Source: Verrucomicrobiia bacterium (GTDB taxonomy: Bacteria; Verrucomicrobiota; Verrucomicrobiia; Limisphaerales; CAIMTB01). From it: 64,000 bases of DNA. The notes beneath the pieces were generated by a model. That model saw only the letters and a list, made by a program, of their open reading frames with translations. It had not been told where the DNA came from and did no database searches. Location: the NCBI GenBank assembly GCA_019634625.1, contig JAHCBA010000008.1, positions 124,001-188,000 of the forward strand, read 5' to 3'. The position numbers were made by a program, and so were the translations under genes. Shown here in pieces: positions 1 to 64,000 of this stretch. How positions within the stretch are numbered: the stretch's first letter is position 1; the number at the start of each line of letters is the position of its first letter.

Positions 1-20
1 CACCTGCTCGCTTCACGTAG

Positions 21-491
21 CTAAAACAAGGCGTTCCCTATCCGCCGTATCCGTCGCATCCCCTGCTCCCACCAGAGCCGCAACACACGGCCCCGGCACG
101 CCGGACTCAGCCCCGGCCGGCCCGACCCCTCGGGACGCACCACCACCTCCATGTCCGCCGTCTCCAAATCGTTCCGTACCACCTTCACCAACCGCAGATC
201 CAACTCCCCCTGCACCTCGCGCGTCCCCCGTCGCCGGTTCCCCGGACGCAGTACCGCCAACACCAACTGCTCCACCCACAACGGCAACCGCCGTCCCGAC
301 CGCGCCCGCCCCCGGCCCACGCCCTCGCCCTCGCGCCCCGCCGCCCGCCCGGGCGCCACCCCCGCCGATGTGCCCGCCGATGCCGTGTCCAACCGCGGCA
401 GTGCCCCGGGTTCCGGCGGGCGATACCGCCCCGGACGCCCCTCGCTCGGCGTGAAACTCCGCCCCAGCGGCAGCAAGCTCTTGAAACTCAT
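21..491 (-). CDS. Conserved hypothetical protein downstream of mraZ
   Basis: A 156-residue basic protein that I cannot assign to a named family. The N-terminal half is rich in Arg, Pro and Gly and looks disordered. The conserved-looking part is near residues 85-120 (VQGELDLRLVKVVRNDLE, then ADMEVVV), a pattern I recall from verrucomicrobial proteins encoded beside mraZ. It starts 21 bases after the mraZ stop. A GAGGAG-type ribosome binding site lies about a dozen bases before the ATG at 491, so co-transcription with mraZ is likely. No signal peptide or membrane segment is seen. The next genes of the division/cell-wall cluster would lie beyond the left edge. A cell-envelope or division role is inferred from position only. 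Confidence 0.6.
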   Translation of the reverse strand: MSFKSLLPLGRSFTPSEGRPGRYRPPEPGALPRLDTASAGTSAGVAPGRAAGREGEGVGRGRARSGRRLPLWVEQLVLAVLRPGNRRRGTREVQGELDLRLVKVVRNDLETADMEVVVRPEGSGRPGLSPACRGRVLRLWWEQGMRRIRRIGNALF

Positions 492-512
492 CGCTCTCTC
501 TCCTCACCGTCG

Positions 513-1001
513 TCACACCAGATCGAACGCCTCGGTCACCCGCTCGTCATCCCCCGCCTCCACCTGGGCGTACCGCTCCGGACTCCAGATCTCAAACCAG
601 TCCAGCATCCCCGCCAAAACCACCCGCTCCTTCACGTCCACCGCCTTCGTCGCATCATCCGGCAGGCAGATCCGCCCCGCGCTGTCCGTCTCCACCTCGC
701 TGGCGCGCGTCGCCAGCAACCGCCTCAACGAATCCGCCCGGTCATCCGAAATCTTCATCGTCCGCAATTCCGCCACCGTCCGCATAAACCGCTCCGGCGG
801 CATCACCACCAGACACGCCGGTCGCCAGTTCCGCTTCGGCACCGGCAACAGGAGGAATCGCAACCCTCCCGTCTGCCCGCGCCGCCACACACTCGGTATC
901 TGCACCCGCCGCTTCTCATCGACCTTGTTCTCGAAGCGCGAAACGTACAGCGGAGAGGCCTGCTCCCGTTCGCCGCCGTTGCTGGATTCGATCGCCGCCA
1001 T
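513..1001 (-). CDS. mraZ: MraZ-like transcriptional regulator of the division/cell-wall cluster
   Basis: A 162-residue protein with two AbrB/SpoVT-type swapped-hairpin halves. The first carries LYVSRFENKVDEKRRVQIP near residues 18-36; the second carries the sister motif TDSAGRICLPDDATKAV near residues 105-119. MraZ is the DNA-binding regulator that opens the dcw cluster and represses its own promoter. The frame is open to 1049, but that start would fall inside the tandem operator at 1025-1071. The ATG at 1001 is therefore preferred, although it lacks a clear Shine-Dalgarno sequence. It is transcribed leftward with the following small gene and divergently from queA. Family identity is good; the exact start is inferred. 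Confidence 0.85.
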   Translation of the reverse strand: MAAIESSNGGEREQASPLYVSRFENKVDEKRRVQIPSVWRRGQTGGLRFLLLPVPKRNWRPACLVVMPPERFMRTVAELRTMKISDDRADSLRRLLATRASEVETDSAGRICLPDDATKAVDVKERVVLAGMLDWFEIWSPERYAQVEAGDDERVTEAFDLV

Positions 1002-1024
1002 GGCTTCGGACCGATGGGATTCGA

Positions 1025-1071
1025 GCCCCCATCCGCCCCACACCGCCACACTTTGCTACACTTTGCCCCAC
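1025..1071 (-). promoter_or_regulatory. MraZ box: five heptamers at 10-bp period
   Basis: Read on the minus strand, five heptamers sit exactly 10 bases apart: GTGGGGC, GTGTAGC, GTGTGGC, GTGGGGC and TGGGGGC, separated by 3-base spacers. MraZ proteins bind tandem TGGGN-type direct repeats with one helical turn of spacing upstream of mraZ. This array ends 24 bases before the mraZ ATG at 1001. It is read directly from the sequence; binding by this MraZ is inferred from the family and position. Confidence 0.75.
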
Positions 1072-1249
1072 CATGACAACGAAGAAACGCGCCGCACCGG
1101 CGCAGAGTTGTTCGCGGAGTGGCCAGCCTCGGTGAACAACATGTGAATAAGTGCATGACGACGGCCCCGCGACGCAAGCCGAATCGCTCCCCGAATTGCT
1201 CCCCATCTCCAGCCTCGCCTCCCCTCCCGCCCCAAGGCACAAGTCCCCC

Positions 1250-2311
1250 ATGCGCGCCGACGATTTCGATTATCCCCTCCCCGTGGAGCGCATCGCCCAG
1301 CATCCCCCACCCCTCCGCACCCACGCCCGCCTCCTCGTCGTCCATCGCTCCACCGGCACCTTCGACCATTCCCGCATCGACCGCCTCCCCCTCCACCTCC
1401 AACCCGGTGACCTCCTCGTCCGCAACGACTCCCGCGTGTTCCCAGCCCGCCTCCGCGGTCACAAGCCCGACACCCATGGCCGAATCGAAATCCTTCTCCT
1501 CGAACCGGTCGGCCCCGACGCCTGGCGCGCCCTGCTCCGCCCCGGCAAAAGGGTCCGCCCCGGCACCCCTCTGGCCTTCGGTACCGATCACGACCCCCTC
1601 CATGCCCGGGTCCGCGAAAAGGATCCCGAGGGCGTCTGCGTCCTCGAATTCCCTCCCGGCACCGACGTCATCGCCTTCGCCGAACGCCACGGCGAGGTCC
1701 CTCTTCCCCCCTACATCCACCGGGACTCCCCGGCCCCCGCAGACCGCGATCGTTACCAGACCGTGTATGCCCGTACCCCGGGCTCCGTCGCGGCACCCAC
1801 CGCCGGACTCCACTTCACCCCGGAACTCCTCGCCGAACTGGAAACGGCCGGCGTAACCCACTGCGATGTCACACTCCATGTCGGGGCGGGAACGTTTGCG
1901 CCGGTCAAGACCGACCGGATCGAGGATCATGTGATGCATGCCGAACGTTATCGAATCGGCACCGAGGCCGCCGCCGCCATCGAGACCGCCCGCCGGGAAG
2001 GCCGGCGCGTCATCGCCGTGGGAACCACCTCCCTCCGCGTGCTGGAGACCTGCGCCCGCCAGCACGGCGGATCGATCCACCCCGGGGAAGGTGTGACCCG
2101 CCTGTTCGTTCATCCACCCGCCACCTTCCACGTCGTCGAGGGTCTGCTCACCAACTTCCACCTGCCCAGATCCACCCTCCTGATGCTCGTGGCAGCCCTG
2201 GCAGCCCCGGGGTCCACCACCGGTCGCGACCTCATCCTCCGCGCCTACCGCGAGGCCGTCGAACACCAGTACCGCTTCTTCAGCTACGGCGATGCCATGC
2301 TTCTCCTCTGA
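1250..2311 (+). CDS. queA: S-adenosylmethionine:tRNA ribosyltransferase-isomerase
   Basis: QueA transfers and isomerises the ribosyl part of S-adenosylmethionine onto preQ1 in the tRNA wobble position, making epoxyqueuosine. The 353-residue product has typical family length. Motifs in order are VRNDSRVFPARLRG (about residue 60), a YQTVYARTPGSVAAPTAGLH segment (about 170-189), HVGAGTFAPV and MHAERY (about 210-235), and GTTSLRVLE (about 262). The frame is open upstream from 1151, but homologues begin like the ATG at 1250 (MRADDFDYPLP). The next gene starts 24 bases later in the same direction, so queA, the reductase gene and hflX probably form one transcript. Confidence 0.95.
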   Translation: MRADDFDYPLPVERIAQHPPPLRTHARLLVVHRSTGTFDHSRIDRLPLHLQPGDLLVRNDSRVFPARLRGHKPDTHGRIEILLLEPVGPDAWRALLRPGKRVRPGTPLAFGTDHDPLHARVREKDPEGVCVLEFPPGTDVIAFAERHGEVPLPPYIHRDSPAPADRDRYQTVYARTPGSVAAPTAGLHFTPELLAELETAGVTHCDVTLHVGAGTFAPVKTDRIEDHVMHAERYRIGTEAAAAIETARREGRRVIAVGTTSLRVLETCARQHGGSIHPGEGVTRLFVHPPATFHVVEGLLTNFHLPRSTLLMLVAALAAPGSTTGRDLILRAYREAVEHQYRFFSYGDAMLLL

Positions 2312-2334
2312 CCCGCCGGCCCTCACCCCTCCCC

Positions 2335-3105
2335 ATGAACCCCGGCACCGCCACCCTCCCCGCCCCTCCCGACCCCCCTTCCCGCCAACGCCCCTTCCTC
2401 CTGGTCAACATGGCCATGACCGCCGACGGCAAGATCGCCACCGCCAATCGCGTCGTCGGCACCTTCGGAAGCCGGCGTGACCACGCCCACCTGCTTGCAC
2501 TCCGCGCCACCGCCGACGCCATCCTCTGCGGCGCCGGGACCGTCAATCTCCCCGGCATCACCCTGGGTCCCGGCGGCCCCCGCTACCGCCGGCTCCGCCA
2601 CTCCCGCGGCCTCGCCACCGAACCCCTCCGCATCGTGGTCAGCGGCCAGGCCCGGCTGCGGCCCGACGCCGACCTCTTCCTCCATCCCGGCTCTCCCATC
2701 CAGGTCTGGGTCTCCGCCAACGCCCCGACCCGCCGGGTGGCAAGGTTGCAGGCCGCCGGTGCCGAAGTCCTCGCCTTCGGCGGGGACGACGTGGACCTCG
2801 CCGCGGCGCTGTCCTGGCTCGCCCGCCAGCACCGTGTGCGCCGTGTCGTCGCCGAGGGAGGCGCCCTCCTCAACGATGCCCTCTTCCGTGCCGGCCTCGT
2901 CGACGAACTCCACCTCACTCTCTGCCCCCTCGTCTTTGGCGGCCGCACCGCCCCCACCCTCGCCAACGGCCGGGGCTTTCCGTCCCTCGCAGACGCCGCT
3001 CGCTTCCATCCTCCGCGTGTCCGGCGGGCCGGCAACGAACTCTTTCTGGTCTTTCGCGCGATCTTGGCTCGCGGCCCCGACTGCGATAAGACTCAGTCCG
3101 ATTGA
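2335..3105 (+). CDS. RibD C-terminal-domain (dihydrofolate-reductase fold) reductase
   Basis: A 256-residue stand-alone reductase with the RibD_C / DHFR-like fold. Members reduce 2,5-diamino-6-ribosylamino-pyrimidinone phosphate in riboflavin synthesis or related pteridine substrates, using NADPH. The opening strand LVNMAMTADGKIA (about residue 22), the R..ADAILCGAGT nucleotide-binding stretch (about 58) and VVAEGGALLNDALF followed by VDELHLTL (about 173-195) are all visible. The deaminase half of bifunctional RibD is absent. The stop overlaps the hflX start, so translation is probably coupled. Substrate specificity cannot be read from the sequence. Confidence 0.85.
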   Translation: MNPGTATLPAPPDPPSRQRPFLLVNMAMTADGKIATANRVVGTFGSRRDHAHLLALRATADAILCGAGTVNLPGITLGPGGPRYRRLRHSRGLATEPLRIVVSGQARLRPDADLFLHPGSPIQVWVSANAPTRRVARLQAAGAEVLAFGGDDVDLAAALSWLARQHRVRRVVAEGGALLNDALFRAGLVDELHLTLCPLVFGGRTAPTLANGRGFPSLADAARFHPPRVRRAGNELFLVFRAILARGPDCDKTQSD

Positions 3106-4424
3106 AAGCACTGGTCTCGGACAACGCCGTTCAAACCAGCGAACGGGCCTTCCTCATCGGGGCCCAGTTCAAGGCCCGCTCCGAATGGGACGTTCAGGAC
3201 TCCCTGAGCGAACTCGGCCAGCTCGCCCGCACCGCCGGCGCGGAAATCGTTGGCACCGGCACCCAGAAGATCGACCGGCCCGCCGCCCGCACCTTCATCG
3301 GCCCGGGCAAGGCCGACGAATTCGCCGCCCGTTGCCGCGGCGAGGGCGTGGATACGGTGATCTTCGACGACGAACTCTCCCCCGCACAAAGCCGCAACCT
3401 CGAGACCGTCTTCGAACTCAAGATCCTCGACCGCACCCAGCTCATCCTCGACATCTTCGGCCAGCGCGCCCGCACCCGCGAAGGCAAGCTCCAGGTCGAA
3501 CTCGCCCAACTCCAGCACCTCCTCCCCCGCCTCACCCGCTTCTGGACCCACCTCTCCCGCCAGAAAGGCGGCATCGGCATGCGGGGCGGCGAAGGCGAAA
3601 CCCAGCTCGAAGCCGACCGCCGCAAGGTCCAGGAACGCATCGACAAACTCATCCGTGAACTCGAAAGCGTCCGCCGCCAGCGCGCCACCCAGCGCGAAGG
3701 CCGCAAACGCCACCAGTGGCCCCTCGCCTCCATCGTCGGCTACACCAACGCCGGCAAGTCCACCCTCCTCAACACCCTCACCGGCGCCGCCGCCCTCGCC
3801 GAGGACAAACTCTTTGCCACCCTCGACCCCACCACCCGGCGCCTCCGCCTGCCCACCAATCAGAACGTCCTTCTCAGCGACACCGTCGGCTTCATCCGCA
3901 AACTCCCCCACCGCCTCGTCGAGGCCTTCAAAGCCACCCTCGAGGAAGTCGTCGAAGCCGATCTCCTCCTCCACGTCGTCGATGTCAGCCACCCCAAGGC
4001 CGATGAACAAATCGCCGCCGTCCACGACGTCCTCTCCGAACTCCACGCCGCCGACAAGCCCACCCTCATGGTCTTCAACAAGACCGACTGCCTCGGCATC
4101 GACACCTCCATCGAACGTTTCCGCGAACTCTACCCCCACGCCGTCTTCCTCTCCGCCCGCACCGGCACCGGCCTCCCCGAGCTCCTGGCCGAACTCGGCA
4201 CCCAGCTCCGACCCGTTCGCGATCTCCTCGAACTCCACATCCCCCACACCCGCTCGGCCGCCATCGCCCGCCTCCACGCCGTCGGTCAGGTGGTGGACAG
4301 CGATTACTCCGCCGACGACGTCGCCCGGTTCAAGGCCCTCGTTCCGCCTCATCTCCGCCACGAATTCGATCCCTTCCTCACCAGGACCGAAGCGCCCCGC
4401 AAGCCCTCCCGCCGACGCCGCTGA
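3102..4424 (+). CDS. hflX: GTPase HflX, ribosome-associated
   Basis: HflX binds the 50S subunit and splits or rescues stalled ribosomes in a GTP-dependent way. The 440-residue product has the N-terminal HflX nucleotide-binding domain (TFIGPGKADEFA, about residue 65), the linker helix with GGIGMRGGEGETQLE (about 155-170), and the GTPase domain. In the latter the P-loop is GYTNAGKST (about 213), switch II is DTVGFIRKLPH (about 260) and the base-recognition motif is NKTD (about 326). It begins with TTG at 3102, overlapping the TGA of the preceding reductase gene by four bases (TTGA). It is C-ending-codon rich like its neighbours. Confidence 0.95.
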   Translation: MKALVSDNAVQTSERAFLIGAQFKARSEWDVQDSLSELGQLARTAGAEIVGTGTQKIDRPAARTFIGPGKADEFAARCRGEGVDTVIFDDELSPAQSRNLETVFELKILDRTQLILDIFGQRARTREGKLQVELAQLQHLLPRLTRFWTHLSRQKGGIGMRGGEGETQLEADRRKVQERIDKLIRELESVRRQRATQREGRKRHQWPLASIVGYTNAGKSTLLNTLTGAAALAEDKLFATLDPTTRRLRLPTNQNVLLSDTVGFIRKLPHRLVEAFKATLEEVVEADLLLHVVDVSHPKADEQIAAVHDVLSELHAADKPTLMVFNKTDCLGIDTSIERFRELYPHAVFLSARTGTGLPELLAELGTQLRPVRDLLELHIPHTRSAAIARLHAVGQVVDSDYSADDVARFKALVPPHLRHEFDPFLTRTEAPRKPSRRRR

Positions 4425-4440
4425 CCTGCCTCCCTCCCCT

Positions 4441-4494
4441 CGAAATCGGAATCGGAATCGGAATCGGAGTCGAAATCGGAGTCGGAGTCCGGAT
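4441..4494. repeat. Period-6 TCGGNN tract, locus 1
   Basis: The convergent gap between hflX and the transporter gene holds about nine imperfect hexamers of the form TCGGAA/TCGGAG. The same hexamer family recurs near 33.3 kb and 53.1 kb. No stop-codon-rich or protein-like reading is favoured. It may mark a transcription end or a recombination-prone tract, but nothing in the sequence settles this. Confidence 0.8.
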
Positions 4495-4537
4495 CCTCAT
4501 CGCACCCGTCCAGCCTCTTGATCGACTCCCGCTCCCT

Positions 4538-5440
4538 TCATCCCCCCACCGTGGCCAGCACCACCGCCACCGTCATCAGCAGCGCCCCCACCAACCTCCT
4601 CCCCAGTACCCGCCCCCCGAGCCCCTGCTCGCTGTTGCGAAACCAATGGCCCACCCCCCACACCGCCAGCACCGTCCACAGGCTCCTCGCCGAATACACC
4701 ACGTTCACCGCCGTCGCGTCACCGTACACCGCCACCGTCCCGATCAGCAGGATCCCCTGCACCGCGATGCACACAGAACCCATCGCCAGCGGACCCCACG
4801 CCGGGCGCGCAATCCGCGCCAGCGGTTCGCGAAACAAGGGGATCATCCCCAGCGAACCCGCCCCCGCCAGGGCCATCACCAGTGGCAGCAGGCGACCCGC
4901 CCCCCACGCCGGCGCCCACTTCTGCACCAGCACGTCGAACAGCGCGAACGCCAGGGCCGCCGCCAGACCGGCACCCAGACCGAATCTCACACCCCGACCG
5001 CTGCCCCGACCGCTCCAACTCAGCACGGCGATCGCCCCGGTGCTCAACCCGGCCGCCACCCACAACCGCGCCGGAACCTCCAATCCCAACAGCCCCACCG
5101 TCAGCGCCGCCACCATCACCGTCTTGGCCCCCAGCACCGGCGTCGCCACCGTCACATCGCCACGGCTCAACGCCAGAAAGCCCAGTGTCTGACCCAGCAC
5201 CAGCACCGCAGCCAGCACGGCGGGCTGCCAAAGCATGGCGAGCGGCTGACCTGGCCCGCCCAACACCGCCAGCGGCGCAAACAACACCGCCGAAAAAACA
5301 TTCGCCACGAACGTGGTGCGCCATACCCCCACCCCGAGATCCGCCGCCCGTCGCACCCACAAAGCCCCGAACACGTAAAGCACGCTGCTGAACAACGGCA
5401 GCAGCAGATGCATCCTGTCCGACACGGGCGCTCCGCTCAC
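4538..5440 (-). CDS. DMT-superfamily (EamA-like) membrane transporter
   Basis: A 300-residue, very hydrophobic protein with roughly ten predicted membrane spans arranged as two similar halves, as in EamA/DMT permeases. The first half opens near residue 11 (LLLPLFSSVLYVFGALWV) and the second near residue 155. An internal segment, LALSRGDVTVATPVLGAKTV (about 90-109), resembles the conserved end of an EamA repeat. The substrate is unknown; relatives export small metabolites. The start is GTG at 5440, overlapping the stop of the upstream HTH gene as GTGA; an in-frame ATG at 5413 is an alternative. It is co-transcribed with that gene. Confidence 0.8.
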   Translation of the reverse strand: MSGAPVSDRMHLLLPLFSSVLYVFGALWVRRAADLGVGVWRTTFVANVFSAVLFAPLAVLGGPGQPLAMLWQPAVLAAVLVLGQTLGFLALSRGDVTVATPVLGAKTVMVAALTVGLLGLEVPARLWVAAGLSTGAIAVLSWSGRGSGRGVRFGLGAGLAAALAFALFDVLVQKWAPAWGAGRLLPLVMALAGAGSLGMIPLFREPLARIARPAWGPLAMGSVCIAVQGILLIGTVAVYGDATAVNVVYSARSLWTVLAVWGVGHWFRNSEQGLGGRVLGRRLVGALLMTVAVVLATVGG

Positions 5441-5943
5441 AGCGACGGCGGCACCGGAGGCAAGGGAAGCAGATCACCCTCCGAAGTCGGCCCTGGCCGG
5501 TACAGCCCCGGACCAAGTCGCGTCAGCGGATCCTCCCGGACCCGGTGGGTCCAGGCCTGCCAGCTCCAATAGCCCCCTCCCACCACCACGACCACCGCCC
5601 CAATAATCCCGGTCACCCGCCAGTTCACCCGCGACAACTGGTAGGTCAGCCAGTCCAGCGGACCCCGCCGTTCCCCCGTCAGGCTCGGCGGATTGCTGAA
5701 CTCCGGCGACCGCGCCAGTTCCTCGTCCAGGGCCTGCAGGACCGCCGGCACATCCATCTTCAGCACCCCGGCGCACGTGCGCACCGACCCCCGGATGTAA
5801 ACCGGCGCCGGAAACGGCTCATAATCCGCACGCTCCAGTGCCTCCAGATGGTCCGTCCGGATCTTCGTCTGCTCCGCCAGATCGTGCAGCGACATCCCCT
5901 GGGCTTCCCGTGCGCTGCGGAGTTGTTCGGCCACGGAGGACAT
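5437..5943 (-). CDS. RodZ-like helix-turn-helix membrane protein
   Basis: A 168-residue protein with an N-terminal XRE/Cro-type helix-turn-helix of the RodZ kind: the region from LRSAREAQGMSLHDLAEQTK (about residues 7-26) through YIRGSVRTCAGVL (about 47-60). One transmembrane helix follows near residues 100-122 (VTGIIGAVVVVVGGGYWSW), then a short proline-rich outer tail. RodZ links the MreB cytoskeleton to the elongation machinery. The usual folded periplasmic domain of full-length RodZ is missing. The ATG at 5943 (MSSVAEQ) is preferred over an upstream start at 6036 because family members begin close to the helix-turn-helix. Role by family and topology only. Confidence 0.75.
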   Translation of the reverse strand: MSSVAEQLRSAREAQGMSLHDLAEQTKIRTDHLEALERADYEPFPAPVYIRGSVRTCAGVLKMDVPAVLQALDEELARSPEFSNPPSLTGERRGPLDWLTYQLSRVNWRVTGIIGAVVVVVGGGYWSWQAWTHRVREDPLTRLGPGLYRPGPTSEGDLLPLPPVPPSL

Positions 5944-6032
5944 CGCGCAAGAAATACCGGAAACCTCCCTGCCGAAGCAATCTCCCCCGGATCGGTATTG
6001 GATCCTGCTCCGCCCGCAGCCAAGCCCCCGCA

Positions 6033-6085
6033 CCAAAACATGATGCCAGACTTACTGTCGTTGACTCCAAAACATAATGCCAGAC
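6033..6085. repeat. Tandem 19-mers and TTGAC boxes in a divergent promoter gap
   Basis: A 19-base word, CCAAAACATRATGCCAGAC, occurs at 6033-6051 and 6067-6085 with one difference (34-base spacing). TTGAC boxes lie at 6061, 6096 and near 6133, and the stretch is locally AT-rich. It sits between the RodZ-like gene (leftward) and the sulfatase gene (rightward), so the words may be operator half-sites and the TTGAC boxes -35 elements. No convincing -10 could be fixed. Confidence 0.5.
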
Positions 6086-6177
6086 AGCATGCTTGTTGAC
6101 CCTTTCAAACGTTCAGCCTGACTATTTGTTGTTGACTCTCGGCATCGGCCCGTCGGCAGGCTACCGCCGACCACCCG

Positions 6178-6333
6178 GTGCATCCCGGAGTCGTGTGGGA
6201 GGGGGGCGGCGAATCGGAGGGACGAGCTCCGCGAGTCCTCAACCCAACGCTCCACACCGTTGCGCCCTCGGAATCTCGGCCCTCCAAGGCGAGGCCTTGC
6301 GAAATTCCCACCTCTCCCCACGACTCCGGGATG
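6178..6333 (+). repeat. Long palindromic repeat, copy A
   Basis: First of five copies of a dispersed self-complementary element. The ends are inverted repeats (CATCCCGGAGTCGTG at the left, complementary to CACGACTCCGGGATG at the right). A second inverted pair inside begins GGAGGGACGAGCTCCGCGAG. Both outer arms carry C/G where other copies carry T/A, so pairing is kept. The right end supplies the ATG at 6331 that is the first plausible start of the sulfatase gene. About 156 bases long. Confidence 0.9.
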
Positions 6334-7818
6334 GACCGCCCCCACCCCCCCTCCAAGAAGGGTTTGCCCAAACGCCACGTTTTGGCACCGTCCACCCCCG
6401 TGCACAGGCTCCGATTCCTTCTCCTCGGCCTCCTGTCCGCGACGGCGCCCCTCGCCGTCGGAGGCGATCGCCCCCCGAACATCGTCCTTATCCTCGCCGA
6501 CGACCTCGGCTGGGCCGACACCGCCTTCTCGGGATCGCGCTATTACGAAACCCCCCACCTCGACGCCTTCGCCGCTTCGGGGATGCGCTTCACCAGCTTC
6601 TATACCTCGCCCAACTGCGCCCCCACCCGCGCCTCCCTCCTCTCCGGTCAGTATGCCTCCCGCACCGGCGTCTATACCGTCGGCTCCCTCGAACGTGGCG
6701 AGGACGCCGCCCGCCGGATGATTCCACCCCCGAACCAAACCCATCTTCCGTCCGGACTTCCCACCCTCGCCTCGACCCTCCGCAATGCCGGCTACCTCAC
6801 CGGGCTCATCGGGAAATGGCACCTCGGTGAAGGGAGTGAACATCACCCGACGCGCTTCGGATTTGTCGAAACCGTCGTCACCACAGGCCCGCACAAAGCC
6901 TTCGACACCGATCCTCACGACCCTCGTGCGGAGGGTGCTTACCTGACCGATTACCTCACCGACCGCGCCATCGAGTTCGTCGAACGCCACCAGGATCGCC
7001 CCTTCTTCCTCTACCTCGCCCACCTCGCTGTCCACTCGCCCTACCAGGCCAAGCCCGAATGGATTGAACGCTTCGCCCGAAGACCGCCTGCCGGCACCCA
7101 TCGCGACGCCGTCTATGCCGCCATGATCGCCAGCCTCGACGAGGCCGTCGGACGTCTCCTCGCCCGCCTCGATCAACTCGAGCTCTCCCGCAGGACTGTG
7201 GTCATCTTCGCCTCCGACAACGGGGGCGTGGGCGGCTACGCCACGACCGACGCCGCAGGCCGTCGCATCGGCCCCACCGACAACGCCCCTCTCCGCGGTG
7301 GCAAAGGCATGCTCTACGAGGGCGGCATCCGGGTCCCATTCCTCATCCGCTGGCCCAACGTCACCCAACCCGGTTCCCGCTCGGCCCAACCCGCCATCCA
7401 CGTCGATCTCCTCCCCACCCTCGCCGAGATTGCCCGCACCCGCCCCCCAACCGGTCATCCCATCGATGGCGTCAGCCTGGTTCCCATCCTTCGCGACCCC
7501 AACGCACGTCTCGGTCGCGATGCCATCTACTGGCACTTCCCCGGCTACCTCGAAGGACCGGGCCGGTCCGGCTGGCGCATCACCCCTTCCGGAGCCATCC
7601 GCGCCGGCAACTTCAAGCTCATCGAATCGTTCGAAGACCAGCGCCTCGAGCTCTACAACCTCGCCGAGGACATCGGCGAGCGGAACAATCTCGTGCGCAG
7701 CCTCCCCGACAAGACCGCCGAACTCCGGGCCAAACTCGCCGCCTGGCGCCAGGACCTCAACGCTGCCATGCCCCAGCCCAACCCCCCCGCCGCCGAACCC
7801 GCACGGGCCCGCCCATGA
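6331..7818 (+). CDS. Exported sulfatase (alkaline-phosphatase superfamily)
   Basis: A 495-residue type I sulfatase that would hydrolyse sulfate esters, probably on sulfated polysaccharides. The metal site DDLGWAD follows NIVLILA near residue 50. The formylglycine motif CAPTRASLLSG (about residue 92) has the Cys, Pro and Arg needed for conversion. GKWHLG (about 158) and SDNGG (about 292) carry further conserved ligands. A signal peptide is seen at about residues 24-44 (HRLRFLLLGLLSATAPLAVGG). The ATG at 6331 comes from the right end of the palindromic repeat; a GTG at 6400, just before the signal peptide, is a good alternative. The stop overlaps the next gene (ATGA). Confidence 0.9.
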   Translation: MDRPHPPSKKGLPKRHVLAPSTPVHRLRFLLLGLLSATAPLAVGGDRPPNIVLILADDLGWADTAFSGSRYYETPHLDAFAASGMRFTSFYTSPNCAPTRASLLSGQYASRTGVYTVGSLERGEDAARRMIPPPNQTHLPSGLPTLASTLRNAGYLTGLIGKWHLGEGSEHHPTRFGFVETVVTTGPHKAFDTDPHDPRAEGAYLTDYLTDRAIEFVERHQDRPFFLYLAHLAVHSPYQAKPEWIERFARRPPAGTHRDAVYAAMIASLDEAVGRLLARLDQLELSRRTVVIFASDNGGVGGYATTDAAGRRIGPTDNAPLRGGKGMLYEGGIRVPFLIRWPNVTQPGSRSAQPAIHVDLLPTLAEIARTRPPTGHPIDGVSLVPILRDPNARLGRDAIYWHFPGYLEGPGRSGWRITPSGAIRAGNFKLIESFEDQRLELYNLAEDIGERNNLVRSLPDKTAELRAKLAAWRQDLNAAMPQPNPPAAEPARARP

Positions 7819-9026
7819 GCGGTCCCTCCCGCCTCCGACTCCACCTCTCCCCGGCCGCCGTCCGCGCCGTCCGTCACGGTCACCCCTGGATCTATCCGGA
7901 CCGCATCCGCACCCACAACCGGCCGGGCGACATCGGAGACCTCGCCGCCCTCTACGATCCCCAGGACCGCTTCCTCGGCCTCGGCTTCTTCGATCCCGAG
8001 TCCCCCATCCGCGTCCGTGTCCTCCATGCCGGTCCTCGCGTTACCCTCGACGACGCCTGGTGGAGCCGCCACCTCGACCAGGCTCTCGAACGGCGCCTGC
8101 CCTTCTTCGATCCCGCCCTCACCACCGGCTGGCGCTGTCTCCACGGCGAAAACGACGGCTGGCCCGGGCTCGTCCTTGACCGCTACCACGACCGCTTCGT
8201 CCTTAAGCTCTATTCGACCGTCTGGCTCCCCCGGCTCGAACCCGTCGTCGCGCTCCTCGTTCACCGCCTGCACCCGCGCTCCCTCATCCTCCGCCTCAGC
8301 CGCAACATCGCCCCGCTCGCCCGGGATCGCTTCCATCGCCGCGACGGCGACACCCTCGCCGGTGAACCCGTCACCGAACCCGTTGTATTCCTCGAACACG
8401 GCCTCCGATTCGAGGCCGATCCCGTGCGCGGGCAGAAGACCGGCTTCTTCCTCGATCAGCGCGACAACCGCCATCTCGTCGGGTCCCTCGCCGCCGGCGC
8501 CGCCGTCCTCAACGCCTTCAGCTTTTCCGGCGGCTTTTCCCTCCACGCCGCCCGCGGCGGCGCCCTGTCCATCACCGACCTCGACATCAGTCCCCACGCC
8601 CTCGCCGCCGCCCGCCGGAATCTCGCCCTCAACCAACACCTTCCCGAGGTCTCCGCCGCCCGCCACGAAACCGTTCAGGCCGACACCTTCGACTGGCTCG
8701 CCCAGTCCACCGCCCGCTCCTTCGACCTCGTCATCCTCGATCCCCCTTCCATGGCCCGACGCTCCGACGAGAGGGACGGCGCCCTCGCTGCCTACGCCCG
8801 CCTTGCCCGCCTCGGCGCCCCCCGCGTCCGGCCCCGCGGCTGGTTCGTCGCCGCCTCCTGTTCGGCCCACGTCGCCGCCCCCGACTTCTTCGAAACCGTC
8901 CGCCGCGAGACCCGGCGTTCCGGCCTCCGCTTCACCGAATGGCGCACCACCGGGCATCCCCTCGATCACCCCGCGACCTTCCCCGAAGCCCATTACCTCA
9001 AGGCGATCTACCTCCGCCGCCTCTGA
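7815..9026 (+). CDS. RlmI-like class I SAM-dependent rRNA methyltransferase
   Basis: A 403-residue protein of the RlmI/YccW family, whose characterised member makes m5C1962 in 23S rRNA. It has an N-terminal PUA-like domain (VRHGHPWIYPDRI, about residue 18). A middle domain ends at GQKTGFFLDQRDNR (about 206-219). The Rossmann methyltransferase core follows, with NAFSFSGGFSLHAA (about 235) and the catalytic-loop segment VILDPPS (about 310). Family members contain a catalytic Cys late in the fold; SCSAHV (about 350) fits. The start overlaps the sulfatase stop by four bases, so the two are translationally coupled despite unrelated functions. Confidence 0.9.
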   Translation: MSGPSRLRLHLSPAAVRAVRHGHPWIYPDRIRTHNRPGDIGDLAALYDPQDRFLGLGFFDPESPIRVRVLHAGPRVTLDDAWWSRHLDQALERRLPFFDPALTTGWRCLHGENDGWPGLVLDRYHDRFVLKLYSTVWLPRLEPVVALLVHRLHPRSLILRLSRNIAPLARDRFHRRDGDTLAGEPVTEPVVFLEHGLRFEADPVRGQKTGFFLDQRDNRHLVGSLAAGAAVLNAFSFSGGFSLHAARGGALSITDLDISPHALAAARRNLALNQHLPEVSAARHETVQADTFDWLAQSTARSFDLVILDPPSMARRSDERDGALAAYARLARLGAPRVRPRGWFVAASCSAHVAAPDFFETVRRETRRSGLRFTEWRTTGHPLDHPATFPEAHYLKAIYLRRL

Positions 9027-9450
9027 CATCCCCTCCCTCTGCCCACGATGGAGTCGCGGCGGTCACAGCTCAGTAAAATTTCTGTTGCCGACGATTCGAT
9101 CCGGCGTTACAGAGGTCATCGCAGAGCGTCAATGAGGACTTTACTCGGAGACGTCATGGTGGAGCCGAAGCCCCTTCCCCCAAGAGGCGATTCCAACGGC
9201 GCCATCTCCTTCCAATCGGGTGGCGATCCCACCCACCAACACCCAACGAATCGTATCATGGCGAAGTCCAACGAACAAATCGTGGAAGTGATCCAAAGCC
9301 ATCGGCATCACCTCAGGCATGTCGATACCCGGCCCCAGAAGGCGCACAAACATCGCTACGAACGCCGCAAGATCCGGGAGTTCATCCGATCCAGCGATTG
9401 GGATGGCGAACCCATGCAGGCCTGAACCAACCTTCCAACCCAATTCTACG
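9027..9450. other. Low-GC gap with ambiguous short reading frames
   Basis: No gene is firmly supported. On the plus strand a frame ending at 9425 (internal ATG at 9258, 55 residues, basic, starting MAKSNEQIVEV) stops 25 bases before a strong terminator hairpin. On the minus strand a frame at 9141-9443 contains IRWVLVGGIATRLEGDGA, which resembles the start of minimal nucleotidyltransferases but lacks the downstream GSxRxxxDxD motif. Either could be real, decayed or chance. The base composition is less GC-rich than the flanks, so an expressed non-coding RNA ending at the terminator is also possible. Confidence 0.35.
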
Positions 9451-9481
9451 AAAGGGCCGCGCCGGGGGGGCGCGGCCCTTT
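9451..9481 (+). terminator. Strong hairpin terminator
   Basis: A perfect 13-base stem (AAAGGGCCGCGCC paired with its complement) encloses a five-G loop and ends in TTT on the plus strand (AAA before the stem also gives a T run for the minus strand). It is the most stable simple hairpin noticed in the window. It lies about 50 bases before the insertion sequence, downstream of the unassigned transcribed-looking region. It would end plus-strand transcription from the methyltransferase gene or from the gap. Confidence 0.75.
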
Positions 9482-9534
9482 CCTCGTCGCCGCATCCATG
9501 CCCGTGCGGCCAAGGGCGAGCCGGGGCGCTTCAC

Positions 9535-11248
9535 CCTAGAAACGGCAGTTCGCTGACTTGCCAATGGGGTCAAGCGACTGGTGTCGTTGGGGATGCCGCT
9601 GCAAATCGCTCGGGTAGAGGCTCACCCACCGGGTGAACTCGTCGATGGGAAGCCAGAGCCGCGTTTTGTGCTTCCCGAATCGCTCGCCGTCGACACCGAG
9701 GGCCGGCGCTTCCACGTCGAATGGGATCCCCAGGCGCCGGTGACGCCGTTGGGTCAGTTGGTCTTCTTCAGCCAGTTCCTCGCCACCGGCGGACTGTTCC
9801 AGAATTGGGTCCGAAGCTGCCCGCTGCGCTTCGAGAGTCCGCGGGCGCCCTCGCTGACCGATCTGTTGGGCACCATCACGCTGTCGATCCTGGCGGGACA
9901 ATTCCGCTACGCGCACATCACGGCGCTGCGTGCGGACACCGTCAATCCGCAGGGTCTTGGAATGACCAAGGTCTGCAGCGAGGACAGCGTGCGGCGCGCG
10001 TTCAAGGACGCCGATGCGCAGGCCTGTGCGCGATGGCAGCGCGACGCCTTGCAAGAGACCTGGCTGCCGGCCCTGCGTCACCCGTGGGTGATGGATCTGG
10101 ACGTCACCATCAAGCCGATCTACGGGCACCAGGAAGGGGCCGAGATCGGCTACAATCCCCACAAGCCCGGCCGTCCCAGCCACGCCTACCACACGATGCT
10201 GGTCCGCGGTCTTCGCCTGGTCTTGGACGTGGAAGTGCGAGCGGGCAAGCAGCACGCTCCGGTGCATGGGCGGGCGAGTTTGTGGCGGGTGTGGGAGAGT
10301 CTGCCGCCGGAATGCCGTCCCTGGCTGATGTGCGGGGATACTGCGTACGGCAACGAGGAGTTGATGGCGGAGTGCGAGGCGCACGCGGTGAAGTACCTCT
10401 TCCGGCAGCGACAAACTCGCGGGGTCAAGCAGTTGATCGCGTCGCTGGAGCGTCAGGGCGGTTGGCGTCCCACGCTCAACGGGTGGGAGGGGGTGGAAGG
10501 ACAACTGTGTTTGCAGGGGTGGAGTCAGAAGCGACGGGTGGTGGTGCTGCGACGGCAACCGTCTCCGCCGCCAGCCCGGCCCTGCCTTGGGGACGGAAAG
10601 GTGGGGCAATTGGCGCTGTCGATCAGCGTGGTGGAGGCTCCAGCCTACGAATACCAAGTCCTGGTGACCAATCTGAGCGACGAGATCGTGACGATCGCGG
10701 ATCTGTATCGGCAGCGGGCCGATGCGGAGAACACGTACGACGAACTGAAGAACCAGTGGGGTTGGGGAGGGTTCATGAGCAAAGATCTGCTGCGCTGCCA
10801 GGTGGCGGCGCGCAACGTGGCCCTGATCTACAACTGGTGGAGCCTGTTCGTCGCGTGCGCCCAACCGGATCGGGGGCGGGAGGCGATTACGAGCCGACCG
10901 TTGTTGTTGTGCGCGGTGGGACGGCTCATCGAGAGCGGGCGCCAGTTGGTGCTTCGGCTGACCAGCACGCACGGGCAAGCGGCGGAAGCGCAGCGCTTAC
11001 TGACGGGATTGAGCCTGTTTTTGAGCGGGCTGAGGAATACTGCGGAGCAGTTGAGTCCGGCGCAGTGTTGGGAACGAATCTGGGATCGGATCTTGTCGCC
11101 GTGGCTGCGTCCAACCGCGGCACTGCCGGCACCGAGCGGGTGAGGTGGCCGACCAAAACGACGGCGCCGGGGAGATCTTGGGGGGTAAGCGGACGCCGCG
11201 AGCGTCCGCGTCGGCCAAGCGCCGCCTCAGTCAACTGCCGTTTCTAGG
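9535..11248 (+). mobile_element. Complete IS1380-like insertion sequence with target duplication
   Basis: The element is 1714 bases. Its terminal inverted repeats start CCTAGAAACGGCAGTT at both ends (16 of 16, then CTGA after two mismatches). The 5 bases TTCAC flank it on both sides (9530-9534 and 11249-11253), the expected short target duplication. IS1380-family elements have ends beginning CC and duplicate 4-5 bases. One transposase gene fills the element. Intact ends, duplication and reading frame suggest a recent, possibly active insertion. It landed between a terminator hairpin and the convergent end of the zur gene and disrupts no recognisable gene. Confidence 0.92.
9581..11143 (+). CDS. 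IS1380/IS4-type DDE transposase
   Basis: A 520-residue DDE transposase that cuts and joins the ends of the surrounding element. The first catalytic Asp is in MDLDVTIKPIYGHQEGAE (about residue 172-180), followed by GYNPHKPGRPSH. The second is in CGDTAYG (about 251). The Glu is in RADAENTYDELKNQWGWGG (about 379-397). These three blocks are typical of IS1380-like enzymes. The start is GTG at 9581, with an in-frame ATG at 9593 as alternative. No frameshift or internal stop is seen. Other long frames across it on both strands are compositional shadows. Confidence 0.93.
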   Translation: MSLGMPLQIARVEAHPPGELVDGKPEPRFVLPESLAVDTEGRRFHVEWDPQAPVTPLGQLVFFSQFLATGGLFQNWVRSCPLRFESPRAPSLTDLLGTITLSILAGQFRYAHITALRADTVNPQGLGMTKVCSEDSVRRAFKDADAQACARWQRDALQETWLPALRHPWVMDLDVTIKPIYGHQEGAEIGYNPHKPGRPSHAYHTMLVRGLRLVLDVEVRAGKQHAPVHGRASLWRVWESLPPECRPWLMCGDTAYGNEELMAECEAHAVKYLFRQRQTRGVKQLIASLERQGGWRPTLNGWEGVEGQLCLQGWSQKRRVVVLRRQPSPPPARPCLGDGKVGQLALSISVVEAPAYEYQVLVTNLSDEIVTIADLYRQRADAENTYDELKNQWGWGGFMSKDLLRCQVAARNVALIYNWWSLFVACAQPDRGREAITSRPLLLCAVGRLIESGRQLVLRLTSTHGQAAEAQRLLTGLSLFLSGLRNTAEQLSPAQCWERIWDRILSPWLRPTAALPAPSG

Positions 11249-11299
11249 TTCACCCACTCCACCCCGCCAGAACCACCCGTCCCGGCCTGCCCCACCCGG

Positions 11300-11758
11300 C
11301 TACTGGCATCGCGGACACAACCCAAAGAATTCGAGCTTGTGCGTCACGCTCTTGAAGCCGTTCTGCTCCGCAATTCGCGCCTCCCACTCCGCCGCCAGGC
11401 AATCCTCAATCTCAATCACCGCCGAACAGCCCGTGCAGACCAAATGATGATGGTGCCCGGCCGGGCAATCCCTCGCCACTTCGAACCGTGCCACCCCATC
11501 GCCAAAATCGTACCTCGTCACCAATCCGAGGTCCTCCAGCAGGTGCAGCGACCGGTACACCGTCGCGAGGTCACATTCGCCAGCCGGCAAAGCCGCGAAA
11601 ATCTCCTTGTTGGAAAGCGGATGCGGATGACCCTGCAACACCTTGAGGATGGCCTGCCGCGGACCCGTCACCCGCCGGGCATCCCGCCGCAACCGCTCCG
11701 TCAAGTCGCCAAGCTCCGGGCGCCTGGACGGACCGTGTTGATGGGAAGGACAGCTCAT
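11300..11758 (-). CDS. Fur-family metal regulator, probably Zur
   Basis: A 152-residue Fur-family repressor. The winged-helix part includes VTGPRQAILKVLQGHPHPLS (about residues 31-50) and DLATVYRSLHLLEDLGLV (about 67-84). The dimerisation and metal part has a HHHHLVCTGC stretch (about 107-116) and a final CPRC. These two Cys pairs form the structural zinc site of the family. It is last in an operon with znuA, znuC and znuB and overlaps the znuB stop (ATGA), so zinc is the likely effector and Zur the likely subtype. Direct evidence for zinc specificity is absent. Confidence 0.88.
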   Translation of the reverse strand: MSCPSHQHGPSRRPELGDLTERLRRDARRVTGPRQAILKVLQGHPHPLSNKEIFAALPAGECDLATVYRSLHLLEDLGLVTRYDFGDGVARFEVARDCPAGHHHHLVCTGCSAVIEIEDCLAAEWEARIAEQNGFKSVTHKLEFFGLCPRCQ

Positions 11759-12582
11759 GACGACACCCTGGGTCCGGAACGCTGCAGACCCGTCAGCCGG
11801 TTGATGACCAAAGCCATCAGAAACAGCCCGATGGCCAGCAGGACGATCGCCGGACCGCACGGCAAATCCGCCGTATAAGACAGCGTGACGCCCGCGCCGC
11901 CAGCCAGCAGCCCGAAGGCGATCGCCAGCCAGATCTCCTGCCGCAGGTTCCGTCCCAGCAAACGGGCCGCCGCCGGCGGAATCACCAGCAAGGCCCCGAC
12001 CAGTAGTATGCCCACCAACCGGATGGTGACGGTCACCGTGAGCGTCAGCACCAGCACAAACCCGTAGTTGTACCAACGCACCGGAATGCCGGAAACATGG
12101 GCCAGATCCTCGCTGGCGGAGAGCAGCGACAGCGGACTCAGAAACCAGGCCGCCCCCACCACGACAACCAGAAGCAATACCCCGGCCACGACCAATTCCG
12201 TGAGTCCGACGCCCAGAATGTCCCCAAACAGCACCCGGTGAAGCTCCACCCGGAATCCCCGGAAACGGCTCATAATGACCGTCCCCACCGCCACCGAACC
12301 GGTCAGCAACAGGGCCATGATCGTATCGCTGTACAGCTCGGTCTTTTCCCGCAGCCAGATGATGGTGACCGCCACCAGGAGGCTCACCAGGATCATCCCC
12401 GGTGTGGGTTCGCTCAACCCAATCAGCATCGCGAAGGCCGTTCCGGCCAGCGATGCATGGGCCACGGTGTCGCTGAAGAAGGCCATCCGCCGGGCGGTCA
12501 CGAACACTCCCAGCAGCGCACAGAGCGGTGCCAGAATGATGGCGCCCAACAGCGCCCGCTGCAGAAACGGTTCACTCAGCAT
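11755..12582 (-). CDS. znuB: Zinc/metal ABC transporter permease ZnuB
   Basis: A 275-residue polytopic permease of the ABC-3 family (ZnuB/MntB/TroC). It has about eight membrane segments and carries FFSDTVAHASLAGTAFAML (about residue 35), typical of the family. It passes metal released by ZnuA across the inner membrane, powered by ZnuC. Its start lies within the end of the ZnuC gene (11-base overlap) and its stop overlaps the regulator gene, so all are on one transcript. Mn or Fe as substrate is possible, but the His-rich partner ZnuA favours zinc. Confidence 0.9.
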   Translation of the reverse strand: MLSEPFLQRALLGAIILAPLCALLGVFVTARRMAFFSDTVAHASLAGTAFAMLIGLSEPTPGMILVSLLVAVTIIWLREKTELYSDTIMALLLTGSVAVGTVIMSRFRGFRVELHRVLFGDILGVGLTELVVAGVLLLVVVVGAAWFLSPLSLLSASEDLAHVSGIPVRWYNYGFVLVLTLTVTVTIRLVGILLVGALLVIPPAAARLLGRNLRQEIWLAIAFGLLAGGAGVTLSYTADLPCGPAIVLLAIGLFLMALVINRLTGLQRSGPRVSS

Positions 12583-13336
12583 GATGATGGTGATAGGAGG
12601 TCACATGCAGCCCATAGGCCTCCCGCAGCGCCTCGCCCCGGATGACCTCGTCCGGAGCCCCCTGGCAGCAGACCCGGCCGTTCAAAGCCACCACCACCGA
12701 GGCGTGCCGATGCACCATGGACAAGTCGTGCGAAACCAGCACGACGGTCAGCGGATGGTTGCGATGAATGTCGGCGATGACTTCGTAAAACGTGCGCTCG
12801 CCCGGGGCGTCCACCCCCTCCGTCGGCTCGTCCAGAAACAGAAGCTGCGGATGGCTCAGAAGGCTGAAGGCAATCAGCACCCGCTGCAGCTGCCCCCCCG
12901 AGAGTCGGGCCATCGGCCGGTCCAGCAAACCCACCACCCCCAGCTCATGCGCCATGGGCGGAAGCTGCCCGTCGAGGGAGAGGTTCGTGCGCCAGAACCA
13001 GTTGCGGGTCTCCGTGCGACGCAGCGACAAGAACTCGCGCACGCTCAGCGGGAGTCCCGTTTCCAGAGCCAGCCGCTGGGGCACATACCCGATCCTGGGC
13101 AGCGCCCGGCGCACGTCCGTCTCGCCCAGTACCCGCATCTCGCCGGACTCGATTGGAATCAGTCCCAGCAGACTCCGCAGCAACGTCGTCTTGCCCGCTC
13201 CGTTGGGGCCTATCAGGGCAACCAGTTCGCCGGTCCCGATATCCAGGTCCACCCCTTCCAGCACCCGCCTCCCCCCAAGGCGCACGTTCAAGCCTCGAAT
13301 CCGGACGGCCAGCGCCTTTTCATTCTCCAAGGTCAT
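12572..13336 (-). CDS. znuC: Zinc/metal ABC transporter ATP-binding protein ZnuC
   Basis: A 254-residue ATPase subunit. The Walker A motif is GPNGAGKTTLL (about residue 43), the ABC signature LSGGQLQRVL (about 144), Walker B LLFLDEPTEG (about 164-173), and the switch His sits in VLVSHDLSMVH (about 198). The chain ends in a short His run (YHHHHAE), consistent with zinc handling. It overlaps znuA (ATGA) upstream and znuB downstream. It energises zinc import by the ZnuB channel. Confidence 0.92.
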   Translation of the reverse strand: MTLENEKALAVRIRGLNVRLGGRRVLEGVDLDIGTGELVALIGPNGAGKTTLLRSLLGLIPIESGEMRVLGETDVRRALPRIGYVPQRLALETGLPLSVREFLSLRRTETRNWFWRTNLSLDGQLPPMAHELGVVGLLDRPMARLSGGQLQRVLIAFSLLSHPQLLFLDEPTEGVDAPGERTFYEVIADIHRNHPLTVVLVSHDLSMVHRHASVVVALNGRVCCQGAPDEVIRGEALREAYGLHVTSYHHHHAE

Positions 13337-14304
13337 GGGATCGTCCCGGGACGCAGGGACGCCTGGAGCGCCTTCAGATTGCGCCGCATGCCCGACTCAT
13401 ACGCCTCCGGCACCAGGTCCCCCGTCTCCAGCGTCTCCAGTGTGGCCACCTCAATCTTCAAGTCGGCGGCCAGGCGCCGGGCCAGGCGCGTCGGTGACCC
13501 GTCCGTGAAAAGCACCCGTACTCCCTCCTGCCGCACCAGGCGCGACAACTCGGCAAGTTCCCTGGCCGATGGCTCCTCCGCCGCCGTGCCTTCCACGACG
13601 CCCACAAGACGCAGGCCGTATCGCTTGGCAAGGTAGGGAAAGGCGTTGTGGTAGGTGATGAACGGCACCGACCGGCGATCATGCAGGCCAGCCGCGTATT
13701 CCCTATGCAGCGCATACAACATCGAGGCGTAGGCCACCGCGTTTTCCTGGTACACCGCCGCCCCCGCCGGATCCATTTCGCTCATCGCCGCGGCCACCGG
13801 TCCAACCGCATGGGCCATCAGCAATGGATCCAGCCAGAAGTGGGGATTCGGGCCCCCATGGTGCGAGTGATCATGGTCGTGCCCGTGGTCGTGATCATGA
13901 TCGTGCCGGCACGCATCGTGAATCAACACCGCCCCCGGAAGGACGGCCCCGGCCTCGACCAACCGCAATCGATCGTTGCCCGACATCCGCCTCAGCCGGG
14001 CCTCGGTCCACCCCTCGAGACCCAACCCTCCGGCAATCAGGACGTCCGCCTCGCGCAGACGCCGCAGGTCCGCAGGCGAAAACTGGAAATCGTGCGGATC
14101 CACTCCCGCGGGCAGCCAGTTCTCCACCGACGCACGCGATCCGGCAATCGCCACAGCCATCGAATGCACCGGAAGGAACGAAGTGAGGACCCTCAGGGCC
14201 GGCCTGCCGTCCGGGGATGCGGCCGCAGCCGCCACCCCGGTGCCGCCAAACCATGCCGACATCACCCACAACGCCACGAGGAAGGAAGGAACCGTCCGTC
14301 GCAT
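13333..14304 (-). CDS. znuA: Zinc-binding periplasmic protein ZnuA
   Basis: A 323-residue substrate-binding protein of the cluster A-I metal transporters. A signal peptide is seen at residues 1-27 (MRRTVPSFLVALWVMSAWFG...). The metal-binding His of the mature part is in HDFQFSP (about residue 68), and a long His/Asp loop (HDHDHDHGHDHDHSHHGG, about 128-145) is followed by NPHFWLDP. Such acidic-His loops are the hallmark of zinc-specific members. The ATG at 14304 is preferred to one at 14331 because the signal peptide begins there. It is first in a four-gene operon. Confidence 0.93.
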   Translation of the reverse strand: MRRTVPSFLVALWVMSAWFGGTGVAAAAASPDGRPALRVLTSFLPVHSMAVAIAGSRASVENWLPAGVDPHDFQFSPADLRRLREADVLIAGGLGLEGWTEARLRRMSGNDRLRLVEAGAVLPGAVLIHDACRHDHDHDHGHDHDHSHHGGPNPHFWLDPLLMAHAVGPVAAAMSEMDPAGAAVYQENAVAYASMLYALHREYAAGLHDRRSVPFITYHNAFPYLAKRYGLRLVGVVEGTAAEEPSARELAELSRLVRQEGVRVLFTDGSPTRLARRLAADLKIEVATLETLETGDLVPEAYESGMRRNLKALQASLRPGTIP

Positions 14305-14327
14305 AGGGGGCCATCGATACCGCCCTC

Positions 14328-14340
14328 GCAAACCGTTTGC
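14328..14340. promoter_or_regulatory. Candidate operator palindrome upstream of znuA
   Basis: GCAAACCGTTTGC is a perfect 6+1+6 palindrome located 24 bases before the znuA start. Its position, between the ribosomal protein operon and the zinc operon, makes it a natural candidate for the site of the Zur-like regulator encoded in the same operon. I know of no established Zur consensus for this phylum, so the assignment is an inference from symmetry and place. The rest of the 270-base gap shows nothing else recognisable. Confidence 0.45.
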
Positions 14341-14574
14341 AACAACGACGGGGAGTGTGCGGTGAAATGTCAGGGGGCTGCCCCGGGATCGCCAGGGAGA
14401 GGCGTGGGAGGGTTGGCTTGAACCCCGGGTGAGGAGGAGGCCATGAAGAGCCGCCCCCGCCCCGCGTCCTCTCGGTCAGCGAGTCGGGCCGTTCAGGAGC
14501 AGCCTCCGGAATCCACCCTCTGAATCCACCCTCGAAACGGGGAGTTTCACCCGCTCCGAGTCATCCCGGCTCCT

Positions 14575-14829
14575 TCACTTCATCAACAACATCTGCCGCG
14601 CACGCTTGATCGCGAGCGTCAGGCGTCGCTGGTAATGCGCGGGAAGCCCGGTGTACTTGCGCGGCAGAATCCGCCCCTGCTCGGTAACAAACTGGCGGAG
14701 GAGGTTGACGTTCTTGAAGTCCAGCGCATCGACCGTGAAGTCGATCTTGGGCTTGGGCCTGGGGGTGCGGGTTTCGGCGCTCCGGGAACGAGGCCCGGAA
14801 TCGCGATCGGCGTGGGTCTTGCGAGGCAT
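14575..14829 (-). CDS. rpsR: 30S ribosomal protein S18 (no zinc ligands)
   Basis: An 84-residue S18. The conserved core runs from [20 protein letters not shown] (about residues 36-55) to [15 protein letters not shown] (about 65-80). The N-terminal extension is Arg/Lys/Pro-rich. There is no Cys at all, so this is the zinc-independent form. It lies six bases after rpmG and is the last gene of a three-gene run (DksA-like, rpmG, rpsR), with znuA following after 270 bases. Confidence 0.95.
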
Positions 14830-14835
14830 ACGCGC

Positions 14836-15003
14836 TTACTTGATCTCGCGATGGAGGGTGTGGCGGCGGAGATGCTTATTGAATTTCATCAACTCGAGCT
14901 TCTCCGTCTTGAGCTTCTTGTTGCGAGTGGTGGTGTAGCGGCTGGGGGATCCCCCCTCCTTGCGCGCTTCCGTGCACTCGATGGTCACAATTTCGCGGGG
15001 CAT
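14836..15003 (-). CDS. rpmG: 50S ribosomal protein L33 (zinc-ligand-free form)
   Basis: A 55-residue gene missed by length filters. It reads [18 protein letters not shown]..., then [18 protein letters not shown], and ends [11 protein letters not shown], all typical of L33. Only one Cys remains (in IECTEA), so the four-Cys zinc site of the C+ form is absent. It starts two bases after the end of the DksA-like gene and is followed six bases later by rpsR, so the three are co-transcribed. Confidence 0.93.
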
Positions 15004-15005
15004 GG

Positions 15006-15590
15006 CTATTCCTTTTCCTTGGAGGGCTTCTCCTCAACCTCGTCGTCTTCCTCGATCTCCGCCGGGGCACCGGCGTCCAGAGTGCCCAGCGACCCAAGCC
15101 GGCGATGGCGCAATGCGCCCTCACGTTCCAACTGAGCCTGGGCCTCGACGGTGAACCGCGCCCACGGAATGGCATCCAGCCGCGCCTTGGGAATCGCCTT
15201 TCCGGTCAGCTCGCACACACCGTAGCTGCCCCGCTCAATCCGCTTGAGCGCCTCGTCGATCTCGTAAATCGCGTCCTGATCGCTCGATAGCAGGCTGAGC
15301 GCGAAGTCGCGGTCGAAATTGTCCGTGCCCGAATCCGCCATGTGCATGCTGTACCCGGGCAACTGTTCCGCCGATTCCTTGGCCAGCCCGTTCATCTGCC
15401 GGACCAACTGCTCCCGCAGATCCAGAAGAATCTGGCGATACCGTTCCCACTCGGGGTCGATCGCCCGCGAGGTGGCGGCTCTTGGACTTGGCCCACCCCC
15501 CCCGAGGATCGCCGCAGCCGTGGCCGTGCCCACAATCTTGCCCCGGCTCCCTCCGGCCGCTTTCTTGACGGGTTGCTTCTTGGAGCTCAC
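15006..15590 (-). CDS. DksA/TraR-family protein with degenerate zinc finger
   Basis: A 194-residue RNA-polymerase-binding protein of the DksA/TraR family. A Lys/Ala/Gly-rich N-terminus precedes a coiled-coil region ([20 protein letters not shown], about residues 48-67) and [17 protein letters not shown] at the tip (about 95-111). The finger region reads [20 protein letters not shown] then [13 protein letters not shown]: of the four canonical Cys only the first remains, the others being Thr, Thr and Ala. DksA modulates transcription with ppGpp. The GTG at 15590 is chosen because upstream frame up to 15743 runs into the palindromic repeat. The C-terminus is acidic. Confidence 0.85.
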
Positions 15591-15737
15591 GTCGATGGTT
15601 CCTGGATGTCTCTCCGTTTTGACAGCGTTACAGCCCCCCGCACCACTCGACGCCCTCGTGGAGCGGTGCAAGGGCCGGGGACGATACCAGAGGCGAGATC
15701 GGGCGCCACAAAAATCGGAGTGCCGCATGCGCAGACG

Positions 15738-15828
15738 GTGCATCCCGGAGTTGTGGGGGAGGAGGCAGCGAATCGGAGGGACGAGCTCTGCGAGTCCTCA
15801 ACCCAACGCGCCACACCCCTCTTGCCGG
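15738..15828 (+). repeat. Long palindromic repeat, copy B (left part only)
   Basis: This copy has the left outer arm (GTGCATCCCGGAGTTGTGGG), the spacer and the left inner arm (CGGAGGGACGAGCTCTGCGA). It continues to about the ACGCGCCACACCC loop, after which similarity to the other copies ends. The right half is lost or replaced by unrelated GC-rich sequence. It lies between the divergent DksA-like and ftsH genes, ending about 70 bases before the ftsH ATG. Confidence 0.85.
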
Positions 15829-15896
15829 CTGTACCGCCGGCGCTGCGGTGCATTGCACCGCCCGGAACCCGATGCTAACGTCCGCGCCACAAGTCC

Positions 15897-17942
15897 ATGT
15901 CGGAAGATCCGAAGCCCACCGATAATCCCCGCGCCCCCCGTGGCGGCGACCCGCGCGTCCCCACCCGGGGATGGCTGTTTCTCATCGCAATCCTCGGGTT
16001 CCTTCCACTCCTCTTCATGCTCCGGCGTCAGGCCGACACGAAGTTCCACCCGCTCTCGCCGTCCGAGTTCTTCTCCAAACTCGAGTCCGGGCAGATCGTT
16101 CAGGGGACCATCACCTTCGATCCCCAGTCGCCCCTGCAGGAGATCACCGGCAGATACCTTGCCACCTCCGAGTCCGCTTCCGGCAGCCTGATCGGCAGCG
16201 ACGGCTCGACGGCCCGCGAAACACCCTTCGTCACCCGGGTCGTTCTCGTCGAGGACGACGTCAAGGATCTGCAGCGCAATTCGCGCTTCGAGGTCAAGAC
16301 ACCCAACACCTACCTGATGAACGTCTTCGTCACGGTGGTGCTTCCCTTCCTCCTCCTTGCCGCCCTGATCTACTTCTTCTTCATCCGGCAGATCAAGATG
16401 GCGGGCCGCGGCGCCCTCAGCTTTGGAAAGAGCCGGGCCCGGATGCTCACCAAGGAGAAGAACAAGACCACCTTCAAGGACGTCGCCGGGGTCGAGGAGG
16501 CCAAGGACGAGGTCTCGGAGCTGGTGGATTTCCTCCGGGACCCCAAGCGCTTCCAGAAACTCGGCGGCCGGATCCCCAAGGGCATCCTGATGGTCGGCCC
16601 GCCCGGTACCGGCAAGACGCTCCTTGCCAAGGCCATCGCCGGCGAGGCGGATGCCGCCTTCTACAGCATCAGCGGCTCGGACTTCGTGGAGATGTTCGTC
16701 GGCGTGGGGGCCAGCCGCGTGCGCGACATGTTCGAGCAGGCCCGCAAGAACACCCCCTGCCTGATCTTCATCGACGAGATCGACGCCGTCGGGCGCAGTC
16801 GCGGCGTCGGCCTCGGCGGCGGCAACGACGAGCGGGAACAGACCCTCAATGCGCTCCTCGTCGAGATGGACGGCTTCGACACCCAGGAGGGCATCATCAT
16901 CATCGCCGCCACCAACCGGCCCGATGTCCTGGATCCCGCCCTTCTCCGCCCCGGCCGCTTCGACCGCCAGATCACCGTCAATCTCCCCGACGTCAAGGGA
17001 CGCGAGGCCATCCTCAAAGTCCATGCCCGCAGCGTGAAGCTGGACCCCATGGCGGATCTCGCCGTGATCGCCCGGGGCACCCCCGGGTTCTCCGGGGCGG
17101 AACTCGCCAACCTCCTCAACGAGGCCGCACTTCTCGCCGCCCGCACGGGGAAGAAGGCCGTCGGCATGAAGGAACTCGAGGAGGCCCGCGACAAGGTCCG
17201 CTGGGGCCGCGAACGCCGAAGCCTGGCCATGACCGACGAGGAGAAGCGCTTCACCGCCTGGCACGAGGCAGGCCACGCCCTGGTCAATGTCCTCCTCAAC
17301 CACACCTACCCGCTCCACAAGGTCACCATCATCCCTCGCGGTCAGTCCCTCGGTTCCACCATGTACCTTCCCGAGAAGGACATCATCAACCAGGGCCGCA
17401 AACAGATGCTGGATGTCATCGCCGTGATCATGGCCGGGCGGATCGCCGAGGAGGTGATCTCGGGCGACATCTCGACCGGAGCCTCCAGCGACATCAAACA
17501 GGCCACCAACCTCGCCCGCTCCATGGTCTGCCAGTGGGGCATGAGCAGCAAGCTGGGCATGGTTCAATACGGGTCCGACGACGAATACTTCCTCGGGCGC
17601 GACATGGTCCGTCGCAAGGACTACAGCGAAGCCACCGCCCGCGAGATCGACGAGGAGGTGCGGAAGATCATCGAGGTCCAAAACCAGGTCGCCCGCGAAC
17701 TGATCGAGTCCCACCGGGCCCACCTCGAGACCATCGCCAAGGCGCTGCTCGAATACGAGACCCTGGAGGGTTGGCAGGTCCGGGAGATCATCCAGACCGG
17801 CAAGTTCACCCCCCCTGAGCCGACCCCCAACGTCGATCCGCCCTCCGGTGCCGACGCCGCCACGGTGCTGCCGGAGGTCCCCAAGCCACCGGCTCCGCCC
17901 AAGCTCCCCGGCCTCGGCGCCCCGGCCCCTGCGGCCATCTGA
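15897..17942 (+). CDS. ftsH: ATP-dependent zinc metalloprotease FtsH
   Basis: A 681-residue membrane AAA+ protease that degrades misassembled membrane proteins and regulatory factors. Two membrane helices (about residues 25-43 and 146-164) flank a small periplasmic domain. The AAA module has Walker A GPPGTGKT (about 234), Walker B LIFIDEID (about 289) and the second region of homology RPGRFDRQ (about 355). The zinc protease site is HEAGH (456-460). The C-terminus is Pro/Ala-rich. It is the usual length for the family and starts with ATG (MSEDPKP). Confidence 0.97.
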
Positions 17943-17987
17943 TCCCCCAAACTCGCCCTCGCCTCGGCGGTGGCTCCCTGCCACACT

Positions 17988-18017
17988 CCCCGGCCCGCGC
18001 GGCTCGCCGTGCCGGGG
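17988..18017 (+). terminator. Possible weak hairpin between ftsH and alaS
   Basis: CCCCGGC and GCCGGGG are separated by 16 bases, 27 bases before the alaS start. There is no T run, so it is at best a weak attenuator or simply GC-rich coincidence. The two genes are in the same direction, 101 bases apart. Confidence 0.25.
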
Positions 18018-18043
18018 ATCTCTTCCTTGCCGCCATGCACGTG

Positions 18044-20776
<2,733 letters not shown>

Positions 20777-20791
20777 AAGGCACCGGTCCGA

Positions 20792-21364
20792 TCACGCGAT
20801 CGCCGGTGCGGCCGGGTCGGGCGGAGGCGCCATCCCGGCCTGATGCTCGACCCAGCGGGCCAGGAGCCACAGGAGATCGCTGAGCCGGTTCAGATAGATC
20901 ACGATCTCCTCGTTGCGGAGCTGATCCGCCTCCTCCAACGCGCAAACCCGGCGCTCCGCCCGCCGCGCCGTGGTCCGCGCCAGATCGAGGGCCGCCGCAT
21001 CCGCCGTGTGTCCCGGGGTCGCCCAACCCCGGAAACTGACGTTCTGCCCCTCGATCTCCGCCACCCAGCCATCCAGTTTGTCAATCAGGTCCGGCGTGAC
21101 CCGCGGATAGCCGTCGGCCGCGTACCGGGGCAGGTCGTCCACCGCCGTCGCCAACTCGCCCATCACGGTCACCAGATCCTTCTGGATCGGCAGCAGGCAC
21201 TCCCGCACAAACGCATGGTCCGTCGTCGCCCGCGCCAGCCCGAGGGCTGCGTTCAGCTCGTCCACCGTTCCATACGCCTCGACGCGCGGGTGGGATTTCG
21301 AGACGCGACGGTTGTACATCAGTCCGGTGGTGCCGCGGTCTCCGGTTCGGGTGGCAATGCTCAT
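20792..21364 (-). CDS. Cob(I)alamin adenosyltransferase, PduO type
   Basis: A 190-residue ATP:cob(I)alamin adenosyltransferase making adenosylcobalamin. The ATP-binding N-terminus is RTGDRGTTGL (about residues 6-15), followed by the conserved VEAYGTVDELNAALG (about 28-42). RTTARRAERRV (about 129) and YLNRLSDLLWLLAR (about 156-169) complete the signature. The ATG at 21364 (MSIATRTGD) is preferred because the motif must be near the N-terminus. It ends convergently with alaS 15 bases away. Cobalamin-dependent enzymes are not in the window. Confidence 0.93.
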   Translation of the reverse strand: MSIATRTGDRGTTGLMYNRRVSKSHPRVEAYGTVDELNAALGLARATTDHAFVRECLLPIQKDLVTVMGELATAVDDLPRYAADGYPRVTPDLIDKLDGWVAEIEGQNVSFRGWATPGHTADAAALDLARTTARRAERRVCALEEADQLRNEEIVIYLNRLSDLLWLLARWVEHQAGMAPPPDPAAPAIA

Positions 21365-21468
21365 GGTGGCAACAAGGCCGGGCAGTATGGTGAAAACCCG
21401 CCGTCCCGCCACCGAGCAAAATTGACGGCCCGGAGCAGCGGGTTAGTGTCCGCCGCCGCGCCTCCGTC

Positions 21469-21720
21469 ATGAACGCCAAGATCATCCTCAAGTCCCTCTT
21501 CCTGGTTCTGGTCCTGCTGTTGCTCGTGCTGATGGGGATGCACAACCGTGGAACGGTCGATTTCGTGCTCCCGCCCCTGATCGAGAAGGCCATCAAACAG
21601 CCCGCCGCCCTCATGTACTTCGCCTTCTTCGCCATCGGCTTCCTCACCGGCACCATCGTCTGGGCCGGCGGCGGAACCAAGGGCGGCTCGGGAAGTCGCG
21701 GCGGAGGAGACCGCAAGTAG
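21469..21720 (+). CDS. Small two-helix membrane protein, LapA-like
   Basis: An 83-residue protein with two membrane helices (about residues 8-25, LKSLFLVLVLLLLVLMGMH, and 48-66, LMYFAFFAIGFLTGTIVW) and a Gly-rich basic tail. Size and layout, including a short polar segment with NRGTVDFVLPP between the helices, match LapA/DUF1049 lipopolysaccharide-assembly-type proteins. It starts 104 bases from the divergent adenosyltransferase and ends two bases before the next gene, so the pair is co-transcribed. Functional assignment is tentative. Confidence 0.65.
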   Translation: MNAKIILKSLFLVLVLLLLVLMGMHNRGTVDFVLPPLIEKAIKQPAALMYFAFFAIGFLTGTIVWAGGGTKGGSGSRGGGDRK

Positions 21721-21722
21721 GC

Positions 21723-22703
21723 ATGCCGCCCCGACATCGCCCTCCCGCCGGCTGCCGGTTCCCCGTCCGGCCGTCCATCTCGATCCCCCGGGTTCTGGGC
21801 GCCATCCTCGCCGCCGGATCCCTCCTCCTGCCTGCCCACGCCCCTGCCGCGACGACCCCGCCGGACGCATGGCTGCCCGCCGGGTGGACCCACCCGGCCA
21901 GCGCCGCCATCGACCGGGACGACGCCCTGTACCAGCGCCTCGCGGGTCGATCCTCGGGTCGCCGCCTCGAAATCCGATGGGAACCGGAGCCGGGTCCGGA
22001 GGTGGACCATGCCACCGCCTGGGTCAGCACCGACCCCCTCGACGAACGGGTCGTCCGCGATTGGCGGACGGTTCCCATGGAACGGGAATCCGGCGCATGG
22101 ACCGCGCGAATCGCCCTCCCGACCATCGACGCCCCCTCCCTCTACTTCGTCCAGGCCGGCCGGAACGGCCGCGTCACCGCCTCCCCGGCCCGGGCCTTTC
22201 ACCCGCGCCCCGCCGGCTGGGATGCACCCACCTACCCGTTCAGTGGCTACCTCGAAGGATTCGAGGACGGTGCCGACGCCTGGGAACTCGTCGCCGGTGG
22301 CAAATCCGGGGACCTCTCCGTCAGTGCCCAGGCCCTCTCCGGTCGCGCCGCACTGCGCGTCCAGGTCCCGTCCGGGCGCGGCTCGGTCACCATAGGCTCC
22401 GCGCGCCTCCGGGGCTGGATGATCGAGGAACACCGGCCCCTGGCCGTGCGCTTGGCCGTACGGACGGAATTCGCCAGCGGCCGCGTGCACCTCAGCCTCC
22501 ACAGCCGCGCCCGAACCCCCGACCTGGCCGTGCATCCGGCCGCCTGGGGGGTGATGGTGGACGATCGATGGCGCCGCGTCGAAGTGCCCCTCGGCGATTT
22601 CGCCAGCCTGCGCGCCCCCCAAGTGGATTGGCTGACGATTCAGTTCTTCGCCGACAGCGGGACCGCATTGCTTCTGGACGACGTGGAATTGGTGATGCGC
22701 TGA
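21723..22703 (+). CDS. Exported protein of unknown function
   Basis: A 326-residue secreted protein that I do not recognise. An N-terminal signal sequence is visible at about residues 20-43 (ISIPRVLGAILAAGSLLLPAHAPA). The middle resembles a fibronectin-like strand set (RLEIRWEPEPGPEVDHA, about residues 80-96). The C-terminal half (from GYLEGFEDGADAWELVAGG, about residue 176) resembles a carbohydrate-binding jelly-roll ending in LLLDDVELV. Its last 64 bases overlap the end of the convergent amidase gene. It follows the LapA-like gene by two bases. A binding function is a guess from fold-like features. Confidence 0.6.
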   Translation: MPPRHRPPAGCRFPVRPSISIPRVLGAILAAGSLLLPAHAPAATTPPDAWLPAGWTHPASAAIDRDDALYQRLAGRSSGRRLEIRWEPEPGPEVDHATAWVSTDPLDERVVRDWRTVPMERESGAWTARIALPTIDAPSLYFVQAGRNGRVTASPARAFHPRPAGWDAPTYPFSGYLEGFEDGADAWELVAGGKSGDLSVSAQALSGRAALRVQVPSGRGSVTIGSARLRGWMIEEHRPLAVRLAVRTEFASGRVHLSLHSRARTPDLAVHPAAWGVMVDDRWRRVEVPLGDFASLRAPQVDWLTIQFFADSGTALLLDDVELVMR

Positions 22704-23794
22704 CCCGGAGACGGGGCGCGTTCGACCGCCTGGGCGTAAGCCCGAAGGCCGGCCACGATCGAAGCCGCCGCCTGTCGGCGCCCGGCCTCGCTGTAGATCC
22801 ATCGGGCATCCGACGGGTTGGACATGAAGCCCAGTTCCACCAGCGCCGCCGGCATCTCCGCCAGGCGAAGAATCACAAACCGCGCCCGGCGCACCCCCCG
22901 GTCCACCGTTCCAGGAAGATCCCGGACCAGGGCCCGCTGGAGGTGGTAGGCGAGCAGCAGATTGCGCGGATCGTGACGGTTGCCGGCTGCCTCCTGCCAG
23001 GGACCCGCGTCGACACTCGCGTTGGTGGATCGGGCGCCCTCCGGGGTGAGGGCGTACACCTCCACCCCGCTCGCCTCCGATCCCCCATTGGGACTGGCAT
23101 TGAAGTGAAGACTGACCAGCAGATCCGCCCCCCGCCGCTGGGCGATGGCCGCCCGTTCCACCAGATCCACCGTTTCGTCGGACTCGCGGGTCATGATCAC
23201 CTGGAAACCGGCCCTCACCAACTGACGCCGCACTTCCTCCGCCAATGCCAGGGTGTAGGTCTTCTCCAGCCGTGTGCCGTTCTTCTGTCCCGGCTCCCGC
23301 CCCCCATGGCCGGGGTCCAGGCAGATCGTTCGCACCCGCCCGCCCGCCACGTACGGTCCGGGCCGGATCAGCGGCTGCAGCACCCCGTCCAGATCCTGCA
23401 CCGCCACCCAGACCTCCCCGTTCACCAGCCGCACCGGATGCGAAAGCCAGACCGCCACCCCGTTGAAGGTGATCCGGCTCGCCTCCGTAAGCAGCGCCAT
23501 CCGGATCTCCGGCCCGGTCACCAGAATATCCCGGGAGAGCGGCGCCCGTTCGACCCGCAACCCCTGCAGCCGCGCCCAATCCTCCAGACGCCGGTAGGGA
23601 CGGCTGGATGGCTGGGAGGCCTCGAAAACACTGCCGGCGACAGGGCGCGGCTCGGGCAATCCCAAGCCGCCCGCCACCAGGGCCAGCGCCAGCACCGTCC
23701 GGCCAGCCGTCCGCCAGGAACGGGATGCCACGGATCGCAGACCTCCGCCCGAACCGCCAGGACGGGCGGCGCCAATAGTGGGTGGGTTCAACAC
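22640..23794 (-). CDS. N-acetylmuramoyl-L-alanine amidase (Amidase_3, AmiC-like)
   Basis: A 384-residue exported zinc amidase that removes stem peptides from peptidoglycan. The catalytic domain holds the first zinc ligand in CLDPGHGGREPGQKNG (about residue 160), the Glu ligand after KTYTLALAEEV, LVSLHFNASPNGGSEASG (about 221-238) and VELGFMSNPSD (about 310). A signal-type segment is at about residues 32-48. The N-terminal region resembles copper-amine-oxidase-N-like domains. The GTG at 23794, 22 bases after the pseudopilin stop, is chosen; the longer frame would overlap that gene, and a GTG at 23731 is an alternative. Confidence 0.85.
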   Translation of the reverse strand: MLNPPTIGAARPGGSGGGLRSVASRSWRTAGRTVLALALVAGGLGLPEPRPVAGSVFEASQPSSRPYRRLEDWARLQGLRVERAPLSRDILVTGPEIRMALLTEASRITFNGVAVWLSHPVRLVNGEVWVAVQDLDGVLQPLIRPGPYVAGGRVRTICLDPGHGGREPGQKNGTRLEKTYTLALAEEVRRQLVRAGFQVIMTRESDETVDLVERAAIAQRRGADLLVSLHFNASPNGGSEASGVEVYALTPEGARSTNASVDAGPWQEAAGNRHDPRNLLLAYHLQRALVRDLPGTVDRGVRRARFVILRLAEMPAALVELGFMSNPSDARWIYSEAGRRQAAASIVAGLRAYAQAVERAPSPGQRITNSTSSRSNAVPLSAKN

Positions 23795-23816
23795 GGTGAG
23801 GACTTGGCGACCGGCC

Positions 23817-24605
23817 TCACCGCTTTCGCATCGACCCGCGCTCGTTGATCCACGGCACATCCCGCGGACCCCGCCGGGTTCCGGCCACGCCCGGGCGCAG
23901 CGTGTCCGGGTCCTTCCACTTGCGGATCTCCGCATGGCCGTCCGCAAACGACAGCCCGCTGGCCCCGTTGTGATAGATCGCGGGAAGATTCCCCCAATCC
24001 TCCGTCCGGTTCACAAACACCAGGAAGTACCCGTCATCGATGCTCTCCTCCCGCTCGTCGATGAAGACAAACTGGCTCGATGGCAGGGTGATGTCCGTCA
24101 GCTTGCGATAGGTCCACCACCCTTCCCGCTCGAGATCCTGGGTATGCCAGGAATTGCCGTTCATGCAGCCGTTCATCGAGATGCTCCGCGTCCGCGGATG
24201 CCGCTGGCCTCCGATCCGCACCATGAACTTGTCCGCCGGGCACTTGTAGATCTCCACCGCGGGATTGTACGGGTACAGCAGCCCGTGCGGCGGCTTCAGC
24301 AGGTTCACATTCGTGCAGTCCGAAAGATTGACCGGGCCCGCCGTGGTGTGGATCCAACCTCCCACCCACCCGCCCCGTGCCGTCCCATCCACATTCGGCG
24401 GCAGCTTCTCCTCGTGGTCCCCCGAGTACATGATCCACGCCAGCGACAACTGCTTCCCGTTGTTCAGGCACTTGATCCCGTCCGCCTTCGTCTTTGCCTT
24501 GGCCAGCGCCGGAAGAAGCATGCTGGCCAGAATCGCGATGATCGCGATGACCACCAGCAACTCGATCAGGGTGAAGCCGCGCGGTCCTCCGTTGGGCGCT
24601 TTCAT
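23817..24605 (-). CDS. Type II secretion-like pseudopilin with H-X9-DG motif
   Basis: A 262-residue prepilin-like protein. The type III leader ends at G10, followed by [20 protein letters not shown], with the Glu at +5. The globular domain contains [12 protein letters not shown] and the H-X9-DG signature ([12 protein letters not shown], about residues 220-231). Such proteins occur in dozens of copies in Verrucomicrobia and Planctomycetes and probably assemble into secretion pseudopili or surface fibres. It is upstream of the amidase on the same strand and may share its transcript. A single copy is in this window. Confidence 0.9.
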
Positions 24606-24675
24606 CGGTACGCTCCATGCCAGACAGCCGCGTGCCCCGAGTCAAGCCCGCCGTGCCGGTGCCCGGCGGCGTTCG

Positions 24676-24834
24676 GTGCATCCCGGAGTTGTGGGTGAGG
24701 AGGCGGCAGATCGGAGGGACGAGCTCCGCGAGTCCCCGACCCAACGCGCCACTCCCTTGCGGCCTCGCGGAACCCGGCCCTCCGAAGCGCCGCTTCGCGA
24801 AGTTCGCACCTCTCCCCACAATTCCGGGATGCAC
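24676..24834 (+). repeat. Long palindromic repeat, copy C
   Basis: A full 159-base copy from GTGCATCCCGG to CCGGGATGCAC. The outer arms pair over about 26 bases with few mismatches. The inner arms are TCGGAGGGACGAGCTCCGCG and the complement of TCGGAGGGCCGGGTTCCGCG. A small third hairpin (GAAGCGCCGCTTC) lies between the inner and outer right arms. It is in the divergent gap between the pseudopilin gene and the giant exported gene, 83 bases from the latter's ATG. Confidence 0.93.
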
Positions 24835-24917
24835 GGGCCCGGGGGCCCGCTCCACGCCGCTGTTGATGCGGGGCCGGGAACGGGTAAGGTCGCCGCCGCC
24901 CAAACCCGCACTCTTCT

Positions 24918-27900
24918 ATGGAATCGCCTTTGCGCCCCTGGAGTCCCCTGGTCCTGCTGTTGGTCTTGTGTTCAGGTAACCGGATCGCGTCGGGGGAGGA
25001 ATGGACGATCGACCGGGGACGGGACCACGCGGTACGGCAGCGCTGGGTGGAAGGCGGCGAAGGGGGCGGGCGGGTGGCGACCTGGATCCGGCTCGAACCG
25101 GGGATGCACTTCCGCGATCCGGACACCGGCGGGTGGCGGGAGACGCGGGAGGAGATCGAGATCACGGCGACGGGGGCGGTGGCGCGGCACGGGCCACACC
25201 GGGCGATCTTTTCGCCCAACGTCAACGATCCGGCAGGAACATTGGATTTCGAGATCGAGCCAGGGGTGCGGCTGCGGAGTTCGGTGCTGGCGCTGCGATA
25301 CTTCGATCCGTTGAGCGGACGCGACGCGGTGGTGGCGGTGGTGCGGGATGCGCGTGGGGAGTTGCTGCCGCCAAACCAGATCCTCTATCGGGGGGCCTTC
25401 GACGCGGTGCGGGCGGACGTGGTGTACACCTACCGGAAGGACGGGATGGCGGCGGATGTGGTGCTGCGGGAGGTGCCGCCTTCGCCGGCGACGTTTGGAC
25501 TGAACCCGGAGACAGCCCGGTTGGAGGTGGTGACCGAGTTCTTCGAGACGCCGGAGCCGCAGAAGCGGCGGCGCACCCTGGCGACGGTGTCGGACCCGCG
25601 CCTGCGGGCCCGGGTGGCGGAGCCGGACTGGGTGGACGAGGCGCTGCATTTCGGGGAGGCGCGGATCGGCGAGGGCCGGGCGTTCGCGTGGTCGGCGCGG
25701 GAGGCGGCCGCGTTCCGTCCGGACGCCCATGCGGTGGTGGGAAAGCACTGGGTGCGGACGGGACCGCGGCGCGCGATCCTGATCGAATCGGTGGAGTACG
25801 CGCGGCTGTTCGACGCATTGCTGGAGCTGCCGGGACCTCCGGCGCGGGTGCAGACCTTGCGGGCGGAGGTGCGGGCCGCGGCGGAACAAACCCCGGAGGC
25901 GCGGCGGCTGGCAGCATTCGAGCGTTGGGCGGCGGGCGGACTGGAACCGGCGGAGCGAATCGGGGCGGGGTTGCTGCCGGAGCGGCAGTGGGCGGGCGTG
26001 TCGGGCGGTTTTGACCGGCCGATGGAACTGGCGTCGGCGGCCGTGCGGGACGAGCCGGGGGTGGTGGTGGACTGGACGGCGCTGACGGCGTCGTACGTGG
26101 ATTTCACGTTCTCGGCGACGAACACGTATCTCGTGGCCGGGAACTGCTGGTTCACGGGGACCACGGTGATCGAAGGGGGAACGGTGGTGAAATTCCCGGC
26201 GCACGACGGGACCGCGTTTCACGGGGTGACCCTCGACGGGCCCCTGGCGAGCCACACCGGGCCCTACCGGTCGGCGATCTTCACGGCCGACCACGATAAC
26301 ACCGTGGGCGAATCGATCGCGGTGGGGATGCCGGGATTGAAGACGGACTACGGATGGATGCCGCTGCGGTTCGTGGACCGGGGCGAGCCGGTTGTGGTCG
26401 AGCATTTCCGGTTCAAGCACGGCGCGCACGGCGTGTATTTCCAGGGGAACAATCCGGACAACGCCGTGCGGCATTCCCAGTTCGTGAACTGCCGGTACCC
26501 GGTGTGGAACACGGCCGGGACCCCGGTGCGCCTTGAAAACGTGCTCATCGACGGGCTCAAGACTCCGGGGGCGGCGTTGTCGGGCAGCGGGACGCCGTTC
26601 ATCGGGGAACACCTGACCGTGCATGGGATGGCGCAGCTTCTGAACGGCGGAACGCTGGTGCTGACCAACAGCCTGATCGCCGGGGTGGCCTCGGCGGGGA
26701 GTTACAGCGGCGCGGGCAATCACCAGGCGGCCAGCGCGGCCGGCCTGTTCCAGACGGTGGGCACGGGCCACTTCTATCTGGCCCCCGGGAGTCCGTTGCG
26801 CGACGCCGGCGTGACGGGCATCAACCCGGCCTTGAGCGGGGAACTGGCCGGGTTGACGACGCACGCGCCGGTGGTGCTCGGAGCGGACATCGGGTCCTCC
26901 GTGACGCTCGAACCGCAGGCCCAGCGGGACACGGGCATTCCGGATATCGGCTACCACTACGCCCCGATCGACCACGTGGTGAGCGGGCGCAGCGTGACCC
27001 ACGCCACACTGGGTCTGACCAACGGGGTGGTCCTGGGCGTGTTCGGTCCGGCCGGGTTTCGGTTGGAAAGCGGCGCACGGATCGATTCCGACGGGATGCC
27101 CGGAGTGCCGAACCGGATCGTGTATTACACAGCGGTGCAGGAGCAATCGACCCTCGGCTGGATGGCGCCGGCCGGCGAGGTGGGTCTGTTCGAGTTGGAG
27201 ATCCCATCCGGCGGCCCGGCGCCGGAGATCCGCTTCACCTTCACCGAGGTGTCCATGCCGGCGGAACTCCCCGCTCGGCGCCGGCTCGTGCGGCAGTCCG
27301 CGAACGGGCCGCTCCGGCTGACCTCGCTCCACTCGCACTGGGCCGGGCTGGACTTCGAAGTGCGCGGGGACCACCCGGGAACGGCCCTCGTGCTGAACAA
27401 CAACATCCTCGAACACGGCCGCTTCGCCGTCACGGAATCGGCGTCCCCCGGTCAGCACGCGGTGGGGCTGCTGGCGTACAACAACCTGTTCCGGGGCGGC
27501 CACGTCGGACTGGCAAGCGATCGTCCCGGTTCGGCCTGGGTCGTTCGGGACAACCTGTTCGATGCCGACACCCTCACGGCGGCGCCCGGATCGGGCAGCT
27601 TTTCGCACAACGGATTCCGGGCGGGCCTGGCGGCTTTCGGATCGGCGGCGGTGACCGGATTGGAACCGGACTATGTCGCGACGGCCCTGGGAAGGTATGC
27701 CTATCCGTCCAGTGGCGGGGTGACGAGTCTGGCGGGGCTGATCGACGCGGGCAGCCGGTCGGCGGGCGCGGCGGGGCTTTACCACTTCACGACGCGGGCC
27801 GACGGGCAGAAGGAAGGGTTCACGACCGTGGACATCGGATTTCACTATCTCGATCCGGTGGACACCGACGGGGACGGGATCCCCGACTGGATCGAGGATC

Positions 27901-30491
27901 GGAACGGGAACGGGCTGCTGGATCCGGGCGAGACCTTGTACACCGAGTCGGACACGGATTACGACGGGAGGAGCGATTCGGAGGAGCTGGCGGAAGGGAC
28001 GGATCCGAGGGATGTGCGGAGTGTCCGGCCGGGCGTGCTGGCGCGGTGGCTGTTCGACGATCCCGTGCATCCGTGGCGGACCAGCACCGGCGGGGAACCG
28101 ATCGAACGGACGTCGGTCTCGCTGGTGCCGACGGCGCCGTTTCAGCACGGGGCCGAACTGAACGCACCGGGATCGGTGCTTCGCTATCGCGAGGTCGAGG
28201 ACGGAGGCGTGGCCAACATCAACTGCCGCGAGGGAACCGTGCAGATCTATATCTCGCCGTATTGGGCCAGTGCCGGCGACGGATGTCCCCCGGGGTGGGG
28301 CGGAACCGGGCCGGGAGAGCCCGTGTCGTTGATCGCGGTCGGGGACTTTTCGATCGGGATCGACGCGACGGGCACGCGGGTGTCGTTGCGGTCCCCGGAC
28401 GGCGAAGGCGGCGTGGTGACCAATCTCGAGGTGCCGCTGACGATCTGCGAGGACGATTTCCCGCCGGACTTCTCCCTTGGCATCCAGGTGTCCTACTCGA
28501 CCAACACCTCGGCGATCTTCGTGAACGGGAGGCTGATGGGCCATGGAACCGGGATTCGCGCCTGGCCGGATGCGGCCACCCGGGCCGCGGAAGGGATCAC
28601 CATCGGAAGCGCCGGGGCGGGGGTCGGACCTCTGAAGGGCATTGTGGATGCGGTGGTGACCTACAACGCCCCGTTGCACCTGGTGACCAACACCCCCTAC
28701 GTGGCACCCCGGGTGACCGACATCCGCCCCACGGTGCTGCTGAGCTGGACCGGTGTCTCGAATGCCCTCTACCAGATCGATCGCCGCTCGGGGCCGGACG
28801 ATCCGTGGGTCACCGTGCGTTCCTCCCGTCCGACCTGGTGGCTCGACACGCAGGTGAGCGTGGGCCGCGAGTACGAGTATCGGATCAGTCCCGACGTGCA
28901 TGTTCCCCCGGAGATCCTGCTCAACACCGGTCCGAACTACGCCACGGTGCATTGCGGCCTGCGCTTGCCGCCGGACGATCTGCCGGGGCGTGTGCTGCTG
29001 GTGGTGGATGAGAGCCTCACCGCCGATCCGGCCTTTGCGGCGGCCGTGGAGGGCCTGATCCGGGATCTGTGGATGGAAGGCTGGGAAGTCGCCCGGTTCG
29101 ATGGACCACGACACGACGACGGCAACTGGCTCAAGAATGTGTCGCGCATCGCGGAGGTGAAGTCGTGGATCGTGGCGCAATACGCCCTCGATCCGGTGCG
29201 GACGCGCGCGGTCCTGCTGCTGGGTCATGTCCCGGTGCCGTACTCGGGAATGCTGAGCCCGGACGGCCACCTTTACCGGCCGCTGCCGGCGGATGCGTAT
29301 TACGGCGATGTCGATGGGATCTGGACCGACACACGGCACCTGCCGCTGCAGCCTGGCATCGAGACGCCCAACCTCGCCGGGGACGGCATCTTCGATCAGG
29401 AACTGATTCCGCCCAATGCGGCCGGAGTGGCGGCGGTGGAACTGGCGGTGGGCCGGGTGGATTTCGCCCGGATGCCCGCCTTCGCCGGGGCGGTGCCACC
29501 GCGGACCGAGGTGGACCTGCTCGTGCAGTACATCGAGAAGGCGCGCCGTCATCGGCGCGGCGAGGTGACGCTTCCGGAGCGGGCCGTGGTGGGGGCCTAC
29601 TTCAGCGCCAACGCCAACGAGGAGGCGAACAGCGTTCATCGCCGGGAGATGGAGGCGATCGGACGGCGCATGAGCATCGGCTGGGTGGGAACCAATGAGG
29701 TGGCGAATCTGCCGGGCGATTTCTTCGTCGCGGGCACGCCGGCTCTCTGGGGTCTTCAGGGCGGGTTCGCGGGAGGCGTGGACTGGTTGCATTCGCGTGG
29801 GGCGGTGAACGCCTTCCATGGCATCGGGCCGCACCGGACGGCCGACCTGGTGGCGGAGGCGGCGGAACCTCCGGTGGCGTTTTCCGTGATCGAGGGATCG
29901 TGGATGACGCATTGGAACAACCCGGATCACCTGGGACGCGCCCTGCTGGCCACGCGGTCGCACGGTCTGGCCTGGTTCTATGCCGGTTTGCCGCGGGTGC
30001 GCTGGCAGCTCCAAAGTGCCGCCCTCGGCAAAACCCTGGGCGACCTCTGGCGCAAGACGCAGAACGACGCCTGGATGTGGCCCTGGGTGTCCGTGACCTA
30101 CGAATCCGGCATGGGCACCGGCGTCCCCGTGTACTCCGGCTCGCGGTCCCAGGGAGGGTATGTCTTCACCTCACTCCTGGGAGATCCCACGTTGCGGCCC
30201 GTCGCCGCCCCTCGCAGCGGGACGGTCTCCGGAACGACGCTGTCCAATGGAACCCTGGTCCTGACCTGGCAGGTCAGTTCCGACCCGGCCGCCCGGTATG
30301 CGGTGTACCGGACGGCGCAGGGCCCCGGGGGAGCCTGGACGCGGGTGAACCCGGCGCCCCTGACGCGGCCGGCCTGGACGGATCCCTCGCCGCCGCCCGG
30401 GGCCCACACGTACATGGTGCGGGCCCTGACGTTGAGCCGGACGGCATCGGGTTCGTACACCAATGCCGCCGTGGGCCGCCTCTGGCCCTGA
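24918..30491 (+). CDS. Giant exported protein: beta-helix, LamG-like and inactive gingipain-like domains
   Basis: An 1857-residue secreted protein. A signal peptide spans residues 1-26. Residues about 40-350 are unrecognised. Residues about 385-980 look like right-handed beta-helix coils rich in V, T and N. A calcium-type DTDGDGIPDWIEDRNGNG stretch lies near residue 981, and a LamG-like lectin segment near 1030-1260. Residues about 1350-1790 resemble the caspase-like fold of C25 (gingipain) proteases: LLVVDESL, LLLGHVPVP, VGRVDF and a final SLLGDPTLRP. The places of the catalytic His and Cys read VNAFHGIGPH and SVIEGSW, so Cys is absent and activity is doubtful. A fibronectin-like end follows. 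Third codon positions favour G, unlike genes to the left. Confidence 0.75.
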   Translation: MESPLRPWSPLVLLLVLCSGNRIASGEEWTIDRGRDHAVRQRWVEGGEGGGRVATWIRLEPGMHFRDPDTGGWRETREEIEITATGAVARHGPHRAIFSPNVNDPAGTLDFEIEPGVRLRSSVLALRYFDPLSGRDAVVAVVRDARGELLPPNQILYRGAFDAVRADVVYTYRKDGMAADVVLREVPPSPATFGLNPETARLEVVTEFFETPEPQKRRRTLATVSDPRLRARVAEPDWVDEALHFGEARIGEGRAFAWSAREAAAFRPDAHAVVGKHWVRTGPRRAILIESVEYARLFDALLELPGPPARVQTLRAEVRAAAEQTPEARRLAAFERWAAGGLEPAERIGAGLLPERQWAGVSGGFDRPMELASAAVRDEPGVVVDWTALTASYVDFTFSATNTYLVAGNCWFTGTTVIEGGTVVKFPAHDGTAFHGVTLDGPLASHTGPYRSAIFTADHDNTVGESIAVGMPGLKTDYGWMPLRFVDRGEPVVVEHFRFKHGAHGVYFQGNNPDNAVRHSQFVNCRYPVWNTAGTPVRLENVLIDGLKTPGAALSGSGTPFIGEHLTVHGMAQLLNGGTLVLTNSLIAGVASAGSYSGAGNHQAASAAGLFQTVGTGHFYLAPGSPLRDAGVTGINPALSGELAGLTTHAPVVLGADIGSSVTLEPQAQRDTGIPDIGYHYAPIDHVVSGRSVTHATLGLTNGVVLGVFGPAGFRLESGARIDSDGMPGVPNRIVYYTAVQEQSTLGWMAPAGEVGLFELEIPSGGPAPEIRFTFTEVSMPAELPARRRLVRQSANGPLRLTSLHSHWAGLDFEVRGDHPGTALVLNNNILEHGRFAVTESASPGQHAVGLLAYNNLFRGGHVGLASDRPGSAWVVRDNLFDADTLTAAPGSGSFSHNGFRAGLAAFGSAAVTGLEPDYVATALGRYAYPSSGGVTSLAGLIDAGSRSAGAAGLYHFTTRADGQKEGFTTVDIGFHYLDPVDTDGDGIPDWIEDRNGNGLLDPGETLYTESDTDYDGRSDSEELAEGTDPRDVRSVRPGVLARWLFDDPVHPWRTSTGGEPIERTSVSLVPTAPFQHGAELNAPGSVLRYREVEDGGVANINCREGTVQIYISPYWASAGDGCPPGWGGTGPGEPVSLIAVGDFSIGIDATGTRVSLRSPDGEGGVVTNLEVPLTICEDDFPPDFSLGIQVSYSTNTSAIFVNGRLMGHGTGIRAWPDAATRAAEGITIGSAGAGVGPLKGIVDAVVTYNAPLHLVTNTPYVAPRVTDIRPTVLLSWTGVSNALYQIDRRSGPDDPWVTVRSSRPTWWLDTQVSVGREYEYRISPDVHVPPEILLNTGPNYATVHCGLRLPPDDLPGRVLLVVDESLTADPAFAAAVEGLIRDLWMEGWEVARFDGPRHDDGNWLKNVSRIAEVKSWIVAQYALDPVRTRAVLLLGHVPVPYSGMLSPDGHLYRPLPADAYYGDVDGIWTDTRHLPLQPGIETPNLAGDGIFDQELIPPNAAGVAAVELAVGRVDFARMPAFAGAVPPRTEVDLLVQYIEKARRHRRGEVTLPERAVVGAYFSANANEEANSVHRREMEAIGRRMSIGWVGTNEVANLPGDFFVAGTPALWGLQGGFAGGVDWLHSRGAVNAFHGIGPHRTADLVAEAAEPPVAFSVIEGSWMTHWNNPDHLGRALLATRSHGLAWFYAGLPRVRWQLQSAALGKTLGDLWRKTQNDAWMWPWVSVTYESGMGTGVPVYSGSRSQGGYVFTSLLGDPTLRPVAAPRSGTVSGTTLSNGTLVLTWQVSSDPAARYAVYRTAQGPGGAWTRVNPAPLTRPAWTDPSPPPGAHTYMVRALTLSRTASGSYTNAAVGRLWP

Positions 30492-30513
30492 CCTCCGGAA
30501 ATCTGTCGCCGCC

Positions 30514-31137
30514 ATGAAAACCGTGCTGGTGATCGAGGACGAACCGGAAATGCGCCGCAACATCACGCGGTTGCTCAAGTTGGAGGGCTATGAGGCGATC
30601 CCGGCCGAGGACGGCCGGGCCGGGCTGGAACTGGCGCGACGAAGCCGGCCGGACCTGATCCTGTGTGATGTGATGATGCCGGCCATGGACGGCCACGAGG
30701 TGCTCCAGGCGCTGCGGTCGGAGCCGGAGGGGCGGTCGGTGCCGTTCATCTTCCTGACCGCGAAGGGCGAAAAGGCGGATCTGCGTGGGGGCATGAACCT
30801 CGGGGCCGACGACTACCTGACCAAACCGGTGGACAACGACGAGTTGCTGGCCGCGGTGGCCGCCCGTCTCCTCCGGGCCGAGCAGGCGGTGCGGTCGGCG
30901 TTCGATCCCGACTTCGGATCGGCGGTGCCGCTCGAAGCGCTGGGGTTGACGCCGCGCGAGGCGGAGGTGCTTCTCTGGGCCTCCCAGGGCAAGACCAATC
31001 CGGAAATCGCCACCATCCTGTCCATCAGCGAGGAGACCGTGAAGAAGCACATGAAGGCGGTGCTGGCGACGCTCGGGGTGGAAACGCGGACTGCTGCGAG
31101 TCTGCGCGCGCTCGAACTGCTGCAGCGCCGCGCCTGA
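30514..31137 (+). CDS. NarL/FixJ-type response regulator
   Basis: A 207-residue two-component regulator. The receiver domain has the acidic pair in VIEDEPEMR (residues 6-14), the phospho-acceptor Asp in LILCDVMMP (about 52), FLTAK (about 80) and the Lys in YLTKPVD (about 105). The C-terminal LuxR helix-turn-helix starts LGLTPREAEVLLWASQGKTN (about 144-163) and includes SEETVKKHMKAVLATLGV. The ATG at 30514 fits the family start. It begins 22 bases after the giant gene, suggesting shared transcription. No partner histidine kinase is in the window. Confidence 0.93.
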   Translation: MKTVLVIEDEPEMRRNITRLLKLEGYEAIPAEDGRAGLELARRSRPDLILCDVMMPAMDGHEVLQALRSEPEGRSVPFIFLTAKGEKADLRGGMNLGADDYLTKPVDNDELLAAVAARLLRAEQAVRSAFDPDFGSAVPLEALGLTPREAEVLLWASQGKTNPEIATILSISEETVKKHMKAVLATLGVETRTAASLRALELLQRRA

Positions 31138-31183
31138 TCCGCCGCCGGAGGCGAGCAGGGACGTGGAGCGTTCAAAGGCACCG

Positions 31184-31342
31184 GTGCATCCCGGAGTTGT
31201 GGGTGAGAAGGCAGCGCTTCGGAGGGACGAGCTCTGCGAGTCCCCAATCCAACGCTCCACACCCTTGCGGCCTCGCGGAACCCGGCCCTCCAGATCGCCG
31301 CTCGGCGGAGTTCGCACCTCTCCCCACAACTCCGGGATGCAC
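31184..31342 (+). repeat. Long palindromic repeat, copy D
   Basis: A full 159-base copy, the same length as copy C, from GTGCATCCCGG to CCGGGATGCAC. Outer arms GGAGTTGTGGGTGAG and the complement of CTCTCCCCACAACTCC pair well. The inner left arm begins TTCGGAGGGACGAGCTCTGC. It lies between the response regulator gene and ispG, ending about 120 bases before the ispG ATG. Confidence 0.93.
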
Positions 31343-31464
31343 CCGCGCGATGTCCCAGCGTTTGACACGGGTGGGGCGGGGCTTAGCCTCGGCGACATGG
31401 TTCGGTTCTTGCCCTGAAGCCGGTGCGGACGCCCGGGCGTCCGCGGGGTTCGGGGTCTCTCGCC

Positions 31465-33249
31465 ATGCGCTATTGCGAATCCATTTATCGGCATCGTCGT
31501 CGTCGTTCCCGCGAAGTGGTCATCGGGGATCCCCACCGGGGCGGAGTGGTGATGGGGGGCGGGCATCCGGTCGTGGTGCAGTCGATGATCACCTGCGACA
31601 CGATGGACACGGCGGCATGCGTGCGGGAGACAATCGATCTGGTGAAGGTCGGCTGCCAGATCGTGCGGATCACGGCCCCGACGGTGAAGGACGCCGCCAA
31701 CCTCCAGGCCATCGTGGCGGAACTGCGGGCCCGGGACTGCCATGTGCCCATCGTGGCCGACATCCATTTCAAGCCCGAGGCGGCCATGGAGGCGGTGAAA
31801 TGGGTGGAGAAGGTGCGCGTGAACCCCGGCAACTACGCCGACAAAAAGAAGTTCGCGGTCAAGGAGTACACGGACGAGCAATACGCGGACGAAGTCCGGC
31901 GGGTGGAGGAGGCGTTCGCGCCGCTGGTGCGGGAGTGCGTGCGGCTGGGGCGGGCAATGCGGATCGGAACCAACCACGGTTCCCTCAGCGACCGCATCAT
32001 GAACCGCTGGGGCGACACCCCGGCGGGAATGGTCGAAAGTGCCCTCGAATTCGCCCGGGTGTGCCGGCGCCATGACTTCCACAACTTCACCTTCTCGATG
32101 AAGGCCTCGAATCCGAAGGTCATGATCGAGTGCTACCGGCTGCTCGTGGCGCGGTTGGAGGAACTGGGGCCGGATTGGAATTACCCGGTCCACCTCGGCG
32201 TGACCGAGGCCGGCGAGGGCGAGGACGGCCGGATCAAGTCCGCCATCGGCATCGGGTCGCTGCTGTGCGACGGCCTCGGCGACACAATTCGCGTCAGCCT
32301 GACCGAGGACAGTCCGAGGGAGATCCCAGTGTGCCGCGAACTGGTGGCGCAGGTGTCCGGATTGACCGCCTGGCCGGAAGGGGGTGGCGGACTGGACCTG
32401 CCCGCGCTGCTGCCCTGGGACCCCTTCACCTATGCCCGCCGGGCCAGTGTCGAATCCGCCCTGGGCGAGGCGCCCGGCGGCGGAGAGCAACCGGTCCGGG
32501 TGGTGGTGACGCGGGCGGTCCATGACCGCGTGGCCCCCAAGCTGACGCCGACCACCGATGTCCGGCCGGAGGCCGTGTACGAGGATCTGCCCGTGCTGGA
32601 GCTGGATCCGTCGCAGCCGTTGTCCGGCGACGCGGTTCCTTGCGACACGCAGTGGGTGACGGTGCGGGACGGCGTGGCCCTGCCACCGATTGCGGCGTTC
32701 CGGCTGCTGGCGGTCCGGCTGGCACAGCTCGGACGGCGCAATCCGATTCTGCTGAAGGACACCCTGGCGTTCGGCGCGGTGCCGTGGACGCCCGATGTGG
32801 CGATGCTGCGAGCCTCGGTGGTGCTGGGGTCCCTGCTGGCGGACGGCATCGGGGACGCCGTCCTGGTGCGCGGTGAGTCGGGGGCCGGCTCCTCGTTGCG
32901 GCTGGCCTACAACATCCTCCAGGCGGCCGGCGGCCGCAGTTTCAAGACCGATTACGTGGCCTGTCCAAGCTGCGGACGGACGCTCTTCAATCTCCAGACC
33001 GTGACCGCGCGCATCAAGGCCCGGACCGAGCACCTCAAGGGTGTCAAGATCGCCATCATGGGATGCATCGTGAACGGCCCCGGCGAAATGGCCGACGCGG
33101 ATTTCGGGTACGTCGGCGGGGCGCCCGGGAAGATCAACCTGTACGTCGGCAAGACCGCGGTGAAGTTCAACATCCCCGAGGCCGACGCCGTGGAGAAGTT
33201 GGTGGACCTGATCCGGGAACACGGGAAGTGGCTCGAGCCGGTGGCGTGA
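31465..33249 (+). CDS. ispG: 4-hydroxy-3-methylbut-2-enyl-diphosphate synthase, long form
   Basis: IspG (GcpE) makes HMBPP in the non-mevalonate isoprenoid pathway using a [4Fe-4S] cluster. The 594-residue product is the long form, with an insert between the TIM barrel and the cluster domain, as in plants, chlamydiae and other PVC bacteria. The barrel shows VVVQSMITCDTMDTAACV (about residue 36) and VPIVADIHF (about 95). The cluster domain has CPSCGRTLFNLQ (about 500) and GCIVNGPGEMADADFGYVGG (about 533-552), giving the three Cys ligands. The ATG at 31465 (MRYCESIYRH) matches the family start. Confidence 0.95.
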   Translation: MRYCESIYRHRRRRSREVVIGDPHRGGVVMGGGHPVVVQSMITCDTMDTAACVRETIDLVKVGCQIVRITAPTVKDAANLQAIVAELRARDCHVPIVADIHFKPEAAMEAVKWVEKVRVNPGNYADKKKFAVKEYTDEQYADEVRRVEEAFAPLVRECVRLGRAMRIGTNHGSLSDRIMNRWGDTPAGMVESALEFARVCRRHDFHNFTFSMKASNPKVMIECYRLLVARLEELGPDWNYPVHLGVTEAGEGEDGRIKSAIGIGSLLCDGLGDTIRVSLTEDSPREIPVCRELVAQVSGLTAWPEGGGGLDLPALLPWDPFTYARRASVESALGEAPGGGEQPVRVVVTRAVHDRVAPKLTPTTDVRPEAVYEDLPVLELDPSQPLSGDAVPCDTQWVTVRDGVALPPIAAFRLLAVRLAQLGRRNPILLKDTLAFGAVPWTPDVAMLRASVVLGSLLADGIGDAVLVRGESGAGSSLRLAYNILQAAGGRSFKTDYVACPSCGRTLFNLQTVTARIKARTEHLKGVKIAIMGCIVNGPGEMADADFGYVGGAPGKINLYVGKTAVKFNIPEADAVEKLVDLIREHGKWLEPVA

Positions 33250-33314
33250 GCGGAACGGGCGCATCTCCCTGGTGTCGGCGATGCGATCGGTCGAGGGATG
33301 CGGCGAGGGGACCG

Positions 33315-33424
33315 TCGGGGTCGGGGTCGGAATCGGGATCGAACCGGAACGATCTCTGGGGATGCGCGAAGCTCCATTTCTGCTTTCGATACCGATTCCG
33401 ATACCGACCCCGACCCCGATTCCG
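33315..33424. repeat. Period-6 TCGGNN tract folded as a long inverted repeat, locus 2
   Basis: TCGGGGTCGGGGTCGG at 33315-33330 is the exact reverse complement of 33404-33419. Imperfect pairing continues inward through AATCGGGATCG and CGATTCCGATA, giving a stem of nearly 30 bases with a loop of about 45. The hexamer family is the same as at 4.4 kb and 53.1 kb. It lies between ispG and the serine hydrolase gene and could act as a terminator or a processing signal. Confidence 0.85.
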
Positions 33425-33518
33425 TTGCGCCTTCCGACACCTCGCAGATGCGCCCGGGCCGGGCCAGCCCACCCGTGTCCTGTTGGCAGTCCATGGAGGT
33501 TCGGGCAGCCTCAGGCCG

Positions 33519-35210
33519 ATGAGCCTCTCAGCCTTTCCGCTTCGTGCGGTGGGTCGCTTCCGCCCATCCATCCGGGTTCAAGTGGGCTGGCTGCTGTTGG
33601 CGGGTGCCTGTGTCGTTGGCGCCACACCGCCCGTCATTCCGGCATCCGTCACGCAAGCCGTCCGGCAGCGGGTTGATTTTGGATACAGCGCTGGCATTGC
33701 GGTCGGCCTGATCCACCGCGATGGACGCGCCTTCCACGGATACGGCAGGCGCGATCGCGATCGTCCGGGTGCCCCCGACGAGCATACGCTGTTCGAGATC
33801 GGTTCCGTGACCAAGGTGCTGACCAGCCTGCTGCTGGCGGAGGCGGTGCACCGCGGGGAACTCGACGGGAATGACACCGTCGCCAGCCTGTTGCCGGACC
33901 GGATCCTGCCCCGGGGCCGTGATCGCGAAATGACCCTCCTGCAACTGGCAACGCATCGGTCGGGGTTGCCGGTGAACCCGGACAACCTTTGCGTGGAGGA
34001 CGTGACCCGGCCTTTCGAGTGCTACACCGAAGAGCGGTGGAGGGATTTTCTGGAACGGCACGTGCCGCCGAGGGAACCGGGGTCGGCCTGGGAGTATTCC
34101 AACACCGGATTCGGTCTGCTTGGTTACGCGCTGGCCGCGCGTGCGGGTGTCAGCTACGAGGCGTTGCTGCGCGAGCGCGTGCTGGGCCCGCTGGGCATGA
34201 CATCCACCATCATCGACCCCGACGACGATCAGGCGGAGCGCCTGGCGAAAGGCCATTCATCCGTGCTCAAGAGGCCGCCTTTCCGCCTGCCGGTGCTCGA
34301 GGGTGCGGGAGCCCTGCGATCCACCGTGTCGGATCTGCTGACCTTCCTCTCATTCCAGCTTGGACTCGAGGATACCCCGCTCCGACCGGCGATGCGGGAC
34401 ATCGAGACCTTCCGCACCGCCACCACCTACCCGGGCATGGGGATGGGAATGGGTTGGTTTCTGTGGGATCTGCCGGGCGGGCGCGTGCTTCAGCATGGTG
34501 GCGAGACACCTGGCTTCACGGCCTTCGTGGGCTGTCATCCGGCGCGCGGCATCGGCGCCGTCGTGTTGTCGAATTCGCGCGTCAATGCCTACACGGCCGT
34601 CACCGACATCGGCCTGCGGTTGCTGGACAGTTCCTACCCGTTGACCCCGATCCGGCGTCCCGCCGACGTTCCCCAAGAGACCCTCGCCTCCTACATGGGC
34701 GTCTATCAGGGTCCAGGAGGCGACTCGTTCGAAATCGGCCGGGTTCTAAACCGCCTGGTGGGATACCATGTGCGGTCGGACTTCGAATTCGTCCTCGTCC
34801 CCGAATCGGCCCGGCGCCTGCTCGTTCTCGAAATCGAAGTCGGTCCCAACGTCGCCGCCCAGTTTCAGGTGGCCGCGAACGGACGGGTCACCGGCATGGA
34901 CTGGACCCAGGGCGGCCAGACTGCCTCCTACACGCGCACGGGCGATCCGGCCCGTCTGACGTTGAGCCCCTCGGGGCACGAGATCGGGATCGGGATCGTA
35001 GGTGGCGGAGACGTTCCGTACGAGATCCAGGCCTCGTCGGACCAGACCCGTTGGGAGAAGATCGGGTCCGTGACGGCGAACTCCGAACCTCTGCATGAGG
35101 TCATCCGCCGCGCCGAACCGCGTTTCTACCGTGCTGTCCGCCGGCGTAACGCCGGACTGGAGTTTGGCCATTTCCAGGTTCCTGAGCCCCTAAGGGGCGA
35201 AAGGCGATAG
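33519..35210 (+). CDS. Exported serine hydrolase (class C beta-lactamase/DD-peptidase family)
   Basis: A 563-residue secreted protein. A signal peptide spans about residues 1-36 (VQVGWLLLAGACVVGA). The catalytic SxxK is in IGSVTKVLTS (about residue 95), the YxN is YSNTGFG (about 195), and HGGETPG (about 330) replaces the KTG box as in many family members. After the catalytic domain a roughly 160-residue tail includes ASYMGVYQGPGGD and ends with the S-D-x-x-x-W ... FYR module (ASSDQTRWEKIG to PRFYRAVRRR) shared with other exported proteins here. The last 20 or so residues may read into a GC-rich intergenic repeat. The substrate is unknown. Confidence 0.9.
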   Translation: MSLSAFPLRAVGRFRPSIRVQVGWLLLAGACVVGATPPVIPASVTQAVRQRVDFGYSAGIAVGLIHRDGRAFHGYGRRDRDRPGAPDEHTLFEIGSVTKVLTSLLLAEAVHRGELDGNDTVASLLPDRILPRGRDREMTLLQLATHRSGLPVNPDNLCVEDVTRPFECYTEERWRDFLERHVPPREPGSAWEYSNTGFGLLGYALAARAGVSYEALLRERVLGPLGMTSTIIDPDDDQAERLAKGHSSVLKRPPFRLPVLEGAGALRSTVSDLLTFLSFQLGLEDTPLRPAMRDIETFRTATTYPGMGMGMGWFLWDLPGGRVLQHGGETPGFTAFVGCHPARGIGAVVLSNSRVNAYTAVTDIGLRLLDSSYPLTPIRRPADVPQETLASYMGVYQGPGGDSFEIGRVLNRLVGYHVRSDFEFVLVPESARRLLVLEIEVGPNVAAQFQVAANGRVTGMDWTQGGQTASYTRTGDPARLTLSPSGHEIGIGIVGGGDVPYEIQASSDQTRWEKIGSVTANSEPLHEVIRRAEPRFYRAVRRRNAGLEFGHFQVPEPLRGERR

Positions 35211-35450
35211 CCCGGAGGCGGGCCCGCCGGGGCACTTGCGTGCTTTGACCGGCTGGCGGGACAACGGCGGTCGGGGTCTCGGTTTCGCAATGAGTTCCCC
35301 GGAGGTGGCACGACGTCCGTGGGAAATCCTTCTGCGCACCGACGGTCTGCGCGGGGACATTCCCCCGGGGAGCACAGACTGGAGGTGGGATTATCTGCCG
35401 CCCGATGTCCGGGGTCTCCGTGCCGAGCTTGAATTCCAACCCTGACTTCC
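35211..35450. other. Gap without recognised gene
   Basis: This stretch begins with a compact hairpin-rich segment just around the hydrolase stop (GAGCCCCTAAGGGGC, 35173-35187) and then shows no recognisable coding region. A short frame at 35236-35445 has no homology I can name. It is the left border of the accessory region that runs to about 38.4 kb. Confidence 0.4.
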
Positions 35451-35573
35451 ATGGCCTGGCGCATCCCCGAGGCGGACATCGAGCGGGTCAAACTGTGGGG
35501 CAGTTGCCACCTGCTTCGCCACACCTGCGCCCGCACATGCTCGAGGGCGGGCCCGACATCCCCAGCATCCAGC
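35451..35573 (+). pseudogene. Remnant of a tyrosine recombinase (integrase) C-terminus
   Basis: The plus strand encodes GSCHLLRHTCA and, in the next frame, HMLEGGPDIPSIQQ. Joined by a one-base correction near 35532, they recreate the integrase box with the catalytic HLLRHT His and Arg (normally H-L-F-R-H-T-x-A-T-H-M-L-E-G-G-A-D-I-R). The N-terminal catalytic domain is missing. The catalytic Tyr is not clearly present; YTHAAEYHDLQ at about 35714 may be a trace of it. It is a decayed fragment, evidence of past integration events here. Confidence 0.75.
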
Positions 35574-35786
35574 AACAGAGATTCTGCGGCGTTTGGAAGA
35601 GCTTCAAAGCGGCCAGGTTCAAGCCATCCCGGGAGACGGGGTGTCCGCCAGAATCCGCCAAATCGTGGGTCGGTCAATCCCCACTCCTTCCACCCGGCCG
35701 CCGATGCCGAGTACACGCATGCGGCTGAGTATCACGACCTCCAACAGCTCGAGGTGTATGCAGACGCAAAAAGGGTCCATCAGAGA

Positions 35787-35987
35787 TCAGGCCTTGCAGT
35801 CCAAGCGATCTTCAAAATCATCCGGGGTCAGCCAGTGAGCAGAATTCTTGTCCTCGATTCGCTTGGCCACCGCTGATGCGTATCGACTGTCCTCCCGATG
35901 TCGTATATGGAACATGAACGCCATCAACTCGTTCTGCGCCTCAATTGGAAGAGCGGCGATCTGGTCTTTCAGCTCCTGAACGCTCAT
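35787..35987 (-). CDS. Small antitoxin-like protein, orphan
   Basis: A 66-residue acidic protein: MSVQELKDQIAALPIEAQ, then NELMAFMFHIRHRED, ending TPDDFEDRLDC. Length, the opening helix of the form xxELxxxIxxLPxxxQ and the short charged tail resemble antitoxins of relBE/parDE-like modules. No toxin follows on the same strand: the downstream sequence is the integrase remnant. The ATG at 35987 is chosen because upstream frame is low-complexity. It is either an orphan antitoxin or the survivor of a broken pair. Confidence 0.55.
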   Translation of the reverse strand: MSVQELKDQIAALPIEAQNELMAFMFHIRHREDSRYASAVAKRIEDKNSAHWLTPDDFEDRLDCKA

Positions 35988-36512
35988 GACGGCTTTATGG
36001 GGCAGGTTTCTTGGCGTGGGCAAGCACCCGCGTCCAGTGTCATGCCGGTGGCATCGTCCATCTGGGCGCCTTGGCGCCGGCACCGGCACCACCGTCCACG
36101 GTTCCGCTCTGTCCGTGCTGCGGTCGGCCCATGCAATTCCTGCGACGGATCCCCTCTCCGTATCGCCAGCGCAGGCCTCCGTAGCCAATCACTCCCGTGT
36201 CATCATCTCCCAACCTGTCCTGTGCGCCGCCATCGCCATCTTTCCGCGAATGGGTCACGGGTGTCCTGTGCCCCGCACACACCCACGCCGTGACGAATGG
36301 GGCAAAATCCAGGCTCCGGACGACGTCAGGCTCCCCGAGGGTCACCCCCGAACGCTGGGAAGGGCCTCAAGACCGAGACACGATGTACCACTTGCGGCTT
36401 TCGAGGTGGGGTGTTGTGCCAACCTGACGGTACTTCAAAGGTTTGGCTGAAAACATAAGCGCCATAGCCGGTCTGGCCGACTGATCCAATTCCGCCTTCC
36501 TCACCCGGGCTC
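35988..36512. other. Accessory gap without recognised gene
   Basis: No named family is recognisable. A minus-strand frame at 36040-36345 (about 100 residues) and a 32-residue minus-strand frame starting MALMFSAKPLKYRQV at about 36462 are present but have no supporting ribosome site or known motif. Base composition is less GC-rich and more mixed than in flanking core genes, consistent with acquired DNA. Confidence 0.4.
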
Positions 36513-36578
36513 GTTCAACCAAGGGTGTAGTTGCTGGCTCCGCTTCGCTCCGCAGCAATACACCCTTTATTGTTAGTC
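36513..36578 (-). other. attC-like integron recombination site
   Basis: A 66-base imperfect palindrome. Read on the minus strand it opens GACTAAC (RYYYAAC with one mismatch) and closes GTTGAAC (a perfect GTTRRRY core). Between them a 9-base stem AAGGGTGTA/TACACCCTT and a 6-base stem TTGCTG/CAGCAA are separated by one unpaired base, as the extrahelical bases of attC sites are. The 16-base centre (GCTCCGCTTCGCTCCG, plus strand) is unpaired. Size, cores and bulge fit integron attC sites; no integron integrase gene is in the window. Confidence 0.6.
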
Positions 36579-36706
36579 GGAACCGCCGGAATCACCCGAC
36601 GGCCCAGCGTCGTAGGTTCCATGATCAGTGTGGTCATGATTGCATTAATTTCTTCTTTGTGGTGCTCTGCGACGTAAGTCACACGTTTGAGATTCGGAGC
36701 TGGCAT
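36515..36706 (-). CDS. Small cassette-like ORF ending in the attC-like site
   Basis: A 63-residue frame starting MPAPNLKRVTYVAEHHKEE at 36706. An AAGGA ribosome site sits six bases before the ATG. Its TGA lies in the terminal core of the attC-like site, and its direction agrees with the site's orientation, as expected for the gene of an integron cassette. I do not recognise the product. The last 20 residues are encoded by the palindrome itself and are probably not informative. Confidence 0.4.
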   Translation of the reverse strand: MPAPNLKRVTYVAEHHKEEINAIMTTLIMEPTTLGRRVIPAVPTNNKGCIAAERSGASNYTLG

Positions 36707-36837
36707 GGTCGTTCCTTGTGAATGGAAGGGGTTGGGCAGAACGCCTGCGTGAGCGACAGAAGGCAGCGGGAAACGGGCTCAAGAATGGAAGCGAATGTGG
36801 AGGCTGCCTCCTGTTCGCTCGACGCAATGGTCGATGC

Positions 36838-37138
36838 CTACTGGAAGAGGCGTGCCTTGATCCACGAAGGATCTCGTCTCATGTCGAGAATTGCCCAGAT
36901 CATCACTGCCTCCTGCTCAACTGTGTAAAAGATCCCGAACGGGAAGACACGACTCAGTAGCCGATGATAATCCTGATAGACAACCCGATGGATCCCAGCG
37001 TAGAGCTCGGAGCGACTCAATGTCAGCGCGGAGGCATGAAGTAAAGTAATCGCCAAGTCCTTGATCTTGGGCTTCGTAAAATCGATATCCGTCGGAAAGG
37101 TCGTCCAACGCCTCGTCGGAGATCCGGATCAGCCTCAT
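36838..37138 (-). pseudogene. RelE/ParE-family toxin gene with a frameshift
   Basis: The first part reads MRLIRISDEALDDLSDGYRF, then GLGDYFTSCLRADIESL. The second part, one frame over, reads LYAGIHRVVYQDYHRLLSRV, then PFGIFYTVEQEAVMIWAIL and ends RRDPSWIKARLFQ. Together they make a full ParE/RelE-type mRNA-interferase or gyrase-poison toxin of about 99 residues. The break is near 37003-37012, where one extra base would explain it. The start overlaps the antitoxin stop (ATGA). Loss of the toxin leaves the antitoxin gene intact. A sequencing error or programmed shift cannot be excluded. Confidence 0.8.
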
Positions 37139-37344
37139 GTGCGTCCCAGGCTGCCTTTGACGGCGTCCCAGTCATGCATCTGGGAACCTCCACTGCGATA
37201 TCGAGCGCGTCGAGCATCCAATAAGTCTCTGATTTCCTGAGAGATAGGAGACGAATCGGAACGTGCGCGGAGATCCTCCCAGAGCGTTTCCATGATCTGG
37301 AACTTCTCTGCCATCGGAAGCGCCTTGAGCTCTTCAACCGTCAT
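37135..37344 (-). CDS. Addiction-module antitoxin (putative addiction module component family)
   Basis: A 69-residue antitoxin: MTVEELKALPMAEKFQIMET then LWEDL, ending W-D-A-V-K-G-S-L-G. This layout (helix with LP...EK..I.E.LW..L, then a W-x-x-V-K-x-x-L tail) is that of the short antitoxins paired with ParE/RelE-like toxins. It overlaps its toxin gene, which is frameshifted. It would neutralise the toxin and repress its own promoter. Confidence 0.8.
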   Translation of the reverse strand: MTVEELKALPMAEKFQIMETLWEDLRARSDSSPISQEIRDLLDARRARYRSGGSQMHDWDAVKGSLGRT

Positions 37345-37703
37345 AAGGGAAGCATAGCCAAGAGGTACGGCCCGGGCGACCGAAATTCCATCGAACGATT
37401 CCGCTCACCGATCCCGCGAAGCGGGATTTGGTGCAGCGCCTGTTCGACGCGTTCGTATGACATGTGCAATCTCTCTGCCAATGCCCTGACTTTCTCCTCT
37501 GGAAACTCGCCAGTGAGGTGACTGTTCAGATCCCCAAAGGGGGGGCGCGGGTGCGGTGCAAGTGATGGCTCCGGCGAGGACGGGTAGGCGGGGAGGGTCG
37601 CTGTTGTTGCGGCTTTCCGCAGTAGAGGGTCCTGGGAAGTCGGGAAATCGGAGCAGGAGGGCCTCGGTCGCGGGCTTGTCCGCGCCGCTGCGAGGTTGCC
37701 CGC
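37345..37703. other. Accessory gap without recognised gene
   Basis: No gene could be supported. A short inverted repeat ATCCCGC/GCGGGAT lies at about 37411-37426. On the minus strand a fragment reading EFPEEKVRALAERLHMSYER is protein-like but has no start or recognisable family. The right half is C/G-rich and probably belongs to the decayed IS66 element. Confidence 0.4.
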
Positions 37704-37970
37704 TCAGGGGCCGGCGGCCGGAACCTCGGGCATGAAGGGTTGTCCGAGCGCCAGGCGCCGGCAGGCGTCCCAGAGATTGTGTCCCTGCTTGCGGCAGGTG
37801 GAGAGGTAGCTGCGAATGCGCGCGAAGAGGTTTGCCCCGCGCAAGGTCCGGAAGCAGCCGCTGATTTTCTGCTTCACCTTGATCATGCGAATGTCCTGCT
37901 CGCCATGGTTGTTGGTGAAGGGGACCTTGGGATCGATCAGGTAGGCCGGCACCGATGGCATCCGCCACAA
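37704..37970 (-). pseudogene. IS66-family transposase, C-terminal fragment
   Basis: The 88-residue frame carries VPFTNNHGEQDIRMIKVKQ, then ISGCFRTLRGANLFARIRSY and LSTCRKQGHNLWDA, the classic C-terminus of IS66 TnpC (N-N-x-x-E-R-D-I-R-M-x-K-V-x-Q-K-x-S-G-x-F-R). Only this end remains: the zinc-finger and main catalytic parts and the accessory tnpA/tnpB genes are absent. The conserved E-R/Q-D Glu is still present. It is a relic marking an older insertion. Confidence 0.85.
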
Positions 37971-38467
37971 GTCAGATCCCGGTTCCCCCTCGACCGCCGG
38001 TTGGCCGGGGCCCTATGATCGCACCGGTCGGTGACAGACCTCAATCACGGCCGCGATGACCACGACGCACCACGAGTGAACCGGGGAACCCATGGCGACC
38101 TGACTGGGCCCTGAAGGTTTTTCCGAACGCTTCGCGGTTTTCTCCTTAGCGACAGATAGGACCCAGTGTGCGGCGCGTGCGTCCCGGAAATGGTCCGCAT
38201 CGCAGCCGTGGCTCTGCTTCGACCAGGGGTCGAAGGCTCGTGGCGGGTGTGGCCAATGAACCGACTGCCACGAGTCCGATCCAGGAACCGCTGACCCGCG
38301 GGAACCGCCGGGCACCCTGTCCGGCACCGCGGCAGGCCGGGCGTCTGCCGCAACCCGCCGGCGGTTCATGGAGGGCCACCGCTGACGGTGCCGGGTTGGC
38401 CGGGGTTCCGACCGGTGCCGCACCCCCTGGGAGAGAGCTACCCACGAAGCGTCAACCCTCGAAAACC
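37971..38467. other. Gap upstream of the first large VCBS gene
   Basis: Nothing recognisable is encoded in about 500 bases. The stretch is rich in GC-palindromes (for example CCTGACCCGCGGG near 38290) and has open frames on both strands without familiar motifs. It should hold the promoter of the following giant gene, but no clear -35/-10 pair was found. Confidence 0.4.
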
Positions 38468-41400
38468 ATGAAGACTCGACGGATCTCCCGCGGTGGTGAA
38501 GGCGGACACTGTTGCCCCGGCTTCAGTTTCCCCCTGTTGACTTCGGCCCTGGCCGCAGGGTGGATCCTGCTGTTCTGGCTCGGCGGTGCCCGCCTCGCGA
38601 GCGCCGCCGAACACCTCTTCGTCCGGGTCGATTCTCCCGGCCTTCTCTCCGAACGTGGCAATGTCTGGCCCCTGGCCTGGGGGGACTACGACGGGGACGG
38701 CTACCTGGACCTGTACGTGCCGCTCAGCGGTCCGGACTGGACTCCGGCGGTGAACCGGCTCTACCGGAACAACGGCGACGGGACCTTCACCCTGAGGACC
38801 GCGGAGGATGCCGGTCCCATCGTGAGCGACCGGGATCGGTCCGTCGGGGCTTTTTGGGGCGACGTGAACAACGACGGTCGCCTCGACCTGCTGGTTCAGG
38901 TTGACGTTTATTCGGACGACGCGCCGAAACTGCCGCTGCGCCTGTACCTCAACCACGGAGGTGGACGGTTCGGATCGGTCCTGGCCGGTGCCCTGAGCGG
39001 CGTTTATCGGCTACCCGGTTGGGGCAACTTGTGCGATTACGATGGCGACGGCTGGCTGGATGCCTTTATGGGGGGGGACGGCCGCGACCCTAGGGATAGG
39101 TACCACATGCTGTTCCACGGCCGAGGCGACGCCGCCTTTGACCGCCTCCGAGAGGGAGAACTCGCCACCCAACGCATCACCAACGGCTACGCCAACAATT
39201 CCTTGTGGACGGACATCGATGGGGACGGCGATCCCGACCTGCTGGTCGCCAACGTCGGTACGCGCGCTCACGACTTTGTCTATCGCAACGATGGCCGGGG
39301 CACGTTCACCCGCCTGACCAACAGCATTCTCGAAACACCCAACCATCGGTCCTTTCACATCATCTCCGCCGACCTGGACAACGATGGCGACATCGACATC
39401 GTGTCGGCCGGCGACACCACCCGCATTTATCTGAACGACGGCGCAGGCAACTTCACCTTGTCTCAAGACCTGATCGCCTATGCCGGGCCGAAGACCGGTG
39501 ACTACGACAACGACGGCGATGTGGACCTCTTGTTGTGGGCGGGTGAGGACGTCGCCCAACTGTATCGAAACGACGGCACGGGACGCTTCGAGAGTGTCGA
39601 GGAGGCGTTCACGGTGAAGGGCTGGCTCGATCAGTCGCCCTTCGTGGACTACGACAACGACGGGTTTCTCGATGCGGCTGGAGTGGGGGAGGATGGAACC
39701 GCCTGGAAGATTGTCCTGTTCCGCAACCAGGGGAACGGCAACCACTGGATCAAGTTCCGCCTCACCGGCACCGCCTCGAACCGCTCCGCCATCGGTGCCA
39801 AGGTCCGTGTCAAGGCCACCCTCGGGGGACAGACCGTCTGGCAGATGCGCGAACTCTTCTCCTGGGTTCTCGCCGAAGACGGCCTTCGCGCGCACTTCGG
39901 CCTCGGCGATGCCACGGTGGTCGAGGAGGTCCGCATCGAGTGGCCTTCCGGAAATACCACCACCCTGACGGATCTTTCCGTGAACCAGATCGTGGACGTG
40001 ACCGAGTCCGCGTGGATCCGGCCAGCCCGTCCGGTGGTCACCGTCAACGGCGCCGTGAGCATGACCAACGTGGTTTCAGCCCTCTCCCGCCAATGGTACT
40101 TCGACGGACAGCCGCTGGAGGGTCAGACGGAACACGTGCTCACCCTCACCAACGTGCAGCCCCGACAGGCCGGACGTTACTCGGTCGTGTGCCAGACGGC
40201 TGGCGGCACGGAGACCTATTACGTCTATGTGCGCGTCCTCGACCACTTCACCAAGGTCGTCGAGGGCGAAATCGCGACCGAGGAGTTCGGCAATGACCGC
40301 GCCATCTGGTTCGACATGGATCGCGACGGCTGGCTCGATGTCTTTATCCCCAACGACTACGATGTTCGTGGGCTGAGCGACTCGCTCTTCCGCAACCTGG
40401 AGGGGCAAGGGTTCGTGCGGGTGACTGATTCCCCCGTCACGGTGCGTCCGATCGGTTCCCCGGGCGGCGCCGCCGCGGACTATGACAATGACGGGTGGCC
40501 CGATCTCTTCATCACCCGGGCCGGCACGAGTGACCTCTTCCGCAATCTGGGCGGCGGCCAGTTCGTCGCGGTGCCAGCTCCGTACAATTTGCCGAGCCGG
40601 CAGGGGTACGGTTCCTCCTGGGGGGATTACGATCGCGACGGCCACCTGGATCTCCTGGTGGCCTACTCGGCCAGTGCCGCGGTCGATCGGGAGGGCCTTT
40701 ACCGGAATAACGGCGACGGGACCTTCACCGGCATGACTGCTGCCCTGGTTGGAAGCCTGCTCGCGGAGGATGCTCACTCCTGGGACTGCTCATGGCGTGA
40801 TATCGATCAGGACGGCTGGCCGGATGCCCTCTATGGGAACCTGTCCGGACTCCGTCTCCACCGCAATCTGCGCGACGGCAGCTTCTCGCGCGTCGCGTCG
40901 GCCAGCCTCGACCGGGTCCAGGTCAGTGCGAGCTTCGCCTGGGGCGACTTCGATCAGGACGGCGATCTCGACCTGTTTGTCACTTGTTGGAGTTCGGGCC
41001 CCGCCGGCCTGTATCGTAATCAGGGCGACTTCCAGTTCGAACGGGTCGTGGCGGCCGGCGATCTGGTCGGCTCGCAGTTTGCCGTCGATAGTTTTCCTGC
41101 CTGGGGCGATTACGACAATGACGGTTACCTCGATCTGTTCGTCGCCGTTCACGACGGAACCCGACCCAGCGGCCTCTACCGCAACCGTGGCGACGGAACG
41201 TTCCAGCGGGTGGATGCCGGCGACCTGCTCACCGCAGGCGAGCGACGTCTCTACCCCGTCTGGGTCGATGTCGACAACAACGGGTTCCTCGATCTTTTCA
41301 TCCCCTGCGGCGATGTCGTCACTGAGGATTTCCCACCCGTCCGCAACCCGTTCTTCCTGAACTCCGGCAACGGGAACTCCTGGCTCAAGGTCCGGCTCAT

Positions 41401-41854
41401 CGGCACCACCTCCAACCGCGACGGCATCGGCGCAAAGATCCGCGTTCAAGCCACCGTCGCCGGTCGGACACTCACCCAGATGACCGAGGTGAATGGGGAG
41501 AACGGTGCCCCGCTCCTCGCCCACTTCGGCCTCGGCGATGCCGTTCGCGCGACCTCGGTCCGCATCGAATGGCCCTCCGGCATCGTGCAGAAGCTCGCCA
41601 ATGTCGGGGTCAACCAGACCCTCACGGTCACTGAACCCGAGCGGATCCGACTCACCTTCACTCCCACGGCGGAAGGACTGCGGGTCACCTGCCACGGGCT
41701 TCCCAACACAAGGTACGTGCTGCAGCGGTCGTCGGATCTCAAGACGTGGTCGACGGTATCGGGTTTGCCCGATACCGACACCGATGGCGCAGCGACTGCG
41801 GTGGTGTATCCCGGCACCGACGGTTCCCGGTTCTTCCGGGTGTACAAGCCATAG
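38468..41854 (+). CDS. Exported FG-GAP/VCBS and ASPIC/UnbV repeat protein
   Basis: An 1128-residue secreted protein. After a signal segment (about residues 22-47), residues 60-410 hold FG-GAP/VCBS beta-propeller repeats with calcium-type DxDxDG loops (GDYDGDGYLDLY, YRNNGDGTF). An ASPIC/UnbV domain follows (NGNHWIKFRLTGTASNRSAI then RIEWPSGN, about 420-500), then an Ig-like domain (about 521-593), a second propeller (608-961) and a second ASPIC/UnbV domain (977-1058). It ends with the SSDLKTW ... FFRVYKP module. Such proteins sit on the cell surface or in the outer milieu. The gene at 58455 has the same domain order. Start ATG at 38468. Confidence 0.88.
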   Translation: MKTRRISRGGEGGHCCPGFSFPLLTSALAAGWILLFWLGGARLASAAEHLFVRVDSPGLLSERGNVWPLAWGDYDGDGYLDLYVPLSGPDWTPAVNRLYRNNGDGTFTLRTAEDAGPIVSDRDRSVGAFWGDVNNDGRLDLLVQVDVYSDDAPKLPLRLYLNHGGGRFGSVLAGALSGVYRLPGWGNLCDYDGDGWLDAFMGGDGRDPRDRYHMLFHGRGDAAFDRLREGELATQRITNGYANNSLWTDIDGDGDPDLLVANVGTRAHDFVYRNDGRGTFTRLTNSILETPNHRSFHIISADLDNDGDIDIVSAGDTTRIYLNDGAGNFTLSQDLIAYAGPKTGDYDNDGDVDLLLWAGEDVAQLYRNDGTGRFESVEEAFTVKGWLDQSPFVDYDNDGFLDAAGVGEDGTAWKIVLFRNQGNGNHWIKFRLTGTASNRSAIGAKVRVKATLGGQTVWQMRELFSWVLAEDGLRAHFGLGDATVVEEVRIEWPSGNTTTLTDLSVNQIVDVTESAWIRPARPVVTVNGAVSMTNVVSALSRQWYFDGQPLEGQTEHVLTLTNVQPRQAGRYSVVCQTAGGTETYYVYVRVLDHFTKVVEGEIATEEFGNDRAIWFDMDRDGWLDVFIPNDYDVRGLSDSLFRNLEGQGFVRVTDSPVTVRPIGSPGGAAADYDNDGWPDLFITRAGTSDLFRNLGGGQFVAVPAPYNLPSRQGYGSSWGDYDRDGHLDLLVAYSASAAVDREGLYRNNGDGTFTGMTAALVGSLLAEDAHSWDCSWRDIDQDGWPDALYGNLSGLRLHRNLRDGSFSRVASASLDRVQVSASFAWGDFDQDGDLDLFVTCWSSGPAGLYRNQGDFQFERVVAAGDLVGSQFAVDSFPAWGDYDNDGYLDLFVAVHDGTRPSGLYRNRGDGTFQRVDAGDLLTAGERRLYPVWVDVDNNGFLDLFIPCGDVVTEDFPPVRNPFFLNSGNGNSWLKVRLIGTTSNRDGIGAKIRVQATVAGRTLTQMTEVNGENGAPLLAHFGLGDAVRATSVRIEWPSGIVQKLANVGVNQTLTVTEPERIRLTFTPTAEGLRVTCHGLPNTRYVLQRSSDLKTWSTVSGLPDTDTDGAATAVVYPGTDGSRFFRVYKP

Positions 41855-42144
41855 GACCACCCTTTCCGTCCGGATGGACGGAACTCGGGCTCTGGCCGCT
41901 GAAACCTGTGTTCTCCCGTGTGCCGGCCAGAGCCTGCGAGATCCCTGGTCATGGTGCGCCAGGTTCCAGGGACAACACCGCGTCGCCGGTACGATTTCCG
42001 GAAACAGACCCGGGATGACTCCTTAAGGTGAGGTGGGGTCCGATCTGTCCGCGCTGGTCCCTGCCTCCCGCCACATCACCGGACCCGGTTGCGGATCGCC
42101 GAAAGTCGAACGGATCGGCCCCACTGAAAGCAGGAAATGCAGCC

Positions 42145-45100
42145 ATGAACCCTCCTCATGCAGCCGGGCAACACCCCGCATCCGGCACCCTGACATCGAC
42201 ACGACCGGGCTGGCGGACGTTCGCGACCCATGGTCTCGCGGTCCTCTGCGGACTTGCCCTCCACGTCATCCTGTCGTCCCCCGCCGCCACGAACTTCGTG
42301 AGCGCCCGGGCCCAGGGTCGCGGCGACGGCAGTTCGTGGGCGAACGCCTTCACCAACCTCCATCTGGCCCTGGCGCGCGCGCAGTTCGGGGATTCGATCC
42401 ACGTCGCCGAAGGCACCTACCGTTCCGGCGCACAGGGACAAGACTCCTTCCGCATGGTGGATGGGGTGCAGATTCGTGGCGGGTACAGCGGGTCCACCAA
42501 CAACCCGTTCTTCCGGGACCCTGTCCGGCATCGGAGCATCCTGAGCGGGGATGGTTCCCGGCGTGTGGTGATGAACGAGAATGTGGGGCATCGGTCGGTG
42601 TGGGACGGCTTCACCATCACCGGCGGCAGTGCCGACCGGGGCGGCGGCATGTTCAACCGCAACGCCATGATCGTGGTGCGGGATTGCGTGTTCGAGGGCA
42701 ACAGCGCGGGCGAACGCGGAGGGGGTGTGTTCAACGAGTCGTCGGCTGCGCTCTTCGACCGGTGCGAGTTTCGGAACAACAACGCCTTTTCCGGCGGGGG
42801 CGTCTCCGATGACGCCTCCACGTCGCTGCTGATCGACTGCCTGTTCGAGCGCAATCAAGGCGCCTACGATGCCGGCGCCGTCTTCGAATGGAACTCGCAG
42901 GCCCTGCTTTCACGCTGCGTCTTCCGGAACAACTGGGTCTGGGACACCGCGGGCGCCTTGGGGGCTCAATGCCAGAGCCGGGTGTTCCTGGTCGCCTGCA
43001 CCTTCGAGGACAACATCGCCGAGGCGGGAAGCGCCGGGGCCATCTGGAATCGCATGGAGGGCGACATCACCCTGGACCGCTGCCTCTTTCGCGGCCACCG
43101 CCGCGGCGTCATCGTCAACGGGATGTCATCCCGTCTCACCGCCTTGAACTGTCTCTTCTTCGAGAACACCAGCGACAGGGCCGGCGGTGTCATCGACGCG
43201 ACCGAGCGTTCAACGACCGTCATCGAGAGCTGCACATTCGCTTCGAACACGGCTCCGAATGGACGGGCCATCGCCGCCGGATCCTGGGGAACCGAACCCG
43301 CCTTCATTGAAATCATCAACTCGATCCTGTGGAACGGCGGCAACGAAGTCTGGAGCCAGAACAATTCCACCATCCGAATTCGGTTCAGCACCGTGACGGG
43401 TGGCTATCCCGGGATCTCCAACAGCGCCGAGGATCCCCGCTTCGTCGGGAGCGGCGATTACCGGCTGCAAGCCGGGTCGCCCTGCATTGACCGGGGCGAC
43501 AGCCTGGCTTCGGGCTTTCGCAGGGATCTCGACCACCGCGAGCGTCCCGCGGACGGCGATGGCGACGGCGTTGCCGCATGGGATCAGGGTGCCTTCGAGC
43601 GGGGCGGCGTTCTACCCCGCGGGCCCTTCATGACCTTCGAACCCGCCGACGTGGAGGCGATCGAGGGAACCACGCTCCGGTTGGTCGGCGCGACCGCCGG
43701 GACGCCTTACTGCTCCTACCAATGGCGCCAATGGCAAACCAACAGCTCGCGATGGGTGGATCTGCCCGGGGCGACGGAACCCCGACTCATCCTGACCAAC
43801 CTTCAGGCCGTTCACGCGGGCCGGTATCGCGTGGTGGCTTGGGATACCACGGGCAGCGTCACCAGCGCCGTGGCGACGGTGACGGTCCGTCCTGTGCCCG
43901 GGTTCTGGGTGCCGGCCCCCTCCATGGCGTCTCCCAGGTTTCGCCATACCGCCACCGTGCTGGCCGACGGACGTGTCCTGGTGGCGGGGGGTGACACAGG
44001 GAACGGTCGGCCTCTCGCATCCGCGGAGATCTTCGACCCGGGTACCGATCAATGGACGACCCTCCGTTCCATGAACGAACCCCGTCTCCACCACGAAGCG
44101 ATCCTCCTGCCCTCCGGCAGGGTCCTGGTGGCCGGAGGCACGACCGAATTCGGCCAAACGACCGCCTCGGCCGAGCTTTATGATCCCTCGGCCGGGGGGT
44201 GGACCCGAGTCTCTCCCATGACCACCTCCCGGTCCTCGTTCACCGTGGTTCTCCTCCACGGCTCGAGACATCCTGGCAAGGTGCTGGCCATCGGCGGCAA
44301 CAGCTACCCGAACGGAGACCGAGGCGCCGGCAGCGTGGACGCCCTCGATCGCACCGAAGTGTACGATCCCGTGGCGGATCGATGGTCCCCCACCGCCAAC
44401 CTGATCACCGGAAGGACCCTCTCATCCCCTGCGGCCGTGCCATTCGCCGATGGCTCCGTCCTCGTGGTCGGAAACGGATCGTGCTGCCCGCTTCGGTGGA
44501 CCGCCGCACCCGAACTTGCCCATCCCGACTTGACCCGCTGGGAATCCCTTGACCTCAAGGCCACCCGGGCCACCCAGAAAACCGTTCTCCTGTCGTCCGG
44601 TGAGGTTCTTGTGGCGGGGGGACTGTCTGGCATTCACGACCGCTCGATCGTCACGGCCGATGCCGAAATCTACAACCCGGCAACGCGCACCTGGCGGGCC
44701 ACTGGGACCATGTTCACCGGCCGGCGTGATTTCACCCTGACCCGGCTCCCCGATGGCGAAGTGCTGGCGGCAGGCGGTTCGAGCGGATGGTGGGAGAGAT
44801 GTCGCAACCTCTCCAACGCCGAACTCTACAACCCGGTCACGGGACTGTGGACGCCCATCGCTCCCCTCCAGGTGGCCCGCGCCCTCCACACCGCAAGCCG
44901 CCTGCCCGACGGCCGGGTTCTCATTGTGGGTGGGCAGTCGCGCGACCTCTATTGTTCCGGACCTGTCCTCGCCTCCGTCGAGATGTACGTCCCCACCGCC
45001 CTTCCCCAACCGCCCAGCCTCGTCCTCGAAGCCCGCACAGTGGGTCAATGGCCGCCCCTCCTGAAAATCCCCGCCTGGCGGCTTGCCGTCGACCAGGGCC

Positions 45101-48100
45101 GCGTCTTTTCCCTGCGGCTCCAGGGAACCTTCTCCTGCCTCGGCCTCGATGCCGATGACACTCCGGTCGAGCTCGGACGCCTCGAAATCCCAGCCACCCT
45201 GTGGGACTTCGATGTGGAAGGCGACGTCGCCCTCGTCACGGTCGCCTACCTTGGTCAATTGCTCTTCATCGATGTCCGGGACCCCGCCAACCCCCGGTTG
45301 ATCCTCACCCACACCCCACCCCGCCCCCCGCGCCTCGTCCGTATCCGCGATGGGCACGCCTTCGTCCTGGCCCACGACGGCACCCTCGACATCCTGGATA
45401 TCAGGGATCCGCTGCATCCGGTCCCGGTCGGTTCCCTCGCCACCCTGGCGACGGACGCCTTCGATCTTCACATCACGGAAACCGACGCCTGGTTGGTGTC
45501 CGATTTTGCCTCGCCTCCGGGAAATGTTCGCCGCATTGACATTCGCAATCCCTCCGCACCCATCGACCGCACCCCGGGGGAGCTTCCGAATCTTGGGCGG
45601 ATCGACTCGAGTGTCCGAATCCGCGGCGCCGTGCTGTACGGCACGTCCCTGGTGCAGGGCGGACTCCGGGTCGTGAGCCTGCAGAATCCGGATCAACCGG
45701 TTCTCCTCGGCACCGTTCCCTTCACTCAAGGCGCCCGTCGGTTCGCCCTGGGCCTGTCCATCGCCGCTGTGCCCGCCTCCGGAGGGGTTCAGATGCTCGG
45801 TCTGACCGATCCCCGCCAACCCCGACCCATCGCCACCCTCGTCAGCCGCGGCGGAGCCGAGGATGTCGCGTGGGACGGTGCCCGATTCTGGATCGCCGGT
45901 CCCGCGGGAATCACGGTTGTCGATCCCGCGCACCTTCCGTTGCATCCCGACTTCGTTCCGACCCTGCCGCTCTCCCGCCGGGAATTCTGTGCGGTCGACG
46001 TCCAGGACAACCTGGCCGCCGTCGCCAGCGAAACCCTCGGTGTGACGTTCTTCGATGTTTCCCGACCCAAGCGGCCGCGTCCGCTTTCGTTCATTCCCAT
46101 CCCCGATGCGCGCGATATCCGTTTGGAGGGTCCGTGGGCCCATGTGGCATCGGCCTCCGAGCCGGGTTACACCCTCCTCGATATCCGCAATCCCGCGAAC
46201 CCGCTCCCCGTCGCGCACGCTGTCATCGACCGCGCCCACGGGGTGGACATCCGGGGGACGAACGCCTTTCTGGGCATGCTCCGGGGCGGGTTGCGTGTTC
46301 TCGACCTGACCCGACCCGGGGAGCCGATCCAGGTGGCCTCCATATTCACCCGGTTCCCCACCAACCGGATCCGGATTGCCGGTGAGCACGCGTGGGTTTC
46401 GGGCCACGGCGGTTTCGAGGTGTTCGATATCCGCCAACCCGTCTCGATCGGGTGGCTCGGCCGCTACGAAACCACGAACGCCCTCGCCGAACTCGACATC
46501 GCGGGTTCGCTGGCTTGCCTGGCGACCAGCTCGGGCGCCTTGCTCGGATTCGATATCAGCCGACCGGAAGATCTGCGTCCGGTTTGGTCCACCTCGGCGG
46601 GGTCTCCCGTCATCACCCTGGCAGCTTCGGAACAGATGGCGGTCGCCATCGCTCAAACCAGCCCGAACCGGTTGATCGCGGTCCCCCTCGGCTCCCCGGG
46701 CGCCCCCGAAGTCGCCAGCCTCGAGATCGAACCCGGCGGACTTCGAGCCCTGGCGCTCCAGGGTTCCAGAGCATTCCTCACCGACGGACCGATGGGTCTG
46801 CGCATCCTGGACCTCCGCATCGGGCGTGTCCAAACACTCGAGTTCCCGCTGCCTGCCGAACGGTTCGTGGACGATCTGCCCCTCGAACTCCACCCCATTG
46901 CCAGCAGCGGTCTGCCGGTAACCTTCTCGGTGCTGAGCGGTCCCGCCCGACTGGAGAACCACCTGCTCATCCCCACCGGCCCAGGCCAGGTGATCCTGCG
47001 TGCCGAACAGGCCGGAAACGACCTGTGGCAACCCGTTTCGATCCAGGTCTCGATCCAACTGCTCCGCCGACCCCAAACCATCGCCTGGATCCAGGCGCCG
47101 ACCGGCCCGCTGGAGATGGGTCAGACCTACTTCATCGAGGCGGTTGCCAGCAGCGGCCTGCCTGTCGCTGTCCGCGTCGCCCAGGGCAACGCGGAGCTGT
47201 CCACAAACCAATTCACACCCACCGGGCGGGGAGTTCTCTCCTTGTCCGCGCTTCAGGTCGGCGACGACACATGGGAACCCGCTTCTGCGGAAGTCGCCTT
47301 CCAGGTCTCCGGATGGCCGCAATCCATCGAGTGGATGGATCCCAGCCCCACCCAGCTTCAAGTCGGCGAAACCTACTCCCTCGATGCCGTCGCCAGCAGC
47401 GGACTCCCAGTTACCGTCTCGATCTCAAGTGGCTTCGCCACGCTCGACGCGAACCAGCTTCGCCCGGCATTCCGTGGAACCCTCGTGGTCCGGGCCGCGC
47501 AGGCCGGGGACCTACGCTGGGAACCGATCACCCGGGACCGCGTGTTCGAAGTCGCTGGACCTCCCCAAGCCCTACTCGTCTGGCAGGAGAGCCCGAATCC
47601 CACGCCACCCTACGACACCTGGGCCAATGCCGCCCGCACCCTCCCGAACGCCATTGCCCTGGCCGCCCCCGATGACCTCGTTCTGGTCACCAACGGCGTC
47701 TATCGCACCGGCTCCATGGCAACCCCGGACGGCCCAAGCCGTGTCGCCATTCCCGACGGCGTCATCGTCCGCAGTGTCCATGGCCCGCAGCTCACCGTGA
47801 TCGAGGGCGACCCCTCCGGGATCCGCTGTGTCCACCTCGGCGACGGCGCCGTGCTCTCCGGGTTCACTCTCCGCCAAGGCCGCGCCGAGGCCGGCGGCGC
47901 GGTCTTCTCCACCAGTCCGCGCAGTCTCCTGACCGATTGCATCCTCACCGACAATTCCGCCTCCACGCATGGCGGCGGGGCCGTTGGCGGGACGCTTCAA
48001 ACCTGCACCCTGTCCGCCAACCGCGCCCCGGTCGGTGGGGGCGCTTCCGGCAGCCGCCTCGAAGACTGCGTGTTGCGTGCAAACATCGCGGAGTACGGCG

Positions 48101-50460
48101 GCGGTGGCACCTTTGGCGCCATCCTCTTGCGCTGCTCGATCGAGGGCAACTCAGCCGCCCTGGGCGGTGGAGTCCATCACGGGGAACTCGATCGATGCAC
48201 GCTGATCGGCAACTCGGCGGAGGACGGCGGCGGCGCCTACGATGCCACCCTCCGCAGTTGTGTCGTGATCGGCAATTCCGCCCGCAACCGGGGCGGAGGG
48301 GTGATCAGTTCCAGCCTGTACCAATGCACCCTGACCGAGAATACCGCCTCGGAAGGCGGGGGGGCGGCGGGCCGATGGACCGAGATCCCCGGATTGGGTT
48401 TCCAGGTGCCTCTGCCCTGCCGGTTGTTCAACTGCATCGTGGTGGGCAACACGGCGACGAATCCCACCCACGCCAACCATGCGATGGCGCAGTTCAGTCA
48501 TTCCTGCACCTCCCCGCACCCCGGCGGCGCCGGCAACCTCGACACCGACCCGCGATGGCTCACCGCCAGTCACCTCGCCCCCGATTCACCCTGCCTCGCC
48601 GCGGGCCACCCGGACCATGCCACCGGCCTCGACATCGATGGCGATCCCTGGGAATCGCCTCCGTCCATGGGCGCCGATCAGCCGCGCTCCAGCGGTCCCT
48701 TGAGCGTTCGAATCCTCGCCGCGACCCTGGAAGGGCGAAGCGAGGACACCCTGCGCTTCGTCGCGCTCGGCGCCGGTGCCCTCACCCGCACCGTGTGGGA
48801 CTTCGGCGATGGCATCACCTTCTCCAACGTGCCGGTGGCCACCCATGCCTGGATCCGTGGCGGCATCCATACCGTCACCCTCACCGGCTACAACGACACC
48901 CTGCCGGACGGCGTGCAGGACAGCGTTCAGGTGACGATCACCGAGATGTCGCCCCGCCCCAGCATCAGCGAACCCCTGGTGCCCTCGGCGGCGGCCCCTT
49001 ACGGCCCGGCGTTTGTTCTCACCGTCCATGGCACCGGCTTCACCCCAGGCAGCGTGGTGGCCTGGAATGGCCAACCGCGTCCCACCACCTATCTCAACCC
49101 CTGGCGTCTGACCGCAGTGATCGGCGCCGCCGACATCACCCGGCCCGGCACGGCGCATGTCACCGTCATCAATCCAGGAACTGCCGGCTCTTCCGAACCG
49201 GCGCTCTTTCCGGTGGCCACCCCGTTGCCCTCGGTGATCACCCGGCGATCGGATTATCCGGCGCCACCGGATATCATTGACCTGGTGGCGGCCGACCTGA
49301 ATGGCGACGGCTTTGCGGACCTCATCTCGGCCCATTGGCATACGAGCGAAGTGACGGTGATGATGGGGATGGGCGACGGCACCTTCCGTGCCGGAGATAC
49401 CTACGGGGCGTGCGGCGCCGCCGGATTGACGGTGGGCGATTTCAACGGGGACGGCGTGAAGGATCTGGTCGTGGCCGAACGGGCCTGTGGATCGATCCTG
49501 ATGCTGCTGGGAAACGGCGACGGCACCTTCTACGAAGCCGGGCGCTGGGACGTTCCGACCCTAGGTTATTACGGTCCCTACGCAGTGCTGGCCGACGATT
49601 TCGACCGTGATGGCCTCCTGGATGTGGTGTCCTCGAACGAGGGCGGGGCCAGTCTCACCGTCTTCCTCGGTCAAGGCGACGGCACTTTCCGTTCACAGCA
49701 TGTCATCGCCATCGGCCGTGCCTGCCGGAACCTGGCCGGCGGCGACTTCAACCGGGACCGCTACGCTGACCTGGCGATGGTGACCGAGGACGGCCACCTG
49801 TTCGTGCTCCTGGGCGTCGGCGACGGCACCTTCCTCGATCCGGTCGATTACGATCTGGAAGCGGAATGGAGCCTCGTTGTGGCGTCGGCGGACCTCGATG
49901 GCGACGGTGTGCTCGATCTGGCGGCCACGGCCGGCAACGACGCGCTTGCCCTGCTGTTTGGCAACGGGGATGGCAGCTTCCGGTGGGGTGGCCATTGGCC
50001 GATCGGGGTGATCCCACACTCCATCGCATGCGGCGACCTCAACGCCGATGGACGGCTCGATCTGGTGCTGGGCACCGGCTACCACGACACCCTCGCGCTC
50101 CTGCTCGGCAACGGTGACGGCACCTTTGCGGAGCCAGTGCAGTATCCGGGCCCCCCGAATCCCCGCGGCATTGCAGTCGGCGATTTCAACGCCGACGGCC
50201 GCCTCGATGTCGCCCTGGGCAGTCAGGGGAGTTCCGTCCTGTCGATCTACCTCCAGGCGACCGCCTCGTTCCTTGCGCCCCTCCAATCGGGCGAGTGGAT
50301 GGTGATCCGATGGAATGATGCGGCCAAGGGCCTGCGCCTCCAGCACAGTCCGACCCTCGCGCCCCCGCAATGGACCGATTTCCCGGGGACCGAGGACGTG
50401 ACCGGCATCGCCATCCTGCCCGTCCAGAGCAGCGGCTTCTTCCGTCTGGTGAAGCCCTGA
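42145..50460 (+). CDS. Giant multidomain exported protein (beta-helix, Kelch, LVIVD, Ig, PKD, IPT, FG-GAP)
   Basis: A 2771-residue surface or secreted protein. A signal peptide ends near residue 50. Domains in order: a right-handed beta-helix (about 50-486); an Ig-like domain (496-582); Kelch-type repeats with VLVAGG motifs (591-950); LVIVD-like propeller repeats (976-1569, DVRDPANPRLI, DIRDPLHPVPV); three Ig-like repeats each with ASSGLPV (1572-1809); a second beta-helix (1819-2182); PKD (WDFGDG, about 2210); IPT/TIG (2272-2357); six or seven FG-GAP repeats (2369-2706); and the C-terminal module ending SSGFFRLVKP. An AGGA site precedes the ATG at 42145. Large binding or adhesive function is likely; no enzyme motif is seen. 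Confidence 0.85.
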   Translation: MNPPHAAGQHPASGTLTSTRPGWRTFATHGLAVLCGLALHVILSSPAATNFVSARAQGRGDGSSWANAFTNLHLALARAQFGDSIHVAEGTYRSGAQGQDSFRMVDGVQIRGGYSGSTNNPFFRDPVRHRSILSGDGSRRVVMNENVGHRSVWDGFTITGGSADRGGGMFNRNAMIVVRDCVFEGNSAGERGGGVFNESSAALFDRCEFRNNNAFSGGGVSDDASTSLLIDCLFERNQGAYDAGAVFEWNSQALLSRCVFRNNWVWDTAGALGAQCQSRVFLVACTFEDNIAEAGSAGAIWNRMEGDITLDRCLFRGHRRGVIVNGMSSRLTALNCLFFENTSDRAGGVIDATERSTTVIESCTFASNTAPNGRAIAAGSWGTEPAFIEIINSILWNGGNEVWSQNNSTIRIRFSTVTGGYPGISNSAEDPRFVGSGDYRLQAGSPCIDRGDSLASGFRRDLDHRERPADGDGDGVAAWDQGAFERGGVLPRGPFMTFEPADVEAIEGTTLRLVGATAGTPYCSYQWRQWQTNSSRWVDLPGATEPRLILTNLQAVHAGRYRVVAWDTTGSVTSAVATVTVRPVPGFWVPAPSMASPRFRHTATVLADGRVLVAGGDTGNGRPLASAEIFDPGTDQWTTLRSMNEPRLHHEAILLPSGRVLVAGGTTEFGQTTASAELYDPSAGGWTRVSPMTTSRSSFTVVLLHGSRHPGKVLAIGGNSYPNGDRGAGSVDALDRTEVYDPVADRWSPTANLITGRTLSSPAAVPFADGSVLVVGNGSCCPLRWTAAPELAHPDLTRWESLDLKATRATQKTVLLSSGEVLVAGGLSGIHDRSIVTADAEIYNPATRTWRATGTMFTGRRDFTLTRLPDGEVLAAGGSSGWWERCRNLSNAELYNPVTGLWTPIAPLQVARALHTASRLPDGRVLIVGGQSRDLYCSGPVLASVEMYVPTALPQPPSLVLEARTVGQWPPLLKIPAWRLAVDQGRVFSLRLQGTFSCLGLDADDTPVELGRLEIPATLWDFDVEGDVALVTVAYLGQLLFIDVRDPANPRLILTHTPPRPPRLVRIRDGHAFVLAHDGTLDILDIRDPLHPVPVGSLATLATDAFDLHITETDAWLVSDFASPPGNVRRIDIRNPSAPIDRTPGELPNLGRIDSSVRIRGAVLYGTSLVQGGLRVVSLQNPDQPVLLGTVPFTQGARRFALGLSIAAVPASGGVQMLGLTDPRQPRPIATLVSRGGAEDVAWDGARFWIAGPAGITVVDPAHLPLHPDFVPTLPLSRREFCAVDVQDNLAAVASETLGVTFFDVSRPKRPRPLSFIPIPDARDIRLEGPWAHVASASEPGYTLLDIRNPANPLPVAHAVIDRAHGVDIRGTNAFLGMLRGGLRVLDLTRPGEPIQVASIFTRFPTNRIRIAGEHAWVSGHGGFEVFDIRQPVSIGWLGRYETTNALAELDIAGSLACLATSSGALLGFDISRPEDLRPVWSTSAGSPVITLAASEQMAVAIAQTSPNRLIAVPLGSPGAPEVASLEIEPGGLRALALQGSRAFLTDGPMGLRILDLRIGRVQTLEFPLPAERFVDDLPLELHPIASSGLPVTFSVLSGPARLENHLLIPTGPGQVILRAEQAGNDLWQPVSIQVSIQLLRRPQTIAWIQAPTGPLEMGQTYFIEAVASSGLPVAVRVAQGNAELSTNQFTPTGRGVLSLSALQVGDDTWEPASAEVAFQVSGWPQSIEWMDPSPTQLQVGETYSLDAVASSGLPVTVSISSGFATLDANQLRPAFRGTLVVRAAQAGDLRWEPITRDRVFEVAGPPQALLVWQESPNPTPPYDTWANAARTLPNAIALAAPDDLVLVTNGVYRTGSMATPDGPSRVAIPDGVIVRSVHGPQLTVIEGDPSGIRCVHLGDGAVLSGFTLRQGRAEAGGAVFSTSPRSLLTDCILTDNSASTHGGGAVGGTLQTCTLSANRAPVGGGASGSRLEDCVLRANIAEYGGGGTFGAILLRCSIEGNSAALGGGVHHGELDRCTLIGNSAEDGGGAYDATLRSCVVIGNSARNRGGGVISSSLYQCTLTENTASEGGGAAGRWTEIPGLGFQVPLPCRLFNCIVVGNTATNPTHANHAMAQFSHSCTSPHPGGAGNLDTDPRWLTASHLAPDSPCLAAGHPDHATGLDIDGDPWESPPSMGADQPRSSGPLSVRILAATLEGRSEDTLRFVALGAGALTRTVWDFGDGITFSNVPVATHAWIRGGIHTVTLTGYNDTLPDGVQDSVQVTITEMSPRPSISEPLVPSAAAPYGPAFVLTVHGTGFTPGSVVAWNGQPRPTTYLNPWRLTAVIGAADITRPGTAHVTVINPGTAGSSEPALFPVATPLPSVITRRSDYPAPPDIIDLVAADLNGDGFADLISAHWHTSEVTVMMGMGDGTFRAGDTYGACGAAGLTVGDFNGDGVKDLVVAERACGSILMLLGNGDGTFYEAGRWDVPTLGYYGPYAVLADDFDRDGLLDVVSSNEGGASLTVFLGQGDGTFRSQHVIAIGRACRNLAGGDFNRDRYADLAMVTEDGHLFVLLGVGDGTFLDPVDYDLEAEWSLVVASADLDGDGVLDLAATAGNDALALLFGNGDGSFRWGGHWPIGVIPHSIACGDLNADGRLDLVLGTGYHDTLALLLGNGDGTFAEPVQYPGPPNPRGIAVGDFNADGRLDVALGSQGSSVLSIYLQATASFLAPLQSGEWMVIRWNDAAKGLRLQHSPTLAPPQWTDFPGTEDVTGIAILPVQSSGFFRLVKP

Positions 50461-50686
50461 TGGGGGGGCGAATGGGGAATGGCGAATGGGGGCCGTGGCG
50501 CTTGGGAGCGCCGGATTCAATCCCATGGCTGCCCACGTCATCACCCCGTGCGAACCGCCTCGCAGTTACACTCGTCAGTCCCGGTGACGGGACTTCCAAC
50601 GCGCAAAGGAAAGCACGCTGTGCGACTCCCCCCATCAACCAGACGCAGGCCGTTCAAACCGGCAGACCATTCACATGGTACACCCT

Positions 50687-52975
50687 ATGAAAACCGACCT
50701 TGTCATCCTGTCAGCCAACCTGCTCCTGACCACTGCATTGGCCACAACCGAATTCCAGGTGACCTTTCTGCCCTCCAGTTCGGCCACGTATCAGAAAGGA
50801 TTCTTCCACAGCGATCCACCTGGTGCATCAGAGACCGCGGACCCCGCCGGGCCATTCGACGGCAAGCCGTGCGCATTTATGGGATATCATTCAGGGGGAA
50901 GTCAGGAGCACATTGGAAATGAATACTTGATCTACCGAATGCAACTGGATTTTGCCCGCGACGTCTATTTCGATTCCTTCTACGAGATCGCCAATGGGGC
51001 TCAATTATCCACCTCGTTCCTTCGCGTCCTCACCACGAACAGGGTCGTGCTTCGCCAGATCGCGCTTCACGAAGCGGTTAATGTTACGACCACAAATCGA
51101 ATTCATGTCGGCCTCGTCGGGCGTTCGTTCATCATCGATTGCTTCGACCAAAGCACTACTTACCGCTGGCGAGGGCGTTTTGGTGTCGCCTATTTGAATA
51201 CATTGCCTCTGACGGTGCCGACCTTCATTCACCATCCCCTCGACCAGGAAGTACTCGCGGGAGCCACCGTGCAGATCGAGGCCAGTGCCCTTGGTCCGGC
51301 GCCCTTGAACTATCGCTGGCAGTTCAACGGCGTGGATCTGGTGGACGACGGGAAAATATCCGGCAGCGGCACCAGCACTCTCCAGATCCAGGGCGTGGAC
51401 CTGGGAGACGCCGGCGCCTACAGGGTCGTGGTGAGCAACGCCCACGGTTCGATCACCAGCAATCCCGCCCTGCTCTCGGTCCTTTTATTGTCACCCGCGA
51501 TCACAAAGCAGCCTGAGCACCGAATGGTGGTCAGCGGAAGTTCGGCAGGCTTTACCGTGGCGGCCCACGGCAGTCTGCCGTTGACATTCCAGTGGCAGCG
51601 CAACGGGGCGGACGTTCGGGAGGACGGACGCATCACCGGCTCCCGAACCCCCTCGCTGGCCATCGCTGCCGCAGGTCTCGATGATCTCGGGATTTACACC
51701 GTAACGATCCGAAACGATTACGGCTCCGTGACCAGCATCCCGGCAGCGCTAACGGTGGTCCTGCAGCCGCCTGACATCATCTCCGATCCTGAGGATCAAG
51801 AGGTGTTCAGCGGTTGGGAGGCCGTGTTCAGCGCCACCGCGGTTGGGAGCTTGCCGCTCCATTACCAATGGTATCGGGACGAACTGCTGCTCGTTGACGG
51901 CGCCCGCATCCGCGGCGCACAGACGGCGACCCTGACCCTCGCGGACACTGAGCCGCTCGACCTCGGTCACTACATGGTTGAGGTCCGCAATGCGTATGGC
52001 GCGACGCTGAGTTTTCCTGCGCGACTGACGGTCATCATGGCGCCGCCTGGAATCACATCGGAACCGCGGGCGCAGCGGGTCGCCTTGGGTTCGACAGTCA
52101 TCCTGCAGGTCGCAGCCATGGGTAGCCTGCCGTTGAGCTATCAATGGGAGCGGGACGGCATCCCCGTCGTGGATGGAGCAACCACATCCGGAGCGGCCAC
52201 GAGCGCGCTCACGCTATCGGGCCTTGGCATCGGGGAACTGGGCGACTACCGCGTGATTGTCCAGAACCCGTTAGGCTTGCTCCCGAGCAAGTCTGTGTCC
52301 GTGTCCACGTTCGGCGCAGTGCTGCGCATCCGGAGGCGAGGCGATGAAGTGGTGGTTTCATGGAGTGAAGCAGGCAACGGCGCGAGGCTCCAGAAGACCA
52401 GCAATCTGGCGAGCCTAGACTGGCTGGATATACCTGAATCGGAGTCGCAGGCGAGCATCGCATTGCCCTTGGAGCCTGAACCCGCCTTCTTCCGCTTGTC
52501 ACAGAGCCTTCGGCAGATTCGGATCGATTTCGAGGATCTGCCGAGGCTTACTTACCTCACCGATCAGTATCAAGCTTTGGGTCTTCTCTTCTCGGCGGAT
52601 GGGGATGCGGGAAAGATCCTCAATCACACCGACGGCGACGAGGGCACGGCGGACTTCGGTTCCTCCGGTCAGCAGTCCTATAATTGCGGCGGATGGGGCT
52701 TGACGAAGATTGCGTTCTTGAAACCGGTGTTTCGGGTCGGGTTTCGCGCAGGTGATGGCGACTGGCCCTCGGAATCGTTCGTGATCCGGTTCTACTCATT
52801 GACGGGCGTGTTGTTAGCCGAACAATTTCACACCACCCACAGCGGACCCATCGGGGGTGGAGTGGATGTCGCCTACGAACACCCCGATGGCATCGGCGGA
52901 ATCGAGTTGAGGGGCAGCCCGGGGAGTGAAAGCGGCTTCCAGATCGACGATCTGACTTTTTCGATCGCACTCTAG
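50687..52975 (+). CDS. Exported protein with four Ig-like domains
   Basis: A 762-residue secreted protein. A signal peptide covers about residues 1-20. An unrecognised N-terminal domain is followed by four Ig-like domains at about residues 178, 268, 362 and 453, each with the W-x-x-N/D-G ... D-x-G-x-Y pattern (YRWQFNGVDLVDDG, FQWQRNGADVREDG, YQWYRDELLLVDG, YQWERDGIPVVDG). A copy of the short module (TSNLASLDWLDIPES to PAFFRLSQ) sits at about 545-605. A C-terminal jelly-roll-like domain ends FQIDDLTFSI. Third codon positions are less GC-rich than in its neighbours. ATG at 50687; another at 50675. Confidence 0.8.
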   Translation: MKTDLVILSANLLLTTALATTEFQVTFLPSSSATYQKGFFHSDPPGASETADPAGPFDGKPCAFMGYHSGGSQEHIGNEYLIYRMQLDFARDVYFDSFYEIANGAQLSTSFLRVLTTNRVVLRQIALHEAVNVTTTNRIHVGLVGRSFIIDCFDQSTTYRWRGRFGVAYLNTLPLTVPTFIHHPLDQEVLAGATVQIEASALGPAPLNYRWQFNGVDLVDDGKISGSGTSTLQIQGVDLGDAGAYRVVVSNAHGSITSNPALLSVLLLSPAITKQPEHRMVVSGSSAGFTVAAHGSLPLTFQWQRNGADVREDGRITGSRTPSLAIAAAGLDDLGIYTVTIRNDYGSVTSIPAALTVVLQPPDIISDPEDQEVFSGWEAVFSATAVGSLPLHYQWYRDELLLVDGARIRGAQTATLTLADTEPLDLGHYMVEVRNAYGATLSFPARLTVIMAPPGITSEPRAQRVALGSTVILQVAAMGSLPLSYQWERDGIPVVDGATTSGAATSALTLSGLGIGELGDYRVIVQNPLGLLPSKSVSVSTFGAVLRIRRRGDEVVVSWSEAGNGARLQKTSNLASLDWLDIPESESQASIALPLEPEPAFFRLSQSLRQIRIDFEDLPRLTYLTDQYQALGLLFSADGDAGKILNHTDGDEGTADFGSSGQQSYNCGGWGLTKIAFLKPVFRVGFRAGDGDWPSESFVIRFYSLTGVLLAEQFHTTHSGPIGGGVDVAYEHPDGIGGIELRGSPGSESGFQIDDLTFSIAL

Positions 52976-53090
52976 CTCGATACATTGGGATCGCATCATC
53001 CGCCAAGTCCCCAAGTCTTAACGGACTGAAGGTACGCAGGTCGGCGGGAGTGCACTCTCATACCCCCCGTCGAGCGGACCGAAACGATGC

Positions 53091-53150
53091 CGATGGCGAT
53101 TCCGACCCCGACCCCGATTCGAGGATCAAGATTATGATCAGGATCAGGAG
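53091..53150. repeat. Period-6 GATNNN/TCGGNN tract, locus 3
   Basis: Hexamers GATTCC, GACCCC, GACCCC, GATTCG, then AGGATC, AAGATT, ATGATC, AGGATC, AGGAG follow with a 6-base period. It is the same family as the tracts at 4.4 and 33.3 kb (complementary strand). It directly precedes palindromic repeat copy E, in the gap between the Ig-like protein gene and the sigma factor gene. Confidence 0.75.
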
Positions 53151-53158
53151 TGAGAGCC

Positions 53159-53394
53159 GTGCATCCCGGAGTTGTGGGTGAGGGGAGGCAGCGAGTCCAC
53201 ATTCCAAAACACCACCCCCTTGCGGCCTCGTGGAACTCGACCCTCCGATTTCACCACCCCGTTTCACCCTTCGGAGGGACGAGCTCCGCGAATCCTCATC
53301 CCAACGCGCCACACGGTTGCGGCCTCGTGGAACCCGGCCGTCCGAGGCGAGGCTTCGCAAAGTCTGCACCTCTCCCCGCAACTCCGGGATGCAC
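53159..53394 (+). repeat. Long palindromic repeat, copy E with internal duplication
   Basis: The outer arms are intact (GTGCATCCCGGAGTTGTGGG to CAACTCCGGGATGCAC), but the copy is 236 bases. A central segment of roughly 80 bases is duplicated in diverged form: the stretches ACATTCCAAAACACCACCCC / TTGCGGCCTCGTGGAACTCG and TCATCCCAACGCGCCACACG / TTGCGGCCTCGTGGAACCCG are clearly related. It lies 116 bases upstream of the sigma factor ATG. Confidence 0.9.
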
Positions 53395-53510
53395 CGGATG
53401 GAGAGAGCCCCCCCCGGGGGGGGAAATGAGGGTGGTCCCCAAAGGGTTGACGGGCGTCTCGAGGATCCAGACCGTGTCCGCATCATCCTGGGGCGGGCAG
53501 CGCCTGGTTC

Positions 53511-54254
53511 ATGAAATCCTCGGAATCCGCCAGCAATCCTGCCGAGTTCACGTTTGGAACCACCCACTGGAGCGTGGTCCTGGCCGCCGGGCAGGGCGAT
53601 TCACCATTGGCGGAGGTGGCACTGGATCGACTCTGCCGCGCCTACTGGTATCCGGTATTTGGGTTCATCCGGCATCATGGCCATCCTGCGGAGGAAGCGC
53701 GCGACCTGACGCAGGAGTTCTTTGCCCGCCTTCTGATCCGGGGCGGCATCGGCAAGGCCGATCCATCGCGCGGGCGATTCCGGGCCTTCCTGCTGACTTC
53801 GATCCGGAACTTCCTCTCCGACGCCTGGGATTGGCAGCGGGCGAAGAAGCGCGGCGGGGGGCTCCGAACCATTTCCCTGGAGGAGTTGGGATGCTGGGAG
53901 GATTGGATGGTGGACTCGGACGCCACGGCATCCCCGGAGCAGGTTTTCGATCAGGCCTGGGCGGGTTCCGTCCTGCGGAACACCTGCAGCCACCTGCGGG
54001 ATGAGTATGCCGCAGCGGGCCGGACGGATCGGTTCGAGGCACTGGAGCCGTATCTTCCCGGTGGGAATGCGGAGGAAGCAGGCAGGGGGTTGGGGCAACG
54101 CCTGGGTTTGACCGAGGCGGCCCTGCGCTCCGAGGTGCACCGGCTGCGCCGACGCTTCCGCGCCCTGCTGCGGCGCGAGGTGGCGCATACCGTGGCCACG
54201 CCCGAGGAGATCGACGGGGAGATCCGCTATCTCATGCAGGTGGTTGCCGGGTAA
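53511..54254 (+). CDS. ECF-type RNA polymerase sigma factor (PVC type)
   Basis: A 247-residue sigma-70-family factor. FGTTHWSVV (about residues 15-23) and ALDRLCRAYWYPVFGFIRHH (about 37-56) open region 2, which continues through EARDLTQEFFARLL and RFRAFLLTSIRNFLSDAWD (about 88-106). Region 4 is near LTEAALRSEVHRLRRRFRALL (about 200-220). The form with FGTTHWSVV is widespread in Planctomycetes and Verrucomicrobia, usually next to a Ser/Thr kinase, as here: the kinase gene starts 16 bases downstream. It probably directs RNA polymerase to a regulon controlled by that kinase. Confidence 0.93.
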   Translation: MKSSESASNPAEFTFGTTHWSVVLAAGQGDSPLAEVALDRLCRAYWYPVFGFIRHHGHPAEEARDLTQEFFARLLIRGGIGKADPSRGRFRAFLLTSIRNFLSDAWDWQRAKKRGGGLRTISLEELGCWEDWMVDSDATASPEQVFDQAWAGSVLRNTCSHLRDEYAAAGRTDRFEALEPYLPGGNAEEAGRGLGQRLGLTEAALRSEVHRLRRRFRALLRREVAHTVATPEEIDGEIRYLMQVVAG

Positions 54255-54270
54255 CCCGGGAGTTGCGTCG

Positions 54271-57200
54271 ATGAAGGCTCTTCACTGTCCGAGGTGTGGC
54301 GGGCGGTTGTCCGCCGGGCGTCCGGGATCCGGGTGTCTCCATTGCCTCCTGCAAATGGGGTTGAGCGACGACCCGGAATCGAGGGAGGGCGCCGACTCCG
54401 AGGGACCGGAGGATGCAGGGGTGGGGGGTGATGGCATGCCGGCGGCGGATGAGGTGCGGGAGGTGCGCCGGTTGGGCGACTACGAGTTGGTGGAGGAGAT
54501 TGGCCGCGGCGCGATGGGCGTGGTGTACCGGGCGCGGCAGGTGCGGCTGGACCGTTGGGTGGCGGTGAAGCTCCTGCTGGTGGGGCGGTTTGCCAGTCCG
54601 GAATCGGCACGGCGCTTCGAACGCGAGGCGCAGGCCTCGGGGCGGCTGCAACACCCGAACATCGTGCCCACCCACGACTACGGGGTGTGCGAAGGACAGC
54701 CCTACATCTCGATGGACTGGATCCAGGGGGTGAATTTATCGGAACTGATCCACAACCGCCCGCTGGCCCCGCGACGGGCGGCGCGACAGGTGATGGCCCT
54801 GGCCCGTGCCGTGGGCTACGCGCATGGGCAGGGGATTCTCCATCGGGATCTCAAACCCTCCAACGTGGTGATCGATGCGCAGGATCAACCGCACCTGACG
54901 GACTTTGGACTGGCCAAGCGGCTCGGGGAGGCGCTGGACCTGACCCTGACCGGCCAGGCGTTGGGATCGCCGAACTACATGGCGCCGGAGCAGGCGGCGG
55001 GCCGGCGTGAGGCGATCGGTCCGGCCATCGACATCTATGCGCTGGGGGCGATTCTCTATCATGGCCTCACAGGGCGTCCGCCGTTCTTTGCGGACAGTGT
55101 GACGTCCACGCTCCGGCAGGTTCAGGAGATGGAGCCGGTGCCGCCGCGGTTGCTCAATCCCGCCGTGCCGCGCGATCTCGAGACGGTGTGCCTGAAGTGC
55201 CTCGAGAAGCTCCCAGGACGACGGTTTGCCTCGGCGGAGGCGTTGGCGGACGAATTGGAGCGATTCCTGGAGGGGCGGCCCATCCGGTCCCGGCCGGTGG
55301 GTCTGGCGGCGCGGGGAGTGCGGTGGTGCCGTCGTCATCCGGGGCTGGCGGGTCTTGCGGGGGCATTGGGAATGCTGCTGCTCGTGGTAGGGGTGCTGGG
55401 GGCGTTCGCCATCGGACAGGCCTCCCGGGCCCGCGACGCGGAACACGCGGAGCGCCGGCAACGGCAGGTCGCGGAAAGCCTGGCGGAGGAGCAACGGGAG
55501 CGACTGCTGAGGTCGCTCCTGCAGACCGGCCGCCGTGCGCTCGACGACGGCGATCCAGCCCAGGCCCTGCTCTGGCAGGTGGAGGCGCTGGAACTCTCGA
55601 TGCACCAACCCGCCGAGGAGGAGGTGCACCGCCTCCGCATCGCCTCCACCCTCAGCCGTTGTCCGCATCCTGAACTCATGCTCCCCCACGCCGCGCCGTG
55701 TCTGCTGGTGGTGTTCACCCGCGACGGCCGACGGATCCTGACCCTGTCCGGGGAAGATCCACCGCGGGACGGGGCGGGTCTGAATCCGGAAGGAAGGCTG
55801 CACCTGTGGGACGTGGCCACCGGTCGACCGGTGTTTGCGCCGTTGCCCCATACCGCGCTCGGCTTCGGCAGCGGCGGCTACAAGGGCATCGGCATTCACT
55901 ACCACCCGTTCGATCCAACGGATCGACGCTTCTTCACCCTCGTGAGCCGCGGTGATTCGGTCTCGAACGTGCTCACCCGGGTCCAGGTCCACGACGCCGA
56001 CTCGGGCGACGTGGTCGGAACGCCCTTCGAGGTCGAGGGATTTGTTCCGTTCGCGGAGTTCAGTCCGGACGGAGCCCGGCTGGCCGTGGCCAGCGCGCAA
56101 CGGTTGCCCGGGATGAGTCAGCGGGGGGACGCCCAGGTCTGGGATGTGGCCACCGGGACTCGCGTAGGGCCGGTCATGCCGCATCCGGCGGGGGTCTCGG
56201 CGGTGCGGTTCGATCCGGAGGGCCGACGTCTGCTGAGCGGTTGCCGGGACGGGGCGGCACGCCTCTGGGAACTGCCTTCGGGCACCCTTCTCGTTCCCCC
56301 GATGCCCCACGGCGAGGGGGTGTTGCATGCCACCTTCGACCACGCCGGACGGCGGGTGGCCACGGTCGGCGTCGGTTCCTGTTATGCGCAGATCTGGGAT
56401 GCCGCCACGGGCGCGCCGCTCGTTCCCCCGCTTGGAAACATCCCTGTCCACTACCATGCCTACGCGTCCCGCTTCAGCGACGACGACCGCTGGCTCCTGA
56501 CCTACGGAAACCCGGGCTCGGTTCGGGTGTGGAACGTCGCAACCGGGGAGGCGGCGTTTCCCTGGGATCCCGAGTGGGGCGCGGCCGACGCCCGATTCCT
56601 CCCCGGCGGCCAGCGGTTCATCACCGTCGGGGGCGACGGCAAGATCCGGTTTTGGGGGGTGGAGGACGGCCGGCCCAAGGGGACCCCAATCCTGCAGAAG
56701 GAAGGCTTCGTTTCCCTCGCGCTTTCCCCTGACGGCCGGCGGGTGGCGGTCGCCTGCGGCAGCGGTCTGGGCCTGGTTTGGAGGCTGGATCCACCCGGGC
56801 AGCCGTCCGTGACGCTGCCTCATGGCGCGCCCATCCTGCATCACGCCCTGGACGCCTCCGGGCGCCTGGCCGTCACCGCGGCCAGCGACGGCACCACGCG
56901 CGTCTGGGATCTGGCCACGGCGCGTCCCACGGGAACTCCATTGGTGCATCCGAAGGGGGTCACGTCCATGGAACTCTCCCCCGACGGACGATCCATCGCC
57001 ACGGGCGGCATGGACATGACCGCGCGGCTGTGGGATGCCGGGACCGGTGCCCTGTTGGTTCCACCGATGGTTCACTCGAACCCGGTGTGGACCGTCGGGT
57101 TCGATCCCGAGGGACGTCGCCTGGTAACCGCCAGCGGCGTCGCGCCCTGGGTCCCGGTTTCCTTCTACATCAACCAGCCCGTCGTCCAGGGGCCCCGTGA

Positions 57201-58089
57201 GGGCGAAGCGTGCGTCTGGGAAGTCGCCTCCGGCCGTCCGCTGACGCCTCCCCTCCGCCATCCCGCCATGGTGATCGCCGCCTGTTTCAGTCCCGACGGG
57301 CGTCGCGTCCTCACCGCCGGGGCCGACCGGACCCTACGGCTCTGGGACGCCGCCACCGGGGACATGGTTCTGCCGCCCATCCCACTTTCGGGCATCCCGC
57401 TTCGAGCTGGCTTCAGCCCCGACGGCAGCCGCCTGGTTTCGGGTGCGTTGATCTCCGACCGCCAGCAGAGCGCCGTCCAGCTCTGGGATGCCGTAACAGG
57501 GTTGTCCGCCACCCCGGACCTGCAGGTTCCAAACAGTTGCATCAGTGTTCGGTTCAGTCGGCAGGGCGATCGATTGGTGATGGCCCAGTATGGGAGCCTG
57601 TTTCTCGGCCTCTGCGACGTCCGGACCGGTTCGAGGGCTGTTCCCGATCTCGACGTGCCATCGCCCGTGAGCGATGCCGACTTCTCCGGCCACGGCCGTT
57701 GGCTGGCCACAGGAAGCCTGGACGGCGCGGTGAGACTCTGGGACACCCGGCGCGGCGATCTGCTGGCCGAATTTCGGGGCCACAGCCATCCCGTTCACCG
57801 CGTGAGTTTCACCCCGGACGACCGCGGCATTCTGTCCAGCAGCCTCGATGGCACCGCCCGACTCTGGCCCATTCCGAGCGACCCGCGGCCTCTGGACGAT
57901 CTGCGCCGCCTCGCGCACGTCCTTTCCGGGCGCAGGATCAATGCCTCGGGCCGGGTCGCCGCCGCCAAGGCGGGCGAGATCAGCGACGCGTGGAATCTCC
58001 TCCGCGACCGCTACCCGGACCCGCTGATGCCGAACAACGCCCAACAGTCAGCCAGAATGTGCCCGGAAAGGGCACCCTCCCCGAGGTAG
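54271..58089 (+). CDS. Transmembrane Ser/Thr protein kinase with C-terminal WD40 repeats
   Basis: A 1272-residue receptor-like kinase. A small zinc-ribbon begins the chain (C6-P-R-C9 and C22-L-H-C25). The kinase domain starts YELVEEIGRGAMGVVYRARQ (about residue 71), has VAVKLL, the catalytic HRDLKPSN (about 191), DFGLAKR (about 211) and APEQ (about 238). A membrane helix is at about 358-383, a coiled-coil-like stretch at 385-420, and about a dozen WD40 repeats fill residues 467-1204 (ARLWELPSG, RLWDAATGD and similar). It is co-transcribed with the sigma factor gene. Kinase half codons favour G-ending, WD40 half C-ending. Confidence 0.93.
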   Translation: MKALHCPRCGGRLSAGRPGSGCLHCLLQMGLSDDPESREGADSEGPEDAGVGGDGMPAADEVREVRRLGDYELVEEIGRGAMGVVYRARQVRLDRWVAVKLLLVGRFASPESARRFEREAQASGRLQHPNIVPTHDYGVCEGQPYISMDWIQGVNLSELIHNRPLAPRRAARQVMALARAVGYAHGQGILHRDLKPSNVVIDAQDQPHLTDFGLAKRLGEALDLTLTGQALGSPNYMAPEQAAGRREAIGPAIDIYALGAILYHGLTGRPPFFADSVTSTLRQVQEMEPVPPRLLNPAVPRDLETVCLKCLEKLPGRRFASAEALADELERFLEGRPIRSRPVGLAARGVRWCRRHPGLAGLAGALGMLLLVVGVLGAFAIGQASRARDAEHAERRQRQVAESLAEEQRERLLRSLLQTGRRALDDGDPAQALLWQVEALELSMHQPAEEEVHRLRIASTLSRCPHPELMLPHAAPCLLVVFTRDGRRILTLSGEDPPRDGAGLNPEGRLHLWDVATGRPVFAPLPHTALGFGSGGYKGIGIHYHPFDPTDRRFFTLVSRGDSVSNVLTRVQVHDADSGDVVGTPFEVEGFVPFAEFSPDGARLAVASAQRLPGMSQRGDAQVWDVATGTRVGPVMPHPAGVSAVRFDPEGRRLLSGCRDGAARLWELPSGTLLVPPMPHGEGVLHATFDHAGRRVATVGVGSCYAQIWDAATGAPLVPPLGNIPVHYHAYASRFSDDDRWLLTYGNPGSVRVWNVATGEAAFPWDPEWGAADARFLPGGQRFITVGGDGKIRFWGVEDGRPKGTPILQKEGFVSLALSPDGRRVAVACGSGLGLVWRLDPPGQPSVTLPHGAPILHHALDASGRLAVTAASDGTTRVWDLATARPTGTPLVHPKGVTSMELSPDGRSIATGGMDMTARLWDAGTGALLVPPMVHSNPVWTVGFDPEGRRLVTASGVAPWVPVSFYINQPVVQGPREGEACVWEVASGRPLTPPLRHPAMVIAACFSPDGRRVLTAGADRTLRLWDAATGDMVLPPIPLSGIPLRAGFSPDGSRLVSGALISDRQQSAVQLWDAVTGLSATPDLQVPNSCISVRFSRQGDRLVMAQYGSLFLGLCDVRTGSRAVPDLDVPSPVSDADFSGHGRWLATGSLDGAVRLWDTRRGDLLAEFRGHSHPVHRVSFTPDDRGILSSSLDGTARLWPIPSDPRPLDDLRRLAHVLSGRRINASGRVAAAKAGEISDAWNLLRDRYPDPLMPNNAQQSARMCPERAPSPR

Positions 58090-58193
58090 GCACACCGCAT
58101 CTCGCCGGGTTCACCTTCGGTGATCGTCACCTCCGGACTGTCGGCGCTCCGGACGGTGAGGCCGTGGTGGATGACGATGCGTTCGGTGGGCCG
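58071..58193 (-). pseudogene. Fragment of a beta-helix protein gene
   Basis: The minus strand encodes RPTERIVIHHGLTVRSADSP and EVTITEGEPGEMRCAYLGEG. This matches the entrance of the second beta-helix in the 2771-residue protein (AIPDGVIVRSVHGPQLTVIE, GDPSGIRCVHLGDG). It is only about 41 residues, overlaps the end of the kinase gene by 19 bases, lacks a start and continuation, and runs opposite to its neighbours. It is best read as a stranded piece of another surface-protein gene, which hints at recombination in this block. Confidence 0.65.
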
Positions 58194-58454
58194 GGACCAC
58201 AGTGCTCCCCACCTGGGGATCACGAAACGTACCGAATTCGTCTCCGGCGCTCATGGATGGGATCCGGCTTCGGGAATGGGTCCGAACATTTTCGGAACAA
58301 TTTCCGAGCGCGTCCTTATCTCCAGGTAGGAACCAGTATGTCGCGCAGGCGTCCCAAGGAAGGGGGATGTGTCCGGCATTCCGGATCCTGGACGACGCAC
58401 GTCGCCCCTGCCGCGACGGGGCCGAAAAGCGAGACCTCGAAAACAGTCATCCGC

Positions 58455-61400
58455 ATGAAAACCCAAGAGCTACCACAAAGACCCGCCCGCTTTGCCATCG
58501 GGTTGTTGCTGCTGATCCCGCTCCCCCTTCTGGCCGCCACGCAACTCTTCGTGGCCATCGACCCTCCGGGGTTCGACAAGCTGCCCCGGCAGTCCAGCCA
58601 GGTCGCCTGGGGCGATTATGACAACGACGGCCTTCCCGATGCGTATGTGGTGCAGTTTCCTACCGGGCAGGATTCTAGAAGGACCACCAACGTGCTGTTC
58701 CGGAACGTGGGCAATGGCAGCTTTGTTCAACTGTCGGACTCGGCGATCGGAGGTCCCGCCGCGCACCGGCACCAGTCGTGGCGGGTGGAGTGGGCCGATG
58801 TGAACAACGACGGACGGCTGGACCTGGTGCTCCATGAGCATTCGATTAACCGTCGTAGTCGAACCGCCCACCTGTATCTGAATCAGCCGGATGGACGGTT
58901 CACCATCGCCGACGCCGGCGAGTTCAGTTGGCCGACGAGGGGGAGCATTGGCAACAGCATCAGCCTGGCGGATTACGATCAGGATGGGTGGTTGGACATC
59001 CTCCTTTGTGGAGGCGCCGACCTGGGCCTCAACGCCCTCGCTCATTCCAGAGGGGACGGTTCCTTCACCCGTGTAACTGGCAATCCCATCACCTCTGAGG
59101 TGCCGCAGGGCGGTATGAACACCGCGCTGTGGACGGACATCGATGGGGACGGCGACCCGGACCTGGTCGTCGCTCACTTCTGGTCGCCGCCGCCCAACTT
59201 CCTCTATCGCAACGATGGCGCCGGACAGTTCACTCGGCTTGCCGGGGACCTCATCGGTCCCGTCCTCGGAATCTCCAATGTGGAAGCTGCCGACTTCGAT
59301 CGCGACGGCCACCTGGACCTCGTCACCGCGGGCGAGGCTCTCCAGATTCTGCTCAATCGCGGCGATGGCGAGTTCAGGCTCAGTCAGCGTTTCGACTTCC
59401 TCTGGTCAGACGTTTATGTGGGTGACTACGACAACGACGGCGACACCGACATCCTGAGTGCCGGCGTGGGCATCGAACGTCTGGAGGTTCGTCTGTTTCG
59501 CAACGATGGCACCGGCCGGTTCACCGAGGTCAGCGAAGCCTTCACCGGGCCGACCGAGGCCAGCGGAAACTGGGTGGACTTCGACAACGACGGGTTTCTC
59601 GATCTTTTCCTGGCCTACCCGGGATCACCGCAGTTGCGCCATGTGTTGTACAAGAACCAGGGGAACGGAAATCACTGGATCAAGTTCCGCCTCGTCGGCT
59701 CGGCGTCCAACCGGTCGGCGTTCGGCGCCAGGGTGCGCGTGAAAGCCACCCTGGGCGGTGAGACGGTCTGGCAGCTTCTGCAACAGAGTCACTCCCTCGC
59801 CTCGGGTGACGCGCTCCGGCTGCATTTCGGCCTTGCCGACGCCACCGTGGCCGAGGAGGTGCGGATTGAATGGCCATCGGGCAATGTGCAGGTGCTGGAA
59901 AACCTTCCCGCCGACCGCATCCACACGGTGACAGAACCGGCGCCGTTTCGGCCTGAGCGCCCGGTCGTCACGGTCAATGGCACCGTGACCATCACCAACC
60001 TGGCTTCGGCCCTTTCACGACAATGGCACTTCAATGGCCAACCTCTCGAGGGCCAGACCAACTGGCTGCTCACCCTGACCCAGGTGCAGCCTGCGCAGAC
60101 CGGGCGCTACACGCTCGTCCGCGAGACCAGCACCGGCACCGTGACCCAGCACGTGTTCCTGAGGGTCAACCCCCAGTTCACCAAGATTCTTCAGGGCGAG
60201 ATCGTCACCGAGGAGTTCGGGAGCCAGACCGCCAACTGGTTCGACATCGACAACGACGGGTGGCTCGATGTGCACATTGGCAATTCGTCGGTGGCACCGC
60301 GCAACTCCCTATTCCGCAACAATCGCGACGGCACGTTCACCGCGCTGACCGACAGCCCGCTCGTCACCCATGGCCCGGGAATCTTCTCGGCGACCCCGGC
60401 GGACTACGACAATGACGGGTGGGTGGATATGTTCCTGCCGCACTGGGACCACTTCGACCTCTTTCGCAACACGGGTGAGGGAATCTTCTCTCCGATGTCC
60501 CTGCCACCGCTGACTGGGCCCACCAGCTCGGCCGTGAACGCAAGCTGGTCGGACTACAACCGCGACGGTCACCTGGACCTGTTCGTCACGCGGGGTTGGT
60601 ACACCGACGACATCGACTACAACGACCGGCTTTTCCGCAGTAACCGCGACGGAACGTTCACCCAGGTCGAGGCTGCGGAGGTTGGTGAGTTGGTGAATGA
60701 CCGCCTGCGAACGACCTACAGCGCTTGGTTCGATTATGACAATGACGGTGACCAGGACATCCTGGTCATCCATTATGGCGGCGTCCCCCCGCGGCTTCAC
60801 CGCAACAATGGCGACGGCACGTTCACCCGGGTCCAGGCAGGCTCACTGGGGGCCGCGTTGAATGACGAGGCTCCGGCTATCGGCGATTACGACAACGACG
60901 GCTGGCCGGATGTCTTTCTCTCACGGTGGCTTTCCGGTGTCGTCGGACTTCACCGGAACCTGGGCCACGGCATGTTCGCGAACGTCACTCACGCCGCCGG
61001 GATGTCGTTTCAGGATCGCACCGATAATCCGCCCGCCACCTGGGTGGACTACGACAACGACGGGCATCTTGACCTTTTACTGCCTTACGCTGGGGACGCC
61101 CGGCTGTACCGCAACCGCGGCGACGGCACGTTTCAGTCAGTCAACATCGGAAACATGCAGACGGACGCCACGCACTGGGGTTTGGCGGCGTGGGCGGACT
61201 ATGACAACAACGGGTTTCCGGACCTGTTGCTGGTGCATGGGGACAGCTTTCCAGTCCGCAACCACCTGTACCGCAACGAAGGCAATGCCAATCACTGGCT
61301 CAAAGTGAAGGCTGTGGGCGTCACCTCGAATCGCGACGCCATCGGTGCCAAGATCCGGCTCACCGCGACGATTGGAGGACGTACCTTCACGCAACTGCGC

Positions 61401-61778
61401 GAGATCTCCGGGAACGCCCCGGGCTGCGGCGCGCCGCTGCCGTACGGGCATTTTGGCCTCGGGGATGCCACCCGCGCCACCAAGGTTCGCATCGAATGGC
61501 CGTCGGGTGTCGTGCAGGAACTCGCCGACGTCGGCGTGGACCAGATGCTCACGGTGACCGAGGCCGAGGTGATTCAGGTGACCTGCATCCAGACGGTGGA
61601 GGGTTCACGCATCCTCTGCCGCGGGCTTCCAGCCACGGCCTATACGCTCCAGGAATCCTCGGACCTCAGCACGTGGAGGGACATGCCGCAAGTGGCCACC
61701 ACGGACGACACGGGCACAGCGACCGTGGTGGTTCCCAACGCGGGGAGCGTCCGGTTCTACCGGGCGATCAAACGCTGA
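58455..61778 (+). CDS. Exported FG-GAP/VCBS and ASPIC/UnbV repeat protein (paralogue)
   Basis: A 1107-residue secreted protein with the same architecture as the one at 38468. A signal peptide covers about residues 12-28 (FAIGLLLLIPLPLLAA). The first FG-GAP propeller (51-395) and an ASPIC/UnbV domain (404-492, NGNHWIKFRLVGSASNRSAF, RIEWPSGN) are followed by an Ig-like domain (499-571), a second propeller (596-936) and a second ASPIC/UnbV domain (946-1036). It ends with SSDLSTWRDM ... RFYRAIKR. Calcium loops of the form DYDNDG are frequent. A long frame continues upstream through the kinase gene but the ATG at 58455 starts the signal peptide. Confidence 0.88.
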   Translation: MKTQELPQRPARFAIGLLLLIPLPLLAATQLFVAIDPPGFDKLPRQSSQVAWGDYDNDGLPDAYVVQFPTGQDSRRTTNVLFRNVGNGSFVQLSDSAIGGPAAHRHQSWRVEWADVNNDGRLDLVLHEHSINRRSRTAHLYLNQPDGRFTIADAGEFSWPTRGSIGNSISLADYDQDGWLDILLCGGADLGLNALAHSRGDGSFTRVTGNPITSEVPQGGMNTALWTDIDGDGDPDLVVAHFWSPPPNFLYRNDGAGQFTRLAGDLIGPVLGISNVEAADFDRDGHLDLVTAGEALQILLNRGDGEFRLSQRFDFLWSDVYVGDYDNDGDTDILSAGVGIERLEVRLFRNDGTGRFTEVSEAFTGPTEASGNWVDFDNDGFLDLFLAYPGSPQLRHVLYKNQGNGNHWIKFRLVGSASNRSAFGARVRVKATLGGETVWQLLQQSHSLASGDALRLHFGLADATVAEEVRIEWPSGNVQVLENLPADRIHTVTEPAPFRPERPVVTVNGTVTITNLASALSRQWHFNGQPLEGQTNWLLTLTQVQPAQTGRYTLVRETSTGTVTQHVFLRVNPQFTKILQGEIVTEEFGSQTANWFDIDNDGWLDVHIGNSSVAPRNSLFRNNRDGTFTALTDSPLVTHGPGIFSATPADYDNDGWVDMFLPHWDHFDLFRNTGEGIFSPMSLPPLTGPTSSAVNASWSDYNRDGHLDLFVTRGWYTDDIDYNDRLFRSNRDGTFTQVEAAEVGELVNDRLRTTYSAWFDYDNDGDQDILVIHYGGVPPRLHRNNGDGTFTRVQAGSLGAALNDEAPAIGDYDNDGWPDVFLSRWLSGVVGLHRNLGHGMFANVTHAAGMSFQDRTDNPPATWVDYDNDGHLDLLLPYAGDARLYRNRGDGTFQSVNIGNMQTDATHWGLAAWADYDNNGFPDLLLVHGDSFPVRNHLYRNEGNANHWLKVKAVGVTSNRDAIGAKIRLTATIGGRTFTQLREISGNAPGCGAPLPYGHFGLGDATRATKVRIEWPSGVVQELADVGVDQMLTVTEAEVIQVTCIQTVEGSRILCRGLPATAYTLQESSDLSTWRDMPQVATTDDTGTATVVVPNAGSVRFYRAIKR

Positions 61779-61830
61779 CGGAGCGAGGTCCGGCCGCACG
61801 GTGACCTGAATCCACAACCATCTCCTTCCC

Positions 61831-63759
61831 ATGAGAACCAAAAAATTCCCGAGCACAACCGCCGGTCTGGGTCTGGTCCTGCTCCTGCTGGTGGCGGCGA
61901 CGATTCGTGCTGAAGCCCAGTACCAGTTCCGGACCGAGATTCAATCGGATGGCACACTTGCCCTTTACCAGGGTCAGAGTTGTCCAACGGGGGACCTGAG
62001 CATCCCTGACAGCATCGGCGGACGGAGGGTCACCCAGATTGCGGATGGCGCGTTCGAGGGGTGCAAGGGCCTGACCCGGGTAACGATCCCTGAGGGTGTC
62101 CTCCGCGTGGGAGAATGGGCCTTCTGGCGGTGCACAGGTCTCACGAGGGTCACGATCCCGGACAGCGTCCTCAGCCTCGGAGACTCGGCGTTCGCCGGCT
62201 GCACCCGACTGACAGACGTGACCCTCGGTGAGGGGATCCAACACATCGGGGGTGGAGCATTCGAGGGTTGCCCGCTGGGCGATGAACCGCTCTTCAATAC
62301 CGGTCGAACAATGCTGGCCTGGGTGCCCCGGGGAACCACCGGACGTTACCTCATTCCGGATACGGTGAGCGCGATCGGCGGCTCGGCCTTTGCCGGTTGC
62401 CGGAACCTCACCGGCGTGATCATCCCTGACAGTGTCAGTCGAATTGGAGACCTGGCGTTCGCCGGCTGCATCCGGCTGTCCGAGATCACGATCGGCGCAG
62501 GGGTAATCCAGATTGGGGGCGGGGCCTTCGACGGCTGTCCGTTGGGCGCCGAACCGCTCCTGAACAGCGGTCGGACGACCCTGGCCTGGGTACCTCGCGG
62601 GACAACCGGCACTTATGTCATTCCGGACACCGTCACCGCCATCGGCGGTTCCGCCTTTGCGGGGTGCCGGAATCTGACCGCCGTGACGATCCCCGGCGGA
62701 GTCCAGGCCATCGGGGATCTGGCGTTCTACGACTGCACGGGCCTGACCCAGGTCGAACTGCCCGAGAGTGTCACCCGGATCGGGGAGATGTCGTTTGCCG
62801 GCTGCAGTGGGCTGGCCAGCATGATGTTGCCCGACAGCATCACTGAGATCGGGGATTACGCATTCGCCTACTGCAGCCGACTGACCCAGATCGTCATTCC
62901 CAAGGGCGTCACGCGAATTGGAGAGCAGACATTCTCCCAGGCGACCAGCCTGACCGGGGTGACCCTGCCCGACGGCATCACGAGCATCGGGGACCAGGCC
63001 TTCGTGGGCTGCCGGCGCCTGAGGAATCTGACGATCCCCAACAGCGTGACGTCGATTGGCGTCGCTGCGTTTAAGATGTGCACGAACCTGACCAGCATCG
63101 TCATTCCCGACAGCGTCACTCAGTTGGGCGATTCGGCATTTCTGGCATGTTTTAGCCTGACGCGCGCCTCGATCGGCAGGGGGGTGACCGAGCTCAGGCC
63201 ACTGACCTTCCGTTCGTGCGATGCCCTTGGCATCTTGACGTTGACCAATGGCCTCCGCCGCATTGGCGATCAGGCCTTTGACGGGAGTGCGCTGACCAGC
63301 GTGATCATCCCTCACACGGTTCGTAGCATCGGAGCTTTGGCGTTCGTGAGCAGCCAGCCGTTGATCGCCTATTTTGCAGGCGATGCTCCCCTGCTGGTGG
63401 ACTCAACGGGAGCGGTCTTGTCGAGTCAGCCTGCGTTCCTGGTGCCGACCGTGATCCGGTATCTGCCGGGAACCCGGGGCTGGGGATCCACCTACAGCGG
63501 CCGACCAACCGCCCGCTGGGTCCGTTCTCGTCCGACGATCCTCGATTTCGGGGACCGATTCGGGCCGTCCCCGGCCGGGTTCGGGTTCGTGATCTCGTGG
63601 GCGAACCGAGACCAGGTGGTCGTGGAGGTCGCCACGAATCTCAACGATCCGGGTTGGACACCCCTGACCACCGCGACCCTGACGGACGGGTGGGTCCTGT
63701 TCACCGACCCGGACTGGCGACAGCATCCGGCCCGGCTTTATCGGGTCCGGGCGGAGTGA
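61831..63759 (+). CDS. Exported BspA-type leucine-rich-repeat protein
   Basis: A 642-residue secreted protein with about 18 LRR_5/BspA-like repeats of 23 residues (for example GDSAFAGCTRLTDVTLGEGI, LRR core L..V.IP..V..IG..AF..C). A signal peptide spans about residues 1-30 (GLGLVLLLLVAATIRAEA). Two long repeats near residues 144-195 and 228-280 (AFEGCPLGDEPLF and AFDGCPLGAEPLL, then TLAWVPRGTTG) look like a recent internal duplication. The C-terminus carries a divergent short module (VEVATNLNDPGWTPL ... RLYRVRAE). BspA-like proteins bind host or matrix proteins. It follows the FG-GAP gene by 52 bases, same strand. Confidence 0.88.
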   Translation: MRTKKFPSTTAGLGLVLLLLVAATIRAEAQYQFRTEIQSDGTLALYQGQSCPTGDLSIPDSIGGRRVTQIADGAFEGCKGLTRVTIPEGVLRVGEWAFWRCTGLTRVTIPDSVLSLGDSAFAGCTRLTDVTLGEGIQHIGGGAFEGCPLGDEPLFNTGRTMLAWVPRGTTGRYLIPDTVSAIGGSAFAGCRNLTGVIIPDSVSRIGDLAFAGCIRLSEITIGAGVIQIGGGAFDGCPLGAEPLLNSGRTTLAWVPRGTTGTYVIPDTVTAIGGSAFAGCRNLTAVTIPGGVQAIGDLAFYDCTGLTQVELPESVTRIGEMSFAGCSGLASMMLPDSITEIGDYAFAYCSRLTQIVIPKGVTRIGEQTFSQATSLTGVTLPDGITSIGDQAFVGCRRLRNLTIPNSVTSIGVAAFKMCTNLTSIVIPDSVTQLGDSAFLACFSLTRASIGRGVTELRPLTFRSCDALGILTLTNGLRRIGDQAFDGSALTSVIIPHTVRSIGALAFVSSQPLIAYFAGDAPLLVDSTGAVLSSQPAFLVPTVIRYLPGTRGWGSTYSGRPTARWVRSRPTILDFGDRFGPSPAGFGFVISWANRDQVVVEVATNLNDPGWTPLTTATLTDGWVLFTDPDWRQHPARLYRVRAE

Positions 63760-63821
63760 AAGAGGTCGGGCGTCTCAGGAGCCTCGTTGACACCAGCGCA
63801 CCAGCGCACCAGATTGGATCC

Positions 63822-64000
63822 GTGCGCCTCACCATCCGACTTGAACCCGAACTCTATGCAGTCGCCAAGTCCCTCGCCAAAGCGGAGGACTGCTCTCTCA
63901 GTACCGCCGTCAATCGCCTCCTGCATCGTGCCCTTGCGGCGGAACCCTCCCACCCCCCCCCAACCAGGCAGACCCCAACCACCCGCCACGGCCTCCCGAT
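63822..64000 (+). CDS. Ribbon-helix-helix antitoxin-like protein (partial)
   Basis: The first 59 residues of a short protein cut by the window edge: VRLTIRLEPELYAVAKSLAK, then AEDCSLSTAVNRLLHRAL and a Pro-rich stretch. The pattern IRLxPxLYAxAKxxAxxxxxSLSxAVNxLL is that of ribbon-helix-helix (CopG/VapB-like) antitoxins, whose tails later carry a GLP motif; GLP is just visible at the end. It starts with GTG, overlapping a TTGACA box at 63787-63792 followed by a weak -10 (about 63810). Two copies of CAGCGCAC (63795-63810) sit in between and may be operator words. The toxin gene would be to the right. Confidence 0.6.
   Translation, partial: MRLTIRLEPELYAVAKSLAKAEDCSLSTAVNRLLHRALAAEPSHPPPTRQTPTTRHGLP

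What the first reader, a model, noticed from the sequence alone, without database searches (positions are those of the whole stretch)
36513..36706. attC-like site with a cassette-type ORF but no integrase
The 66-base site has near-consensus terminal cores, two stems, one extrahelical base and a central unpaired loop. A small frame with a good ribosome site runs into it in the right orientation. Toxin-antitoxin genes nearby are typical integron cargo. This may be a lone integron cassette or the scar of a former array in a verrucomicrobium.
Basis: partly seen in the sequence, partly recalled or inferred. Interest (0 to 1): 0.6.

Follow-up and report, generated by a model that had tools for sequence, protein, structure and literature searches.

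The report
Transposon end hairpin in cassette array
The "lone integron site" is the folded end of a decayed IS91-type transposon that inserted backwards into a recombination site of a real but decaying integron cassette array, in a bacterium that does keep an integron integrase gene elsewhere in its genome.

Summary
The 66-base hairpin exists, but it is not the attC of the 63-aa ORF. A covariance model built from 16 attCs on integrase-bearing contigs gives it 8.2 bits, in the opposite orientation. A degenerate attC at 36736-36835 (-) lies on the far side of a toxin-antitoxin pair. This pair is a real gene cassette: a homologue between attCs occurs in a congener. The genome is not integrase-less: one full-length intI, one truncated intI and at least 15 further attC hits lie on five other contigs. 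The reported hairpin ("X") is a repeat found in 29 of 293 genomes of the order. Complete copies show that X is one end of a ~2.6 kb element carrying an IntI-like tyrosine recombinase and an IS91-type transposase. The element sits backwards inside the R'' box of a canonical attC; joining its flanks restores that attC in three of four copies tested. The window keeps only the hairpin and the last ~75 codons of the transposase. Relatives lie forward in arrays or beside intI. I favour cassette-like, IntI-driven movement; transposase-driven insertion is not excluded.

The parts
36506..36579 (+). Conserved hairpin 'X' (reported site 36513-36578 plus the conserved CGGGCTC before it): attC-like terminal hairpin of the IS91-type element E; R''-like box GTTCAAC, stem with one bulged G, end ...TATTG|TTAGTC
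   Evidence: Repeat family in 29 of 293 genomes of the order; end of full-length E copies L156, L157, L141; 8.2 bits in attC model R1
35978..36202 (+). Decayed C-terminus of the IS91-type transposase of E (54% identity to residues 294-369 of the L156 copy, two stops)
   Evidence: G000:C8:159978-160202; E element otherwise deleted
36572..36578 (-). GACTAAC: R'' box of the cassette attC into which E inserted; the rest of that attC would lie beyond the lost left end of E
   Evidence: by comparison with complete copies L156, L157, L218; inference for the window
36736..36835 (-). Degenerate attC: intact L''/L' stem with extrahelical C and A (GCGT[C]GAGCGA[A]CAG / CTGTCGCTCACGC), R'' decayed AAC->GAC
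   Evidence: 11.1 bits unfiltered; stem pairing 12.3 of 13
37390..37448 (-). Canonical 59-base attC: GTCGAAC...CGTTCGAT, both extrahelical bases (G, A), TTCG loop
   Evidence: 38.1 bits, E 3e-7 over the window; score 9.9 where 20 Markov windows give none at 8.5 or more
37135..37344 (-). Antitoxin gene of the cassette (PF09720, putative addiction module component)
   Evidence: cassette homologous (72% over 586 bases) to one between attCs in L154 of a genus mate
36838..37138 (-). ParE-like toxin gene, frameshifted (N-terminus 37138-~37050, C-terminus in frame 37056-36838)
   Evidence: weak PF05016 match E 0.034 for the C-terminal frame; reading of both frames
36515..36706 (-).
37704..37967 (-). 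IS66 transposase C-terminal fragment that truncates the array upstream of the canonical attC
   Evidence: PF03050 E 1.3e-8

Best explanation
The window holds a decayed integron cassette array reading on the minus strand: [cassette cut by IS66] - attC 37448-37390 - antitoxin/ParE cassette - attC 36835-36736 - small cassette - R'' box GACTAAC. A ~2.6 kb element E had inserted into that last R'' box in reverse orientation; later deletion left only its end hairpin X (the reported site) and a piece of its transposase gene. E consists, in its own orientation, of (G)TTGAAC-TAAGCC..., a tyrosine recombinase gene, an IS91-type (HUH, Y2) transposase gene, ...GGGCTT-GTTCAAC and the hairpin X ending ...G(TT). 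Shown: the element, its ends, its position inside attC R'' boxes, restoration of a canonical attC on joining the flanks in three of four copies tested, and complementarity of its start with the 5' end of X, so that the closed circle would carry one long attC-like hairpin. Inferred: E moves like a gene cassette, as a circle whose X is folded as single-stranded DNA and recombined by the host integron integrase at G|TT boxes, forward at attI or R', backward at R''. E's own tyrosine recombinase and the transposase may supply or assist steps. The reported site is thus attC-like in origin but belongs to E, not to the ORF that runs into it.
For: X is conserved at 85-98% with unrelated flanks across families of the order. 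Full E copies L156/L157/L141 share ~2.6 kb between X and the far end; the proteins are IS91 transposase (NF033538, 309.8 bits) and a tyrosine recombinase closest to TIGR02249 (139.5 bits, below the 265-bit cut-off). The far end of E abuts a model-supported attC in 10 of 16 element starts examined. Joined flanks give canonical attCs in L213, L240 and L218 (scores 13.8, 10.4, 12.3; R''/R' GCCTAAC/GTTAGGC, GTCGAAC/GTTCGGC, GCCTAAC/GTTAGCC). The box beside X carries AAC in 29 of 36 copies; an array-strand ORF ends within 15 bases of X in 8 of 13 copies looked at. X and attCs on the same contig are in opposite orientation in 12 of 12 cases. Circle joints fold into one continuous hairpin in four elements of three subfamilies with different stem sequences. 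Forward placement beside intI in L039 (Planctomycetota) and L021, and forward inside arrays in L225 and L227. The window keeps 54% identity to the transposase C-terminus.
Against: X scores poorly as attC (8.2 bits): no second extrahelical base and no normal central spacer. The shared GTT at both ends means the exact cut cannot be placed, so HUH insertion next to GTT fits the junctions as well. Copies of this subfamily are always backward, which standard attI x attC(bottom strand) recombination does not produce. Six of 16 element starts are not next to a recognisable attC, and the fourth joined site (L214) is not canonical. No circle, excision or transfer has been observed. In the window itself the far end of E and the rest of the target attC are gone, so the insertion is inferred from relatives.
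Confidence: 0.72

Rival explanations
1. E is an ordinary rolling-circle (HUH) IS91-family element whose end hairpin X is its oriIS, and the transposase inserts it into single-stranded folded attC sites next to GTT. The resemblance of X to attC is convergent.
For: The transposase is a clear IS91 member; end hairpins and no target duplication suit HUH elements; the flank next to X usually begins GTT, close to the GTTC that I recall for IS91 (own knowledge). Group IIC-attC introns show that a non-integron element can target R'' in reverse orientation (PMC7923331).
Against: It does not explain why the element start GTTGAAC(T)AAGCC is complementary to GGCTTGTTCAAC at the base of X in distant subfamilies, nor placement beside intI. 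A tetranucleotide target would not give attC so consistently.
Confidence: 0.3
2. The element is moved by its own tyrosine recombinase at attC-like core sites, independently of IntI.
For: The recombinase is intact in full copies, with catalytic R, K, HxxR, H and Y, and is closer to IntI than to XerC/D by profile score. GIsul2 integrase moves an ISCR2 unit by site-specific recombination (PMC9376610).
Against: It lacks the ~30-residue insertion of integron integrases, which is tied to single-strand attC recombination (PMC7790495 abstract).
Confidence: 0.25
3. One reading: X is a genuine attC of the cassette with the 63-aa ORF, a lone cassette or the scar of an array.
For: The R'' box and a gene end just before X in several genomes look like gene-to-attC; true attCs lie next to it.
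Against: 8.2 bits and opposite orientation in the model; the ORF is not conserved; X continues into an IS91-type element in complete copies.
Confidence: 0.05
4. X is a conserved transcription terminator or a chance palindrome.
For: Hairpin directly after stop codons; 0.12 chance sites per shuffled window.
Against: No run of T after the stem; cross-family identity of 85-98% with unrelated genes; continuous with transposon sequence.
Confidence: 0.02

Closest known systems
ISCR28 / IS91-like elements in sul4 modules with attC at or right after the element (PMC12772301)
   Same: IS91-type transposase in integron context with an attC-like site at its end, suggested to be shuffled as a cassette
   Different: Here: Verrucomicrobiota and other environmental phyla, a linked tyrosine recombinase, a defined start complementary to its own hairpin, and reverse insertion inside attC R''; sequence relation to ISCR28 not tested
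Group IIC-attC introns (PMC7923331)
   Same: Insert at the R'' box of attC (TTGT/T), opposite to the cassettes, also in CALINs
   Different: Retroelements with a ribozyme; E is a DNA element with HUH transposase and tyrosine recombinase
IS1111-attC group (ISKpn4, ISPst6; cited in PMC11187229)
   Same: Insertion sequences that target one end of attC sites
   Different: DEDD transposase guided by seekRNA; no attC-like hairpin described there as part of the element
IS91 family elements carrying an additional tyrosine recombinase gene (own knowledge of the ISfinder literature; not found in the library)
   Same: Same gene pair
   Different: Link to attC targeting and cassette-like ends not known to me
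Integron gene cassettes / CALIN
   Same: Canonical attCs and the TA cassette in the window
   Different: Array decayed and interrupted; integrase on other contigs

Membership tests
attC site (applied to the reported hairpin 36513-36578) | R'' RYYYAAC and R' GTTRRRY boxes | tested here: met
   GTTCAAC and GTTAGTC (one mismatch) on +
attC site (applied to the reported hairpin 36513-36578) | L''/L' stem with extrahelical bases at the standard positions and an unpaired central spacer | tested here: not met
   One bulged base at a non-standard place, no second one; 5.2 in the canonical finder, 8.2 bits in R1
attC site (applied to the reported hairpin 36513-36578) | Recombination by an integron integrase | not testable with these tools
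   needs an assay
attC site (applied to 37390-37448) | R boxes, L stem, two extrahelical bases, significant covariance-model score | tested here: met
   38.1 bits, E 3e-7; model trained without window or own-genome sites
Integron gene cassette (toxin-antitoxin unit 37390-36736) | Gene(s) between two attCs of one orientation, found in another array | tested here: met
   homologue between model-supported attCs in L154; the second attC here is degenerate
[quoted passage not shown]
   One strong and one degenerate attC; no intI reported on the window's contig C8, but intI on C17 and C10
IS91 family element (full copies of E) | Y2 HUH transposase with IS91 zinc-binding domain | tested here: met
   PF04986 E 9.5e-43, PF14319 E 6.1e-24, NF033538 309.8 bits
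IS91 family element (full copies of E) | oriIS/terIS ends and rolling-circle transposition | not testable with these tools
   end structures described; activity unknown
Integron integrase (IntI), applied to E's recombinase | IntI-specific insertion and curated score | tested here: not met
   insertion absent; 139.5 bits against cut-off 265
Gene cassette, applied to E | Begins TTRRRY after a G and ends in an attC whose R'' pairs with that start | tested here: inconclusive
   TTGAAC start and GTTCAAC box pair exactly, but X is not a canonical attC

The most novel reading that the evidence does not exclude
A widespread family of IS91-type transposons with a linked tyrosine recombinase has become self-contained integron gene cassettes. 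Each carries its own attC-like hairpin, complementary to its own start, and is moved by integron integrases forward into attI/R' and backward into R'' of existing attCs, so that transposon and cassette mobility are combined in one element.
Probability: 0.45. Interest if true: 0.75.

Novelty: new variant of a known kind. Interest (0 to 1): 0.6.

Why it matters
Elements that prey on attC sites are known as group IIC introns and IS1111-type insertion sequences. This one joins a rolling-circle transposase, an IntI-like recombinase and an attC-like end, and inserts backward into R''. If IntI moves it, transposons can enter and leave integrons as cassettes, and strand choice by IntI can be studied on a natural 'wrong-way' site. 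It also gives a warning: attC-like hairpins in arrays can be transposon ends, and ORFs read into them can be false. The window also shows that integron arrays with toxin-antitoxin cassettes occur in this environmental lineage (probably Verrucomicrobiota).

Tried and rejected
Rfam at gathering threshold: nothing in the window. Own-genome copies of the hairpin: none. X as an attI-like site: rejected for the order's copies, because genes end at X rather than start there. X as a terminator: no T-run. An empty-site comparison at rpsO (L148) was inconclusive, because the relatives differ upstream of the gene. A structure prediction was not needed. The covariance model was not trained on window or own-genome sites.

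Full report
Observation. The 66 bases at 36513-36578 are as described in outline: GTTCAAC, a stem with one bulged base, a loop and GTTAGTC when read on the plus strand. I therefore built a covariance model (R1) from 16 attCs found next to integron integrases in other genomes. The 16 sites come from 11 contigs of several phyla and show strong covariation: 92% of cells paired against 69% in shuffles, covariation score 0.66 against 0.19. Over the window the model finds one significant site, and it is not the reported one: 37390-37448 on the minus strand, 38.1 bits, E 3e-7. The reported site reaches 8.2 bits without filters, and only on the plus strand. A degenerate attC at 36736-36835 reaches 11.1 bits; its inner stem is intact with both extrahelical bases, but its R'' has decayed.

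Array. The two minus-strand attCs flank an antitoxin (PF09720) and a frameshifted ParE-like toxin. A 72% identical unit lies between model-supported attCs in another genome of the same genus (L154), so this is a genuine cassette. Upstream the array is cut by an IS66 fragment.

Genome. The statement 'no integrase' is wrong for the genome. Contig C17 carries an integrase of 436 bits to TIGR02249 with the IntI-specific insertion. C10 carries a truncated intI followed by three attCs up to the contig end. Further attCs lie on C20, C5, C29 and C42.

What the reported hairpin is. The hairpin has no second copy in its own genome, but 85-98% identical copies with unrelated flanks occur in relatives: 24 of 97 genomes with a 96-base query (weak matches included) and 29 of 293 with the hairpin alone. 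Wherever attCs are recognised on the same contig, the hairpin ('X') has the opposite orientation: 12 of 12 including the window. Read along the array, X follows a box with AAC at the right place in 29 of 36 copies, and an ORF often ends within 15 bases before it. Past X the copies L141, L156, L157 and L203 continue into related sequence; in the first three this is a common ~2.6 kb element E that encodes a 354-aa tyrosine recombinase and a 374-aa IS91-type transposase. The window retains 54% identity to the last ~75 residues of that transposase at 35978-36202, with two stops, followed by X.

Ends of E. In its own orientation E begins (G)TTGAAC-TAAGCCGC and ends GGGCTT-GTTCAAC-hairpin-ATTG(TT). 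The first part is the reverse complement of the base of the hairpin, so a closed circle would fold into one long hairpin. This holds in subfamilies with different stems (L218, L223). The start of E abuts an attC found by the model in 10 of 16 cases. Joining the flanks of three copies restores canonical attCs with scores of 13.8, 10.4 and 12.3; a fourth (L214) does not. E thus sits inside R'' of attC, backwards. In L225 and L227 related elements lie forward within arrays, and in L039 (Planctomycetota) and L021 they lie forward next to intI, where the first cassette belongs.

Mechanism. Shown: ends, position, orientation, restoration of attC. Inferred: cassette-like movement by IntI with X as a non-standard attC. 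The recombinase of E lacks the IntI insertion, which argues against it acting on folded attC alone. HUH-driven insertion into folded attC next to GTT is the main rival: the GTT shared by both ends hides the exact cut, and reverse insertion at R'' is known for group IIC-attC introns (PMC7923331). Bouvier et al. show that the first extrahelical base directs strand choice (PMC2727003), which makes a natural site with the bulge on the other arm worth testing.

Novelty. Elements targeting attC are known (group IIC-attC, IS1111-attC). attCs at the end of ISCR28, an IS91-like element, were reported in sul4 modules with the suggestion that they are shuffled as cassettes (PMC12772301). I found no report of an IS91-type element with a linked recombinase inserted backwards in R''; the library lacks most subscription papers. 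I rate this a new variant of a known kind.

Noticed in passing
   Followed up: yes
L014 (C10) 16746-20000: Truncated intI with an array of three attCs and small cassette genes running into the contig end: the genome's integron is partly unassembled.
   Followed up: partly
L001 (C17) 575-1645: Full-length intI with the IntI-specific insertion, at the very start of its contig; the open frame extends upstream to 524 aa.
   Followed up: partly
L001 (C17) ~1660-2720: A block of several hundred bases downstream of this intI is repeated almost exactly in tandem.
   Followed up: no
L142, L143, L144, L155: A second form of the hairpin, fully palindromic out to GTTAGGC/GCCTAAC without the IS91-side sequence; its origin (solo attC, or repair product of the hairpin) is unexplained.
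   Followed up: partly
L223, L226, L228, L237, L185: Other IS91-type elements carry a different end hairpin (GTTCAACCCGGGAATGCA...TACATTCC...G|TT) with the same box at its base, suggesting a larger superfamily.
   Followed up: partly
window 35787-35983 (-): Antitoxin-like ORF (MSVQELKDQIAALPIEAQNELMAFMFHIRHRED...) with only a weak DUF3775 match, possibly another decayed cassette gene.
   Followed up: no
window 35451-35790 (+): Frame fragments reminiscent of a tyrosine recombinase C-terminus (HLLRHTCA, HMLEGGPDIPSIQQ in another frame); no Pfam match.
   Followed up: partly

Follow-up and report, generated by a model that had tools for sequence, protein, structure and literature searches.

An ECF-type sigma factor gene (53511–54254, forward strand) and the gene for a membrane Ser/Thr receptor kinase downstream of it (54271–58089, forward strand) form one of about 24 sigma-kinase pairs in their own genome, and a shared ECF-type promoter word, AAC-N15-CCTTA, precedes three exported FG-GAP genes in the 64,000-nucleotide stretch of DNA analyzed here (the window). 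The matching words before these three giant surface-protein genes suggest that the pair turns the genes on. We cautiously favor the reading that the pair is a local signal-transduction module, in which the kinase switches on the sigma factor and the sigma factor reads the three FG-GAP gene promoters. The WD40 receptor kinase would span the inner membrane, exposing the propeller on the outer side and keeping both the zinc ribbon and the kinase domain cytoplasmic. A signal would cause the kinase to switch on the neighboring sigma factor, with the zinc ribbon acting as an adaptor that couples the type of kinase to the type of sigma factor, and the active sigma factor would then bring RNA polymerase to the promoters of the genes at 38468, 42145 and 58455, on both sides of the pair. 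The membrane topology in this scheme is predicted, the kinase presumably phosphorylates or binds the sigma factor directly, and the sign of control is likewise presumed.

The sigma factor has 247 aa, an ATG start and the sigma-4 recognition helix ALRSEVHRLRRRF. Region 2 was recognized by PF04542 (Sigma70_r2; 31.8 bits, cut-off 24), while the match to TIGR02937 over residues 37–217 stayed under its cut-off (37.2 vs. 42.9 bits) and the Pfam scan yielded no region 4 match. A structure model (pLDDT 70.9) found ECF sigma factors as its best Foldseek matches, the best at E 0.022 and none at 0.001 or better. A contig scan that used only the one protein as query gave no confirmed relative, and the scan was redone with an alignment. 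The family of 187 distinct members carries an N-terminal FxxTxW(S/T) motif and a C-terminal TVxxPxEV motif. The former corresponds to FGTTHWSVV in the window protein (residues 15–23), a string with no match in a literature search of partial coverage. Within it, Thr18 (codon 53562–53564, forward strand) is kept in 186 of 187 members and is a candidate phosphosite or structural residue. The first-pass annotation had described an ECF factor with FGTTHWSVV and a membrane Ser/Thr kinase 16 bases apart, and the open reading frames, the Pfam matches and the gap all bear this out.

For the kinase, the mechanical open reading frame began at TTG 54244; ATG 54271 (MKALHCPRCGG...) is the better start and makes the gap to the sigma factor gene exactly 16 bases. 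The protein of 1272 aa comprises a zinc ribbon, a kinase domain, one hydrophobic segment and a WD40 part. The Pkinase domain (54481–55251, forward strand; residues 71–327) scored 153 bits against a cut-off of 31.7 and has intact VAVK, HRDLK, DFG and APE motifs; by domain and catalytic residues, it is a Hanks-type Ser/Thr kinase. A model of residues 1–350 reached a pTM of 0.80. The large WD40 part noted earlier was recovered at 199 bits, preceded by the single hydrophobic, putatively transmembrane segment (55345–55416, forward strand; residues 359–382), which separates it from the kinase domain. The available parts of PMC11032199 describe the same layout for Planctomycetota WD40/TPR receptor kinases, with a cytoplasmic kinase, one transmembrane segment and a WD40 part mostly predicted to be periplasmic; the word zinc occurs 0 times in its main text, and the available parts mention no zinc ribbon and no kinase-sigma gene pair. 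As had been claimed, no anti-sigma factor was seen: no such family was among the Pfam matches listed for six proteins, namely the pair and four neighbors (for the kinase, the best 25 of 37 matches).

A same-strand kinase gene was found within 1.5 kb of 156 of the 187 family members, downstream in 142 and upstream in 14. Where at least 2.9 kb of upstream and 1.5 kb of downstream sequence was at hand, a kinase was present in 63 of 70. The 31 members with no kinase in reach are an upper bound, because many members have little flanking sequence. The window kinase opens with CPRC-x12-CLHC (54286–54345, forward strand; C6, C9, C22 and C25), and a CxxC-CxxC ribbon starts 149 of the 153 paired kinases whose N-terminus lies in the available sequence, the other 4 being without one. 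At individual loci, the ribbon is complete in the L013 kinase and absent from the L022 kinase. Among kinase loci of the same genome away from the sigma family, 1 of 20 showed a loosely similar motif. In a tree of 44 kinases from that genome, 22 had both ribbon and sigma factor, 20 had neither and 2 had a ribbon-like motif with no sigma factor within 1.5 kb (Fisher p = 3e-10). The ribbon kinases are scattered over several parts of this tree (7 parsimony changes); the ribbon thus follows the sigma factor and not kinase ancestry alone. The literature searched, with partial coverage that included PMC8567305 and PMC3174227, yielded no link between a zinc ribbon and kinase-sigma pairing. We think it distinctly improbable that the two genes are mere neighbors, the kinase acting on other targets and the sigma factor being controlled through its own expression. 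The unpaired members, at most 31 of 187, and the lack of any conserved Ser/Thr that separates paired from unpaired members would fit such independence, but the pairing of 156 members in two gene orders and a ribbon that tracks the sigma factor across the kinase tree argue against it.

The main ECF classification paper is reportedly Casas-Pastor 2021. The pair had been put forward as a plausible new system, which is too strong, because the pairing of ECF sigma factors with kinases is already recognized as a class in the available parts of PMC8999054 and PMC8103513. In ECF43, represented by EcfP/PknT of Vibrio and EcfK/PknS of Xanthomonas, activation by phosphorylation has been shown and the acidic DAED motif is absent, and the Xanthomonas pair maps to the region of its target, the T6SS (available parts of PMC8999054 and, for the first two points, PMC13147305). 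The window pair resembles ECF43 in its adjacent Ser/Thr kinase gene but differs in keeping the acidic region 2.2 motif, here EARD, and in this respect does not fit that group. PMC8999054 also lists ECF61, ECF62, ECF217, ECF59 and ECF283 as groups for which control by Ser/Thr kinases has been proposed, and planctomycete examples are given for the first four of them. In the parts of PMC8999054 available, the kinase-associated groups other than ECF43 have DAED or a similar acidic motif and a mechanism that awaits study. By that description, they match the window pair in kinase neighbor, retained acidic motif and lack of an anti-sigma factor among the six proteins scanned. ECF59, as described in the portion of PMC8103513 at hand, has the acidic motif replaced with Ser as the phosphosite, whereas the window family keeps the motif and does not fit this description. 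For the kinase-associated groups, the accessible parts of PMC8999054 and PMC8103513 gave no zinc-ribbon link, promoter or local regulon.

The first-pass annotation had suggested that phosphorylation may control the sigma factor. The kinase pairing and the lack of an anti-sigma factor among the matches listed speak for this, but the sigma factor retains the acidic motif that is missing from ECF43. An ECF43-like control, in which the kinase phosphorylates a region 2.2 residue to supply the charge needed to bind RNA polymerase, has the kinase neighbor, the missing anti-sigma factor among the matches listed for the six proteins, the EcfP and EcfK precedents (available parts of PMC13147305 and PMC8999054) and a candidate residue, Thr67 in DLTQ (151 of 187 members), in its favor. 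However, in the family alignment position 65 is acidic in 187 of 187 members and position 62 in 156 of 187, so no charge needs restoring, and of the 31 members without a detected kinase, 23 have Thr67 as well; we regard this control as very unlikely. Nor are Thr18 and Thr227 phosphosite signatures, since both are kept in all 31 of those members.

With the acidic RNA polymerase motif kept, the sigma factor would be active unless held. The kinase might then be its own sigma factor's on-board anti-sigma: the ribbon would hold the sigma factor at the membrane until a signal led to phosphorylation of either the ribbon or the conserved N-terminal FxTTHWS segment of the sigma factor, which would then be free to reach local surface-protein promoters. 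We consider this unlikely. The zinc motif of ZAS anti-sigma factors is Hx3Cx2C; the ribbon here differs in being CxxC-CxxC and joined to a kinase domain, which sets it apart from ZAS proteins. The predicted arrangement of a cytoplasmic zinc-binding module, one transmembrane segment and an outside sensor part recalls the RpoE/RseA type, a sigma factor with a membrane anti-sigma factor. Were this version correct, a single protein in this clade would be both anti-sigma factor and kinase, and its roughly two dozen copies in the genome would form private circuits from sensor to surface that use a promoter code of their own.

Evidence for the favored local module comes from three forward-strand sites in the window. 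The site TTTTCGGAAC-N15-CCTTATC (58289–58320) lies between the kinase gene and an exported FG-GAP/UnbV gene (58455–61778, forward strand). TTCCGGAAAC-N15-CCTTAAG (41996–42027) precedes a giant exported gene with Kelch, beta-helix and FG-GAP parts (42145–50460, forward strand; open from GTG 42028, likely start ATG 42145), and TTTTCCGAAC-N15-CCTTAGC (38119–38150) precedes another exported FG-GAP/UnbV gene (38468–41854, forward strand; likely start ATG 38468). All three genes are predicted targets, and spacing and CCTTA are identical at the three sites. With a family profile built from 35 training matches, window sites excluded, 58289 ranked first in its post-kinase region and a matching site ranked first in that of the orthologue. 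The relative G002 has the same gene order, sigma factor, kinase and FG-GAP/UnbV gene, with a site of this type at the corresponding position; the noncoding match is modest (25/34, against a maximum of 22 in 60 shuffles and 23 in 109 other post-kinase regions). With both strands of the window considered, site 41996 scored highest against the family profile (18.3, a value attained by 2 of 100 simulated windows), and 38119 was weaker (8.0). No clear window-wide excess was seen among sites scoring at least 11.2 (6 found, 5.2 expected), with 58289 just under at 11.19. AACN14TCCTTA occurred 3 times in the window (0.05 expected), and a 30-base promoter word matched the 6.74-Mb genome at three positions and no others, each of them within this block (reversed control, 0 at up to 1 mismatch), both words having been composed after the sites were seen. 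The first of the promoter words had a near match on contig C7 that was rejected as chance; the match falls within an open reading frame of some 530 codons, phosphoesterase-like by eye.

A narrower module seems to us rather unlikely; in it, the adjacent gene at 58455 would be the only one driven by the sigma factor, while the words at 38119 and 41996 would either serve paralogous sigma factors or be remnants of inherited leaders. The position right after the kinase gene and the syntenic G002 site support 58289 only, about 24 sigma paralogues exist in the genome, and 38119 and 58289 are not fully independent, as they lie in similar leaders of related FG-GAP genes. Against this, the exact 30-base word occurs nowhere else in the genome, 41996 scores 18.3 in a leader unlike those of the other two, and all three sites have the same spacing and CCTTA. 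The window sigma factor, and not a paralogue, presumably reads all three promoters.

Five neighbors (38468, 42145, 50675, 58455 and 61831) have N-termini that by eye look exported, in agreement with the earlier picture of a pair surrounded by giant exported genes. The first-pass annotation had proposed a regulon of these neighbors and perhaps the nearby repeat, and had named the lack of a common promoter word as evidence against it; such a word is present before three of the five. The proposal holds for those three and not for the Ig gene (50675–52975) or the BspA-type LRR gene (61831–63759), for which a scan of 350 bases showed no such site (best scores 4.7 and 2.2, respectively).

Across the genus, roughly one pair in three has an ECF-type promoter of the form TTCCTGTAA(C/T)-N14/15-CCTTAG after its kinase gene. 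In a held-out test with a profile trained on other families, 20 of the 62 post-kinase regions from the genus matched forward and 2 reverse (1.2 expected), with a mild leak as the seed word came from the pooled data; this training gave a weak second box and a final spacing of 13. When profiles were instead trained on the reverse strand, 4/62 and 3/49 post-kinase regions were still matched forward (0 and 1 reverse). The raw hexamer TGTAAC, used as the seed, occurred in 15 regions forward and 1 reverse, an enrichment that alone would fail correction for 4096 words. Altogether, 86 of 111 post-kinase regions had no site above threshold. A start codon followed 36–41 nt from the motif start at 13 of 23 sites; the figure was 3–5 of 67 for controls and 0 of 23 when the anchor was jittered. 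Export-like N-termini followed 17 of 23 (controls, 23–26 of 67). The last base of the motif covaried with the sigma-4 helix, C going with K/R and T with A/G (21/0/0/7 post-kinase sites, p = 8e-7; 10/0/0/4 with one per 55% identity cluster, p = 0.001), and the rule was broken at two pre-sigma sites (L038 and L155). E. coli sigma-E combines a GGAAC-type −35 with R-S in its recognition helix, as is the case here. Pre-sigma regions matched in 1/86 (forward) and 3 (reverse) in the genus and in 10/97 and 2 in other families, and the 350 bases before the window sigma factor gene held no such promoter that would indicate autoregulation (best score 5.1).

What appears to go beyond known kinase pairing, as read from the DNA, is the zinc-ribbon association, the promoter type with its helix covariation and the three window promoters. 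The family offers handles on the non-ECF43 mechanism through a conserved adaptor (the zinc ribbon), a helix-coded promoter type and short regulons with visible targets. If the proposed module is correct, the genomes of some Verrucomicrobiota would each encode at least two dozen insulated circuits that lead from a receptor to surface proteins and can be read with nothing more than the sequence, and functionally uncharacterized giant exported FG-GAP/UnbV proteins would be tied to specific receptors.

An interspersed repeat copy with 20-bp inverted ends precedes the pair, as noted earlier, at about 53159–53394. It has at least 59 matches across the genome, and given this genome-wide distribution we judge that it does not belong to the regulon. 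The largest direct-repeat families of the block lie, by position, inside the FG-GAP and LRR genes.

The sigma gene (53511-54254, recognised by a Sigma70 region 2 match) and the kinase gene (54271-58089, recognised by an intact Pkinase domain) lay 16 bases apart, as the first-pass annotation had stated; in agreement with its claim that an anti-sigma factor was absent, no anti-sigma family was among the matches listed for the six proteins scanned. In the WD40 receptor kinase, a zinc ribbon, CPRC-x12-CLHC, preceded the kinase domain; the protein also had one hydrophobic segment (residues 359-382) and an extensive WD40 part. In the predicted structure of kinase residues 1-350 (pLDDT 86, pTM 0.80), the kinase part was well scored, the ribbon appeared as two single bridge residues and one helix, and the linker at residues 36-60 was of low confidence. 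The best account of the locus is a receptor-kinase/sigma module in which the sigma factor transcribes the neighbouring exported giant genes. Its main target would be the FG-GAP gene directly behind the pair (58455-61778), and two further exported giants upstream (38468-41854 and 42145-50460) would probably be transcribed by it as well. The pairing of sigma factor and kinase belongs to a known kind; this locus adds a zinc ribbon, a promoter with a helix code and a predicted local regulon.

In the window's own genome (6.74 Mb, 88 contigs, 97% complete), 25 matches to the window sigma were found at E <= 1e-5, 24 of them above the score used for counting. Loci were pooled from this genome, four same-genus genomes (four of the 13 matches in one of them, G004, were left out), other families of the order (loci listed by one search only) and 78 loci from a genome-contig profile search, of which the best 80 of 565 matches were taken; by title, these 78 were mostly from Verrucomicrobiota, with some Planctomycetota, one acidobacterial MAG and one lentisphaeral MAG. 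After duplicate removal, the pool held 187 distinct family sigmas. A same-strand kinase was present within 1.5 kb downstream in 142 and upstream in 14, and none was detected for 31, which is an upper bound; among the 70 sigmas with at least 2.9 kb of upstream and 1.5 kb of downstream sequence, seven were without a kinase. A single 56-kb contig from a same-genus genome (G002:C164; L075, L076, L158) carried four family sigmas, each followed by a kinase gene.

The N-terminus was lost at a stretch end in four of the 156 paired kinases, one of which (L013) was recovered and carried the ribbon, leaving 153 readable. The motif CxxC-x(6-40)-CxxC preceded the kinase domain in 149 of these and was absent in four kinases adjoining a family sigma (L158, L199, L209 and L212), three of which shared a WQPPxLE segment ahead of the kinase domain. 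The own-genome tree comprised 44 kinases from 48 Pkinase matches (a fragment on contig C11 was left out, and same-frame or under-length matches received no separate rows): 22 had both a ribbon and a sigma neighbour, 20 had neither, and two carried a ribbon-like motif but had no family sigma within 1.5 kb (Fisher p 3e-10). These two were L011, with a sigma 4.8 kb away, and L061, with an odd CGGC-CGKC. Among the 20, L069, L070, L073 and L074 adjoined other ECF-type sigmas with weak family scores. Ribbon kinases occurred at several places on the tree (7 parsimony changes, on a topology without support values), and because they are so scattered, the ribbon tracks the sigma partner and not kinase ancestry alone. 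The pairing, the lack of a detected anti-sigma factor and this zinc-ribbon link together suggest that the kinase controls the sigma factor, which may occur via phosphorylation, binding or both.

The hallmark of ECF43 is that the acidic region 2.2 motif is lost and a phospho-threonine stands there instead (PMC8999054, PMC13147305), whereas the window family retains the acidic motif. Position 65 of region 2.2 was acidic in 187/187 members, so the family lacks this hallmark; position 62 was acidic in 156/187. Ser/Thr exceeded 85% at sigma positions 17, 18, 21 and 227 among the 187 members, with Thr18 kept in 186 and position 227 being Thr in 183 and Ser in one. The 31 sigmas for which no kinase was detected likewise all kept Thr18 and Thr227, and conservation alone therefore does not mark either as a phosphosite.

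Post-kinase regions of up to 500 bases past the kinase stop were collected from 111 pairs, and their top strand-biased hexamer was TGTAAC (15 regions forward, 1 reverse). A two-box profile from nine seeds, TTCCTGTAA(C/T)-N14/15-CCTTAG, gave 35 forward and 5 reverse matches in 294 regions, 25 of the forward ones after a kinase. When trained on other families and applied to the genus, the profile matched 20/62 post-kinase regions on the forward strand and 2 on the reverse (expected 1.2), but only 1/86 pre-sigma regions forward and 3 reverse. The genus-trained profile, applied to other families, matched 8/49 post-kinase regions forward and 0 reverse, and 10/97 pre-sigma regions forward and 2 reverse. 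Reverse-strand-trained control profiles gave 4/62 forward (0 reverse) and 3/49 forward (1 reverse); the held-out training runs yielded a weak second box, placed at spacing 13. A start codon was found 36-41 bases from the motif start, a distance that fits leaderless mRNAs, at 13 of the 23 loci with a site of at least 15 and an ORF, compared to 3-5 of 67 site-less regions and 0/23 with a jittered anchor. A crude export score was reached at 17/23 site loci, compared to 23-26/67 site-less regions and 13/23 with a jittered anchor. At another sigma-kinase pair (L075:13814-15130, L175:2686-4191, and also L008 in the own genome), a PAF-acetylhydrolase/PETase-like esterase gene stood behind the kinase, with a family-type promoter between the two.

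The end of the first box varied with the sigma-4 recognition helix: K or R (AVKVAVHRLR) went with AAC, and A or G (AVAVAVHRLR) with AAT. The helix/box-end table was 21, 0, 0, 7 for post-kinase sites (p 8e-7), 10, 0, 0, 4 with one locus per 55% identity cluster (p 0.001), and 29, 2, 0, 7 with pre-sigma sites added, the exceptions being L038 and L155. The next helix residue, V or other, paired with T or other in the box (22, 1, 1, 4; p 0.001). The window sigma and its orthologue had R-S at these two helix places, and both went with CGGAAC. TGTAAT promoters followed the kinases at L193, L194, L208, L217, L222, L126 and L133, where the sigma helix had A or G, possibly a private promoter code.

With window promoter sites absent from the training set, the top family-profile site of the window's post-kinase region was 58289 (11.2; best reverse 8.2). 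The orthologous locus in the same-genus genome G002 kept the order of sigma (61% identity), kinase (52%) and FG-GAP/UnbV protein (45%), the last resembling the window's 38468 product (48% over 1056 aa) about as strongly as the 58455 one, and the corresponding site of that locus also ranked first (11.3; second site 9.2). The window's best site on either strand was 41996, ahead of a giant gene (18.3, a score reached in 2/100 simulated windows), and a weaker third site, 38119 (8.0), preceded the other FG-GAP gene. The first-pass annotation had proposed a search for a common promoter word before the giant genes, and AAC-N15-CCTTA was indeed found at all three sites, ahead of the 38468, 42145 and 58455 genes. 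AACN14TCCTTA occurred three times in the window against 0.05 expected, and the 30-base word TTYYSNRAAC-N14-TCCTTA had three exact matches in the own genome, all within the window, plus a fourth at one mismatch on contig C58 (reversed controls 0). Four same-genus genomes gave 11 one-mismatch matches, one being the syntenic G002 site, against 9 control matches, which places the word at background level there. The own genome had 32 UnbV_ASPIC domain matches (contigs C39, C45, C10, C20 and others), a large FG-GAP/UnbV-type family, and the exact word was absent at about two dozen other UnbV genes; UnbV_ASPIC had no match in any of 14 control genomes. The words were composed once the sites had been seen, no clear window-wide excess of sites of at least 11.2 was present (6 found, 5.2 expected), and the 38119 and 58289 leaders seem to share ancestry, all of which weakens the case for the three sites together more than that for 58289. 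A copy of an interspersed repeat with 20-bp inverted ends lay at 53159-53394; the genome contained no fewer than 59 matches to this repeat, some of them in tandem arrays on contig C31 with 97-base spacing.
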